64,000 nucleotides of DNA from Siphonodentalium dalli. Taxonomy: Eukaryota; Mollusca; Scaphopoda; Gadilida; Siphonodentaliidae. The notes under the pieces are model-generated. The model saw nothing but the letters and a program-made list of their open reading frames with translations, was not told where the DNA came from and did no database searches. Every line of letters begins with the position of its first letter. The first letter of the stretch is position 1. Location: the NCBI GenBank assembly GCA_032622095.1, contig CP136063.1, forward strand, positions 279,985,426 to 280,049,425, in the 5' to 3' direction. Shown here one piece after another: positions 1-64,000 of this stretch. The position numbers and the translations under genes were made by a program.

Positions 1-153
1 CGATGGGAGAAGAAAGCAGTGAATAATCGGTCAAGAATTTTGGCAAACGTTACCCTGACTTCTCGGACAGAACATTCAATCAGGAAAGGTCTACAAATAC
101 AACATGAGTATAAATATATTTTTATCTACCCAGGATGGTGAAAAGTCTATGAA

Positions 154-423
154 TTAACCCCTCAATGACTTGAGCTGTACTGGTGCAGCAATAAAGACCC
201 TGTGCCAGTGCATTAACTTATATATGCAAGACTCCCATAGACAGCCTCGCATATATAAGAGAATGCATTGGCGTACAAGGTCAAGGTAAATATCGTTAGG
301 CTAATATTTTCTCCATATGGCTCCATATGGGAGGCTCCATATGGGAGACTCGCATATATAAGAGAATGCATTGGCGCAGGGTTTTTGTAAAATTTCAAAA
401 AGCTCCAGTCATGGAAGGGTTAA
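154..423. mobile_element. TTAA MITE family B, copy 1 (diverged)
   Basis: TTAACCCCTCAATGACTTGAGC at the left, CAGTCATGGAAGGGTTAA at the right. Interior has the GTGCCAGTGCATT / ATATATAAGAGAATGCATTGGC hairpin module and a CTCCATATGGGAGG palindrome. Confidence 0.7.
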
Positions 424-3186
424 ACGAAATGAAAGTGTCAATGACACTGTAGCTCAACTTGGAAAGGGAATAATTTCATGTGCTACAGTCAATGGAGTGA
501 TTAGGAATGCGGAAAGTTGAAATGTCCAAGTAATTATCAATATAAAGATTAATATGAAGTTTGGTGATGATCGGCTGAGGGAAGTGGACTGCAGGGTGTG
601 CCAAAGGATTTAGTCATGAAAAGAGTAAAATCCATGATAGCTACCAGCGGACATGTTTTATAGCCGAATGACCCCAAAATGACTCGCTTCCCATCTACAT
701 GTCAATGTTAACAGCCATGACCAATTTCATAATGATCCAACCGAAGTACGACCTGTAGCCCATGCCAAAGGATTTAGTCATGCAAAGAGTAAAATCCAAG
801 ACGGCTGCTGGCTGATGGAGGCTTTCGTTTGTACTGAATAAGAGATGGTTGCATACACAAATGATCAGTGATACACTTACTTGATATGTTCTGATCCCTC
901 CCCATTTGATAGGAACTCAACTAGCCACATACAGGCATCTTTACATTTTGATACAAGGGTATCAATGACCTCCACCCATTCATCCAACTCACATCTGTAA
1001 AGAAACGAATAGTCAGTGACAATTAATCTCAACTTGGAATCAACAAGAAAGAGCTGGGCTGTCGACCAGTGCATACCCTCCATGGGGCTGTCGACCAGTG
1101 CATACCCTCCAAGTGGCATACTGCCTAGGATGGTTGTCACTACTGATGGATTCACATTTGAAGGCCATGTTGTTTTTTAAACAAATTTCGGGACAAAAGG
1201 GAGGATCCCATCATGCGAAGATCCATATTAAGTTGGTGACGATTGGATGAGAAATGTGACCTGTAAGGTGTGCTAAATGATTTAGTCATAAAAAGAGTAA
1301 AATCCAAGATGGCTGCTAGCAGCCATGTTTTTTAACAGTATTCAGAAATGAAAGTGTCAATGACACTGTAGCTCAACTTGGAAAGGGAATAATTTAATGT
1401 ATTACAGTCAATAGAGCGATTAGGAATGTGGAAAGTTGAATGTCTAATACTAGTTTATAGACATGAAGAGAAAAGTAAAATCCAAGATGGCTGCTGGTGG
1501 CCATGTTTTCGGCCAAATGACCTCAAAATGAGTCGTTCCCATCTACATGTCATCGTTAACATCCATGACAAATTTTATGACGATCAGACTAAAGGTACGA
1601 CCTGTAACCCGTGCTAAAGAATTTAGTCATACAAAGAGTAAAATCCAAGATGGCTGCAGGCGGCCATGTTTTTTGGCCAAATGACCCCAAAATTACTCGT
1701 TCCCATCTACATGTCAATATTAACATCCATGACAAATTTCATGATGATCAGACGAACAGTACGACCTGTGGCCCGTGCTAATGGATTAAATTTTGAAATC
1801 CAACATGGCTGCTGGCGGCCATGTTTTTTGTCCAAATGCCCCCAAAATGACTCGTTCCCATTTACATTCCAATTTCAACAGCCATGACAAATTTTATGAT
1901 GATCAGACTAAAGGTACAACCTGTAGCCCGTGCTAAAGGATTTAGTCATACAAAGAGTAAAATCCAAGATGGCTGCTGGCGACCATGTTTTTTGGCCGAA
2001 TGACCCCAAAATTCCCATCTACATGTCATTGTTAACATCCATGACAAATTTTATGATGATCAGACTAAGGTATGACCTGCAGCCCGTGCTAAAGAATTTA
2101 GTAATACAAAGAGTAAAATCCAAGATGGCTGCTGGCGGCCATGTTTTTTTGGACGAATGACCCCAAAATTACTCGTTCCAATCTATATGTCAATATTATC
2201 ATCCATGACAAATTTCATGATGATCAGACAAACAGTACGACCTGTGGCCCGTGCTAAAGAATTTAGTCATACAAAGAGTAAAATCCAAGATGGCTGCTGG
2301 CGGCCATGTTTTTTGGCCGAATCACCCCAAAATTACTCGTTCCCATCTATATGTCAATATTTTCATCCATGACAAATTTCATGATGATCAGACGAACAGT
2401 ACGACCTGTGGCCCGTGCTAATGGATTAAATTTAGTCATACAAAGAGTAAAATCCAAGATGGCTGCTGGTGGCCATGTTTTTTGGCCGAATCACCCCAAA
2501 ATTACTCGTTCCCATCTATATGTCAATATTTTCATCCATGACAAATTTCATGATGATCAGACAAACAGTACGACCTGTGGCCCGTGCTAATGGATTAAAT
2601 TTTGAAATCCAAGATGGCCGCTGGCGGCCATGTTTTTTGTCCGAATGACCCCAAAATGACTCGTTCCCATCTACATTCCAATTTCAACAGCCATGATGAT
2701 CAGACTAAAGGTACGACCTGTAGCCCGTGCTAAAGGATTTAGTCATACAAAGAGTAAAATCCAAGATGGCTGCTGGCGGCCATGTTTTTGGGCCGAAAGA
2801 TCCCAAAATGACTCGTTCCCATCTACATGTCATTATTAACATTCTTGACAAATTTTATGATGATAAGACTAAAAGTACAACCTGTAGCCCGTGCTAAAGA
2901 ATTTAGTCATACAAAGAGTAAAATCCAAGATGGCTGCTGGCGGCCATGTTTTTGGGCCGAATGACCCCAAAATTACTCATTCCCATCTACATCTCAATAT
3001 TAACATCCATGACAACTTTCATGGTGATCAGACAAACAGTACGGCCTGTAGCCCGTGCTAATGGATTGAATTTTGAAATCCAAGATGACCCCAAAATGAC
3101 TCGTTCCCATCTACATGTCAATGTCAACATCCATGACAAATTTCATAATAATCGGACCAAAGGTACGAACTGTAGCCCGTGCTAAA
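424..3186. repeat. ~160-bp satellite array with AAGATGGC / GCCATGTT motifs
   Basis: About fourteen diverged monomers of 155-168 bp (regular from ~1470) with the words AAATCCAAGATGGCTGCTGG, CGGCCATGTTTTTTGG, GTTCCCATCTACATGTCA, CATGATGATCAGAC and AGTACGACCTGTAGCCCGTG. Short open frames are by-products. Fills most of intron 25. Single copies occur at 15178-15535 and 35155-35835. Confidence 0.85.
881..994 (-). CDS. USP24: USP24 exon 26 of window
   Basis: 114 bp, phase 1 in and 2 out, residues 1192-1229: [20 protein letters not shown], then [17 protein letters not shown]. Matches VDTEEWIATIEALLSKSFDA and CQWLVEYFISSEG of USP24. Acceptor TCTTTACAG, donor GTAAGT; the split Lys codon shows the gene continues past the low-coordinate edge. 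Confidence 0.93.
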
Positions 3187-6100
3187 GCAAATTGTTGACG
3201 AATCACGCACACACGCACACACACGCACGACAGATACCAAGCCATGGCAATAGCTCAAACTTTACAAAGTAAAGTTGAGCTAAAAATGGTCATCCCGAGG
3301 ATCCATATGAAGTTTGGTGATGCAAAGAGTAAAATCCAAGACGGCTGCCGGGCAATGGCAATGGTTTCATGTGACAAGAGTAATAATTTGTGTAAACTAA
3401 TTTACTTCTTAAATTGGAGGCGACTAATTAAAGACCTTCTTGTTAGTGCCTACTGGTGGTAGGGTGCGCGGAGAATGAGGATCCGCGCTATCTCTCTCTT
3501 TGTTTGCGAGCTGAGGTGCTGTGCTGAGGTTTAGTGTTCCAGATTTGTGCGTGTGCATTTCCCCTTTGTAAGTTGTCAACATGGATTACTATAGTGAGGG
3601 ACACGTTGGGCGTGGGGAAGTTGATGTCAACGGGTGTGACACTGGTGAGAGAAATGCTCGTGGCCATATTTAATGTGATTGAGTAATGAGGTAATAAATT
3701 CAAAAAGGCGAGGATGATCCTCCAGGGAGGTAATCTCAATCACTTGAATATCCTAAAAATGGTCTAGCGCTTTCGATACAAGTGTGTCCTCAATTCACCC
3801 GATTATTCACATTTGATTGGTCAAACATCTCATACACCCATATTCGTCACAACCATAAACCATCGACTCTGTGACCGCGTAACGCCCTATATCGGCCACC
3901 ACTACACAATACCTTCCGGTTTAAACAATAAATTATTGGTAACCACCGACTCTGTGCTAACTTTGCACAAGACATAATGCGGTCAATAATCCCCTTGTAT
4001 GCCACCTAGGGATGCAAGATATAAACATAATATCAATACAATTTGATAAATGCGGGTACTACACAACACATACCCGCAGCTGGTACACATTATGATGAAT
4101 AAAGCGACATACCCGCACCAGTTCGGATCGTTTCTTCTCAACATACCTGCAAAATGCAAATACACATCCGGCTTCCTGGGTTATAAATCATATACCGACG
4201 CCGTTTGTGCTTTAATTCATGGACACATCACGTTATTATACTAGTAGCTTTGTATACAACATACCCGCTACAACTACCCGCACTAAACTACAGTGACTGG
4301 GCAGCAACAATATACCCGCACAAACTACACGCATAGACTATCGGGAATCGCGAGGCACCACATACCCGCACTCAACTCTGAGACCTCTTCTGTGTCCATA
4401 AACACCCGTCATCTACCCTTTGACCAATCAAATTCACGCTCAATCAACCTAGAGTATAAAAGGACAGGCAAAATCCACATCTATCTACACCATCCTGGTC
4501 CTGACGAAGGTACACTTGTATCGAAAGCGCTAGACCATTTTTAGGATATTCAAGTGATTGAGATTACCTCCCTGGAGGATCATCCTCGCCTTTTTGAATA
4601 ATTTACTTCTTAATTTGCAATACAAATGGGTACATTATACTTATTAATATTATTATATACAGAGTTACCTACCCTGTCCTCATTTTTGTTCGAAAGTAAG
4701 TGTTGAAGAGAAACTTGACGCCGAGTTTGAGTGACTGGAGGCACATATCTGTGTGATCAACTGTGGCTTCATAGCTCTAAAAAGAATGAGCGATCAGATT
4801 TAGCAGTATAATTCGCTGTAACTTAAAACCTCTAAAATGAAGTGAATGACATTTGTTGTGATTTCAACTTCAAATGTTGAACATATTAGAGTTCTAAATA
4901 TTTGTGGGAACAGCGGTCATGAAAGTGAATGCCATTCTTGTAAAATATGTGATTTTCTTCCAACAGATGTGAAGTCAAGTCAGTTATTTTCAACCACATT
5001 TCAACTACAAATGGGAGTAAGGACACCCCCAAATGACAATATGTCTCCAGGTAACAAAACTTCCAAGTAAAAAAGGGTCAAATTATATGGAAATCTCACT
5101 TTCTAATCCAGTCAACCATATCATTTCGATAAAAATTTAGAATTTCTTCATAAAAAATATTTTTTCCAGACTTTAGAGGTTGTTTGATGAAAACTTTCAA
5201 TAAGTGACACTAAATTTTATTTCCGGCTTCACTATATCTTGGTGATAATTTATGAATGGATTACATATTATATATAGGATATAGACAAATAATTTTTGAA
5301 GTTTTCCAATGAGTGTCAGGCTGGTAAAAAGTTAATGACATTTTGTCCATTTTGTTACAGATGTTCAAGCTGGGTAGTCTGAATGATCTGTATATTACGA
5401 TTTTAAAAGGTAAGCTCTAACTTTGGATTGGATTATCAAGCATTTTTATTAAACGTCAATGCCGCGGTATGAAAACCTTACACCATCTTACACCCCCCCC
5501 CCCCACATTATTTAATTAACGGCAGTTCAATAATATCGTGACAATCAAACCAATCAAAAATTCTCAGAGAAATGCTTTATGTCCATTTGAATACAATGTC
5601 TGTGTTATGACATTTTTTCTATCGAAGCATATCTATCAGATACAGCACAGTACATTTAGTTCTAGGATTGGGCTAGATTAACTCTTTCAGTGCCAAGTCC
5701 GATTTTTGTATCAACCCATATTTCCTAGATCATTTTACAAATTTATTGATTATAGTAATGTGATACATTGATGGAAAGAGCTCTAAGAAAATATGGGTTG
5801 ATACAAAAATCGGACTTGGCACTGAAAGGGTTAATGAAGTGATATTTTCAGTGCTCTTTAGTCTGGTAGTCCATGTGTACTTGTCTGACATGTTCCATTC
5901 ATGTGACACGTGGGGACGAGGTCCTGTACATGTATTCTCTCCCCTCTCGTGGTGTGTTCCATTCATGTGACATGTGGGGACGAGGTCCTGTACATGTATT
6001 CTCTCCCCTCTCGTGGCGTGTTCCATTCATGTGGCACGTGGAGACGAGGTCCTGTACATGTATTCTCTCCCCTCTCGTGGTGTGTTCCATTCATGTGGCA

Positions 6101-9100
6101 CGTGGGGACGAGGTCCTGTACATGTATTCTTTCCCCTCTCGTACATGCATAGGGTTTGCTACCCGTCTTTTTCAATTACTGCCCAATATAACGACAACAT
6201 GAAACATGTTAAATTGAAAGTACCATGTACACATTTATGTACAAACAGCCCTGAGTATGTTATACCAGGATATTGATGTGATAGTTTCAAACTATGCGAT
6301 ATTTTAAAATGGGAAAGTTGTATAACAAAAAAAGTTGCACTCAAGCTTCACTCTATGCACGAATTTCCACAAATTATCATTCCCCCTCACCCACCTCAAC
6401 CCATTACATTCCCCCCACCCACCTCAACCCATTACATTCCCCCCACCCACCTCAACCCATTACATTCCCCCCACCCACCTCAACCCATTACATTCCCCCC
6501 ACCCACCTCAACCCATTACATTCCCCCCACCCACCTCAACCCATTACATTCCCCCACCCACCTCAACACATTTAAATTTACGATAGCATATCGTGGTACG
6601 TGATTACGCGGTACGTTTTTTAACATAACGTGAATTTATAATTAAAACTAAGAGATATAAAGTTTAACAAGAAGTTTATTTCCGCGAATATTTAAACAAG
6701 ATGCCGCGACCAAAAAACCAGTGGTGTAAGAGTTTCTACTCTCATCCAAAATTTTAACACAGGGTAGGTAGAATATATTTTTTTATTTCAAGGAAATATA
6801 CATATTGGTATAAAAAGGGTGAAACTGAAACATTAAAAGTGAAACAAATCTTTTAATAAACAAAAGAATATTTCAGCGTGTTGTACAATGATTAAGAGTA
6901 GAAACAAACTAAGTTTGGTCATGACTTTTAGCTATCAGATCAATGAGTATGATAGTAGAAAATCACGAACAATTAAAGATTTTTTGTCAATATTATGACT
7001 AAATTTACCAACCTGAATAGCACAATATAAAGGTTCAGAATGCCCCAGATTCACTCTCAGGGCATTGGATTTTCAAAAAATTCCTGGGGGGGTGCCCCCA
7101 GATCCCCCTTTCAAAGGGAGGGGGACACCCCCTCCCAAACCCCCTCAACCCATTACATTCCCCCCACCCACCTCAACCCATTACATCCCCCCCACCCACC
7201 TCAACCCATTACATTCCCCCCACCCACCTCAACCCATTACATTTCCCCCACCCACCTCAACCCATTACATTCCCCCACCCACCTCAACCCATTACATTCC
7301 CCCCACCCACCTCAACCCATTACATTCCCCCCACCCACCTCAACCCATTACATTCCCCCACCCACCTCAACCCATTACATTCCCCCCACCCACCTCAACC
7401 CATTACATTCCACCCCACCCACCTCATCCCATTACATTCCTAATGTCTTCTGATTTGATATGTTTACTAGTTGTTTCATAAATAATTTATGTTCGGTGGA
7501 ACTACAGGTGAGTTAGAACATAACTAGACTTACAGCATTCCTTGCAACAAGGGATTTGACGAATTTGAAGTATTCCTGATTATAAACATCCCTGTTCTTA
7601 ACAAATTGTAGGTTCTCGCCCTGTATCATCTGCTGAATGCGTGCCGGCATTTTATCAACGAATATTCCCCGTCGCTCACCCTTATGAACAAGCTCAGTCA
7701 GCTCCATCAGACTGTCGGAGTCTATCCTACCTTTGCTGAAGAAATAAAACAGAATATTCATGCAAAACTAATTCCAAACTGACAGAAAAAAATGAATTGA
7801 AGATGGAATAAAAATTAATAATGATGCAGCTCGAAGCATCACGGATAATTTACAATACCATGTCAAGCGACTACTCTTTTTTGAAGAATTCTACATCACA
7901 TCCTGGTTGCACAAAAGTGTGGAATAGGCAATGGACAACCACAATAAAAACAGTTCCTGGGTGGTTCCCAAATTCCAAATAACTATGATCAATTTGAAAT
8001 ATGAGATACATTTTATGGGTCAGCATGGCATCATCGTTTGTGGGCCAGACTCCAGACATGACTGTGTATGTTGTCTATATACAACAGATTTTGCCTAACT
8101 TATTAGACCTACATTAATGCAAATATCGTAAAACATCCTAACACCGACCTGCACACAGTACTAGGGGGAGTCATTCCCAACTGTCTGGACACAGCAATCT
8201 TTGCAGCTCAGGGTGAATTTGTACTCATGCGGAAATTATTGCAGATAAGTTTGCACTTTTGGAAATGGATGTTGATTTGCTTGCGTTCCATAGAGTATGG
8301 TGCAAGTTGGTCTGACACGAAATCGTTCCACACATAAAAATGTCAGACCAACTTGCATCCATACTCTATTGAACGCAACAAAATCAACATGCAGTTCTTA
8401 TAACTACACTCAACTATTTCACTGTGTTTCGGTGGCAGTGGGCATGTCACTTAACGGACAGCGCTAAAGTGGCTCCATATAATCAATGTTCCCAAAGGCA
8501 TAATAAATGCAACACACACTTATTATCATATTAAATCAGTTCAAGTTTCTGTGACTACATCTGAAATGTCTGTCACTATGGCCACATCACAATACCCTGT
8601 CAAAAGAGGCACATTGTAAGAATACCTGTACATGCATTAACCCTTTACCCAACAAACCGGCCAAATAAAGCTTCAACAGCCTAAAATATCTTCGGTCTGT
8701 CTCAATAGAACCATACAAATATGGATATCATTGGAACCGGCTCCTTGACCACATTGTGATAGTTACAGTTATGCCCTGTGCCAATGCATTCTCTTATATA
8801 TGCGAGTCGACCATAGGTCGCCTCGCATATATAAGAGAATGCATTGGCCTAAAAAAAATCTTTTTTTAACACTTTTTACCATTTTTTCTTACATTCTTTA
8901 ACAATTTTATAATTTTTAATGTGTTAAGCCAATGCATTCTCTTATATATGCGAGGCGACCTATTATATATGGTCGACTCGCATATATAAGAGAATGCATT
9001 GGCACAGGGCCATTTTGTTGGGTAAAGGGTTAAAGAATGTTTTTCTTATAATTATACGACTTACCCGCCTACAGGGAAAGGTTTTCTTATTATAATTTTG

Positions 9101-12100
9101 CTCTTCTTTGCCGATGGCGTTCTTGGTTCTTCCATCTTTTCATAGAACAACAAATATCCATTCCAGTACCTTAATCTCTCCTCCGGGTATGTGTTAGCTA
9201 CAAATACAATTTACATGTGATGGGTCACCTGGTAAAGCCTGTAAATAGTATGTCTGACATTTGCAGAATGAGGTCCACAGAGGGTGAATTTAGTCATGCT
9301 GTCCTGCATAGCAGGTGAGCATCACGAAATTCACGTTCTGTGACATCATTCTGTTTAGGCCTCATCTTCTTGGAAGTATTTATAATCTCAAATTAACATG
9401 GTTTTCAGTTACTTTTTCCCTTCTGTTCAGTTTCTATATCCTCTAATTTGCAGAAATTAAAATGCTTGATCGAGGTGACTAATGGGTGAAAATCAACTGG
9501 GGAACTTCAATCTGATCCTAGGTCTACCATGGCAGTTCAGATCTAAGCAGAATGAGGTTCCTAGAGGGTGCATTTGGTGATGCTAGCCTGGATAGCGTTA
9601 CTGAAATCACCCTCTCAGGACCTCATTCTGAAAATGCCAGACACTCTGTTTTCTGGCTTGCACCAGGCATGCAAACTTGTGTATTTTTCTAATATATACC
9701 CCGTCTTATTTAAATGTCACCCAGATTTGCAACACTTGCCTGGATTTAAGATTAAGGGTGGTTTGCGAAAACAAATTCCGATAATCAGGTTAAATAATTC
9801 ACGAGAGGCGAGAGAATCGGTAAGAAACGAGTGCGCATTACCCAAATGTCTCTCGCCTCGAGTGAATTATTGAACGTAATTCTCGGACCTAATTGATTAC
9901 TCTATTTATTACACTTCTGTATCAATTTGGTTCGCCAAATATGATTAAAACACACATAATTAATGCATGAAAGTCCCGATGTGGAGAAAGATCAATCGAA
10001 AATTCAGTCTAGATCAGTAAGCTAATCCCAATTCATCTGTAAGAATCATTCATAGTAAATTCACAAAATTCACCAACTCCTCATTTCTATTTATATAAAG
10101 CACATTTCACAGAATTCATCTGACAGAATCATTCATAGTAAAGTCACAAGATGCACCAACTCCTCATTTCTCTTTATATAAAGCACATTTCACACAATTC
10201 ATGTGACAGAATCATTCATAGTAAAGTCACAAGATGCACCAACTCCTCATTTCTATTTATATAAAGCACATTTCACACAATTCATGTGACAGAATCATTC
10301 ATAGTAAAGTCACAAGATGCACCAACTCCTCATTTCTATTTATATAAAGCACATTTCACACAATTCATGTGACAGAATCATTCATAGTAAAGTCACAAGA
10401 TGCACCAACTCCTCATTTCTATCTATATAAAGCACATTTCACACAACCATTGTTTTCTATAGAGCAATTAATGGATATTGCATGTAATTATCAACATTGT
10501 TTAATAAAGTTTTATGGTGAGTGCTCATTTAGAAACAGAGATTAGATAGAATTTATGGATAAAGTTTTGATGTCTTCATGACTAACAGACAATATCTACA
10601 CAACTTTGTTACAAATCTGTGGATTTGAAATTATTCTTAACCCTTTCATGATGGGAGCTGCACTTGTGCAACATTATGATCCTGTGCCAGTGCATTCTCT
10701 TAAATATGCGAGTCTCCCATAGAGAGCCTCACGTATATAAAAGAATGCACAGGCTTACAAGGTCAAGGTAAATATTGTCAGGCCAATGCATTCTCTTATA
10801 TATGTGAGGCTCCTATGGGAGACTCAAATATATAAGAGAATACATTGGCACAGGGTTTTTTCGCAAAATTTCAGGAAGCTCCAGTCATGAAAGGGTTAAA
10901 GGGTAAATGTGATGGACATCATATGGTACATTGCATATTTAGTAAATCTAATATCTGTCTCCCTAATCACGTTGAAAAAAAATATTTCCTGGGAAATATA
11001 CCATTTTGTTTATCTGCTCTAAGAGAGAGCCAAGTCTTAAGTGGATATAGCTCATTCGAGCATACGTAATTTGGAAGTAGCTATAAGATAGGTTTATGAA
11101 TACACGGAATATTGATATACCGGCTTCATATACTCTGAAAAATACTTGCCATGGTCAAAGCCATTATCCAGCTGTTTTCAAATTTTCGCACAGAAGTGAA
11201 ACAAACGCTGTTTATTTCTACCATATCAGGAATGGACTAACACGGAACGCTCTTTTCTGTTCCATGCTGAGCACATGGCTGTTGTTTGGGACACAAACAT
11301 TGTGTTAATAGTTTTATTTTTTATGACTTCAATGGGTCTTTCTGGGACATATAATGAACATAGAAAGGTAGTTCAAGTACTCATCAACCTATTTCAATAC
11401 CGGGAAAAATTCAAAAGCGAATATTATTAGGTGTAATTTGGAGTGCAAAAGGCCTTGTGGACTTAATTACATTGTGTACAAAATCAGGACATCACCAAAT
11501 ACCAGGAGATATCAAAGCCTGAGTTTAGTATGCCTGTCATTTGCAGAATGAGGTCCCCAGATAAGCTAGCATCACTAAATTCACCCTCTGGGGACCTCAT
11601 TCTGCTTAGGCCTCATCTTCTCTGGAAAGTTTCTTTATTAACAAATTTCAATAGAAACTTCTTCACATAGTTTCTATTTCTTTTTTAGTTTAGTTTCTCA
11701 AAATTGGCAGAATCGAGGTTCCCAATGGGTGTACATCACAATATTCACCAGTTGGGAACTTCAATCTGAGGCTATGTCTCCCATAGCAGATGAGGCCATG
11801 CAGAATGAGGTCCTCAGAGGTTGAATTTGGTGATGCAAGCCTGCTGTGTGGGATAGCGTCACTAAATGCACCCTCTGGGGACCTCATTCTGCAAATGACA
11901 GGCACCATATTCTCAAGCCTGGTAGATATGAGGCATTGTTTGGAACTCACATGTGTTTTGACTTTCATAAACCTTGGCTTTGTATAAGCCACCAAAGCAC
12001 TCCGCCTCCAATGTAGTGTCATTCATTTCAAACTCTTCAACAACCGTGTCATTGAATTTAAACCATTTCCCTTTGTTTGAATTTGTCAGCACTGTACCTC

Positions 12101-15100
12101 TGCAATGAAATAGCACTTATATCATTCTAAAAATATATATAAGAACAGACAATTAAAAATACTATGTTCTCAGACATGTTCCTAATCATCCAAACGGTCC
12201 TCTACGAATTTTCAATTGCAAAACATCTTTCATCCATCCTCAGTTAAAAATTAGAGTTTCTGTTGAAGATACCTTACTCGTATTTAAATTCGCGCAGTAC
12301 TATTTTTCGCACACCCATCGGTGCGCGAATTTAAAACTGAGCGAAAAATAGTATGACTGCCAAGTTTAATCTAAACCACAGTCCATATGGGAAATACAAG
12401 AGGGCTATGTTGCTGAGTTTACATATAATATGAACGGCCATATAGACAATTACGCCTTTTCATGTATGCAGGTATTTACATTCGGCCAACAGCTATCAAG
12501 ATCATTGCTCGCAATGGCAAGCGACAAATCATGGTAACATAGACATTGTTGAAATGCTTGTATAATAAATACTAATATTCCAGGTCGCCACAGAATTATG
12601 ATGTATGTAGTTACCAGTTTATTGTCAGCATGATGTAAATCCACCGCGATGGGTGTTTAATATACTATCTTCAGCAATGACTAAGAACCGAAACTGTCAT
12701 CAGCTCTAAGATATATGAAAATATCACAGAAGTATTACGAAAATACTTTTGTCAGTTTTGAATTCGCGCAACTAGGTGCGCGAATTTAAAGTGCGCGAAT
12801 TCAAAACTGAGCAAAAAATAGTACTGCGCGAATTTAAATACAAGTAAGGTAAACTGGCTTTACTGAACAAGAAATTGCATAGACTGAAAATTATAGGATT
12901 TTAATCCATAAAATGATTATAATCAATTTCTAGAATTCCTTAAAAAAAATATACAACAAGAATTGCATCTGAGATGCGGGGTCGAGCTGCGGTAGATAGT
13001 CCAAACATGGGCTTGAACTAATCTATTGGGATTTGTGGTAACTCTGGAGTATAGCGTATTTGGCAGAGTTTAGAAACACCTCTCAAGATGTTCAGTTTTG
13101 AACCATTTCAAAATTGTGAAAAATTATAGCTACCAAACAATACATTTCAAGCAAAATTGGATAAGATAATTTTTTTCAAATATACACAGATACAATCATA
13201 ACACAGAAACAAAAGGACAAATAATTACACATTTCTGCAGTATATTGAGGAGATTGCTTAGTCCAACAAGACTGTCTTCCTGTCATCCCCTTTGAGGATG
13301 AGGTTCAGGGACTATTTTTTTTAATAAGTCCAATGCAACATTTTCAATGTCAGGTAGGGCGTTGGGGGCAGTCGCGGCATCCTTTATGTTGGGGGCAGTC
13401 ACGGCATCCTTTATGTTGGGGGCAGTCGCGGCATCCTTTATGTTAGGGGCAATCGCGGCATCCTTTTTGTTGGGGGCAGTCACGGCATCCTTTATGTTGG
13501 GGGCAGTCGCGGCATCCTTTATGTTGGAGGCAGTCACAGCATCCTTTATGTTGGGGGCAGTCACGCATCCTTTATGTTGGGGGCAGTCACGGCATCCTTT
13601 ATGTTGGGGGCAGTCACGGCATCCTTTATGTTGGGGGCAGTCGCGGCATCCTTTATGTTGGGGGCAGTCACGGCATCCTTTATGTTGGGGGCAGTCACGG
13701 CATCCTTTATGTTGGGGCAGTCGCGGCATCCTTTATGTTGGGGGCAGTCACGGCATCCTTTATGTTGGGGGCAGTCACGGCATCCTTTATGTTGGGGCAG
13801 TCGCGGCATCCTTTATGTTGGGGCAGTCGCGGCATCCTTTATGTTGGGGGCAGTCACGGCATCCTTTATGTTGGGGCAGTCGCGGCATCCTTTATGTTGG
13901 GGGCAGTCACGCATCCTTTATATTGGGGGCAGTCACGGCATCCTTTATGTTGGGGGCAGTCGCGGCATCCTTTATGTTGGGGGCAGTCGCGGCATCCTTT
14001 ATGTTGGGGGCAGTCGCGGCATCCTTTATGTTGGGGGCAGTCGCAGCATCCTTTGTTGGGGGCAGTCACGGCATCCTTTATGTTGGGGGCAGTCGCGGCA
14101 TCCTTTATGTTGCGGGCAGTCACGGCATCCTTTATGTTGGGGGCAGTCGCGGCATCCTTTATGTTGGGGGCAGTCGCGGCATCCTTTATGTTGGGGGCAG
14201 TCGCGACATCCTTTATGTTAGGGGCAGTCGCGGCATCCTTTATGTTAGGGGCAGTCGCGGCATCGTTTATGTTGGCACTTGACATTATCAGAATACACAC
14301 TTATGATTTCCGCTATACATTTCTAAGTGAGTGTCTGCTTTGGTGCGATGTCACATTGTCTTCTAATCTGTTCCATAGGGTTGGACCATCAAAATTAGGT
14401 CCTGTCTTATTCAAAGCAAATCCATAAATGACGAATTGACCTATCTTAGCCAACAAAGTTGACAACGGAATGTCGGTTAGCCAATGAATAGCGAACACGT
14501 CCAAACAAACTGATTGAACTGAGCGTGAAAGCAAGCGTGTCGAATTATCGCCAGTGATTTCTGACTTGTGTAAACAGCGTGGGCGTATATTTAAAGGGGT
14601 AAAGCCTTTTCAAGCAAAAAATAAATTCGTATTATTTCGCGAGTCGTCCGTCAATTATATTATTTGTAGACAAATAAAACCAATGACATTCTCGGAATCA
14701 AGGATGTTTATTCATGTTTCAGGACGGACGAGTGACTTGTAAATCTTTACCACAGATTTTTTTATATACCAATATGTTAAAAAAAACAAAGCTTAAAACA
14801 AGCCATCTGCATTTCACAAACTCCTAAAAAATTTATAGATCTCAAGATATTTCAAAGCTACAACGCACCTTCGATCTTTTATATATGAGTAGTAGTGGCC
14901 GGCGTTGGCTTGGCCACTGTGGACGACCACTCCGACCAGCTCATAGTTTATCTGTTTACTCTGATGCTGGAGGCTCATTGCTAACGTCTGCTTACTAAAG
15001 CTGTCATTAAGATTTATCTCCCCTGAATCGCTGTCGCTGTTTGAGCTGTTCGTACTCTCGGCTTCCCTCCGACTCATTCCCTCAGCAGTATATGGCTCCA

Positions 15101-18100
15101 TGTCTAATATCCATGGAAACTGAATGAGAGGTTCCAAAATATTATGAATCCATGTTTATTATGTATGGAAACTAACACTGTAGCTCAACTTGGATAGGGG
15201 ATAGTGTTACATTCAGTCAATGGGGCAATAAGGAATGCAGAAAGTTTAAATACCAGATGTCCATCCGAAGAGTCATATGAAGTTTGGGATCAATTGGATG
15301 AAAAATATTGGATATAGGGTGTGCTGAAGTATTTAGTCTTGCAAAGAGTAAATCTAAGATGGCTGGCGGCAGCCATGTTTTTCATCGAAAATAGTTCAAA
15401 TTCGATAGCTCCCATCTGGAAGAGATCCTAAACATGCCTGTAAATTTTCAAAAACATTTCTCCAATAAATGCGGGTTGCAGGGTATGCTGATGGATTCAA
15501 AATTTGAAATCCAAGATGGCTGCACAGAAATTATAAAAGAAGTTATATTATTATTGCAGCTCCACATCAAAGATTCATAATGCTTACCTTGAAATGATCA
15601 TCAAATTTTAGAGCTCTGTTAGCCTCCCAATCATAACCAAACCTCTTCAGCTGAATGCAAAGCAAGGATGGTAGGCTCTTAACGCACAACCGCTTTATCG
15701 TGTTCCTCTGAAATAATAAGAATGTGAGCAATCAATACTAGATGAAGATGAGCAATCATAAAGGAGTTTAGTTTAAAATATTTTATTGCTCTTAAATATA
15801 TATAGCAACAAGATTGGGGACAAGTTCTTGGGGCTCCTATCTAAACACAAATGTAACATAAAAATGATGAGAAACAAAAGTAACAAGAGCAAACACAATA
15901 ATTGATTGAATTAATTTACAAAGTAAAAGAAATAAAATTTACAAAGTAAAAAAAATTAAAAAAACGAAAAAGAGCTAACAAAATAAAAATAAAAGGTCAG
16001 CTGACCACAGTGTCCCCCGAAAACGTGGCAAGTCGATGCCGCTTTGTTAAAGAAATTTTTTTAAATGTTGAAAAAGGGTTAATAACTCCGTAAAAAAATA
16101 ATTTTTCGGTCGTCTGTATACATGTTGCACATCTCCAATATGTGGGTAACAATACTCTGAAGTTTCGAATATCTACAATCAAAACTGTAGGAGGAGTTGA
16201 TTACACCATGAAGGTACCCTCATACAGAAAATTTAAAAAGTCGAAAAGGGTTAATAACTCTGTCAAAAAATAATTTTTCCGTCATCTATATACATTTTGC
16301 ACATCTTCAATATATGGGCAACAATATTCTGAAGTTTCAAATCTCTGGGATGAAATGATTACACCATGAAGGTACTCAAAAGTGTGACGGACGGACGAAT
16401 GGACGGACGTACCAACAAATGGGTAGATATGTGGCTTCGACCTATGTGGCTAGAAATGGTAATGTGGCTTTAGTTTTTATGTGGCTTCTCAAGTAGCCAT
16501 AAAATTTTAAGTGGCTATCAAGTAGTAGATAGTGATAAAACTCCAGATTATGGATTCATAACATGTTGGAATTATAGCAGAAGAAGCTGATTAAAACTCA
16601 AAAACTTGCTCACAGCAACTGGGACAGTGGAATAGGAGAAACTGACAGGTCCGTGATTGGGTGGCTAGCCACATAAATGTCTTGTCAGTGTCCGACATCT
16701 CCTTTTGACGGGTCATGGATGTCTAAATGGATGGACTTTTTTTTCTCCAAATTTTGAGTGACTACAAAATTAAATAAGCTGATTAGGCCAAATAGATCAT
16801 TTTAGAACGTCCATCTGAAAGCTGTTACGTGGCTAGCCACGCAACGGAAGTTATGCACATAAATATCCATTTTACACAATCTTAGCCACATGAGTAGTCA
16901 TTAGTAAACACGGACGGTGCAACGGACGGACGGACCCTGTTTCTATAGTCCCCCGAAAATAAATTTTTCGGGGGACTAAAAAAGAGCAAACAAAATAATT
17001 GATTGAATTAATTTACAAAGTAAAAGAAATAAAATGACTAAACTGGTTAGTGGAGCACCTAGATAGATAAAGGAGTAATCCACTGTTTGGTAAAGTTTAT
17101 TCAGGTTTATCATTGTTTCAGCAACTAGGCCATAACATGATGTTAGTTTTACGAGTGGAGGAAAAACCAAACAGAGGGTAAATTTCACAGGAAATCAATC
17201 CAGTACATGTATAAAACACCAACCCCTGAAAAGCAACTGACTAACTTAACCCTTCCATAACTGGAGCTTTCTGAAATTTTCCGAAAACCTTTGCCAAGGC
17301 ATTCTCTCATATATGCGAGTCTCCTGTAGGGAAGAGAATACATTGGCCTAACAATATTAACCTCGGCCTTGTAAGCCAAAGTGATCCACAGATGTTGACT
17401 CATGGTAGGACTGTAATTAGATTTCTTACCATGGTAATTGTAATACAATATATATCATAAAAAATGTCAAATTACATGAATCTTATGTAGTGACTGAGAG
17501 GATACAAAATTGGTTGGGAAGTGCGATTGTTAGACCATTAGAACAAACAGAAGATCTTGTCTAGGGTCTGCAAATCTTAAGTTTTAGATCACTGATGGAG
17601 CTATGCTCATTTTGTGGGACCAAATCAATAGTTCATTACAACACCAATCCTGGTCAAAGATTTTTAATACGATCGAATAAATGCGGCAGTTTCGAAGCGA
17701 ATTGAACCTCAAACGGTTCGCAGGGCCCTAATCTTGTCAGTTTGTTAATAACAATGTGGCTGTATCATCACCTATCCCTGAATCAGTGTCCCAGGCACTT
17801 TGATTCAAGGTAATAATGAGAGGTTCGTCAAAAGTATTGATGCATTAATGGGAATATAAAACTAAGCTTTATAGAATGAACCAACCTTTTCGCCGCACTT
17901 TTCACAAAAATATGCATTATCTCCTTCTAACAATTCTCCTTTCACAAACTGGTCAAGGGAGTCCTGTAGAGTTGCATTTTTAACAGTAACATTCAATGCA
18001 TAAAAGGCCTCCTCTCGCTCATATCTGAAACAAGTCATAGGAAAAGATTTAATTTTCGCAGTAGCATAATCTACAGATGTGCAGCTGGTCACTAGATCTG

Positions 18101-21100
18101 GGAATAAGTCCGCTATAGACAGGCATATGAGCGGGGCTTGGACGTAAACCTGTATCTGGCCCTACCGATATCACTATCTGGTATACGTCCAAGGAAACTG
18201 GGACTAAATCAATGTAGTCTGTATTTTAGAGCAATTGTTCATGGCAGAAAACAACACTCTCACTGAGGAATATCGATAATGAATATAGGAACAATTTTGT
18301 TCTATTGTGCCATGTTTTTCTCTGTAATAATGATTTCACAGACTTCGGATGATTTTCACTGCAAACGTCTTGCAGCACTTTGAACAAGCCATGTTAATTC
18401 ATTTTAATCATGAAACAGATCAACATATGAAGAGTACATATTTACCTGTGAGGACAATGAAGAGTACGTATTTACCTGTGAGGACAATCTTTGCAAATTT
18501 TTTGGTCAGAAAATATTCCCTGAAATTTTTTCTTGAACATCTCTTCCTTACCAATTTTCTGTAATTATCAAGGAAAGAATTGTTAATATTGCTATAATTC
18601 TGCATAAAATAATCTGTCTTCTTGAATCGTTCATTTGATTGGTGTACATAAATATTACATGCTTAGAGTGAAGTGAACCAACTTAATATTGCTACTAAAG
18701 TATTTTCATCTGAATTGCCAGTGTCATTCTTTTACTTAACCCTTTCAGTGCAAGTCCGATTTTAGTATCAACCCATATTTCCTTGATCATTTTTTCAAAT
18801 TTATTGATTATAATAATGTGATACATTGATGGAAAGAGCTCTAAGAGAGCTCTTTCCATCAATGTATCACATTATTATAATCAATAAATTTGAAAAATGT
18901 TCAAGGAAATATGGGTTGATACAAAAATCAGACTTGGCACTGAAAGGGTTAAGAAGTGACTTGAGATCGATTGGGGTCAGCAGAGTAATGAAACAAAGCG
19001 TGTGAATCCCTTACAAACTCTGTTTAATTACTCAGTCAAAACCAATGATATCTTCAAGTCATTCCTTTTTATCGTATACCAGTACATTTTATCATATACC
19101 AGTACATTTTAACATATACCAGTACATTTTATCGTATACCAGTACATTTTATCGTATACCAGTACATTTTATCATTTACCAGTACATTTTATCGTATACC
19201 AGTACATTTTATCGTATACCAGTACATTTTATCATATACCAGTACATTTTATCGTATACCAGTACATTTTATCGTATACCAGTACATTTTATCATATACC
19301 AGTACATTTTATCAGATACCAGTACATTTTATCCTATACCAGTACATTTTATCATATACCAGTACATTTTATCATATACCAGTACATTTTATCCTATACC
19401 AGTACATTTTAATCATATACCAGTACATTTTATCATATACCAGTACATTTTATCCTATACCAGTACATTTTATCATATACCAGTACATTTTATCATATAC
19501 CAGTACATTTTATCATATACCAGTACATTTTAGTAGAACATTAATAACATGAACATTTTATCGTATACCAGTACATTTTATCATATACCAGTACATTTTA
19601 TCATATACCAGTACATTTTATCATATACCAGTACATTTTATCATATACCAGTACATTTTATCACACACCAGTACATTTGATCATATACCAGTACATTTTA
19701 TCATATACCAGTACATTTTATCGTATACCAGTACATTTTATCGTATATTTTATCGTATACCAGTACATTTTATCGTATACCAGTACATTTTATCATATAC
19801 CAGTACATTTTATCATATACCAGTACATTTTATCGTATACCAGTACATTTTATCGTATACCAGTACATTTTATCATATACCAGTACATTTTATCATATAC
19901 CAGTACATTTTATCATATACCAGTACATTTTATCGTATACCAGTACATTTTATCGTATACCAGTACATTTTATCGTATACCAGTACATTTTATCGTATAC
20001 CAGTACATTTTATCATATACCAGTACATTTTATCATATACCAGTACATTTTATCATATACCAGTACATTTTATCACACACCAGTACATTTTATCATATAC
20101 CAGTACATTTTATCATATACCAGTACATTTTATCATATACCAGTACATTTTATCATATACCAGTACATTTTATCATATACCAGTACATTTTATCATATAC
20201 CAGTACATTTTATCATATACCAGTACATTTTAATCATATACCAGTACATTTTATCATATACCAGTACATTTTATCATATACCAGTACATTTTATCATATA
20301 CCAGTACATTTTATCATATACCAGTACATTTTATCATATACCAGTACATTTTAGTAGAACATTAATAACATGAACAACTTTTCAAAACCACCAAAACAAT
20401 TGTAAGTAACATATTGTTAAAATTCCAACGCAATCTACCAATAACAACATGCAGTGAGCGATGGCATAGGATCGGCTTGAAATGATATAGGTTGTACTTT
20501 GTTTTTTATGAAGTGGAGGCTGCAGCTATTAGTTGATGAACCTCGGAAACATTCGTGTAAACCGAATGGCAATTTGTGCTGATCATGATGGGGGTTAATT
20601 GTGTGAATGTAGAGGGTGTGTGATTATATAAAAAATGATAATGTATTGAGTCTCATTAGCGGGCTCATTTCCGTTTGTTTATTAGTTTTCCAGCAAGTGT
20701 AGTGGCGGAATAATAAAAATATAAGGCCAAACAAATTAATGTTCAGATTCTCAGAGATCTGCCCCCTCATAATATATGCACCTCCCCAGTGATTTTTATA
20801 ACCCATTGAAAATAAAAATTATAATTATAATTCATCCTGCCACTTGACAATGGACGAAATACTGACCATAGATTTAGCTAGACATATTTCAACTTGTTTT
20901 TGATATTTTTGTTATTTGTTATTTCTGTTTGGTTTGTTTAATCTGTATGTCTTTAGATTGCTGCAATAAAATTGCATTGACTCTTAATGAGAAGTAATTT
21001 TTCATGTCCAAAAATTTGTTATTAGATAATTGGGGAATAAATATATAAAAACTTGCCTGATGGGAAATTGTTGTCTTATAAAGTGGTATAAAAACATTGC

Positions 21101-24100
21101 TGCCAGGTAATTTTGAAGGTAAAAATAAATATAAAAACCTGCCTGGCTGCTCATTTTGAAAACAAATGTATGAGAAACACATAATCAACTTTGTGTGGCC
21201 TAACTTGGAAGTAGTGAAATTAGCACATAATATGTCATTAAAAAAATTACAAAATATGCTTGAACTAATAATTTAATAAGTGAAAATTAGATACCTTGAG
21301 GTATTCATCAACCTGATCAACGAGAGCTTGGAAGAAGTCGAAGGCATCCTGCTGTTCTCGTACATTAATCTCCTGACCCCACAGTTTGAACACTTTCCAG
21401 AACTTCTCTGGTTCATGGTATTGTAGCTTACTGTCCATTAGATGCCCAAACACTTGTTGTATTTGATGGAAGACACTGAAATGTTGAAGAGTTTATCTGA
21501 GATCATTTTTATTTGTGTTGATCTATTACTTCTTGATTCCATGATTTAACCAGACCATGAAATCAAAGAGCTAATTGACACTACATTAAATGAGTGAAAT
21601 AGTAGTGATATTATATTAGTTCATTATATCTGATCGTTTACAACATTTAGTAAAATGAGTGTAATAAAATTAATGGATTGCAAATATACCACAATGACTA
21701 GTCACTTGTGTACTCAATATTTGGCTAATAATTTCCCTGAATGCAGGTTCCACTACTCTATTCATGTTACCTGCACTTGTGTGTAAAGCCCGTAGCTATA
21801 AAAAACATTAATTGAATAATACCCTTTTGGTGCCCTACTACTAGCTAACTCAAACCTGGATTAACGCTTCCATGACTGGAGCTTCCTGAAATTTTGCGAA
21901 AACACATAAGAGAATACACTGTCCTAACAATATTTACCTTTCAGGCATTTTAAGCCAGTGCATTCTCTTATATATGCAAGGCTCCCAATGGCAGACTCAC
22001 ATATATAAGAGAATGCACTGGCACAGGATCTTTAAAATGCTGCACCAGCCCAGCTCCCGTCATGAAAGGGTTAATTAAACATTGTGTTTTCAGACATTTT
22101 CAGGTCAAGCCTACAATTTCATGTTCCCAAGAATATTTCCCTTTTATGAAGATAAACAAAAATTGATACTGATAAAATCAAATACATTCACAGAATTACC
22201 CCTTGTTTCACTGTACCATGGTTTCCTAAACTAGCTAATTAACTGGGATCTGCAAAAACAGAACTTGAGTATGAATAATGATAGTTAACCTTTCATCATC
22301 AGTTGATTCATCATCGACACCGAGGATGGATTCGGGGATATTCGGTGCCATATATAGCTGCTGTATCACAGAGTTCATGTAACATGTAGCACCGGCGTTC
22401 TTCAGCCCGACAAACCCAGAGGATCCACGACCATCAACTGGAGGTAGATACTGTAAACAAAAACAATGTTCAATTCAGTAAACAAAAACAAAAACAATGT
22501 AAACAAAAATAATGTTCAATTCAGAGGATCCACGACCATCAACTGGAGGTAGATACTGTAAACAAAAACAATGTTCAATTCAGAGGATCCACGACCATCA
22601 ACTGGAGGTAGATACTGTAAACAAAAACAATGTTCAATTCAGAGGATCCACGACCATCAACTGGAGGTAGATACTGTAAACAAAAACAATGTTCAATTCA
22701 GAGGATCCACGACCATCAACTGGAGGTAGATACTGTAAACAAAAACAATGTTCAATTCAGTGAAGATCATACAAAACTATCATCCTATGGATGTTAAGGA
22801 CATATGTGACCCGCCATATCAAATCCAGTCGGAAGTCGGGATTTTTTTACCCTGTGCCAATGCATTCTCTTATATATGCGAGTCGACCATAGGTCGCCTC
22901 GCATATATAAGAGAATGCATTGGCCTAACAATTTTTTACAATTTTAATAATTTGTTCTTGTATTCTTTAACAATTTTATAATTTCACCCATACAGAGCCC
23001 CAGACAAACATGAGCAGACAACACTCTTCTATATGCATCTATATATGTGTGGGGCTCCCTGCAGGGTAATGGATGTTTTTTATTTTATGTCCTAAAAATT
23101 GTAAGAAACATTTATTTAAAAAACATGATAAAAAATTGTTAGGCCAATGCATTCTCTTATATATGCGAGGCGACCTATGGTCGACTCGCATATATAAGAG
23201 AATGCATTGGCACAGGGTAAAAAAATCCCGACTTCCAACTGGATTTGATATGGCGGGTCACATATGAGCAGATGATGAAAATGATAAAAAACAAGTGAAG
23301 AAGTATTAATATTCACTGGTGGGAAAGGTTTAAATATGTTTAATATGCCTTTAAAGACATACTGCATGACTATTTCAGTGAATGATTAGTTTTTATCAAA
23401 ACACTATCTTCATTGGAAGAATTGTACAAAATTCCAACCTCATTGACTGTACCATTTCAGAAAATAACATTTTCAATAGAAAATACATATTCCCTAATAA
23501 GATACTTACACACTGAACTACATGGTATATTCATCTTTATTCACAAGAAAGGATTCTATGAGATCCGTTTAAAATTTATTATTTTGGTACGAAATAGCTT
23601 AAGTACCTTTTGAATCATTATTATTCTGACGTAGCAGGTCAAAGGTCATTTGTCCACTCGTTATGCATATAAGCAAGTGGACCCACAGTAATCGGCCTCT
23701 TTTTATCCTCTTACAAGATTCGAGGGGTGTGACCGAGCAGCGGGGAGGGAAAATCCCAATTTGGGAGGGACATGGGAGTTCAGTGTGTAAGTATCTTATT
23801 AGGGAATATGTATTTTCTATTGAAAATGTTATATTCCCGTCAAAGATACGTTACACACTGAACTACATGGTAGAATCAACTCATAGGAGGAGGCTGCGAG
23901 GAATGAGATACTATTGTATTTTAGTTGAGAATAATTCTTTTGAACCTGTTGAGTTTTTTAGCAACAAATGGATCAAAAGGTACTGATTTGCAGATTTGAT
24001 TGATGCTACCAGGTAGAGTGGAGAAAGTGGGAGAATAAGCCCAATGGCTGAAACTCTGCACCTCCCCCCCCCCCCCCCCCTTGGTTCTGAAGTCAGACAA

Positions 24101-27100
24101 ACCGGTAATTGTGAAATCTCATATACAGGTACATGCATGTGCCACCTCCTCCCTGGAGTAAGCGGGTTATGATATTTAAAAAAATATAATATATATTTCC
24201 TTAAAGAAAGCCTGAACACTGAACTATATGGATAGATGTCCTGCTTTTGTAAACCATAGCAGAAAAGGGGTTAACTTTTTGGTCGGTCGCCTACGGTCAC
24301 TCACGGTCTTCACTCTTCAATGGCTTGCCTCGGAATCAGTCACGCATGCGCAGTCCCAATATAATTCACTGTACAGATTGAATTAGCCAGTTTATTTTCA
24401 ACTCAATCAGAAGATTGGCGAGTCGCGGGGTTGGGAATGGCACCGCCATGGGAGGGCCCTATGATAGTTCAGTGTTCAGGCTTTCTTTAAGGAAATATAT
24501 ATTATATTTTTAAAAATATCATATTTCCGCCAAAGGAAGCCCTCACACTGAACTATATGGATTAGAATGCAAGCCCAGGAGGAGGCACGAGCAATAAAGT
24601 TAATAGCCAAATTTTGAGTAAAGGTACTCTTCTAAAACAGATTGTACCATATATGAACACTTTAATGAATCTGTTAGGATTATTTACGTGAAATAACTCA
24701 TATAGTTAGAGTGCTATATTGCTCAAATGTGTACCGCCCCCCTTGTTTTGAAACAAACATCCCATGAGGTGCCATCCAATGCATAGTTGCGAGCGAACCG
24801 AGCAAGTATAACGGAAGAAGAAACTCTTCGTTCTTCTCTGTGTCGTCTTCTTCAGCTGTCTGTTCTAAGGTCCCACCCGTCAAGGTCCCATGATGCAGGA
24901 TCATGAAGGAAGGAGACTAACTCACTCTCCGCCTTAGCGACAGAACGACCTGCACAGACGGAGGCCCACTCCGACGATGGCGAGACAATCAAAGTTAACT
25001 AACTGCTATTCGCCAAAGAAAAAGCCAGAGAACCTGATGCCAAATTTGTGGCACAGGGATTGAGTTGAGAACCCATTAGGCCAAACAGGTTGTACAACGA
25101 TAATGGAGTCAAGCCATCTGAACAGAGGGAGCCCCCACCACCGCATCTTGCAAGGTGGTCATGCCCCCTGTCGTTCTTAGAACAGCTTCCTTGTTTTTCT
25201 TCTACTGATCACATGTCTCTGAGGTACCTATGCATCACAAGATATCCGACAGAAATCCTGTGATACAAATCTTACGCGTATATAAATATATAAAAATGAT
25301 ATAAAAAATATATATCAAGGTGATCTATAAGTCAGCAATGAGATCATTGCAGAAGGCCTTTGGCTCTTTGACAACTGAAATCAGTTCAAATGATGTACAA
25401 TGTAATCAGATGATAACCACGGGTAAATTGTCACCATACGGAATATTCAGTTCTGAGCCTCTGCCCAGAACATCATGTCACTTCCCCCCCCCCCCAAACA
25501 TGCAGCAGAACGACCTAGGTGTGTGATAGGTATGTTAGTGTGAGGCATGCAGCAAACTAGGGGAAGACCCCCCTCCAAAATGGCTCGCTGATTAAGGAAA
25601 CAAATGAAATTATCATCCTCCTAGTAAAGGACACACATCCTTTATAATGTTGTTACTTATTGAATTTTAAGAGCCATGATAGAGAGGAGCTCCCCCGACC
25701 TAAGTGGTCCTGTTGAAGGCATGTTTAAGGAAATACCGCCATTCTCAAAGCAACCGACCAGAAAAACGGGGTGACACCCCGGGTCATGACCACGGCGACA
25801 CCGGGCAGCGGCACCGAGACGGTCATGGCGTGGGAGTTACGGTACTGGGCGACAACGACACCGCTGCCCTTTAGCGGGCACCGCATTAATTTTGTTGAAT
25901 ACCGCGGTGATTTTCATGGAACTCCCCCAGGGGAGGTACCCACTCACACATACTTGTTCGCGTTAACAAGCGTTATCAGTACCGTGGTATTGGAGGATAC
26001 CGCGGTATAGTACCGCCATATTAACGGGGGTGACACTACGCTACTGGTGGTCAATTACTTTAAGCATAGCGGTAGGACAAATCCAGCATAGACCGAAGCG
26101 AGCAGAGTTGTCAGCATGGTTTCAGGCCCTTATGATTGGGCGGCTGGTGCCATGTGGTTGGGATCCCCTCATATGGGTTGGTCCCTGCCTGCAAGGAAAG
26201 GTCTGATGGCTAGTCAATGAGCTTCCTCGAAAGCTGAGCTGGACAGCGCAAACGTCTTTGCCTGTTTTATTGTCGAATGTTGATAGGACAAATCCGGCAT
26301 ATACCGAAGCGCGCAGAGTTGGCAGCATGGTTTCAGGCCCTTTTGATCGGGTGTCTGGTGCCATGGGGTTGGGATCCACTCGGACTGGGGTGGTCCCCTG
26401 CCTGCAAGGAAAGGTCTATAACGCTAGTCAATGAGCTTCCTAGAAAGCTGAGCTGGACAGTGCAAACGTCTTTGCCCGCGTTATTGTCTATAGGCGTGCA
26501 GTGCCCTGTTAATTTTATTACCATGTGCCAGATAATCAAATTGATATTGGTAATAGGAGTATGAAGAGCCATGAGATGTACTCTTGTGTCTGTAATAAAC
26601 GTACATGCACGTTTATTAAAATATTGGAAGATTTTTCCACCCTGCACAAGGCTTATTCCAGTCTGCACGTTTATTAATTGTGTGCATTTTTGGAAGACAT
26701 GTTTTGACAGGCCGATTTTGCCCCCCCCCCCCCCCCCCCCCCACTTCAAATCTTAAGAGGTGTTTATAAATTCCGAGTAAATGTCAGTATACTGTAACAA
26801 TATATTGATATTGCACCACGTATCAGGTTTTAACGATTGCTGTTATATTATTAACTCACAATAGGCCATGCCAAATAGTTTATTGGTAAATAGAATAATA
26901 AATTTGTTTCGCCCTGTACTTATATTCCAGTCTGCACTTGTATTACATTAGGTCGGATTTTCAACCCTGCACCTATATTCCAGACTGCACTTTTATTCCG
27001 GACACGAGAGTACTCTGTCGGTCAGGCCATTGGCAGGGTCGTTGTGGCACGTGACAAGAGAAATGCTTTCCATGTAAATGTGCTTCATTCATGTGTGAAG

Positions 27101-30100
27101 TCTATTGACCAGTGTGTCAGTCGCGGGTCGTGTACCTTACCTATGAAATGTATATCACAGGTAAGATAGATCGAGTTCTCGATGCATTTTAAAGACGGTG
27201 GTACGAGTGCGCAGGGCGTGCCAGGAGGGCTTGAGAGTTCATAGTTCAGTAGGAAGAAGCCTATAGATGAGATAATCCGTGGATAGGAAATCACGATCCG
27301 CAGCTTCTGCCTTACCGATGCCAGACTGTGACAACCGAAAAGACCCACAGTCTGACGTATTGTGCGCAGACGGGTCGTCATCGAAAGCCTCAGACGCCTT
27401 GGGGTGTAAGGATAGCATGTCGCTCCCTGCCCTAGCGTCGGAACGACCTGCAATGTCCATAATGGACGACAAAACACTAGAGGGAGGCCCATTCCGGCGA
27501 TGGCTCAATCGAGGTGTAAATACATCCCATGGAATTTTTAAGCTACGGCCAACTGCTTGAGCAAAAGGCTGATAAACTGAGTTCCAATTTTGGAGTCCAG
27601 TGTCGAAATGAAGAATCCCATAGCCAAAACTGGTTTCTTCTGATAAGGAGGTGGAGCCATCGGACCGGGGTGAGCCCCCCCCAAATGCAGGTGGTCCCGA
27701 CCAAGCTGAATGTCCTGTCCAAGCAGAACGATGGGTAGAGGCCATTGCAGCAGAAACCCCAAGACGGCTGAGAGGCAGGCAAGGCCGTGTCTTTAGAGAG
27801 ATCGTGACCAGGGGGACCGGACTTGCTACCTCATGGGTAGGGCCACTGCCCTATGCCGAAGTCGCCGTAGGCCGCCCAGCCGGTGTCGTTACGTTCGCAC
27901 GCGATTTGGCAACTTCAGCACACAGAACCGCTTGCGCCGGTGTGGGACCAAATGTCCTGGGGGTCCCCAAGTACCCCTGCATCGCCACCGGTCGCCTCCC
28001 CACTAATTGATTTAATGCCGAGGCATAATCGGGGGAGCGTGAACTGTTCCTGCCCGAGAAGAGATCCGACCGAGAAATACTACCTGGGGAGGATCCAGAG
28101 ATGGTGCAAATAAAGGCTCTATATCTTATCCGATTTTCATGTTTAGTTGTTGAATTATAGAAAAATTCGTTGAAATAATGGAGAACCAACTTGAATAATT
28201 ACTATCCCCAGGGTCTCCAGAGTTTGAGCGCCCAAACCTGTAACAGGTAGAAAAACATCCCTGGATCCTTCTCAGAAATTTACAAGCCCACCGGTTCAGA
28301 CCGGCTTGCTGAACCGGCTGGTGTATAATTGCAGCTATTGTTCATTAGACCTATATACAAGGTAGCTATTAATCGACATCCATCTATCATTCTATGACAT
28401 GGCTGAGATTTTATTCGTAGCACTACGGTACTACTGTCATATGAAGTTATTGTTATGCATGTGACATTGATAAACCAAGATCTAATCAACTGTCAGTATT
28501 CTTGACCTTGTGTAGATTGTAATCAACTTCAAGGTCAAACGTGATTAACACATCTGGATCATTTGTATTGAAACATAAAACAACATAGTATTATGTGAAA
28601 GCACGTTGTTCATAACATGACGAGAGATAGCGTCAGTAGCGATGGAATTATTGCTAAATAAATTTCCACGCATTAAAACGTCAAAATAATTCCCACGAAA
28701 TTAGGATACTTCCGGCGGAGAATCACGTGGCATTTTTGATATCTGACAAATTCTATCATACCTTATAGGTGCTATAATAATTCCATAGATGTATTTCTCA
28801 CAATAATCTGTGCGCCTCGTAAGGCCTTGAAATGGCGGCTAATTATGGCGAAATGTTGATTTTCATATTCGATAAATTGTTTTTAAGTTCGCCGCCTGTT
28901 CGAAAAACACGAACCATTATATGTTTGAAACGAAACGGTCCGTGAATTCGAAACGATAATTATAAAAACGAACGCGTAGGCGACCAGTAATTATTGTATC
29001 GATAAATTGAATTTGTCGCTATTGTTAAACGACAAATTCGGAAAAATACTCCCTTAGATCCGTTCGGTTGGTAGCAGAAAAATAAACTGGCTAATTCAAT
29101 CTGTACAGTGAATTATATTGGGACTGCGCATGCGTGACTGATTCCGAGGCAAGCCATTGAAGAGTGAAGACCGTGAGTGACCGTAGGCGACCGACCAAAA
29201 AGTTAACCCCTTTTCTGCTATGGTTTACAAACGCAGGACATCTATCCATATAGTTCAGTGCGAGGGCTTCCTTTGGCGGAAATATATGCAGAAAGCATAG
29301 GTCACCCAGCTCCATGGTATGTGACTGAACGAACCAAGCTATCCCGACGTTTCGACACCAGAGGAAGGAAATCTATTGTTACCGGAATGGTCAATCTGGA
29401 TATAACACGAGGAAGTAGCGACCGACTGTCAGTAAATGTGCAACCCCAAATCGACAAACTGATCAAGGCGCAAAATAAGTATTTTCTGACTGACCGTCAA
29501 ATGACGTATTTTACTTCAGTTAATAAATACACCAGACAGAGGCCATATTCAGTCGGTCAATGCCCCTGATCGGAATTTACATTAAGGCTGGAAACTGGTA
29601 ACAAAAACCCCAGGTAACTAAGACTATCAAGAGCGTTAAATGACTTGGAAAGTCCCAAAATGTTTTCTGGTATCGAAACAATCGAGAAGAAAAAGTTCGG
29701 AGAGTCCTGAGTTGTAAACTACTTCCACAGCCTGTCAATCCAATGGTGTATGCAGTTACATGTACACATGATTGAAAGGAATACTTTCCAGTCTGCATGT
29801 AACTTATTAGAAAATGTGTAGAAGGAGGAGACCCATCGTGATGGAACTACTCCAAACAATCTGAAAGAAAGAACAGGCCATGGATGATTAAGGTCTAAAA
29901 ACAACCAGAATGTCGATAACAAGAAGATTGTATCTTCTTGTTATTCACTGATTGTTCTTAACAGACGAAGGGCCCGGGTCCATGAGCTGTGTGTAGCTCA
30001 CCTCATCCACCAAGGCGAAAGTACACAGCAATGCCCAAAGCAACCGACCACCCAACCACAGCAGAACCACGGGCAACCCTCCAGGACCCAACCGGAAATA

Positions 30101-33100
30101 CGGCCCGCCGCCACCCATCGGAAAGCTATCGTCGAGAGCCCCCCGATGAACAGCAACAAGCCACACCACCGACCAAATCCCGAAAAACCATCCACAACTC
30201 CGCCGCGGCCAAGCGGCCAAACACCCCGAGCACCACTGTACACCCATTCGACATGTGGTCAAGGAGGTACGCCAGTAATGTGAACGGAAGGGCACATTTT
30301 ACTGAAGACCAATCACATGTGTGTATGGTCGGACGGCTGTCTGCCGCTCATACAGCGAGGACCCGGACCCTAGTTCCTCCCCGCGGGCAGAGACTCCGTC
30401 GCCAACAAAGATTGCCTCATGTGCGCCGTTAAGACGAATAGCTCGTCTGTTTTGTAGTAATTCAAGACAGCCTGTCAAAAAAGGAGCACTGAGTACAGTA
30501 ACGCCCAACTCAATCAAGCAGGGCATCAATGAGTTTTGTTGGCATGACGCAGGGCTCAAAGTTATGAAATGCACCTGATCCCATGGAACAGGTTATTACC
30601 TACCGTACTTGCCACCCCAGAAGATTGCGTGAGTTCAATTGTCTATATCGTAACCCGATAAGCGAACCCAAACTGTAAAGCGATAATATTGAGCGAGAAT
30701 AGATCTAATCCTGGTACTACAGGGAAAGCTCATTGGGATTGTCCTAAGGCTGTAGAGTCAAAAGATGATGAATGTTCTACGCAAAGAGAAATATGATTCC
30801 CAACTTGGTTCGCAGAAAAACCCAGCCCAACACCGCAGGAGGCCCGAGTGATGCTCGCAAAAATCTTAGAAGGAATCCAAGGCTTGGTGTTATGCCCCAT
30901 GGTACCGTAGTAAGGGTGAAAGATGATCTGTGTACATTTACCCCAAGAAGAATTGAACGGTCACCCATAAACAAAGGACAATGCTAATCAGTGACAGGTG
31001 GAAAGGTAACAAGTTTGAGCCCAGGTAAAACCGCATGAAAAAAACAAATTGAGTGTCTGTTAAAAGTCTCTGCCCCGGCCGAAGACTGCGCTATGTTCAC
31101 TGTTATAGACAGCACCCGAGATTACCCGGCATTAGACGGCGCGCTGTCTGGTGGCCCAGTGCTCGGTCCCCCCTCGAACTCCCCAGGACCCATATCCGAG
31201 GAGAGAAACTGCGTCTGCAACCCCTCGATGCCTTGCAATTAACTTAGTTCTTTGTGACAGACAAGAAAAAGCAGCAAGAGCTCTTCGAAATCCAAAGTGA
31301 GAATCAGGATTCGCGTTGGATGGCAAGTAGCCCTGTGAATTAGAAATGTAATCTAAATGTGGAATCGTCAGATCCAAGCAATGGATTTTGTTATCTTTAG
31401 AGTAAAAAACTGAATAAACAGGACTGTGTAAGCCTTGGAAGAGACATCGAGGAGTGATTAATGAGCAGACTGATTCCCCCCTAATCGGAGCCAGCTTAAA
31501 CCCTGACAGGAAGCAGAATCATACAGTGTAGCCAGTAGGGCAGCGGCCACCTACTAGGTCACGACACGAATCCAAAAACCTGACCAACAGGACGACACCA
31601 CACTAGTGTTTCTAAATGCACACAATCTGCATTGAACTACATGTTGAATGGGCAGAGCAGTCAAATATACATAGAATGAACCGAAACTTTTAGATGACAC
31701 GAGCCCAAGATCTGAGATAGTACTCGATTCGTGTATCACCCCCCAAGACAGTGACTATGAAACGCTACCGCCCCAGTGGCTACACTGGTAGAACTTGCCT
31801 CCCGCCAAATAGCAAGCATTTGAAGGTCATGCAGAGTCCCGGGAAATGGTCTTAACAGCAATTCCACCCAAGGGTAGACGCCAGGGAGCAACTTACTTGG
31901 AAATTTTGATTATCAAATAAATAGCCTCACATGGACATGATGAGATAGTATTTTGTTCGCAATCTCAAAGTTGACATAAAATTCATACCAAATTGCATGG
32001 CTATTATCCAAGTTTGGATGGCAAATTGTGATGCGATACCAGTTAAGTTGCTCCCTAGGGGGCTGACAGATTTTGTACATCGCACATGCTTGTGAAAGGG
32101 ATGTGGGAGGACGAAATCTGAGGTAGGAACCAGCAGGAGCGGGCGAGCATGGTCGGATCCGTGAACACTGGAACCCACCCTCGGAACAGTATGGCGTCTG
32201 GCTACAGTGAATTCAATGGTGAAGTATGCGGCTGGGCCACCTCAAGGTCCGCATGGAACGAGGAATTGGATTAGCCTGAACCTGCTTGACAATGGGGTTA
32301 CTGAAACCGAGGCCACACGAGGAAGAAAATAGCCTGTGGTATGACCAGGTACATGTATAAGGATCAGGAAAGGGACCCAAAAATTTACCATGAAAGTAGG
32401 TGACTGATGCGTCACATTATTATTTGTGAAATTGTGTCAGATTGATCTGACAAAAAAGTTATTTTGTTGGCAAACAATCTCATGTAAATTATTTCATAGT
32501 GAACTATGAGCCAAGCAAAACCACACAAGTGAGTTAATTCATAGATAAACGAAAAGGGACCCAAACCTGATCCCTAATTTTGCTACATATGTCAACATGA
32601 AACAGATTTGTGAGTGACAATTTCAGAATTTCGACGTAAACAAAACGAATGTTGTCACGTGCCAATTTCAACATAAACAAAGTTATAAACCAATGTTGTC
32701 TCACTGGTTGAATGTTCTAATACTTACATTCTAAAACCACAAGAAACAGAGATAACATAACAACTGTGCTGTATAGGCATTGTCCCAGAAAGTTCAACAC
32801 GTGAACCGCTGCATATAAACAGACGAAGTGCAATTCCGAAATTAATTCCGAATTCTAAAGCACGTGTTCCGAAACCGGAAGTTGGGAAATTACCCACAAT
32901 TTTCAACAGAACAATATAGTTTTTGTATTTTATTTGCGTTAAAACAAATATAACAGGGAAATTGAATGAAATTGTCACTCTGATATTAATTTAATAATTA
33001 TTGTGTCGTTTCCAAAATTGAACCGATGTCACAACAAGTTAAATAATGTGGAACGGAATTGTTAAATGAAGCCGACAATAATATGTGGTTTCATTTCTCA

Positions 33101-36100
33101 TAGCGTTAGTTTTTACTTCCCTTCGAATCTTGTCACAAGAGAAAAAGAGGCCGATTACTGTGGGTCCACTTGCTTATATACATAACGAGTGGACAAATGA
33201 CCTTTGACCTGCTACGTCAGAATAATAATGATTCAAAAGGTACTTAAGCTATTTCGTACCAAAATAATAAATTTTAAACGGATCTCATAGAATCCTTTCT
33301 TGTGAATAAAGATGAATATACCATGTAGTTCAGTGTGTAACGTATCTTTGACGGGAATACACAGAGATTGACTTATTCACAAATGTAAATATTTACTATT
33401 TTAATCAGGACGAATTATTGGGTAATAAACATACGGCAATGATTCCACCAACAATATTCACGGTGTGTAATTTGTAACAATGATGCTGTTTTTTATCTAT
33501 TTGGATATGATGAAATTTATGAAAATACCTAATTTTGGCATGATTATTTGCTATTCGGTTCCGAGCACCACAGCAGAGCGTACATGTAATACTGCAACAG
33601 AGTGTAAATTAATACATTAACCCTTTACCCAACAAACCGGCCAAAACCGGCCAAATAAAGCTTCAACAGCCTAAAATATTTTCGGTCTGTCTCAATAGAA
33701 CCATACACATATGGATATCATTGGAACCGTCTCCTTGACCACATTGTGATAGTTACAGTTATGCCCTGTGCCAATGCATTCTCTTATATATGCATATATA
33801 AGAGAATGCATTGGCCTAAAAAAAATCTTTTTTTAACACTTTTTAGCATTTTTTCTTACATTCTTTAACAATTTTATAATTTTTAATGTGTTAAGCCAAT
33901 GCATTCTCTTATATATGCGAGGCGACCTATGGTCGACTCGCATATATAAGAGAATGCATTGGCACAGGGCCCTTCTGTTGGGTAAAGGGTTAATAGTACT
34001 GATATCACTTACTTCCCACTCTTTAGCGTCACCGGAGTGAGGCTGGTGATGGTGCATGTCAATCAGCTGCCTTGCGATGAGTATTTGATTGGGTAGGCTG
34101 TTGTTAGCCAATTCAATGAGTAAATCGTACGCTGCGATTCGAGATTCTTGGGAACTGCACCTGTTAGGTAATAATGATGTTAGCAACTTAACAACTCGTA
34201 CATAAAAGTGGCATTTGTTTAAAATTAAAGTGGATTTTTTCGGTGGTGGTTTTTTTAGTTAATGAAAAATTCTGGCATTGGATCAAACTTCACTTTCAGC
34301 TGTCTATGGTGTTAACACACCTAGGTTTATTTGATCAAACAGCAGATTATGCAGTAAATTCTACGATGAAAAGGAAAATAACTCCATCAGAAATGGTCAG
34401 ACTGGTCCCAAAATCGAACTAGACCGGGATTGATTTAACATATAGTTGTTAGACAGATATACAGTAATGTCCTAAGTAATTGACTCCTTAACCACGACTC
34501 CTTAACCATGGGTAACTTTTCAGGATTTAGTCGGAAATATGGCTCGGGGAGAGCTTTCCGATGAATGGCAACAATCCATATTTCCGACCAAGTCCTGAAA
34601 AGTTACCTATAGTTCTGCTGTGGTTAAGGAGTCGATTACTTAGGGCATTACTGTAGCAGATAGACATTAACTGCCAAAATTGCATTGGTTTTGGTCACCG
34701 AATATAATCTTACCTGGGGTTGAAGTCAGAGAGGCTGCAGTCCATAGTTGCTTCAGTAATGCTATCAAGCATGAGTTTAGAAGCCGGAAACAAGAAGTCA
34801 TGAAGCAAATCGTAGATCAGTGATTCACCTAAAACCAGAAGTAAATGAGTAAAATTATTGATCAGTGCTTCACTTGAAAGGTTAAACAAGTATACCGATA
34901 ACAAAAATGAAAGGGTCAATCAACTTGGGCAAGACTTAATATTTTGCTCAGCAATGAATACAATGATAAAGAAGAAGGAGAGTAAAAAAGTTACAGTAAA
35001 GGGCTTGTCCTGTGTCGATGAAATTATATTCATTTAAAATATTTTACCAATAAATGTGATCAGGTCTAAATCCAGAAAGAATTTTTACTCAAGTTTTATT
35101 ATTCTGAACAATTTGGGGTTGGAAAACTTGAATACATCTTTAAACCTTCAATTTGTGCAGATGGATTTAAATTTGAAATCCAATATGGCTGCTGGCGGCC
35201 ATGTGTTTTAACAAATTTCGGAAATAATCGATGGCTCCCATCTAGAGGTCAGCCCGAAGATCCATATGAATTTTGGTGATGATCGGATGAGGCATGTGGC
35301 CTGCAGGATGTGCCCAAGGATTTGGTTATGCAAACAGTAAAATCCAAGGAGGCTGCTGACAGCGATGTTTTTCTACAAATTTCGGAACTAATCGATGGCT
35401 CCCATCTAGAGGTCACTCTGAAGATCGATATAAAGTTTGGTGATGATCGGACAAGGGATGTGGTCTGCAGGGTGTGCTAAATTAGTCATACAAAGAGTAA
35501 AATTCAAGATGGCTGCTGGTGGCCATGTTTTTCATTGAAAAACATTCAAATTAGATAGCTCCCAGTTACAGTTGATCCTAAACATGTCTGTAAATGTTCA
35601 AAACATTTCTGAAAAAAATGCAGGCTGCAGGGTGTCCCGATGGATTCAAATTTGAAATCCAAGATGTCTGCTGGCAGCCATGTTTTTAACGAATTTGGGA
35701 AAAAATCATTGGCTCCCATCTAAAGGTGGCCCCGAAGATACATATGAAGTTTCGGTATGATTGGATTAGGGATGTGGCCTGTAGGGTGTGCCAAATTAAT
35801 TTGTTGACAGATGCCACCATACCCGGATGAAGGGACGACAAATGACAACCCATGGCAATAGCTCGTCTAGTTGATTTAAAAAGGGCTGCAGTCAGGCAGG
35901 TATTTATTATGTAAATGTTAAAGGCCATTGATACTAGTGAATTGTACAGTTGGCTAGCATCACCCTCTGGGGACCTCATTCTGCATGGCCTCAACTGCTA
36001 TGGGAGACATAAACTCAGATTGAAGTTCCCGAATGGTGAATATTGTGTGTACACCCATTGGGAACCTTGATTATGCAATGTGTTGTTTGCCAATTTGGGG

Positions 36101-39100
36101 ATATAGAGAAACTAAACTAAATAAAAGGTCGCAGACCACATGTCCCCCGACTCGAGTGGTAAACTTCATGATTGGATTTGTTTGTAGGATACTATTTGCA
36201 ACAATGTTATACAGTATATAGATGTTGCAAACCACCGCAAAATTTCTTGGACAAAACAACCCGATGAACAAATGCATGCAAACACGAAAAAAATGATATT
36301 TTTGTATTAGCTATATAGATGTTGCAAATCACCAACATGTTAGGAACAATATCCCAGAGTTTCAAATCTCTACATTTAAAACTGTAGGAGGAGTTGATTA
36401 CACCATGAAGGTACCCAATCTCATCCAAAAGGCAAAAATGTTCAAAATTTTCTAAGTCGAAAACCCCCCAAAAATATGGAAAAAATGATATTTTTGATTA
36501 GCTATATAGATGTTGCAAATCACCAACATGTTAGGAACAATATCCCAGAGTTTCAAATCTCTACATTTAAAACTGTAGGAGGAGTTGATTACACCATGAA
36601 GGTACCCAATCTCATCCAAAAGGCAAAAATGTTCCAAATTTTCTAAGTCGAAAACCCCCCCAAAAATATGGAAAAAATTATATTTTTGATTAGCTTTATA
36701 GATGTTGCAAATCACCAACATGTTAGGAACAATATCCCAGAGTTTCAAATCTCTACGTTTAAAACTGTAGGAGGAGTTGATTACACCATGAAGGTACCCA
36801 ATCTCGGACGCACGGACACACGGACGCACGGACGCACGGACGCACGGACGCACGGACGCACGGACGAGGGTCATTTCTATAGTCCTCCGACGGAAACGTC
36901 GGGGGACAAAAATAAATAGAATCTATGTGAAGAAGTTTCTATAGAAATTTGATAATAAAGAAACTTTCCTGAGGCTTTGATCTGATAAAAATTTGGAGAC
37001 CTGCTATATACAAACCATATTCTTCCTTGTTGACGCCCTCACAGGTAAGCAGGGTCCTAACGAGCTTGAGATGACCTGCTATATACAAACCATATTCTTC
37101 CTTGTTGACGCCCTCACAGGTAAGCAGGGTCCTAACGAGCTTGAGATGACCTGCTATATACAAACCATATTCTTCCTTGTTGACGCCCTCACAGGTAAGC
37201 AGGGTCCTAACGAGCTTGAGATGACCTGCTATATACAAACCATATTCTTCCTTGTTGACGCCCTCACAGGTAAGCAGGGTCCTAACGAGCTTGAGATGAC
37301 CTGCTATATACAAACCATATTCTTCCTTGTTGATGCCCTCACAGGTAAGCAGGGTCCTAACGAGCTTGAGATGACCTGCTATATACAAACCATATTCTTC
37401 CTTGTTGACGCCCTCACAGGTAAGCAGGGTCCTAACGAGCTTGAGATGACCTGCTAACAGATAGTTATCTGTATCCTGAAGTTCGGGATTCTTAGAAGGC
37501 ACAAAGTTACACAGCCACGCGACCTCATCCTCTAACATAGAAGCAAGGTCAACATGTAAACTCGCCTGGTCTGATGCTGGAATATAGCGAAAGTATCAAT
37601 AAATTAATAACAATTCGCAGGCATGCTCATCAATTAAAATGGCCAATAACCTTCAAGACTTATTTAACTCTTTCTATACCAAAGCGTCATTGATGAGTAG
37701 TTATAGAAAATATTCAGAGAATAATTTCAACAAACGACCATATAATTTGTTGAATTTATTATCTAAACATTACCCTCAATAAATAGGTCTCCTTCTGTAC
37801 TTTTAATTATCTGTCGTCAGCTTATATTACATGTACATCCCTGCAAATCAATAATAGACCATTCCAATGTACACTTTTTAACTGACTGGGAGAATCCATT
37901 TAGTATAGAAAGGCTTAAATTATTCATCACTTGAAAGATAGAACTTCAAAATATATCTACATACAATACAACAAAACTACAGAATAAAATGGAACACAAT
38001 GATATTTAATAATCAACACCTTCAGGTACGTGTGTGTTTTTTTTAGCATAATGATCAACTATTTTTAAATTTCTGCGTAGAAATGATTTGAACACTTCTA
38101 TTCATTATCATATTGTAGGAAAATAAGTAATAATCCATGCTCTATGTTGTCCAAGCCTTGAAATAGGGTGTCTGTCATTTGCAGAATGAGGTCCCCAGAG
38201 GGTTAATTTAGTGATGCTACCCCACATAGCGGGCTAGCATCACCAAATTCACCCTCTGGGGACCTCATTCTGCAAATGAGAGATACCCTATTTCAAGGGT
38301 TGATGTTGTCGCTAGAGAATTAACCAGTTCCATAAACATTTATGAGGCAGTAATTCAATTACATTGGTAAAACATTCCAAAACATAATAAATCTATCTAA
38401 CAAAGTTGATTTTGAAGATTTTGGGCCCCATTCACCTTTTTGTACTAAATACAAAGTAGTTCCCTTTGGAAATGTTCAGATTTTGACCTTATTATCTGAA
38501 CATTTCCCACAATCAATATAAATGCTTATGCTCTGTTTTTCTGTCTGGTGTCTGCTTTTATTACCTGAACACCTCTCAAAATGAATAATAGACTGTTCCA
38601 ATGTATACTGTTTATAACTGGGTTGGAGAATCCATTTAGTATAGAAAGGTTTAAGCAGAATCATAAAAATATACAATATCTGTTACTCACCTGATAGATT
38701 TTCGAGCAGTCGACATCTCAAGTCAAAATACTGTGAGCACTGGCCTAATATTCTGAAATAAAAATCATGTGACTAAATATAGGAGATATGAATCACAGTT
38801 CGATATTCGTTAAATTTGATATTTGAGAGACTGAGTGAATATCTAATACGGATTCACCTAAAATATCTATTAAAGGTACTCAATTCAATCAGACGCTCCT
38901 AAATTACTATTTCTTTGGCTTCGGGGTAGATAATATTTGATTCCAGTCGAGGAACCCACCCATCAAAGCTCAGAGTGATCAGATATCGATGTTTGAAATT
39001 TGCTGTTTCTATTGTTTGTGGACCAATCTTTTTGAGGACCACGTGCTAAAAACGGACAAATTGCGGTTGTAAAATGGATAACTCTAAAATCAAGTGGTTA

Positions 39101-42100
39101 TTATTGTTAATAGTAACCACTTGATTTTATCTAATCACTCTGAGCTTTGATGGGTGGGTTCCTCGAAATATGGCTTGTTGCCATTCATCAGAAAGCTCTC
39201 AGGGAGAGCTTTCCGATGAATGGCAACAAGCCATATTTCCGACTAAATCCTGAAAAGTTACCCATAATTCTGCTTTGGTTAAGAGGTCGATTAATTAGAG
39301 CATTACTGTACGTCTGAAATCCAGAAGAAAAATCTTCAACTCACCTTTGACTAGCGCCTCTGGTGGTGGAAGATGTAACCCAAAAAGGGAGATAAGCCTT
39401 TAGAAGAATCTGCAGCATGAGTTTGTGAGCAGGTTGTAATCCAATGGCCTCACTCTGGGTTAGAAGATGGAACTGATCTAAAGCTGCATTACGAATCTCA
39501 GCCTGAGGTGACGCGACTAGTAAATCTATTATAAAGTCACCCACACACTGCATAGAAAAGAAGGAACCTAGAAAACACAGAAATAGTAAATCTATTATAA
39601 AGTCACCCACACACTGCATAGAAAAGAAGGAACCTAGAAAACACAGAAATGGAAACTTCAAAGCAGGTGAAAAGTTCATATGGTCAATGAAATATTATTT
39701 TCTTACTCAACATGGGGCATAACTCTGTCATTAACCTGCATTTTAGAGATCATTTTAACCATGCTGGTACATCAGCGTATTTGCAAAATTAGGTCCCCAG
39801 AGGGTTAATTTGTTGACACTACCCCAAACAGCGTGCTAGCATCACCAAATTTAATCTCTGGGGACCTCATTCTGCATGGCTTCATCTGCTATGGAACACC
39901 TAGACTCAAGACTGTGAAGATCACAGATGGTGATGTGCACCCATTGTGCACCTCGATTATGCATTATGACGTCTGATGTTGAGCATTATAAGCAGACTTG
40001 AATGTGATGTTGAGCGTTATAAGCAGACTTGAATGTGATGTTGAGCGTTATAAGCAGACTTGGGGAAAAATAGGCTAAAAGTTATTATTAACCCATTCAT
40101 GACGGGAGCTGCGCTAGTGCAGTGTTATAGATCATGTGCCAGTGCATTCAGCCATTGGGAGCCTCCCATATATAAGAGAATGCACTGGTTTACAAGGTCA
40201 AGCTAAATATTGTTAGGCAATGTTTTCTCTTGTATATGCGAGGCTCCCTAAGAGAATATCTTGGCACAAGTTTTTCGTAAAATTTCAGGAAGCTCCAGTC
40301 ATGTAAAGGTTAACTATTCTCTGTACTCACCTATTAAATCACTCCTCAGTTGTAAACATGTAACCAGTATTTCCAATGCTTCCTTTGCGATGTTAACATC
40401 TTTGGTGGCTATCGTATCCTGCTGGGCACACACTCCAGCATGTAAACTCTGACAATCGCTCTCACTCCCTGTACTGGCCGTGCTTCCTGTAGAATGCAAG
40501 TGTCATTTGATTACATTCAGTTCAATTTAGAGATTGTCAATAACACTAGACCCTAGATGAACTCTTCCATTCAGTATACATTGGAATGATCTATTATTCT
40601 CAAGGAGGGATGATCAGGAAATATAAGCAGACAACTGACAAATGAACAGATAAAACAAGGACAGAATGATCTATATTCATTGGTGGGAAATGTTCAGATA
40701 ATAAGTTCAATAAACTATGGTCATTTGTTGAACTTTTTATCTGAACAATTGCTATGTGAACTACTCATCAGTGAGTATTTATTGAAGAAAAGGTAAAAGA
40801 TAACAGAAAATTGAACAAGACAGTTAAAAAAAATCCATGAAATCGGGAACTATTCAATCATTACCACAAAATGTCTGAAATATTTTTATTTTTACAATTA
40901 AATCTATTTTAAAATGCTATGTATTTCAGTATTCCCCATTCCCGATTAATATATCATGCACATACAATATTCACTATAATGACAAAGCTATCTGAAATGT
41001 TCCTTTTCATTCTGTTCCCAGTGGAACATTAATATTGACAATTTGCTACTAATAATGAAGCTGGCACTCAAAAAGACAAATTTTATTGAATGTATCAAAA
41101 ATAAATTTTCAATAGAAAACAAATATTCCCTAAAAAGATACGTTACACACTGCACTAAAATGTATATCGCTTTCTATTCACAAAAAAGCAGACATGTGAG
41201 ACACCATATTTAAATTTTATTATTTTGGTACAAAATAGCGCAAGTACGTTTTTGAATGTTACTCGTAATAGTACAGCGGCCAAATGCCAAAAGTGGTCGG
41301 CAGTGTTCGCGCTGGACCGAAAAAAACTTTAGCCAAAAGTTTAGCCAAATGACAATTTTATTAGCCAAATGAAAAAAAACTTTAGCCAAATATTTTTTGG
41401 CCAAATTAAAAAAAACTATGGCCAAATTAAATCATCGTTTTATGGTCGGTTCACAATTAATGACTAAAACGTCAAATCTAACAGGCACAGGTAAAATACA
41501 CAATAATTTAACTAATTTTGATGAACTAGAAATATTTTTATATATGTCATTTATTAAAAATTTATTAATCTTTATGTGAAACAGTGATTTGGGGGGGGGG
41601 GGGGGGGGGGGGGGGGGTAACCCGGGATTGGGTATACGGACATTTCCCCACCGGACATTTCCCCACTTTCTTCTTTAAATCATTAAATATTAATTATCCT
41701 TGCGAAAATATCTAAGTGGCATCTGGAAACAAATAACTTAATATTGTTACGCCATTATCAAATTACAATCTGTCATAAACGCATGCATATTATTTTGAAT
41801 GTATCCGTATTGACGAAAAATAGCCACAAAATATCTGTCGTGATTCACATTTGGCTGATTAAGCTATTGGCTTACACTTGGTGCTCATAAACCTTGGCCG
41901 TCATAAATACAATGTCATCATAAACATGCATTGTGCAGGAGCCCCGCGAGTGACCAGACAGACAATGGGGGATTAGCAGATTAAATGTAAAATAATGATA
42001 TGACCTTTTGCTGTTTCGTGCAGAGTGACGGGTTTCCCTTTGTACTGTCCGCGATCGGGTTTCCCTTTGTACAGTCGGCGATATATTCCCACTTACGTAT

Positions 42101-45100
42101 ACGATGTTTTCGGACTAGATCGTTCACATCACAGAATTAAAAACCCACTTGCCAAAAATTCATGCTTCCAGTCTCTATTTGGGGTCAAAAAAAGTTTAGC
42201 CAAAAGTTTAGCCAAATGAAATTTTTATTAGCCAAATTCGAAAAAGATTAGCCATTGGCTAATTTGGCTACCGACAGCGTGAACACTGGTGGTCGGGTAC
42301 CCCTACCCACGGTAGAACAAGTTAAAACCAACTTTTTTTGAAGGAGAAATATATAATGTAGACGAAAATGATAGTGAAAAATAACGGAATTGGTGGTGGC
42401 TATTCTCAAATCGACGATGAACGATATCCACCAGTGACTTTTCCCAGAAATTAACGATTTTGGTAAAGTAAGCCCTGCGGCTATGTCCTAAGTTATTAGC
42501 CCACATTGTAGGCGTTTAAAATGACTACAGCATACCATATCTGTACCTGATATGCAAGAAGTGTTGGTTAATTTTGATTTTCTTGCCATTTGGAGCCGAA
42601 ACATTTATTTTTTGTTGAAAAATCGCTCTTTTTCAAAAAAAATCTATTTTTCGAACATTATCATTCAAACGGATATTGCAATAATATTGAAATATTTAGT
42701 TCATATGGTGTAGTAGTTATCTGTCAAGCATATGAAGAAGGGAGTTAACAAAAATTTTGAACGGTTTGCGAGATATTGGATTTTAGCTACCCCTCCCCCA
42801 AACACGTTTTTGGTCGAAAAAAATACATGTTTGATAATGACATTACAAACATTTTCGAATTGATCTGAATGGGACCCAATATGAATCTTGTACTGAAAGT
42901 GTTGTCCAGAGATGCCGTTTAATCGATTAAAGATGTGTTCAGGCTTTCAGACCCCCCGTTACAACAACATCAATTATTTTATTGATAACAGTTAATTTTG
43001 CATGTTAAGTACTAAATCCTTTGTTATAAACAATACGTGACCAACTATATAATTCATATGGCTCAGTAGTTATCTGGACATCACAAGTAGAAAGAATTTG
43101 ACAGAAATTGTCAACGGTTTTTCAAAATATTGGAATTAGGTACCGCTCCCCCAGACGCGATTTGGTAGAAAAACTACATATTTATGATAACAAGACAGAC
43201 CTTTCTAAATTATTCTAATGAGCATCTAATCATTATTCGTGTGATGAAAACCTGATCCGTAGACAACGCGAGCCTGGTTTTAGATGACCTCAGGTTTCCA
43301 ATTAAACCCCAAGTTACAACAACAACAACAACACAATATTTTATTTATGACATGTAATTTTATATTAACACATATCGACTTTGAGCAACTGAAGTATTTG
43401 TTCTAAACGACACATACTATAGACTAACATAATCATACAGAACAAAATCATTGTTGCTCCCCCGCCCTATTAGACGTCCTGAACACACCACGAACTGAAC
43501 AAAATATGATCTTAGTATTAAGAATCATGTAATTATAAAGGACAATTACATAAGGAAATATACAATGTTTATGGATGGGTTTGTTCCCGAAACAGTGTGG
43601 CACTTTGCTTGGCAAATATGAAGGGCGAATTTGCTATATTTTTCAAGAACACTATACCTAATTTAAAGACTTCAACGCAATACGAAATTAAGCTATATGA
43701 TCTCTAATTCTCTATATTAACCGAGAGTGTGACGGGAATGTAGTTCTATCAGAGAATACATAATTTGTATGGATGGGTTGTGTATGTGTCGCTTTACACA
43801 AAGTGGCTGATAAATAAGAAAGACGAATTTGCTGTTTTAGGCCCCCCCCTACACAATTGAAGTGTTAAAGTTGAACAACTCACGAACTGAAATGATTGCT
43901 ATAAATATTAACTGAGGATGTGGACAAAAATAGTAATATCGGGGAGCATACATGGTGTTGATGGATGGGTTGGTTGGATCCCGAAAGCCTTTAGCACTTT
44001 ACAACAATCGGATGGCAAACTCCAAAGGCGAATATTTTTTTTTGTGGGACCCCTTTATATGCCCATTTAAACTCTTGAACACACCATGCGCCGAATATTC
44101 ATGCTTTTATTATTAAATCACAGTGTGAACGAAAGGTAGTGCTATCAGGGAATATACATGTTATATGGGTAAATCTCGCTGTGTTGGGTACCCATAACCC
44201 TTCTAAACTCTTTAGCACACACTGAACCGAATCTATATGCTCTCATGTATTATTTACAATTTGTATGGGTGGTTTTGTTCTCGAAATCCTGGAACACTTT
44301 ATAAAAGGCGGCTGGCAAATACGAAATGTAATGTTAGGCCACACTACCCCATTTGCAGTATTGGGACACACAATGAACCGAAATGATGTGCTCCTATTAT
44401 TAACTGCGTGTGTAGAGAAATGGACGCTATATAAAGAGTATAGTATACCAGGGTCTTGAATGTCTGGGTCACTTTACAAAAAGTTGTTGATGAAAGAGAC
44501 AGGCGAATACTCACTGTTTTGGGGGACCCCATTAACCCATTTAATATCTTGATCAGAGCATGAACTGAAGTTATATTCTCTCATACTTAGCTGAGTGTGT
44601 GATCGAAAGGTATTGCTGTCATGGAATTATTAATTGATATATGGGTGAATTGGTTCCCTCGAAATCCTGGAACACTTTACAAAAAGCGGCTGGCAAACAA
44701 GAAGGCGAATTTTCTATGCCTTGAGGACCCCACTATCCAACTTGGAAGTCATAACAAAATGATATGCTCTCAATGTTAACTCAAGTTGTGGACAAATGGA
44801 TTATTATCTGGCAATACGAATCTGTCATGGATGAGATGGTTCCCGATAGCATATGGCACTTTACAACAAATGGTCAGCAAATGAAAGGGCTAAATTTTCC
44901 TCTCAGGGGACTCCATCCCTATATGAAGTCTTGAACATAACACTAGCTCAAGGCATAAGCTATCCATATTACCCGAGATTGTGGGCCGAATGGCAATGGT
45001 CTCGCGAGCCCACCATTCGTGAGGTCTTGAACTCATCATGTACTGAAGGGATTATGAATTCAATATCAACATATCTTGTGGCCGAAACTATGCGATATAT

Positions 45101-48100
45101 AAGTATGTGGTAGTTCTATCCGGGGAAAATTAGGATGTAATCCAGTTGGAACTGATTGGATACAATGATATGCACATAGTTTCGTTGGAGCTGATTGGAC
45201 GCAATGCTACACAGATAATGTTGTTTTCGTCATTGATACGCCCGTCGCCGTGAGATTGCAGACGATCTGGAGGTGGTAAATTTCGCGCTCAGCAGGGTTT
45301 CAATGCTTTTCACGAAGTTTTAACAAATGGCAGCATTATGGAACTCGCTTTGTTTTCGAGATAAATGTCTGATTATGAACCCCGTCAACTATTTTAATAT
45401 ATTCGCGCTGACTGAGTTGCTGTACATAAAAAGAGTATTTCTGATAAAATTACATTCAGTATGGCGCATAGAAGTTCAGTCTTAGGACCACTGTATTCCA
45501 AAAAGTAATGATATGCTTTTTTTATTTGCCACAATGACAGAGAGGGGACGTTTTAATGTGATTACTCAATTGGCCATAGTTCAAACTACTGCATTTTAAT
45601 CTTAAACGCGACTGGAGTACTTGTGCATCTATACGTCGGACATGCTGGGTTCTCCAGCTGTCCAATTATTGTAATCTCTGTATACCATTATTGTTTTTTT
45701 GAGAATAAACTATTGATTGGTTGATTGATATGCGACACTTATTGTATTGAAGTATATGACATATGAGTCTGTGTCAATAATAAATGGGAATAAAAGAAAG
45801 TAACACCATTTAAGACTCATTTGAGTTTTTAAAAAACACGAGCTTTCGGCTATCTAGTAGCCTTTATCAAGTATGAAGTGAACAAATAGAAAAAATTACT
45901 ATGGAGGGTAAGAGTTATGGCCCTGGCTTCACAACCATTTGAAAGAGTGACCTCATTTGAACAAATCTGAATGTGAGTCATCTAGGGAAAATCCACACCA
46001 AATGAAAGTATATGGGATATATTCCGTCGGTTGTTCAGTTATAGTCGCGGATTGTTTTTTTTATTGTGTATAAAGGACCAATATGTAGGCCTAATGTAAT
46101 ATGTGCTTAGCATGCTGCAGTGTCAGCAACTGGTGAATTTGTTCACTTCATACTTGATAAAGGCTACTAGATAGCCGAAAGCTCGTGTTTTTTAAAAACT
46201 CAAATGAGTCTTAAATGGTGTTACTTTCTTTTATTCCCATTTACACTTATTGTATGTAATAGCAAATAAAATGCGTTGTTGTTGTAATTTGGGGTCTGGA
46301 AGCCTGAACACGTCTTTAATCACTTAAGCAATGTCCCCGGGCTCAATTTTCAGCAAAAGAATTATGTTGGGTCGCAGTATGATCAATTGGAAATTTTGTA
46401 AAGTTCTGAACAAAAATATGTAATTTTTCGACCAAAAACGTGTTTGGGGGAGGAGTAGCTAAAATCCATTATTTCGCAAATTGTTCTAAATTTATGTTAA
46501 CTTCTTTCTGCACATGCTTGGCAGATAACTGCATCACCATAAGAATTAAATATTTGGGCATTATAACAATATCCATTTGAATGATAATGTTCGAAAAATA
46601 ATATTTTTGTGAAAAAGTGCGATTTTTCAGCAAAAAATAAATATTTTGGCTCCAAATGGCAGGAAAATCAAAATTAACCAACACTTTTGTTCATATCAGG
46701 TAGAAGTATGGTATGATGTAGTAAATTTAACCCCAACAATATGGGCAAATAGGCTAGGACATAGCCACAGGGCTCGCTTTACCAAATCGTTAATTTCTGG
46801 AAAAAGTCACTGGAAGGTATCGCTCATCGTCTATTTGACAATAGCCACCGCCTATTCCGTTATTTTTCAATTTTTATCAAATTCTTTCTACTTGTGTTGT
46901 CCAGATAACTACTGAGCCATATGTTATATAGTTGGTCATGTTGTTTATAACAAAGGTTTTAGTACTTAACATCAATGTTAATGCATGCAAAATTAACTGT
47001 TATCAATAAAATAATTGTTGTTGTTGTAACTGGGGGTCTGAAAGCCTGAACACATATGTAATCGATTAAACGGCATCTCTGGACAACACGTTCAGTACAA
47101 TATTCATATTGGGTCCCATTCAGATCAATTCAAAAATGTTTGTAATGACATTATCAAAAATATGTATTTTTTTCGACCAAAAACGTGTTTGGGTGAGGGG
47201 TAGCTAAAATCCAATATCTCGCAAACCGTTCAAAATTGTTATTAACTTCTTCCTTCATATGCTTGTTAGATAACTACTACACCATATTACCTAAATATTT
47301 CAATATTATTGCAATATACATTTGAATGATAATGTTCGAAAAATATAATATTTTTGAAAAAGAGTGATTTTTCAATAAAAAATAAATGTTTCGGCTACAA
47401 ATGGCACGAAAATCCAAATTAACCAACACTTCTTGCATATCAGGTACAAATATGGTATGCTGTAGTCATTTTAACACCAACAATGTGGGCAAATAACTTA
47501 GGACATAGCCGCAGGGCTCACTTTACCAAAATCGTTAATTTTTGGTAAAAGTCACTGGTAGGTATCGTTCATCGTCAATTTGAGAATAGCCACCAACAAT
47601 TCCGTTATTTTTCACTATCATTTTCGTAAAGAGTATATATTTATCCTTTAAAAAAAGTTAGTTTTAACTTGTTCTACCGTCGGTAGGGGTATCTCGAAAA
47701 CTAGAGCTCTTTTTCGATTTGGCCGCTGCACTATAACCCGGGAGTTCGTGGCGAGGTCACTAAGCCTTAGCATTAAGTGACCTCGTCGAGAACTTCCGGG
47801 TTAAGAGTAGCATTCAAAAACATACTTGAGCTATTACATACCAAAATAGAATAAAAGGTCGGCCGACCACAGTGTCCCCCGACAACGTGGCAAGTCGATA
47901 CCGCTTTGTTAAAGAAATTAAAAAAAATGTTGAAATGTTCTAAGTTGAAAGGGTTAATAATTCCGTAAAAAAATATTTTTTCCGTCAGCTATATACATGT
48001 TGCACATCTGCAATATATGGGTAACAATACTATGAAATTTCAAATATCTATGATCAAAACTGTAGGAGGAGTTGATTACACCATGAATGTACCCTCATAC

Positions 48101-51100
48101 ATAAAATTATAAAAAATGTTTTTCAAAGTCGAAAGGCCCATAACTCTGGAAAAAATCATTGGATCAAACTCAAATTCGAACTTGACCTGTATTTTGTTAT
48201 GAACGACCCACAAAAAAACAGAATTTCCAATTAAACTATCCAAACTTGAGTTATCATCCGGAAACCAAAGAAAAAACAAGAAAAATTGAATTTTCTAAGT
48301 CGAAAAAGTCCATAACTCTAGGAAAAATCATCGGATCAAACTCAAATTCGAACACAACCTGTATCTTGATATGACTGATCCACATAAAAACGGTATTTTC
48401 AAATAAAGGATCCAAACTTGAGATATCATCCGGAAATCGAAAAAGTGAGAAATTTTTTAAGTTAAAAAAAAGTTGAACGAGAGGCCGATCACGATCGGCA
48501 GATGTTTAACCCATCCCTTGGCGATAGTAAATTGTTAAGATCAGAATCATAATCTTTTAATGTTGAATTATAGAGTATACTGTTATGATCTAAAGTAGTA
48601 TATGACAAATGTACATAATAACCAGTAATAACACAAATTATTGGAATGTATGAGTCAATATAGAATAATATAACATCTAAACTCTAGAGCCTGTCACCGC
48701 TATCATAGTGCAAATTGCCATGTGAGATATCAAAATAATATAATTATTTATTTAATGGAAAAGGTTAAAAGACATGGAATGGGTAAAAGGGGTTAAATCA
48801 CCTATCTCTGCCCTGTTTGATCCAATGTAGTCCCATCATCCAAGGACTTAGAGAGCTCCATTGGTCTAGTTAAATAAATTCACCTGGCTAAGTTGTGGTT
48901 AACCCTTTAGCGTTCAGAACACCCCAGAGCGCCCTGCCGTGTAGCGTCCATAAAGCCCTAGAGCGCCCTGCCGCGTAGCGTCCATAGAGCCCCAGAGAGC
49001 CCGGAGTTTTGCGTTTTTTTCAGTCATAGTTTACAACAAAACTATTGCATTATAACACAACAAATTGCTTTCATTGTTAATGTAAATAATAAAATATATG
49101 TTACATTATTAATTGTTAAGTTTTTGTGGGGTTTTGTGGCAGATTTTGTACAATTTAATCAATAGTTGTCAATAAAATCGCAATAAAACGAAAAGTGGAA
49201 TGCGGCGGTGCTATTTTTTGAAGTCGACTAGAGAAATCAGCGTACTCAGGTAACTGTGTACGGTCGTCTAACTGACATTTATTTATTTTCGAACTTTATT
49301 TTTATTTCCAATAAAATATTCACTTGACTTGTTTATGTTTTTATATCATATGCATCCAAATATAAAACAATCACTACCATTAATTTGACTAACGAAGCTA
49401 CGGTAAGAGCAAGACGACATGCTGATGTTAGTTTTTGTTACTAAGGACGCCGTGTTTGTTCTTACTGCTGTGTAGGCCTATTCCCAAATAAAACTGTTTC
49501 CAATTATTATTTTATTTTTCCTAATTCTTCACATGATCATATTGACAATATTATATTTTTTATAGAGTGTATAAAATGTATAGAATAGCAATGCGAGGAA
49601 CTAATTAGAAGCTTCCAGCAAACAGCGCGTTCGCGTTTACCAATTTCTGAACACGTGGCTTCCATCCAAGCTGGGCGCGAATTTCAATCTTATAGTTATC
49701 AATAATTTTTCAAGAGATATTTATCATTTAATCGAACAAAATTGCACTATTAGTATGTCCTTTGTTACAAGTTGAACATAGGCCAAACAATATATCGATT
49801 ACCGGTAGTTTAACTGTGTACACACCTTGTGTTTTGGCACTAACTGTGATATACATTGCATCATCATTACATCAAGGTCAAGGTAACGCCTGTGTCTCAA
49901 TGTGATTTATTTTTAGTATATTTCGTCATCCTTATTCAATACGATGTCTTGCTAACTATTATTTAGTTTGGCATCTCATATATTCACGAAGAGAAAAGCA
50001 CTGTTATCGACCTTAATGGCCATTCAATCTTTTTCAAATGACAATATGTGATGGACATGATCTACGCATGTAAATGTGACAAGATATATCGTAATAAACT
50101 GGGTCAAGTACGTACGCATTACGTTCGTGAGGTACACAGAAGGAGTTGTTGTCAGCGCTGAATATATAGTTCTTGCGATATATATTTCAATTCCGACATA
50201 TTAAACATTATATTGTTGCTGAATAGCATTTCAACTTCTAACCTATGATTTAAAAAATTGAAATTTTAGTCTATTAATGCTGTTTTTATGTCTTTTTTTA
50301 TACATGACACACGGAGTAATTGTCCAAGTATTTACGTCGACGTTGCATCTTATTTTTGTACCCTCACGATCATGGCTTGTGTTTTGTTTACATTGGTTAC
50401 TATCTGTGATCACGTGTCAACAACAGTTAATCAGATTTTTACAATGCTGGAATAAATTTCACAATGCATTTCCACATTTTATTGAATTTCGTTGGTACAT
50501 TATTAAATGCAAATAAATAGAAGTTGGTTAACACTTTGCTAGTGATTGTGGAAAAGTGAAGGTAATTCTGGAAATCGAGGTTACAACGTCAAACTTCATA
50601 CAAAATCTTCGCGGTGTTTTTGTTGATAAAATATTGGGGATAATTTTATTAAACGATGTCAAAGTATGGTACGCATTCATATGGACATGAACTAGAGTGA
50701 TTGGTGCACATGTAGATGTGTAAATTTAAAGGAATGCACGCGTAAAACGATCTCATTATTTTATTAGTAAGTGATTGCTAACAGTAAAGAAAGTACGGCA
50801 ACTGTGTTTCCTTGCCGTCTTACGTAATACACAACTCAATCGACGACGTTTTCTGTTTTGCAAATTTATATATGCAATATATAATGGGGGATAATTTTGT
50901 TTAACGATGTCAAATTATGGTACGCATTCATGTGGACATGAACTAGAGTGATTGGTGCACATGTAGATGTGAAAATTTAAAGGAATGCACTGCAAAACGA
51001 TATCATTTGTTTTATTTGAAAGTGATTGCTAACAGTAAAGAAATTATGGCGACTGTGTTGTCTCACGCAGTACCGTACACAACCAGATCTCCGGATGTTT

Positions 51101-54100
51101 TTGTTTTGCAATATTTCTGTTGATAAATTGAACACAATAATACGATAAATTTTCGGAAATTACCAGCTGAAATGACAGCAATAAAATTCAGAATCTGATA
51201 CATTTCAATGTGAAATTGATTTTAATTCTATGCAACGAATCAGGGTCAAGAAAAATCAATTGTTACCAATTAATTAAAATAAAATAAACCATCCTTGCAG
51301 ATAAACAAGAGCCACCATAAGATTTAATAATACATTTTTTCCTATAACTTTGACGTTACCAGAAAGTTATGTTGGCTGGGGTGACGACGTTCTCTCCTAT
51401 CAGTATTGGTGTGGGTAATGACGTTACACATATTACTGTTGGGTAAAGGGTTAAAAAGATAGCTAAATCAATTTATCCAATAATTCACTTTGTCTCTTAT
51501 ACAGACCTAACATATGAGGGCTATAAATAACTCTCAAAGCAATAAACTATATTGTCTTTTATCTTGCTCACAGAGAAGCAGGTATTCATTAATTGTAAGT
51601 TACTTGGGTTATAATCTGGATAATTCTTAGTTTAAAAAGGGCCATATCTCTGGTATAACAAATTGGATCTAACCCATATTCAAACTCGTTCTGTATTTTG
51701 AGTTGAGAAACTCACATACCAAATTTGGTTCCTATCAGATGAAAAATGGTTGATTTATCGAAGTACATGTATGTGTGAATCATATGTCAAAGGACCATAA
51801 CACCATTAAAAAAAATCCGATCAAACCCATATTCGAAATCAATCTGTATGTTGGTCTGAGAAACTCATACACCAAATTTGGTTCCAATCAGATAAAAAAT
51901 GTTTGAGTTATGGCAGAATTCATGAATTCTAAGTCGAAAAAGGGCCATAACTCCGTAAAAAAAACTCCGATCAAACCCATATTCGAACTCGATCTGTATT
52001 TTGGGTCGAGAAACTCACATACCAAATTTGGTTCCGATCAGATAAAAAATGTTTGAGTTATGGCAGAATTCATTAATTCTAAGTCGAAAAAGGGCCATAA
52101 CTCCGTAATAAAAAGTCGGATCAAACCCATATTCTAACTCGATCTGTATTTTGGGCCGAGAAACTCACATACCAAATTTGGTTCCGATCAGATAAAAAAT
52201 GTTTGAGTTATGGCAGAATGCGTGAATTCTAAGTCGAAAAAGGGCCATAACTCTGTCAAAAAAAGTCGGATCAAACCCATATTCGAAATCGATCTGTATT
52301 TTGGGCTGAAAACCCCATATACAAAATTTGGTTTTGATCAGGTAAAAAATGTTTGAGTTATCGCATTACACGTAAAGTGTCTACGGACGGACAGACAGAC
52401 GGACGGACAGACGGACGGACGGACGGACGCACGACGAGTGGTCAATCCGGACAACGACACTATGTTTACCATACATGGTATGGGTAAACATAAAAAACAC
52501 TGGAAAAAAGGGAAATAACTCCATAAAAGAACATCGGATCAAACCCAGAATTGCAGAGCACCTGTGTTCTTGGTTGAGACACCTACATAACATGTTTCAA
52601 TCAAATCGGATGATCATTACTTGAGTTATAACTCCGGACGGATGGACGCACAGACGTACGGACGGAGCTGATTACAATACAATTTAAATAGGGTGTATCA
52701 TAGATCTGCGCTTTTATGAATAGAAAGGGATATGCCATGTAGTTCAGTGTGTAACGTATCTTTGGGGGAATATCTTAGCTCTCACAGCTGGAAATTCAAA
52801 AGATTTGATGCCACTGATTTGCATTTATAATGAAATAGATATCTTTTCTGAACTATAGGTATTGTTGAATTGGCTAAATTAGGTGACAAGTCAAATTGCT
52901 TTTAAATCAAATTATAAAAACAGAATTAATAAAAATGAAGTTATCTTGATATACCTGTACTGCTCTGTCTGCTCCTCAGGCCACACCCATACCCAGTTGA
53001 GCATTCTCTGATTGGCTGAGATGTGCTCAGTAGGTGGAGCCTACCAGCAGCAGCTGCCCATGTGACATGTAAAAAACAGGAAACTGTTTGTCCAAAATCG
53101 TGTATTCCCATTTCCTGAAATTTCAATAATAAGTAAAAATTATAATGAAATCTCCTTTAACTCTTCACTGGCAATCTCGCATAAATGTGAGTTACCCAGT
53201 CACTGCCAATTGCGCATTTATGTGAATTCGTGGGTCCATCTGGTAAAAGAGATATACTTCTATTGTTTTGTTGCATTACGAAGGGGGTTTGGTTATTTTC
53301 TATAGTGCTGGTGTGCACTGACGATTTAGAAGAAAGGTCAGTCAAGATCATGCTACTCCTGAAGTTCTACGAGTCATTTTGCCATGATTATATTTATCTG
53401 ATAACCCTTTCATGATGGGAGCTTTCATAGGTCGCCTCGCATATATAAAAGAATGCATTGGGGGCCTAACAATTTTTATAATTTTTTCTTACATTCTTTA
53501 ACAATTTTTATCATTTTTTATAATTTTTTCTTACATTCTATAAATAAAATTATCATTTTTTCTTATACTCTTTAAACATTTTTATAATTTTTTTCTTACA
53601 TTCTTTATCAATTTTTATCATTTATTCATTCTATAACAATTTTTTTTAATTTTTTCTTATATTCTTTAACAATTTATCATTTTCAATCATTTTTTTCTTA
53701 CATTCTTTATCAATTTTTATCATTTATTCTTACATTCTTTAAAAAAAAATACCATTTTTATCATTATTTCTTACATTCTTTAACATTTTTTGTTTTTAAT
53801 TTCATTTTTTCTTACATTCTTTAACAATTATCAACGAGAGGCCGATCACGATGTTTAACCCATACCATGGCGATAGCGATCAGCTATATTCATACTTTTA
53901 GAACTGAATGGGAGAGTCCATTGATTCATGAATGGGTTACACCTTTCACTGCTGTGCTGAACATATGATGCTAAAAATAACTCTAATTCCAATAATACAG
54001 TTTGTCTCTTGTCTCTCTCTTAGAGCTAAACTGATACCACAGGTAATAATTAATTGTAAGCTGCTAGGATTTATTAATTGTAAGCATAAAAATCTCAAAT

Positions 54101-57100
54101 CTGTCCAATTCTTAGTTGAAAAAGGGCCATAACTCTGGTATAAAAAAATCGGATCTAACCCATATTCAAACTCAATCTGTATTTTGTGTTGAGAAACTCA
54201 CATACCAAATTTGGTTCCTATCAGATGAAAAATGGTTGATTTATCGAAGCATGCATGAATTCTATGTCAAAGGGCCATAACTCCGTTAAAAATAATCTGA
54301 TCAAACCCATATTCGAACTTGATCTGTATTTTGGGTTGAGAAACTCACAGACCAAATTTGGTACCGATCAGATAAAAAATGTTTCAGTTATGGCAGAATG
54401 CATGAGTTCTAACTCGAAAAAGTGCCATAACTTTGTAAAAAAAAGTCAGATCAAACCCATATTCGAACTCGATCTGTATTTTGGGCTGAAAAACTCATAT
54501 ACAAAATTTGGTTTTGATCGGATAGAATATGTTTGAGTTATCACATTACACGTAAAGTGTCTATGGACAGACAAACAGACGGACGGAGGGACACACGACA
54601 AGTGGTCAATCCAGACGTCGACACTGTGTGTACCATACTATGGTATGGGTACACATAAAAATAATATAAAATTTGTTAGGCCAATGCAGTCTCTTATATA
54701 TGCGAGGTGACATATGGTCATAAGTATTCTTATGGGCCCTAGTGAATACTCTATATTAATAAATACCTGAATGGAGCTGCATCCGGCTGTAGTTATGGTG
54801 ATGATTTCTGGGATGATTGCCGTGGCGGAGACTGTTGCCGCGGCGACTGCCGAGGGTGAGCTTGCCATAGCAGTTGCTGCAGCTGCCACATGTTTAATGT
54901 CTTCAGAGAGGTCAAGGTTAGTGGGTGATTCTCCTGATGTCTGCTGTCCACAGAGCAGAAATCTGAATTGAGAAACAATAAGTAAATTATATCATAGTTA
55001 AATATATATTGATTATTCATATGTTGAAAGCAAGGTCACTGTTTTTTTCTTCTAAATAGCCCGAGAATCAATTCTTTTATTTGCTTGGCCTTACAATTAT
55101 ATTTTTAGGAAATTTCACTCATAGGCATGAACAACATAATTGTAGGTCGGAATATTAGACGTTGATAACTTTCCCGCGTTTTCTTGTATTAGCGGGAAAG
55201 TATTGTATTCACAGCTCGATGAATAATGTATGTTATGAGTAGGCGGAGTTTTCATTAAGCCAGCAGCCAATGAAAAGTTGTTATTGGAGAATTGATTTCG
55301 GCGGGAAATCAGTGGAGTGTAGTCACTTCTAGTCCTAACTTTGTTGGTTCAGCACACAAATTTTTATTTAATTAACTTAATTAAAGTGTGCGATATTGCT
55401 CAATTTGGAGATAGTGAGTTTGAAAAATTTTGTTTTCATTGATTTTGTTTGAGAATTTTCATTGATCTCATTTTAAGATAGACAGACATGTCACTGTTAT
55501 ACAAAATAGTTTAAAGTTCTTATCTTATGATATTCAGGTGTTCCTATATAAATATGGAACGTGTAGAGTAAGAAATTTTTCTGTGTAAAATTTCATTGAG
55601 AGTGTATTTCCGACACTAGCTGTGTCCATGCAGAGTGTTCGGATAACAGGTTTCCATCATGGTTTTCCCTAAAAGGGTTTTTATGGGTGGTTGTTCCTGG
55701 ACCGCTGCACAGCATTGGTAGAGTAGGGTGTATAATTAATTCATGTATATGTACATGTCTTCGGAACAATAAACGCTGACCGACGATGGCCTGGCTGATT
55801 GCTTTAGTAGTTTGTTATCATTATGGTAGAATTGGGAATACTGTATCTAGTAGATAGTTTCCCAGGGAACTTACCTCGCTAACTGTAGACATATAGAGTA
55901 GCAGCCCTGTCGTATCTGGTAATTAGTTTCCTGAGGGAACGCTTCTGGTTGGAGAACATTAACAACAAGCTGCAGTCCGCCAGCATTGAGGAAGCTGTTA
56001 CAGAATGTATGAGACCCGATTTGTGTCCCAATATCCTCTGTCACTGGCACCAGCTTACTACTCAGTACCTACAAAGCAATTATAATAGATCAAACGTATT
56101 ACTTTGATGACAATGGTTAGCCAAGTGTCAGAAATTATCAGATCACCGTAGTTTTTTTGAAAATCTATATTAACCCTGGTTAAGCCTGGAAATAATGTGC
56201 TTGACATTTGCAGAAAGAGGTCGCAAAGGGTGAATTTAGTGATGCTATACCACACGACAGGCTAGCATCAGCAAATTCACCCTCTGGGAACCTCATTCTG
56301 CTTAGGCCTCAACTGCTATGGGAGACCTAGGATCAGATTGAAGTTCCCCAGTTGAAGTTGGTGATGTGCACCCGTTAGTCGCCTGGATTATGCATTTTAT
56401 TGTCAGCAAATTAGGGGATATGGAAACTGTGGACTGTACCTGGATGGATGAACAACATGGTGTCATCAACGGGGGTGGAATCATCCGAATGAGAGTCAAG
56501 TTGATCGCATCAGCAATGCAAGGTGTTGCTTAACATTCCTCAAGTAAGAATGTGAATAGAATGACTACCATCAAACAAAATTGAAGCAGCATTTATTTTT
56601 TACAGCTCGATATAGCTAACATTTAAAGGTACTCAATCCGATCAGACGCTCCTAAATTACTATTTCTTTGGCTTCGGGGGTAAAAAATATTTGATTCGAG
56701 CCAAGGAATCCACCCATCAAAGCTCAGAGTGATCAGATATCAATGTTTGAAATTTGCGTTTTTCTATTGTTTGTGGACCAATCTTTTCGAGGACCAGGTG
56801 CTAAAAACGGACAAATTGCAGTTGTAAGATGGATAACTCTAAAATCAAGTGGTTATTATTGTTAAATCAACAAATTTGTAAAATGGCTACTTTGGAACAT
56901 CCTTCTATTTTGGATCAAATCATTCAAAGTTCAGGTTATGAGTTTAGAAGAAACTTTAACTGCGGAAGAACTGACATTTATTTTAACAACAGGATCAACA
57001 GATAAGTGAATTGGCTTTCAGATAATTATTTATTCATTTATACAGATTAAAACCTCAATCTGTCAATTGGCAAGAAAATGTGACCCGTCATATCAAGTCC

Positions 57101-60100
57101 AGTCGTAAGTCGGGATTTTTTTACCCTGTGCCAATGCATTCTCTTATATATGCGAGTCGACCATAGGTCGCCTCGCATATTTAAGAGAATGCATTGGCCT
57201 AACAATTTTTTACAATTTTAATAATTTTTTCTTGTATTCTTTAACAATTTTATAATTTCACCCATACAGAGCCCCAGACAAACATGAGCAGACGACACTC
57301 TTCTATATGCTTCTATATATGTGTGGGGCTCCCTGCAGGGTAATGGATGTTTTTTATTTTATGTCCTAAAAATTTTAAGAAACATTTATTTTAAAAAAAT
57401 GATAAAAAATTGTTAGGCCAATGCATTCTCTTATATATGCGAGGCGACCTATGGTCGACTCGCATATATAAGAGAATGTATTGGCACAGGGTAAAAAATC
57501 CTGGAAACACTTAAATGTAAATTGCATGTGATTTGATTCAGCGGTGACATTGTAAAGAAATAAATACCTCAAGGTTGTACAGCACCCTGAAGACGGACAT
57601 GTCTGGACCGATGATATCAAACAGGCCCCTGAGAATGTCTTCAGGCATAGGTCGCGGACTCGGTACCGTCACATGAGTCTGTTTCTTAGGACTAGCTCGC
57701 GGACTTGTTCTCGGACTGAGATCATCAGATGACAAGGAAGACTTGAAACCCTAGTAAAGAAGTAAGAGGAAGGATATTTACAAAAATGAATAATAAGGTA
57801 ATGCAAAGCCTCGAGATTCAATTTCAATTCAGTAGTTGTTATCCAGTTCCTTTTAAAATACTTTTATCTGATTCATTTTCTTTCCTTTGAAAAGACAATG
57901 AAAGAAACGGATAATTGCAGAGTCAAAGAGCTATAAACAAATTTTGTTATATAATTGAAAGTTCCAAAATGTATAATTTCTCTAAGTAAATTTTCCATTT
58001 TACATAATTTTCAAAGAGTAAAATCTAAAAATTCTCTCACAGAACTGGTTCTATCGATTTGATTCCAAATTATGTTAAGACCAAAATGCATACTAAAATA
58101 CAGTAGTCCTGTAACCTAACATTATCTATTAGTGATATGCATACTAAAATACAGTAGTCCTGTAACCTAACACTATAATACATTAGTCCTGTAACCTAAC
58201 ACAATCTATTTTGTTACTTTAAAGATGTCTTCAAGATTTCAGGCTAATTATATGAAAGGGATATTTATAGATAAGAATACATTTAAGCAATCATACCTTC
58301 TGAGTAATGGAATCCATGGCGTCAGAAACATTAGGATCTGTTGGAATCAGCATCAGCAGCCGGCGAACTCGAGATGTTATTCTTAAAGTAGAAGATTATG
58401 TAAACAATTCAACTCCACAGAAAGTAACGATGTCTGGCATTCAAATTGCAACCTTACGTTCAGACATGTCATTTGAGGTAAATTTTGATTACAATTATTT
58501 TGTGAGCACCAAACTAAAAAGTCTGACACTATGTTATCAGTTTATGGTTGGAAAAATTAAGAAGAATTTTTGCACAAAAAAGTTATCAAATGATCTTCTA
58601 TTGTGGCTGGAAGGTAATGATAGGATAGTAATATTTGTGGCTGGAAGGTAATGATAGGATAGTAATATTTGTGGCTGGAAGGTAATGATAGGATATTAAT
58701 ATTTGTGGCTGGAAGGTAATGATAGGATAGTAATATTTGTGGCTGGAAGGTAATGATAGGATAGTAATATTTGTGGCTGGAAGGTAATGATAGGATAGTA
58801 ATATTTGTGACTGGAAGGTAATGATAGGATAGTGATATTTGGTATTGGCAGTCCTTAGATCGTTGTGTTAAACCTAGATTGTAATCAGTCTGTGTAAACA
58901 CATGCTTAGAGTCATACTGAGTCTATCGTAGTCTCATCGAAATGTCATTTCCTGGAAGTGTGCAGGCTTCCCCCAAATTACGTCATATTGTGTTACTTTA
59001 ATAGCATCAATTGGATACGTTTATCTTTATGCTACTAATATTGACTTCTGATTGGTGCTACATACATGGAATTTGGAAATAGATGTCTTTGACAAGTAAT
59101 CTGACCCCACTATTTATATAGGCCCCAAAGGTGAATTTAGTGATGCTTCCCCACACAGCGGGCTAGTATCGCTAAATTCACCATCTGGAGACCTCATTAT
59201 ACAATGCTTCATCTGCTATGGGAGACCTAAACAAAGGTTTCAGTTCAAAGATGGTGATGTGCACCCATTGGGCACCTCAATTATGCATTGTGTCATCTGC
59301 CAATTTGGGAACATAGAGAAACTAAACTAAAAAAAATTGTTAATTTCCAAAGAAGATGAGATCCACAGAGAGTGAATTTAGTGATGCTAGCCTGCTGTGT
59401 GGGGTAGCATCACTAAATTCACCCTCTGGGGACCTCATTCTGCAAATATCCAGCAACATATTTTGAGGCCTCCTGATTGTGAGTCATTACATTAGAACTT
59501 ACCTGTCTTCTCAGACTATACTAATAAATTAGAACTTACCTGTCTTCTTCAAGCTCAGACAGATGGTATAGCATCTCAAACACTTGACCACCTATTGACA
59601 TGACAACCCCTGGTAACATCTTCTCCTGAAAAAATATCAATGTCATTACAATGCCTGCAGCAATTTGTTTCAATTTTTCACAAAACATTGGCAGGCTCGG
59701 ATAATAGCCTTGGCTAATAATAGCCCACAAATTATTTTTTTCTTGGCATTTTCCTCGGCTCAGCCGATAGCCGGCACTAATTAACAGGGCTACAATATTT
59801 CAAATTTCTTACCTGCTCTAAGTCATAAACTTGTTTAGAAGGTGTTACTGGTGTCTGAAAAGATAAAACAAAATCAGAAAATAATATATAATTAAATGGA
59901 TAAATCGTTTATTGAAACAATATTTATTTCTTCCAAAACATAATTTTAAAGTCCAACATTAGGTCAGTATGTGAATAGTTAAATGGAGGAAGACCATTTG
60001 GTAAAATGCCTTAAATGCTCATATAGAGCATTCTCCTCAGAATAGTAAATGTACATAGTACAATGGTAGTACGTGGAAGACAAGATAAATAGTTAATCTG

Positions 60101-62106
60101 GGTATACATGAGAAGATAATGATGGTAGTAAGTGGAAGACAAGATAAATAGATAATCTGGATATTTATGAGAAGATAATGAAGGTTGTTTATATAATTTT
60201 GAGATGCTTTAAGTCACAGAACATTCTGACAAGTTCAGGTGCCACAAAAAAGATTTATGTATCCATTATGCATTGAGAATTATATGATATAATACATATG
60301 TCAAAGGTACATTCAAGAAATAACTCTTGTTTCAATTAAGTTATTAAGAAAAGATAGAAGACAAATTTGATAATGCATGTTATAGGAAATTTATCTTCAA
60401 AATTTTGGTTATAACTCATAACCTTAATTGAAACAAGAGTTATTTCTTATAATTTAAGCCGTCACTATGAATAGAAGGTAGAAGTAAAATGTCAAAATGA
60501 AGGACACTGCTACAGTCATGGACAAATTTCCAACTTCAGTGCAACAAGTTCAATACATTATGATTTGACAACAAAAACATTGTCTAAAAAAAGATAATTA
60601 TAAAACACTCAATATATGTACAGATATAAAAATTAGGGTGACCAAAGATGGCATCAGAATTTTCAATGCAGCAAATGACAACCCCAGTTGCTGATTTATA
60701 GAACATATCTGCTTATAATCATTTACTGACAGCTGTAGAAAGATCCATTGAAGTCCTACTCAGCGACTGGCCATGGGACCACACAGCTCTCCAGATAACA
60801 GGTATCTACGCATGCCTGCAAATAGTGTGTCATTTGCAGAATGAGGGCCCCAGAGGGTGAATTTAGTGATGCTATCATGGGCTAGCATCACCAAATTCAC
60901 CCTCTGGGAACCTCATTCTGCTTAGACCTCAACTGCTATGGGAGACCTAGGATCAGGTTGAAGTTCCCCAGTTGAAGTTGGTGATGTTCAACCATTAGTC
61001 ACTTCGATTATGCATTTTATCTTCTGAAAATAAGAGGAAGGGAAAACTGCTAAAAACAATGTTAGTTTGAGGCAAAAGATACTTCCCAGAAGATAAGGCC
61101 TAAGCAGAATGAGGTCCCCAGAGGGTGAATTTGTGAATTTGGTGATGCTAGCCTGCTGTGAGTAATAGCATCACTAAATTCACCCTCTGGAGACCTCATT
61201 ATGTAAATGACAAACACACTATATTCAGGCTTGTATCTACACTATGAAACATTTGAGATGATGCAATTTATGATATTTGATACTAACACATCTTTGGAGA
61301 TGGACCACTGACTTGTAGTAATCTTTGATACTTATATCTTTGGAGATGGACCACTGACTCGTAGTAATCTTTGATACTTATATCTTTGGAGATGGACCAC
61401 TGACTCGTAGTAACCTTTGATACTTACATCTTTGGAGATGGACCACTGACTCGTAGTAACCTTTGACAGGAGTCGCACCTGTATTGTCTGATTGTCTTCA
61501 AAATCTAGTTGATGCAGCAATTTTTGGTCCTTAGTTGTACCAAGCTGAAAAACAAAATATTTTATACTTTTCAAAACTATAACATGATCATAACTAGAGT
61601 TTGCTCCCTGCTTTATTATGCATTTGACATCCATTGGAACTTGTCACATTATCATGACAAGACACTGTTCGTGTCAGGCTCAAACTTGCCGAATTGGAGC
61701 TCCGTGGTCCAGTGGTTAGTGTGTTGAACTTGTCTTTGCGGTCAACACAGCGAGACAAGTTCGCAGCCGGTCGGTGGTCTATTGCCAGTTTTCACACAAC
61801 AGAGGCTTGGCCCCTTTGAGCTATGTGCAATTGTAGGATTTTACACTGTTTGAATCTAATATGACCCTTGAGCAAGGTCACTCATACTGTGTCTGCTTTG
61901 CACCAGCCATGCTTTAAAAGGGTACCTGATTATGAGCATTGAAAGATCTTGTCAGAATGATAGTCACATAGTATCCTCTTGGCTCTACCTCCCCCTGTCC
62001 CTGGGGAGCAGTAGATGGTCACTGAGAGTTTAGGCTCATCAGGGTAATAATTGTAATAATTTGGGCCTCATGGGATAAGGCACTTTACAAATGCTATATA
62101 TTATTA

Positions 62107-62137
<31 letters not shown>

Positions 62138-62548
62138 CAAGATAGTCTGTGTTATCTCAGTAGTCTTTGTTGTAACTACTTGGCATTCACAAATCTATTT
62201 TTGATGTTTGCAGAAATGCCACATGCAACACTAAAACAATCCCCACAGCAATTTGTATAAATTTTGTACAATACAGTGGCAGGTAATGAAATGATGTACC
62301 AATAATTTTAACTATAAAACCATCTACATGTGATGTACAGTGTTCACGCTGTCGGTAACCATGGTGATGTACTAACCAGTTTAACTATAAAACCATCTAC
62401 ATGTGATGTACAGTGTTCACGCTGTCGGTAACCATGGTGATGTACTAACCAGTTTTTCGTTAGCAAACAGCTGAATGTTCTCAAGAGAAATCTGTAATCT
62501 GTGACCAACTTTCTGCCTCACCGACTCCAGAGTCTCATTGCTGTGGCA
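881..62548 (-). CDS. USP24: USP24-like ubiquitin carboxyl-terminal hydrolase, partial gene, 26 exons
   Basis: Large cysteine protease of the USP (peptidase C19) family that removes ubiquitin from proteins. The 26 exons joined in descending order give 1,229 residues; numbering below refers to this partial protein. Order: ubiquitin-like stretch (about 1-55), low-complexity linker, helical scaffold (about 115-680), USP catalytic domain (about 697-1066), start of the C-terminal scaffold. Catalytic features seen: Cys box with Cys707, [13 protein letters not shown] box, CxxC pairs at 820/823 and 866/869, His box with His987, and KWFKFND with Asn1012/Asp1013. These residues and the exon-by-exon collinearity match vertebrate USP24 better than USP9X or USP34, as far as I can compare from memory. 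Every junction is GT..AG and phases are continuous. Both gene ends are outside the window. The assignment is confident; single boundaries are inferred. Confidence 0.95.
3187..3235. repeat. CA/CG microsatellite
   Basis: ACGCACACACGCACACACAC-type run at the end of the satellite array. Confidence 0.8.
4424..4463 (+). promoter_or_regulatory. CCAAT plus TATA box inside the 3413-4599 element
   Basis: GACCAATCAAA (CCAAT at 4424-4428) is followed 27 bp later by TATAAAAGG (4455-4463), then by the hammerhead-like core at 4501. The spacing looks like a polymerase II promoter starting a transcript about 15-20 nt before the ribozyme-like fold. Confidence 0.45.
4496..4537 (+). ncRNA. Type I hammerhead-ribozyme-like fold
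   Basis: In order: TGGTC (stem I), CTGACGA core, an extra A, GGTAC / ACTT / GTATC (stem II hairpin), GAA, AGC/GCT (stem III without loop), A (cleavage position 17), GACCA pairing back to TGGTC. This is the order of a minimal type I hammerhead as reported in Penelope-like elements. The extra A at 4508 is non-canonical. The left arm (minus strand) keeps only the GAAA side. Confidence 0.45.
4673..4776 (-). CDS. USP24: USP24 exon 25 of window
   Basis: 104 bp, phase 0 in and 2 out, residues 1158-1191: [20 protein letters not shown], then [14 protein letters not shown]. Short and diverged, but VSLQLAIQFLFQTYLRTKKK of vertebrate USP24 is recognisable and both phases fit exons 24 and 26. Acceptor CTTTTTAG, donor GTAGGT. 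Confidence 0.87.
5678..5834. mobile_element. TTAA MITE family C, copy 1
   Basis: 157-bp foldback between TTAA sites; arms TTTCAGTGCCAAGTCCGATT and its inverse flank a short centre. No hairpin module of the A/B/D type. Confidence 0.8.
5888..6147. repeat. 64-bp tandem repeat, four copies
   Basis: Unit contains GTTCCATTCATGTGACACGT, GGGGACGAGGTCCTGTACAT and TCTCTCCCCTCTCGTGG; copies start at 5892, 5956, 6020 and 6084. Overlapping open frames on both strands are by-products. In intron 24. Confidence 0.9.
6380..6572. repeat. 28-bp C-rich minisatellite, about 7 copies
   Basis: Unit ACCTCAACCCATTACATTCC plus CCCCACCC. The minus strand, which is the USP24 transcript sense, carries GGGTGGGGGG runs every 28 nt. 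Confidence 0.9.
7139..7433. repeat. 28-bp C-rich minisatellite, about 11 copies
   Basis: Same unit as 6380-6572, 570 bp away. The stretch between the arrays (6573-7138) has no such units and starts into this array after a G-rich/C-rich palindrome (GGGGGGTGCCCCCAGATCCCCC is split by it), so one array may have been divided by an insertion. Confidence 0.9.
7534..7735 (-). CDS. USP24: USP24 exon 24 of window
   Basis: 202 bp, phase 1 in and 0 out, residues 1090-1157. [60 protein letters not shown]. The KGExxGxFVxKMPARIxQM...NLxFxKNRDVY block is strongly conserved in USP24. Acceptor TTTCTTCAG, donor GTAAGT. Confidence 0.96.
8267..8388. repeat. Foldback repeat
   Basis: TGTTGATTTGCTTGCGTTCC...CAAGTTGGTCTGACA and its inverse (8340-8388) form a ~49-bp stem with a short loop. 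In intron 23. Confidence 0.75.
8637..9033. mobile_element. TTAA MITE family A, copy 1
   Basis: 397 bp with TTAA at both ends and inverted CCCTTTACCCAACA. Inside, a cassette starting CCCTGTGCC and ending GGCACAGGG (8773-9009) contains two ~70-bp hairpins around an A/T-rich linker. No ORF. Lies in intron 23, 32 bp from the exon 23 donor. Confidence 0.85.
9065..9197 (-). CDS. USP24: USP24 exon 23 of window: end of catalytic domain
   Basis: 133 bp, phase 2 in and 2 out, residues 1046-1089. [20 protein letters not shown] closes the catalytic domain (vertebrate RRRYWNAYMLFYQRV); a basic tail [15 protein letters not shown] follows. Acceptor TATTTGTAG, donor GTAAGT. Confidence 0.94.
9267..9636. repeat. 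Family E hairpins, two copies
   Basis: Each is CAGAATGAGGTCCxxAGAGG ... inverse, with GTGAATTTAGTGATGCTAGC in the stem (9267-9354 and 9549-9636). No TTAA ends. Flanking words AAGCCTG...GTCATTTGCAG recur at other copies, so the full element is longer than the hairpin. Confidence 0.75.
9793..9871. repeat. Foldback repeat
   Basis: AATAATTCACGAGAGGCGAG and its near inverse CTCGCCTCGAGTGAATTATT around a 30-bp loop, in intron 22. Confidence 0.7.
10041..10447. repeat. 83-bp tandem repeat, five copies
   Basis: Unit contains AATCATTCATAGTAAAGTCA, CACCAACTCCTCATTTCTAT and AAGCACATTTCACACAATTC; near identical copies in intron 22. Confidence 0.9.
10637..10899. mobile_element. TTAA MITE family B, copy 2
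   Basis: TTAA on both sides and inverted ends CCCTTTCATGA / TCATGAAAGGG. Best preserved B copy; carries two CCTGTGCC...GGCACAGG hairpin modules separated by AAGGTCAAGGTAAATATTGT. Confidence 0.8.
11540..11905. repeat. Family E hairpins, two copies
   Basis: Hairpins at 11543-11611 and 11799-11894 with CAGAATGAGGTCCCCAGA-type arms; the second ends 46 bp from the exon 22 donor. Confidence 0.75.
11951..12099 (-). CDS. USP24: USP24 exon 22 of window: Asn/Asp segment
   Basis: 149 bp, phase 1 in and 1 out, residues 996-1045. [20 protein letters not shown], then [17 protein letters not shown]. KWxKFND supplies the last polar residues of the USP active site (Asn1012/Asp1013), and ECFGGxYxxKVY is a USP24 signature. 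Acceptor CATTGCAG, donor GTGAGT. Confidence 0.96.
12270..12851. mobile_element. TA-flanked MITE with 40-bp inverted ends
   Basis: TA, CCTTACTCGTATTTAAATTC then GCGCAGTACTATTTTT at the left; the inverse GCGCGAATTTAAATACAAGT AAGG and TA at the right. GCGCGAATTTAAA words repeat inside. TA target suggests Tc1/mariner-type mobilisation. No ORF. Confidence 0.7.
13362..14275. repeat. 27-bp minisatellite, about 34 copies
   Basis: Unit GGGGGCAGTC[G/A]CGGCATC CTTTATGTT. Because 27 is divisible by 3, both strands stay open for long stretches (up to 311 codons), but the peptides are monotonous 9-mers without a gene context. The CpG at the sixth position of GTCGCGGC alternates with CA. In intron 21. Confidence 0.95.
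14276..14868. other. Intron 21 remainder
   Basis: Between the minisatellite and exon 21. I see no recognisable gene, repeat family or RNA here. Confidence 0.5.
14869..15119 (-). CDS. USP24: USP24 exon 21 of window: catalytic His box
   Basis: 251 bp, phase 0 in and 2 out, residues 913-995. [20 protein letters not shown], an acidic Ser/Asn/Asp-rich insert, then [20 protein letters not shown] and SYIKDR. The general base His987 is the CAC codon at 14897-14895 (read on minus). MEPYTxxGM and VHSGQAxAGHYYS match USP24. Acceptor CTCATTCAG, donor GTGCGT. Confidence 0.97.
15178..15535. repeat. Dispersed copy of the 160-bp satellite family
   Basis: Two diverged monomers with the same flank (ACTGTAGCTCAACTTGGA) seen at 440 and 1366, directly beside exon 21 in intron 20. 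Confidence 0.75.
15588..15707 (-). CDS. USP24: USP24 exon 20 of window
   Basis: 40 codons in phase 0, residues 873-912: [20 protein letters not shown], then [20 protein letters not shown]. The LPxxLxIxLKRFxYD block is a core strand of the USP fold. Acceptor TTATTTCAG, donor GTAAGC. Confidence 0.96.
15991..16977. mobile_element. GTCCCCCGA-ended element with GGACGGACGGAC
   Basis: Left AAAAGGTCAGCTGACCAC then GTGTCCCCCGAAAACGTGG; right GGACGGACGGACC then AGTCCCCCGAAAATAAATTT plus its inverse TCGGGGGAC. Contains GAGGAGTTGATTACACCATG-AAGGTACC words shared with 36125-36907 and 47850-48500. Elements with GGACGGACGGAC tails are common in bivalve genomes (from memory). Confidence 0.6.
17246..17376. 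mobile_element. TTAA MITE family B, truncated copy
   Basis: Left end TTAACCCTTCCATAACTGGAGC and part of the hairpin module (TCTCATATATGCGAG) are recognisable; the right end is missing. Confidence 0.6.
17886..18024 (-). CDS. USP24: USP24 exon 19 of window: second zinc CxxC
   Basis: 139 bp, phase 1 in and 0 out, residues 826-872. [46 protein letters not shown]. Cys866 and Cys869 complete the zinc-binding pair with exon 18. [14 protein letters not shown] matches SLDQFVRGEVLEG of USP24. Acceptor TTGTTTCAG, donor GTTGGT. Confidence 0.96.
18476..18558 (-). CDS. USP24: USP24 exon 18 of window: first zinc CxxC
   Basis: 83 bp, phase 0 in and 2 out, residues 799-825. [20 protein letters not shown] then ICKDCPH: Cys820 and Cys823 form the first half of the zinc ribbon in the fingers subdomain. 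Acceptor AATTACAG, donor GTAAAT. Donor and flank are duplicated 30 bp on (18430-18488); reading through would hit a stop at once. Confidence 0.95.
18736..18952. mobile_element. TTAA MITE family C, copy 2 (nearly perfect palindrome)
   Basis: 217 bp between TTAA sites. The arms pair over almost the whole length, meeting at AGAGCTCTAAGAGAGCTCTT in the centre, so either strand can form one ~100-bp hairpin. Lies 178 bp upstream (transcript sense) of exon 18. Confidence 0.85.
19069..20353. repeat. 20-bp minisatellite, about 63 copies in two blocks
   Basis: Unit ACCAGTACATTTTATCATAT with an A/G variant at one position. Block 1 (19069-19531) and block 2 (19556-20353) both end with the same flank AGTAGAACATTAATAACATG-AAC, showing that array and flank were duplicated together. 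Long open frames are by-products. In intron 17. Confidence 0.95.
20354..21294. other. Intron 17 remainder
   Basis: AT-rich, with a loosely repeated word (AAAACTTGCCTGATGGGAAA / AAAACCTGCCTGGCTGCTCA at 21045-21155). No gene or known element recognised. Confidence 0.5.
21295..21475 (-). CDS. USP24: USP24 exon 17 of window: QQD box
   Basis: 181 bp, phase 1 in and 0 out, residues 738-798. [20 protein letters not shown], then [20 protein letters not shown] and [15 protein letters not shown] is the QQD motif of USP catalytic domains, which helps position ubiquitin. Acceptor CATTTCAG, donor GTATCT. Confidence 0.97.
21861..22074. mobile_element. TTAA MITE family B, copy 4
   Basis: TTAACGCTTCCATGACTGGAGC at the left, CGTCATGAAAGGGTTAA at the right, hairpin module at about 21955-22025. 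In intron 16. Confidence 0.75.
22290..22450 (-). CDS. USP24: USP24 exon 16 of window: catalytic Cys box
   Basis: 161 bp, phase 0 in and 2 out, residues 685-737. [20 protein letters not shown] leads into the Cys box; [20 protein letters not shown] follows. The nucleophile Cys707 is the TGT codon at 22384-22382 (read on minus). Acceptor TGTTTACAG, donor GTTAAC. The first ~31 coding bases and the acceptor are copied four more times upstream in the transcript (59-bp unit, 22525-22760). Confidence 0.97.
22420..22760. repeat. 59-bp tandem repeat copying the exon 16 acceptor
   Basis: Unit has 5' exon 16 coding sequence, the TTTACAG acceptor and adjacent intron. Beyond the real exon edge it recurs at 22525, 22584, 22643 and 22702. 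59 is not a multiple of 3, so use of an upstream copy would change phase unless the intervening copies are skipped. Confidence 0.9.
22807..23260. mobile_element. MITE family D, copy 1, with CATATG flanks
   Basis: Inverted ends TGACCCGCCATATCAAATCC ... GGATTTGATATGGCGGGTCA, flanked by CATATG at 22801-22806 and 23261-23266 (target duplication or palindromic target). Inside is the same CCCTGTGCC...GGCACAGGG hairpin cassette as families A and B, with a different linker. Confidence 0.8.
23458..23840. mobile_element. Foldback element with CACTGAACTAC ends
   Basis: ATTTTCAATAGAAAATACAT, TTCCCTAATAAGATAC then TTACACACTGAACTACATGG at the left; the inverse at 23783-23838. Interior 23520-23740 recurs inverted at 33125-33335. 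Confidence 0.65.
24205..24420. repeat. Inverted copy of 29080-29265
   Basis: TGGTCGGTCGCCTACGGTCA, TGAATTAGCCAGTTTATTTT and surrounding ~215 bp occur inverted at 29080-29265, marking a subterminal repeat of the inner element. Confidence 0.75.
26070..26488. repeat. 208-bp tandem duplication
   Basis: Two diverged copies with GGTAGGACAAATCC, GCAGAGTTGTCAGCATGG and TGCCTGCAAGGAAAGGTC words. The minus strand is open in each copy, sharing KDVCxVQLSF and GSSLTS, but 208 breaks the frame between copies. Confidence 0.8.
26721..26742. repeat. Poly-C run (22)
   Basis: Homopolymer; length in the assembly is unreliable. Nearby TTATTCCAGTCTGCACxTTT words repeat several times (26640-27000). Confidence 0.9.
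27239..27745 (-). other. 168-codon open frame in GC-rich insert, function unknown
   Basis: Ser/Gly/Asp-rich open frame with no motif I recognise. Part (SHRRNGPPS...[10 protein letters not shown]) resembles the minus-strand sequence at 24925-24995 (SHRR-GPP...GRS), where the frame is broken. This fits two relics of one mobile-element protein. Other open frames overlap on the plus strand, so it may not be expressed. Confidence 0.3.
29945..30432. other. GC-rich stretch open on both strands, no gene recognised
   Basis: A Pro/Arg/Thr-rich frame (29989-30432, plus) overlaps a Trp/Gly-rich frame on minus (29945-30295). Composition explains both; neither resembles a family I know. Confidence 0.25.
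33617..33993. mobile_element. TTAA MITE family A, copy 2
   Basis: Bounded by TTAA on both sides with inverted ends CCCTTTACCCAACA / TGTTGGGTAAAGGG. Shares its whole length with 8637-9033, but the first hairpin has lost its central loop and a CCAAAACCGG segment is duplicated near the left end. Lies in intron 15 next to exon 15. Confidence 0.85.
34013..34160 (-). CDS. USP24: USP24 exon 15 of window
   Basis: 148 bp, phase 1 in and 0 out, residues 635-684: [20 protein letters not shown], then [12 protein letters not shown] and AKEWE. Matches the SRLAAYEVL...MHHQP segment just before the catalytic domain. Acceptor CCTAACAG, donor GTAAGT. The following intron is 11.6 kb with nested transposons. 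Confidence 0.94.
34440..34660. mobile_element. Foldback MITE, ACAGTAATG ends
   Basis: CAGTAATGTCCTAAGTAATT-GACTCCTTAACCAC at the left and its inverse at the right; a long stem of AACTTTTCAGGATTTAGTCGG and its inverse. Related sequence at 39165-39315. Confidence 0.7.
34714..34828 (-). CDS. USP24: USP24 exon 14 of window
   Basis: 115 bp, phase 2 in and 2 out, residues 597-634: [20 protein letters not shown], then [10 protein letters not shown] and SLSDFNP. Corresponds to SSLIKPLLDDFLFRASRIIL of USP24. Acceptor GGTTTTAG, donor GTAAGA. The split Gly codon with exon 13 identifies G/GTTTGT as the exon 13 donor. Confidence 0.93.
35155..35835. repeat. Dispersed copies of the 160-bp satellite family
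   Basis: About four diverged monomers carrying AAATCCAAGATGGCTG and CCATGTTTTT words, in intron 13. Confidence 0.75.
36125..36907. mobile_element. GTCCCCCGA-ended element, copy 2, with 191-bp internal repeats
   Basis: AAAAGGTCGCAGACCACATG, TCCCCCGACTCG at the left; ACGGAAACGTCGGGGGAC at the right. Inside, a ~191-bp unit with GTTGCAAATCACCAACATGT and GGAGGAGTTGATTACACCAT is repeated three times (36290-36800), followed by an 8-bp ACGGACGC microsatellite (36803-36870). Confidence 0.65.
37001..37450. repeat. 75-bp coding tandem repeat, six copies
   Basis: Six nearly identical units (one visible C/T difference near 37334) covering exon 13 coding sequence, its donor and 15 nt that end in TATAGCAG. 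In frame throughout on the minus strand. Confidence 0.95.
37391..37576 (-). CDS. USP24: USP24 exon 13 of window, shortest form, with six in-frame 75-bp copies downstream
   Basis: With the first donor the exon is 186 bp (phase 2 in, 1 out), residues 535-596: [17 protein letters not shown], then [14 protein letters not shown] and VNKEEYG, as in USP24 (LLAGHLRLIKTLL). The 75-bp segment with [20 protein letters not shown] plus the donor G/GTTTGT is repeated six times down to 37001. Reading through all copies stays open, so any of six donors (exon ends 37391, 37316, 37241, 37166, 37091, 37016) keeps phase with exon 14 and adds 25 residues per copy. Which donor is used cannot be told from the sequence. 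Confidence 0.9.
38177..38295. repeat. Family E hairpin
   Basis: GCAGAATGAGGTCCCCAGAG ... inverse CTCTGGGGACCTCATTCTGC, with AAATAGGGTGTCTGTCATTT and its inverse extending the stem, so the full foldback is ~150 bp (38153-38300). Confidence 0.8.
38691..38752 (-). CDS. USP24: USP24 exon 12 of window (62 bp)
   Basis: 62 bp, phase 1 in and 1 out, residues 514-534: [20 protein letters not shown]. Corresponds to the LLSQCMEYFDLRCQLLDDL segment of USP24. Acceptor TATTTCAG, donor GTGAGT. Confidence 0.92.
38880..39315. mobile_element. Composite foldback related to 34440-34660 and 56625-56870
   Basis: Left part (AGACGCTCCTAAATTACTAT, CACCCATCAAAGCTCAGAGTG) recurs at 56625-56870; right part (CTTTCCGATGAATGGCAACA, AGTTACCCATAATTCTGCTT) is the ACAGTAATG-ended foldback. 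Ends 30 bp from the exon 11 donor. Confidence 0.65.
39345..39567 (-). CDS. USP24: USP24 exon 11 of window
   Basis: 223 bp, phase 2 in and 2 out, residues 440-513. Encodes [20 protein letters not shown], then a helical stretch ending [17 protein letters not shown]. The CVADFIID...SPxAEIR block of USP24 is clear. Acceptor TTTTCTAG at 39568. The first 48 coding bases plus the acceptor are duplicated 66 bp upstream in the transcript, giving a second acceptor that would start the exon at 39633 and add 22 in-frame codons without a stop. Confidence 0.93.
39519..39650. repeat. 66-bp tandem duplication over the exon 11 acceptor
   Basis: AGTAAATCTATTATAAAGTC...AACCTAGAAAACACAGAAAT occurs at 39519 and 39585. 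Both copies include a TTTTCTAG/GTTCC acceptor on the minus strand. Confidence 0.95.
39785..39900. repeat. Family E hairpin
   Basis: AATTAGGTCCCCAGAGGGTT ... CTCTGGGGACCTCATTCTGC with the longer right flank (TGCACCCATTGTGCACCTCG). Confidence 0.75.
39960..40065. repeat. 30-bp tandem repeat, three copies
   Basis: TGATGTTGAGCxTTATAAGC-AGACTTGAATG, next to MITE B copy 5. Confidence 0.85.
40088..40313. mobile_element. TTAA MITE family B, copy 5
   Basis: TTAACCCATTCATGACGGGAGC to CAGTCATGTAAAGGTTAA, with diverged hairpin modules. Ends 18 bp from the exon 10 donor at 40331. Confidence 0.75.
40331..40486 (-). CDS. USP24: USP24 exon 10 of window
   Basis: 156 bp, phase 2 in and 1 out, residues 388-439. 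Ser-rich start ([12 protein letters not shown]), then [17 protein letters not shown] and [18 protein letters not shown], matching the LHAGICxxQ...[14 protein letters not shown] block of USP24. Acceptor ATTCTACAG, donor GTGAGT. Confidence 0.94.
40487..41327. other. Intron 9, exon 10 side
   Basis: AT-rich. At 41100-41260 a diverged CACTGcACTA-type end (AGATACGTTACACACTGCAC) of the intron 15 family is present, and its partner-like end (TAGTTCAGTGTGTAACGTAT) is at 52739-52760. Nothing else recognised. Confidence 0.5.
41328..42285. repeat. Direct TTTAGCCAAA repeats around a poly-G tract
   Basis: A ~80-bp block of AAAGTTTAGCCAAATGA words occurs at 41328-41410 and again at 42186-42270. Between them is a 27-G run (41591-41617). 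Could be a tandem duplication or the ends of an unidentified element; it abuts the long-TIR element at 42296. Confidence 0.45.
43570..45120. repeat. ~185-190-bp diverged internal satellite, about eight monomers
   Basis: Recurring words ATGGATGGGTTxGTTCCCGA, CACTTTACAAAAAGxGGCTG, AAGGCGAATTT, TCTTGAACACACCATGAACT, GATATGCTCTxATATTAACT and GAAAGGTAGTGCTATCAGGG. Monomers are far apart in sequence, so the array is old. Confidence 0.7.
45748..46242 (+). mobile_element. Second inverted-arm element of the same architecture
   Basis: Flanked by the 13-bp direct repeat ACACTTATTGTAT (45735-45747 and 46243-46255). A 33-bp tail, then a perfect 107-bp inverted repeat (45781-45887 and 46137-46243) around a 249-bp centre; the right arm ends at the flanking repeat. 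The right arm carries a degenerate hammerhead-like fold. Nested in the long-TIR element at 42296-47693. Identical arms suggest recent insertion or copying between arms. Confidence 0.55.
46150..46188 (+). ncRNA. Degenerate hammerhead-like fold
   Basis: ATAC, then TTGATAA in place of CTGANGA (two core changes, including the G8 position), extra A, GGCTA / CTAGA / TAGCC stem II, GAA, AG/CT, C, GTGT pairing to ATAC. Same layout as 4496-4537, but probably inactive because G8 is A. Confidence 0.35.
47736..47806. repeat. Foldback repeat
   Basis: AACCCGGGAGTTCGTGGCGA-GGTCACT and its inverse AGTGACCTCGTCGAGAACTT around AAGCCTTAGCATT. Confidence 0.75.
47850..48500. mobile_element. GTCCCCCGA-ended element, copy 3
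   Basis: Starts AAAAGGTCGGCCGACCACAG, GTCCCCCGACAACGTGG; interior of AAGTCGAAA..CATAACTCT..GGATCAAACTCAAATTCGAAC units; ends near GAGGCCGATCACGATCGGC. Directly outside the long-TIR element. Confidence 0.55.
48899..51454. mobile_element. 2.56-kb TTAA-flanked sequence, possible piggyBac-type non-autonomous element
   Basis: TTAACCCTTTAGCG at the left and GGGTAAAGGGTTAA at the right match the TTAA/CCCTTT ends of the MITEs, but the inverted match is only ~8-10 bp. Inside: two-and-a-half copies of a 34-bp GC-rich unit (48905-49005, GAGCGCCCTGCCGxGTAGCG) and a ~250-bp duplication (50636-50885 and 50886-51115). No transposase seen; longest frame 79 codons. Confidence 0.4.
51600..52680. repeat. ~150-bp tandem repeat with GGACGGAC tail
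   Basis: About five units of AAGTCGAAAAAGGGCCATAA, GATCAAACCCATATTCGAAC, CAAATTTGGTTCCGATCAGA, then CGGACGGACAGACGGACGGA (52382-52432). Same family at 54100-54660. Confidence 0.85.
52955..53114 (-). CDS. USP24: USP24 exon 9 of window
   Basis: 160 bp, phase 0 in and 1 out, residues 335-387. [20 protein letters not shown] then [18 protein letters not shown]; the WAAAAGRL...SSQPI motif is diagnostic of USP24. Acceptor AATTTCAG, donor GTATAT. The next intron is 12.5 kb and full of transposons. Confidence 0.95.
53402..53461. mobile_element. TTAA MITE family B, left fragment
   Basis: TAACCCTTTCATGATGGGAGC joined to half a hairpin module (GGTCGCCTCGCATATATAAAAG); it then runs into a T-rich tandem array resembling the family A linker. 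Confidence 0.6.
53462..53828. repeat. T-rich tandem array derived from MITE linker
   Basis: About ten degenerate ~35-bp units of TTTTTCTTACATTCTTTAAC type. The same words occur once in the linker between the hairpins of family A (8870-8920), so the array looks like a local expansion of MITE sequence. Confidence 0.65.
54100..54665. repeat. ~150-bp tandem repeat with GGACGGAC tail, second locus
   Basis: Three units like 51600-52440, then ACAGACGGACGGAGGGACAC and ACCATACTATGGTATGGGTA. Confidence 0.85.
54676..54730. mobile_element. Hairpin-module fragment
   Basis: AGGCCAATGCAGTCTCTTAT-ATATGCGAGGTGACATATGG: one arm of the shared hairpin, 37 bp from the exon 8 donor. Confidence 0.55.
54767..54962 (-). 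CDS. USP24: USP24 exon 8 of window (Ala-rich)
   Basis: 196 bp, phase 1 in and 0 out, residues 269-334. Opens with [12 protein letters not shown], continuing QLAR of exon 7 as in USP24. A diverged Ala/Ser-rich run ([19 protein letters not shown]) follows, then [18 protein letters not shown], which corresponds to the VEEIIPAARVAIQ region of vertebrate proteins. Acceptor CAATTCAG, donor GTATTT. Confidence 0.88.
55140..55790 (+). promoter_or_regulatory. Promoter-like stretch with three E2F-like sites, CCAAT and AATAAA
   Basis: CTTTCCCGCG (55169), AGCGGGAAAG (55191, inverted) and GGCGGGAAA (55300) fit the TTTSSCGC E2F consensus; CCAAT at 55267; AATAAA at 55768. No ORF lies between. Could be a solo LTR or an internal promoter in intron 7; it may be chance. 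Confidence 0.3.
55875..56068 (-). CDS. USP24: USP24 exon 7 of window
   Basis: 194 bp, phase 0 in and 2 out, residues 205-268. Encodes [34 protein letters not shown] and [17 protein letters not shown]. The [12 protein letters not shown] and [13 protein letters not shown] blocks are characteristic of USP24. Acceptor GCTTTGTAG, donor GTAAGT. Confidence 0.95.
56210..56335. repeat. Family E hairpin
   Basis: GCAGAAAGAGGTCGCAAAGG ... CCTCTGGGAACCTCATTCTG, followed by the standard GCCTCAACTGCTATGGGAGA flank. Confidence 0.75.
56625..56870. repeat. Copy of the 38880-39120 repeat
   Basis: AGACGCTCCTAAATTACTAT, ATCCACCCATCAAAGCTCAG, ACCAATCTTTTCGAGGACCA; single stranded copy without the inverted half. 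Confidence 0.75.
57081..57500. mobile_element. MITE family D, copy 2, right end lost
   Basis: Starts TGACCCGTCATATCAAGTCC and follows copy 1 closely, including linker and both hairpins, then ends at GGTAAAAAATCC without the right inverted repeat. Confidence 0.75.
57568..57750 (-). CDS. USP24: USP24 exon 6 of window
   Basis: 61 codons in phase 0, residues 144-204. A Ser/Pro/Arg-rich run ([17 protein letters not shown], likely disordered and phosphorylatable) leads into [20 protein letters not shown] and LYNLE, matching the USP24 [14 protein letters not shown] region. Acceptor TTTACTAG, donor GTATTT. Confidence 0.92.
57751..58296. other. Intron 5
   Basis: AT-rich; a short local duplication (ACTAAAATACAGTAGTCCTG, 58087-58200). 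Nothing else recognised. Confidence 0.5.
58297..58381 (-). CDS. USP24: USP24 exon 5 of window
   Basis: 85 bp, phase 1 in and 0 out; residues 115-143, [17 protein letters not shown] then [12 protein letters not shown]. RVRRLLxLIPTDP is strongly conserved in USP24. Acceptor ACTTTAAG, donor GTATGA. The first base completes the split Arg codon from exon 4, which fixes the acceptor. Confidence 0.92.
58600..58840. repeat. 34-bp tandem repeat, seven copies
   Basis: GTGGCTGGAAGGTAATGATA plus GGATAGTAATATTT; 220 bp upstream (transcript sense) of exon 5, in intron 4. Confidence 0.95.
59100..59460. repeat. Family E hairpins, two copies
   Basis: One truncated (59115-59215) and one full (59352-59445, GTGAATTTAGTGATGCTAGC and inverse), with the long AAACTAAACTAAA flank between. 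Confidence 0.8.
59540..59625 (-). CDS. USP24: USP24 exon 4 of window
   Basis: 86 bp, phase 0 in and 2 out; encodes [20 protein letters not shown] and HLSELEED, residues 87-114. The LPGVVM...VFxMLYxLxxLEE pattern is a USP24 signature. Acceptor TTTTTTCAG, donor GTAAGT. Donor and adjacent coding bases are duplicated 37 bp further on (donor copy at 59503). Confidence 0.93.
59813..59854 (-). CDS. USP24: USP24 exon 3 of window (42-bp microexon)
   Basis: 14 codons in phase 0, [14 protein letters not shown], residues 73-86. Acceptor CTTTTCAG and donor GTAAGA are good. It joins in frame to EKMLPGVV of exon 4, where vertebrate USP24 has a variable linker before the conserved LPGVVM motif. Call rests on splice sites, phase and position because the peptide is short. 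Confidence 0.75.
60066..60185. repeat. ~60-bp duplication and nearby foldback
   Basis: GGTAGTAxGTGGAAGACAAG-ATAAATAG occurs twice. A foldback with AAGAAATAACTCTTGTTTCA and inverse follows at 60313-60450. Confidence 0.75.
60830..61210. repeat. Family E hairpins, two copies
   Basis: 60836-60925 and 61106-61206, with CCTGCAAATAGTGTGTCATT and ACACTATATTCAGGCTTG on the outer sides. Confidence 0.8.
61290..61473. repeat. 46-bp tandem repeat copying the exon 2 donor, four copies
   Basis: ATCTTTGGAGATGGACCACT, GACTCGTAGTAATCTTTGAT plus ACTTAT, starting 61290, 61336, 61382 and 61428. Each copy contains exon 2 coding sequence and, in its 3' neighbour, a donor (GTAAGT or GTTAGT/ATAAGT variants). Confidence 0.92.
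61428..61544 (-). CDS. USP24: USP24 exon 2 of window
   Basis: 39 codons, phase 0 at both ends, residues 34-72, beginning [15 protein letters not shown] and completing the ubiquitin-like segment ([13 protein letters not shown]). Acceptor TTTTTCAG, donor GTAAGT. The last ~20 coding bases plus donor belong to a 46-bp unit repeated four times (61290-61473), so three extra donor copies lie just downstream. Confidence 0.9.
61697..62145 (+). mobile_element. tRNA-derived SINE with ATT tail
   Basis: Head GCTCCGTGGTCCAGTGGTTA contains a perfect polymerase III A box (TGGTCCAGTGG, 61705-61715) and a degenerate B box (AGTTCGCAGCC, 61758-61768). The body ends AAGGCACTTTACAAATGCTA, a LINE-like 3' end, then (ATT)n. 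tRNA head, body and ATT tail are the usual SINE layout. Not a tRNA gene, since the arms do not fold into a full cloverleaf. In intron 1. Confidence 0.8.
62341..62455. repeat. 73-bp tandem duplication over the exon 1 donor
   Basis: TGTTCACGCTGTCGGTAACC, ATGGTGATGTACTAACCAGT at 62341 and 62414; both copies contain the CTG/GTTAGT donor on minus. Confidence 0.9.
62450..62548 (-). CDS. USP24: USP24 exon 1 of window (ubiquitin-like segment)
   Basis: 33 codons, phase 0 at both ends, residues 1-33 of the partial protein, starting [10 protein letters not shown] and ending QLFANEKL. The alternation of [12 protein letters not shown] and [11 protein letters not shown] resembles the ubiquitin-like fold before the USP24 scaffold. 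Acceptor TTTTTTTCAG, donor GTTAGT. The donor and last coding bases are duplicated 73 bp downstream (donor copy at 62377). Any earlier exon lies beyond 64000 or was not recognisable. Confidence 0.88.
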
Positions 62549-62689
62549 CTGAAAAAAAATAACTAGACTTTGTAGATCATTTCGATTGGGCACCAGTGTT
62601 CATGTAAAACAAATACATTGGAAAGCCAAGACAAAACATAGTCCCATATAAATGGCCTTAATAACCAGATCTGATAATATGGTGCTGGA

Positions 62690-62830
62690 CAGTGGGCTAG
62701 CATCACCAATTCATCCTCTGTGGGCCTCAATCTGCATGGCCTCATTTGCTATGAGAGACCAAGACTCAAGATTTAAGTGCACCCATTGGGCATTGTGTCA
62801 TCTACCAATTTAGACCTCATTCTGCAAATT
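62690..62830. repeat. Family E fragment
   Basis: CTAGCATCACCAATTCATCC, CCTCAATCTGCATGGCCTCA and a trailing ACCTCATTCTGCAAATTTAT; rearranged. Confidence 0.6.
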
Positions 62831-63621
62831 TATGGCACCATATTTTTAGGCCTTTCAATAACCCTTATTCATGCTCAATGTGCATATGTGGTCACTTGTT
62901 AGGGGTCCTTTGAGGAAATTAATGCATCTTCAGGGACTAGTCTACATGGCGAGATGAACGGCTTCACCATATGGTTGCTCTATTTCAACTTCATTTTGCA
63001 GCTGGGCAAAGTGGAAGTCACCCAGAAAATTTCAAAGTTAGCCGACGGAAATAGGAAAAAGGTCCTCAAAAACAACTTCATCTTATTTTTGTGGCAGGAA
63101 GAAGTCACTACTCCTTGAAAATAAGCTAAATGCTGGTCTGTATGCATCCTGTTATGTTTATAGGATTTGAGCATAAGAAACATTTGTGAAGGAGCAGCTC
63201 GTTCGTCTCGGGCATAACAGCTCTTTATAAAAGTAACTGATACTATTAAAGATATGGGCAGCATTCACGGTAGGTATTGCTGTTAAAATAGTAATATCTA
63301 CATTTACTATGATACTATCGTGAGTTGTAAGTTGTAGATGCACCACATTAGGGGTTTTACAACCGACGTATATTGCACGCAAATCTTAATAAGGAAATGC
63401 CGCAATATCGTGACTCTGCTAATAAACAATTCACTGTGGTTTTTGTAAGAAAAAATAAAATAAAATTGACCTTCTTTTTCTCTGACACAAATCCTGTTTT
63501 GTGAATAATATCGCATCCATATAATCATTATGCAATACTATTAGTATATCTTGAGGAAATTATCATAATTTTATGAATGTTTATATTTCTAAATTATAAC
63601 CTACAACAAAGGCCCACCCCT

Positions 63622-64000
63622 TTAACCCTTTACCCAACAGAAGGGCCCTGTGCCAATGCATTCTCTTATATATGCGAGTCGACCATAGGTCGCCTCGCAT
63701 ATATAAGAGAATGCATTGGCTTAACACATTAAAAATTATAAAATTGTTAAAGAATGTAAGAAAAAATGGTGAAAAGTGTTAAAAAAAAGATTTTTTTTAG
63801 GCCAATGCATTCTCTTATATATGCGAGGCGCCCTATGGTCGACTCGCATATATAAGAGAATGCATTGGCACAGGGCATAACTGTAACTATCACAATGTGG
63901 TCAAGGAGCCGGTTCCAATGATATCCATATTTGTATGGTTCTATTGAGACAGGCCGAAGATATTTTAGGCTGTTGAAGCTTTATTTGGCCGGTTTGTTGG
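63622..64000. mobile_element. TTAA MITE family A, copy 3 (cut by window edge)
   Basis: Begins TTAACCCTTTACCCAACA, carries two hairpin modules joined by a T/A-rich linker, and runs to the window end at ...GGCCGGTTTGTTGG. Opposite orientation to the copies at 8637 and 33617. TTAA plus CCCTTT ends point to piggyBac-type mobilisation; no transposase is encoded. Confidence 0.8.

Follow-up and report, generated by a model that had tools for sequence, protein, structure and literature searches.

Coding minisatellites (VNTRs), such as the mucin repeats, consist of in-frame tandem units that vary in copy number and lie inside one exon. Amphioxus mirages are minisatellite tandem duplications of exon/intron boundaries, described for the globin genes BflGb6 and BflGb9, Adh, TnC and PGBD5 (PMC3087553, PMC3902484). 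Their units measure 10-160 bp and many of them carry a splice signal, both 5´ and 3´ boundaries are affected, and two BflGb6 haplotypes have 6 and 3 units (PMC3087553, PMC3902484). Somatic instability, at the Adh3 locus, is a further trait of mirages. RT-PCR results suggest regular splicing (PMC3087553), and a second report states that the Adh and troponin C mirages generate no aberrant mRNAs (PMC3902484). Duplications of this kind also bear on intron gain: in the potato RdRp gene, a tandem duplication across an exon/intron boundary became an intron (PMC4974935), and the proto-splice-site model of intron gain by Rogers is cited in the mirage literature (PMC3087553).

Here, we describe a tandem array of 75-bp units at one exon-intron junction of a USP24 gene. 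We put the probability at roughly 0.7 that it is a young minisatellite that arose from this junction, that the exon-proximal donor is used, and that the exon therefore measures 186 nt with copies 2-6 being intronic. Judged from the genome sequence, the array would be one case of arrays across splice junctions in several genes, a kind that also includes the amphioxus mirages.

The 75-bp array and its exon

The window, the whole stretch of 64,000 nucleotides that was analysed, contains the gene on its minus strand, and our gene model of 49 junctions places 25 exons there from frame and splice signals (Table 1). Tandem Repeats Finder reported a period of 75, 6.1 copies and a 99% match at 36998-37456. 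The six-fold, in-frame and near-identical repeat described in a sequence-only reading is thus present: a single base differs among the six units (in unit 2, changing Val to Ile), and the frame is open across all six. Every unit combines 66 bases of exon with the first 9 bases of intron, such that the tandem repeat spans an exon-intron boundary (with exon limits predicted from frame, splice signals and comparison with relatives) and includes a splice signal, the donor ATG/GTTTGT, six times in all. The longer motif GAATATG/GTTTGT recurs six times at a spacing of exactly 75 nt, in phase 1 each time, the phase that the next exon requires at its start (34828). This bears out the earlier claim that each copy has its own donor fitting that exon. 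The 9-bp sequence TAGCAGGTC opens every unit and stands once more past the last one, giving seven occurrences per six units and flanking the array at both ends.

Table 1. Positions of the array, its exon and further splice-junction arrays (window positions unless a contig is named; a slash marks the junction)
Feature	Position	Strand	Remarks
Six 75-bp units	37456-37382, 37381-37307, 37306-37232, 37231-37157, 37156-37082, 37081-37007	minus	
Last TAGCAGGTC after the six units	37006-36998	minus	
Six phase-1 donors ATG/GTTTGT	37015..37390	minus	First intron bases 37390, 37315, 37240, 37165, 37090, 37015
Array-bearing exon e11, if first donor used	37391..37576	minus	Acceptor TATATTCCAG/CATCAG; 186 nt; exon 13 of the earlier numbering
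Following exon e12	34714..34828	minus	Start TTTTAG/GT GAA TCA at 34828, phase matches donors; exon 14 of the earlier numbering
Exons with UCH (PF00443) catalytic domain, same gene	14868..22450	minus	
e1 donor array	62292..62455	minus	73-bp unit x2.2 across donor AAACTG/GTTAGT
e2 array, uncertain member	61290..61466	minus	46-bp unit x3.8; junction spanned only with donor AAAGAT/GTAAGT, not with CAG/GTGCGA (61478)
e4 donor duplication	59491..59548	minus	37 bp; donor GACAG/GTAAGT; first intron bases 59539, 59502
e14 acceptor array (UCH Cys-box exon)	22417..22760	minus	Four copies upstream, spaced 59 bp; the copy belonging to the exon itself follows after 105 bp
e16 donor array	18427..18488	minus	30-bp unit x2.1 across donor CACAG/GTAAAT
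L019, USP exon end and donor	C4:260011200-260014200		82-bp array; 8 donors; at least 8 units, extending past the fetched stretch
L021, another USP gene	C5:249312000-249315000		40 copies of one acceptor, 28-65 bp apart
L041, kinesin motif exon	C4:241342900-241345900		Donor three times; period 69 bp, with one 71-bp step
L043, splice-site array			31 bp
L044, kinesin motif exon	C1:88001900-88004900		Donor three times; 60 bp

The label exon 13 belongs to the earlier reading's own numbering; the array-bearing exon is the eleventh that we could place within the window (e11). The gene is taken to be USP24: exons for the UCH catalytic domain (PF00443) lie downstream of e11, and 13 window stretches match, in order, an approximate version of the human USP24 C-terminal sequence. 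According to the sequence-only reading, vertebrate USP24 has one such unit. As a piece of USP24 protein, however, the proposed 25-residue unit does not stand in full, since its residues LYI are read from the first intron bases (GTTTGTATATA); with one unit, YG joins the next exon directly. The 100-aa sequence joined in this way is collinear with a single stretch of human USP9X (PDB 7yxx), and this match, though weak (E = 0.041), argues that LYI is intron-derived. The same one-unit sequence had no Pfam match up to E = 1. The FERM_f0, Ank and other Pfam matches of the six-copy exon are absent for it, and we attribute them to the fortuitous resemblance that a repeated helix can show. A PDB search with the six-copy exon as query gave no match, nor did Rfam at gathering scores.

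A second locus and further splice-junction arrays

In the assembly that we compared (2.2 Gb, 9 contigs), a second copy of the gene lies 1.25 Mb away in inverted orientation, with an array of 11 units at C3:281277257-281278090. Seven of the 11 are the same as the window's commonest unit and four have one change each; the V-to-I change occurs once per locus. All 11 are open, making 17 of 17 over both loci, a count that is little informative, with only five variant units and a stop arising from just 11 of the 225 possible single changes. The array thus has 6 units at one locus and 11 at the other, the two being alleles or recent paralogs within one assembly, and the copy-number instability that the sequence-only reading had proposed is borne out. 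We conclude that the array is very probably real, with a length that varies between alleles or recent paralogs. Among intronic arrays compared between the window and the second locus, that of 20 bp has 64.2 and 11.1 units, and that of 34 bp has 7.1 in both. The 83-bp intronic array at window positions 10029-10446 has 5.0 units, and its counterpart has 38.0.

The two loci differ at 574 of 21418 aligned non-coding sites (2.7%) and at 24 of 2672 aligned coding sites (0.9%), and all 16 chosen exon anchors stay open in the second locus, where a single residue differs. For probes at 279.70 and 280.15 Mb, mirror copies in inverted orientation lie at 281.52 and 281.17 Mb, respectively. Together with USP24 this gives three points over ~450 kb in inverted order, and the mirror copies at the two further points suggest a duplicated block of ~450 kb or more; probes at 279.40 and 280.40 Mb were overwhelmed by repeat families and uninformative, with just 40 scored out of 18340 and 13530 candidates, respectively. 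The stretches C3:279.70-280.15 Mb and 281.16-281.52 Mb form a large, inverted, near-identical block, either a haplotig or a segmental duplication. Further local pairs, compared by family score and almost alike in it, would fit unpurged haplotigs. A kinesin trio with nearly equal scores on C7 (at 207.98, 209.49 and 209.79 Mb) would need more than two haplotypes on that reading.

Beyond e11, five junctions of the gene carry tandem splice-site copies in one or both loci: the donors of e1, e4, e16 and e21 and the acceptor of e14. There are two e4 donors in the window and four in the second locus, and the 41-bp donor array of e21 is found in the second locus only. At e14, the window has five acceptor copies separated by four steps (59, 59, 59 and 105 bp), whereas in the second locus the unit measures 71 bp and occurs 2.3 times; at e16, the unit of the second locus is 44 bp long and four donors are present. 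That units at the same junction differ between loci, 30 versus 44 bp at e16 and 59 versus 71 bp at e14, suggests that such duplications recur. A sixth candidate, e2, has two possible donors, CAG/GTGCGA at 7.0 bits and AAAGAT/GTAAGT at 8.56 bits (matrix of 23 donors), both in phase 0. Because another donor fits as well, we set this array aside in the donor-array counts.

Similar arrays are found in other genes. We inspected stretches of ~3 kb at 40 loci outside USP24, hand-picked down the ranked lists of UCH (20 of 63) and kinesin (20 of 123) matches, and five of the 40, in other USP and kinesin genes, have a splice-site array. Two UCH pairs in this sample (L011/L016 and L014/L015) may be exons of one gene, and neighbouring exons were incompletely annotated. 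Separately, locus L055 contains at 2762-2998 a 71-bp array (86% match) whose unit includes an acceptor-like TTGACAG, with no exon tied to the array.

Arrays at splice junctions have to be set against the density of minisatellites in this gene, where TRF arrays take up 17.3% of the stretch in the window and 20.0% of that in the second locus. Over the 49 junctions of the window copy, 5 of all 39 arrays span a junction, against 5.27 expected under random placement. For arrays with a period of 25-130 and a match of at least 90, the counts are 5 of 18 against 2.30 expected in the window (p 0.063) and 4 of 14 against 2.51 in the second locus (p 0.20), where nine of the 49 junctions were unplaced, e21 among them, such that its 41-bp donor array was left out. 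The lowest p, 0.017, came from donors only at a match of at least 95 in the window (4 of 14 against 1.10), one of 18 uncorrected tests. The window counts include e2, whose donor was reset after its array was seen; with its other donor (47 junctions in the window, 36 placed in the second locus), 4 of 18 window arrays span a junction against 2.19 expected (p 0.16). An enrichment of arrays at junctions is thus not firm: all arrays together are near chance, and short high-identity arrays reach about twice the expected number without firm significance. Given these counts and the minisatellite density, the 75-bp array needs no special cause.

Choice among the donors

In the most probable course of events, 66 exon and 9 intron bases would have lain between two 9-bp direct repeats (TAGCAGGTC), and slippage or unequal exchange between these repeats could have produced tandem copies with a donor in each. 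Copy number kept changing afterwards, as the arrays of 6 and 11 units document. The exon-proximal donor would normally be used, the exon remaining 186 nt, the protein staying as in relatives and copies 2-6 forming the start of the intron.

This reading is supported by the collinear alignment of the one-unit protein with USP9X, by the regular splicing suggested for amphioxus mirages (PMC3087553) and by reading frame. When the second GT donor was read at nine donor arrays (e2 set aside), eight gave a phase change or a stop, and the 75-bp array alone stayed open. These eight other readable arrays, four in USP24 and four in other genes, give a frameshift or a stop without exception, from which we infer that the exon-proximal donor is probably used there, and probably at the 75-bp array as well. 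In the kinesin motif exon of L041, copies 2 and 3 have acquired stops, and in copies 2 and 3 of the e2 array AT stands where copy 1 has the GT of the donor-like GTAAGT; both changes are expected if those copies are intron. The distinct donor-array periods are 73, 37, 75, 30, 44, 41, 82, 69, 60 and 31. Multiples of three make up 4 of these 10 (75, 30, 69 and 60), or 4 of 11 with the 46 of e2, near the chance share of about one third, and so there is no sign that units were selected for frame.

A competing explanation is that splicing draws on several donors among the six, such that USP24 isoforms would arise whose lengths upstream of the catalytic domain vary in steps of 25 residues. In this model USP24 would gain 0-5 (or 0-10) 25-residue helix-loop units, the range being set by allele copy number, and 60-nt in-phase cassettes might also be spliced, skipping their neighbours. 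The donors are all in phase, no unit interrupts the frame at either locus (6 of 6 and 11 of 11 open), and, among the nine donor arrays, only that of 75 bp stays open at the second donor. Every unit also has an acceptor-like CAG/GTC (TATATAGCAG/GTC) in the donor's phase, which makes in-phase cassette splicing conceivable; this site scores 6.3, the median over 25 of the gene's acceptors being 6.4 (small matrix). An AlphaFold model built from the six-copy exon as a single sequence predicts, for every unit, a helix of 20 residues and a loop of 5, such that extra copies need not wreck a helical region; at a mean pLDDT of 59.6 the model is too weak to lean on and gives no sign either way on the folding of extra units. 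Against the use of several donors are the frameshift or stop at the second donor of all eight other readable arrays and the lack of an excess of units divisible by three, and the published mirages are said not to disturb splicing (PMC3087553, PMC3902484). The six isoforms of the sequence-only reading therefore keep their in-phase donors and open frame, but the use of multiple donors is not favoured; we regard it as possible though rather unlikely.

The donors of the 75-bp array are identical, a point against first-donor use, and position alone must then decide the choice. Of two identical donors, the intron-proximal one often wins, which would favour the longest form. If the last donor were always used, the length of USP24 would track genomic copy number, with 125 additional residues here and 250 in the second locus. 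The frame is open up to the last donor in both loci; at the other donor arrays, however, last-donor use would disrupt the protein, and we consider this outcome improbable. Two further points count against the first-donor reading, the openness of all 17 units, of little weight as noted, and the weakness of the e11 donor (4.74 bits, third lowest of 24 in a small matrix built from the gene's own donors). Least probable, in our view very unlikely, is an assembly artefact with fewer genomic copies in reality. Tandem arrays can be misassembled and the second locus may represent a haplotig left unpurged, but arrays of unequal length, each with variants of its own, stand at two places in the assembly, which makes an artefact unlikely, and some other arrays also differ between the loci while others agree. 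Use of the exon-proximal donor of a young minisatellite thus remains our preferred reading.

Relation to known systems

Arrays that copy a splice site raise the question of how the splicing machinery picks among identical sites. This genome offers natural cases with a built-in readout, since at the other readable donor arrays only use of the exon-proximal site leaves the protein intact, a constraint that the 75-bp array lacks. Splice-junction arrays are also raw material for testing intron gain by tandem duplication. If the host is not a lancelet, our data suggest that mirages are not a lancelet oddity; we make no claim of a first report outside lancelets.

As in the amphioxus mirages, units cross a splice junction, carry a splice signal and occur in several genes and at both 5´ and 3´ boundaries. 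Copy number varies between haplotypes in amphioxus and, here, between two loci that are alleles or paralogs. In contrast to the amphioxus cases, the host is probably another organism, and the 75-bp unit is a multiple of three and open, such that isoforms are possible. As in models of intron gain by tandem duplication, the duplication crosses an exon/intron boundary and each unit has an acceptor-like site; the duplication in potato RdRp became an intron (PMC4974935), whereas a new intron spliced here would be hypothetical. In-frame units of variable number are common to coding VNTRs and the 75-bp array, but here every unit has a splice donor, and coding is only putative. The array thus most likely belongs to a known kind of junction-spanning minisatellite with variable length, and it is unusual because it keeps phase and an open frame; its extra copies would leave with the intron.
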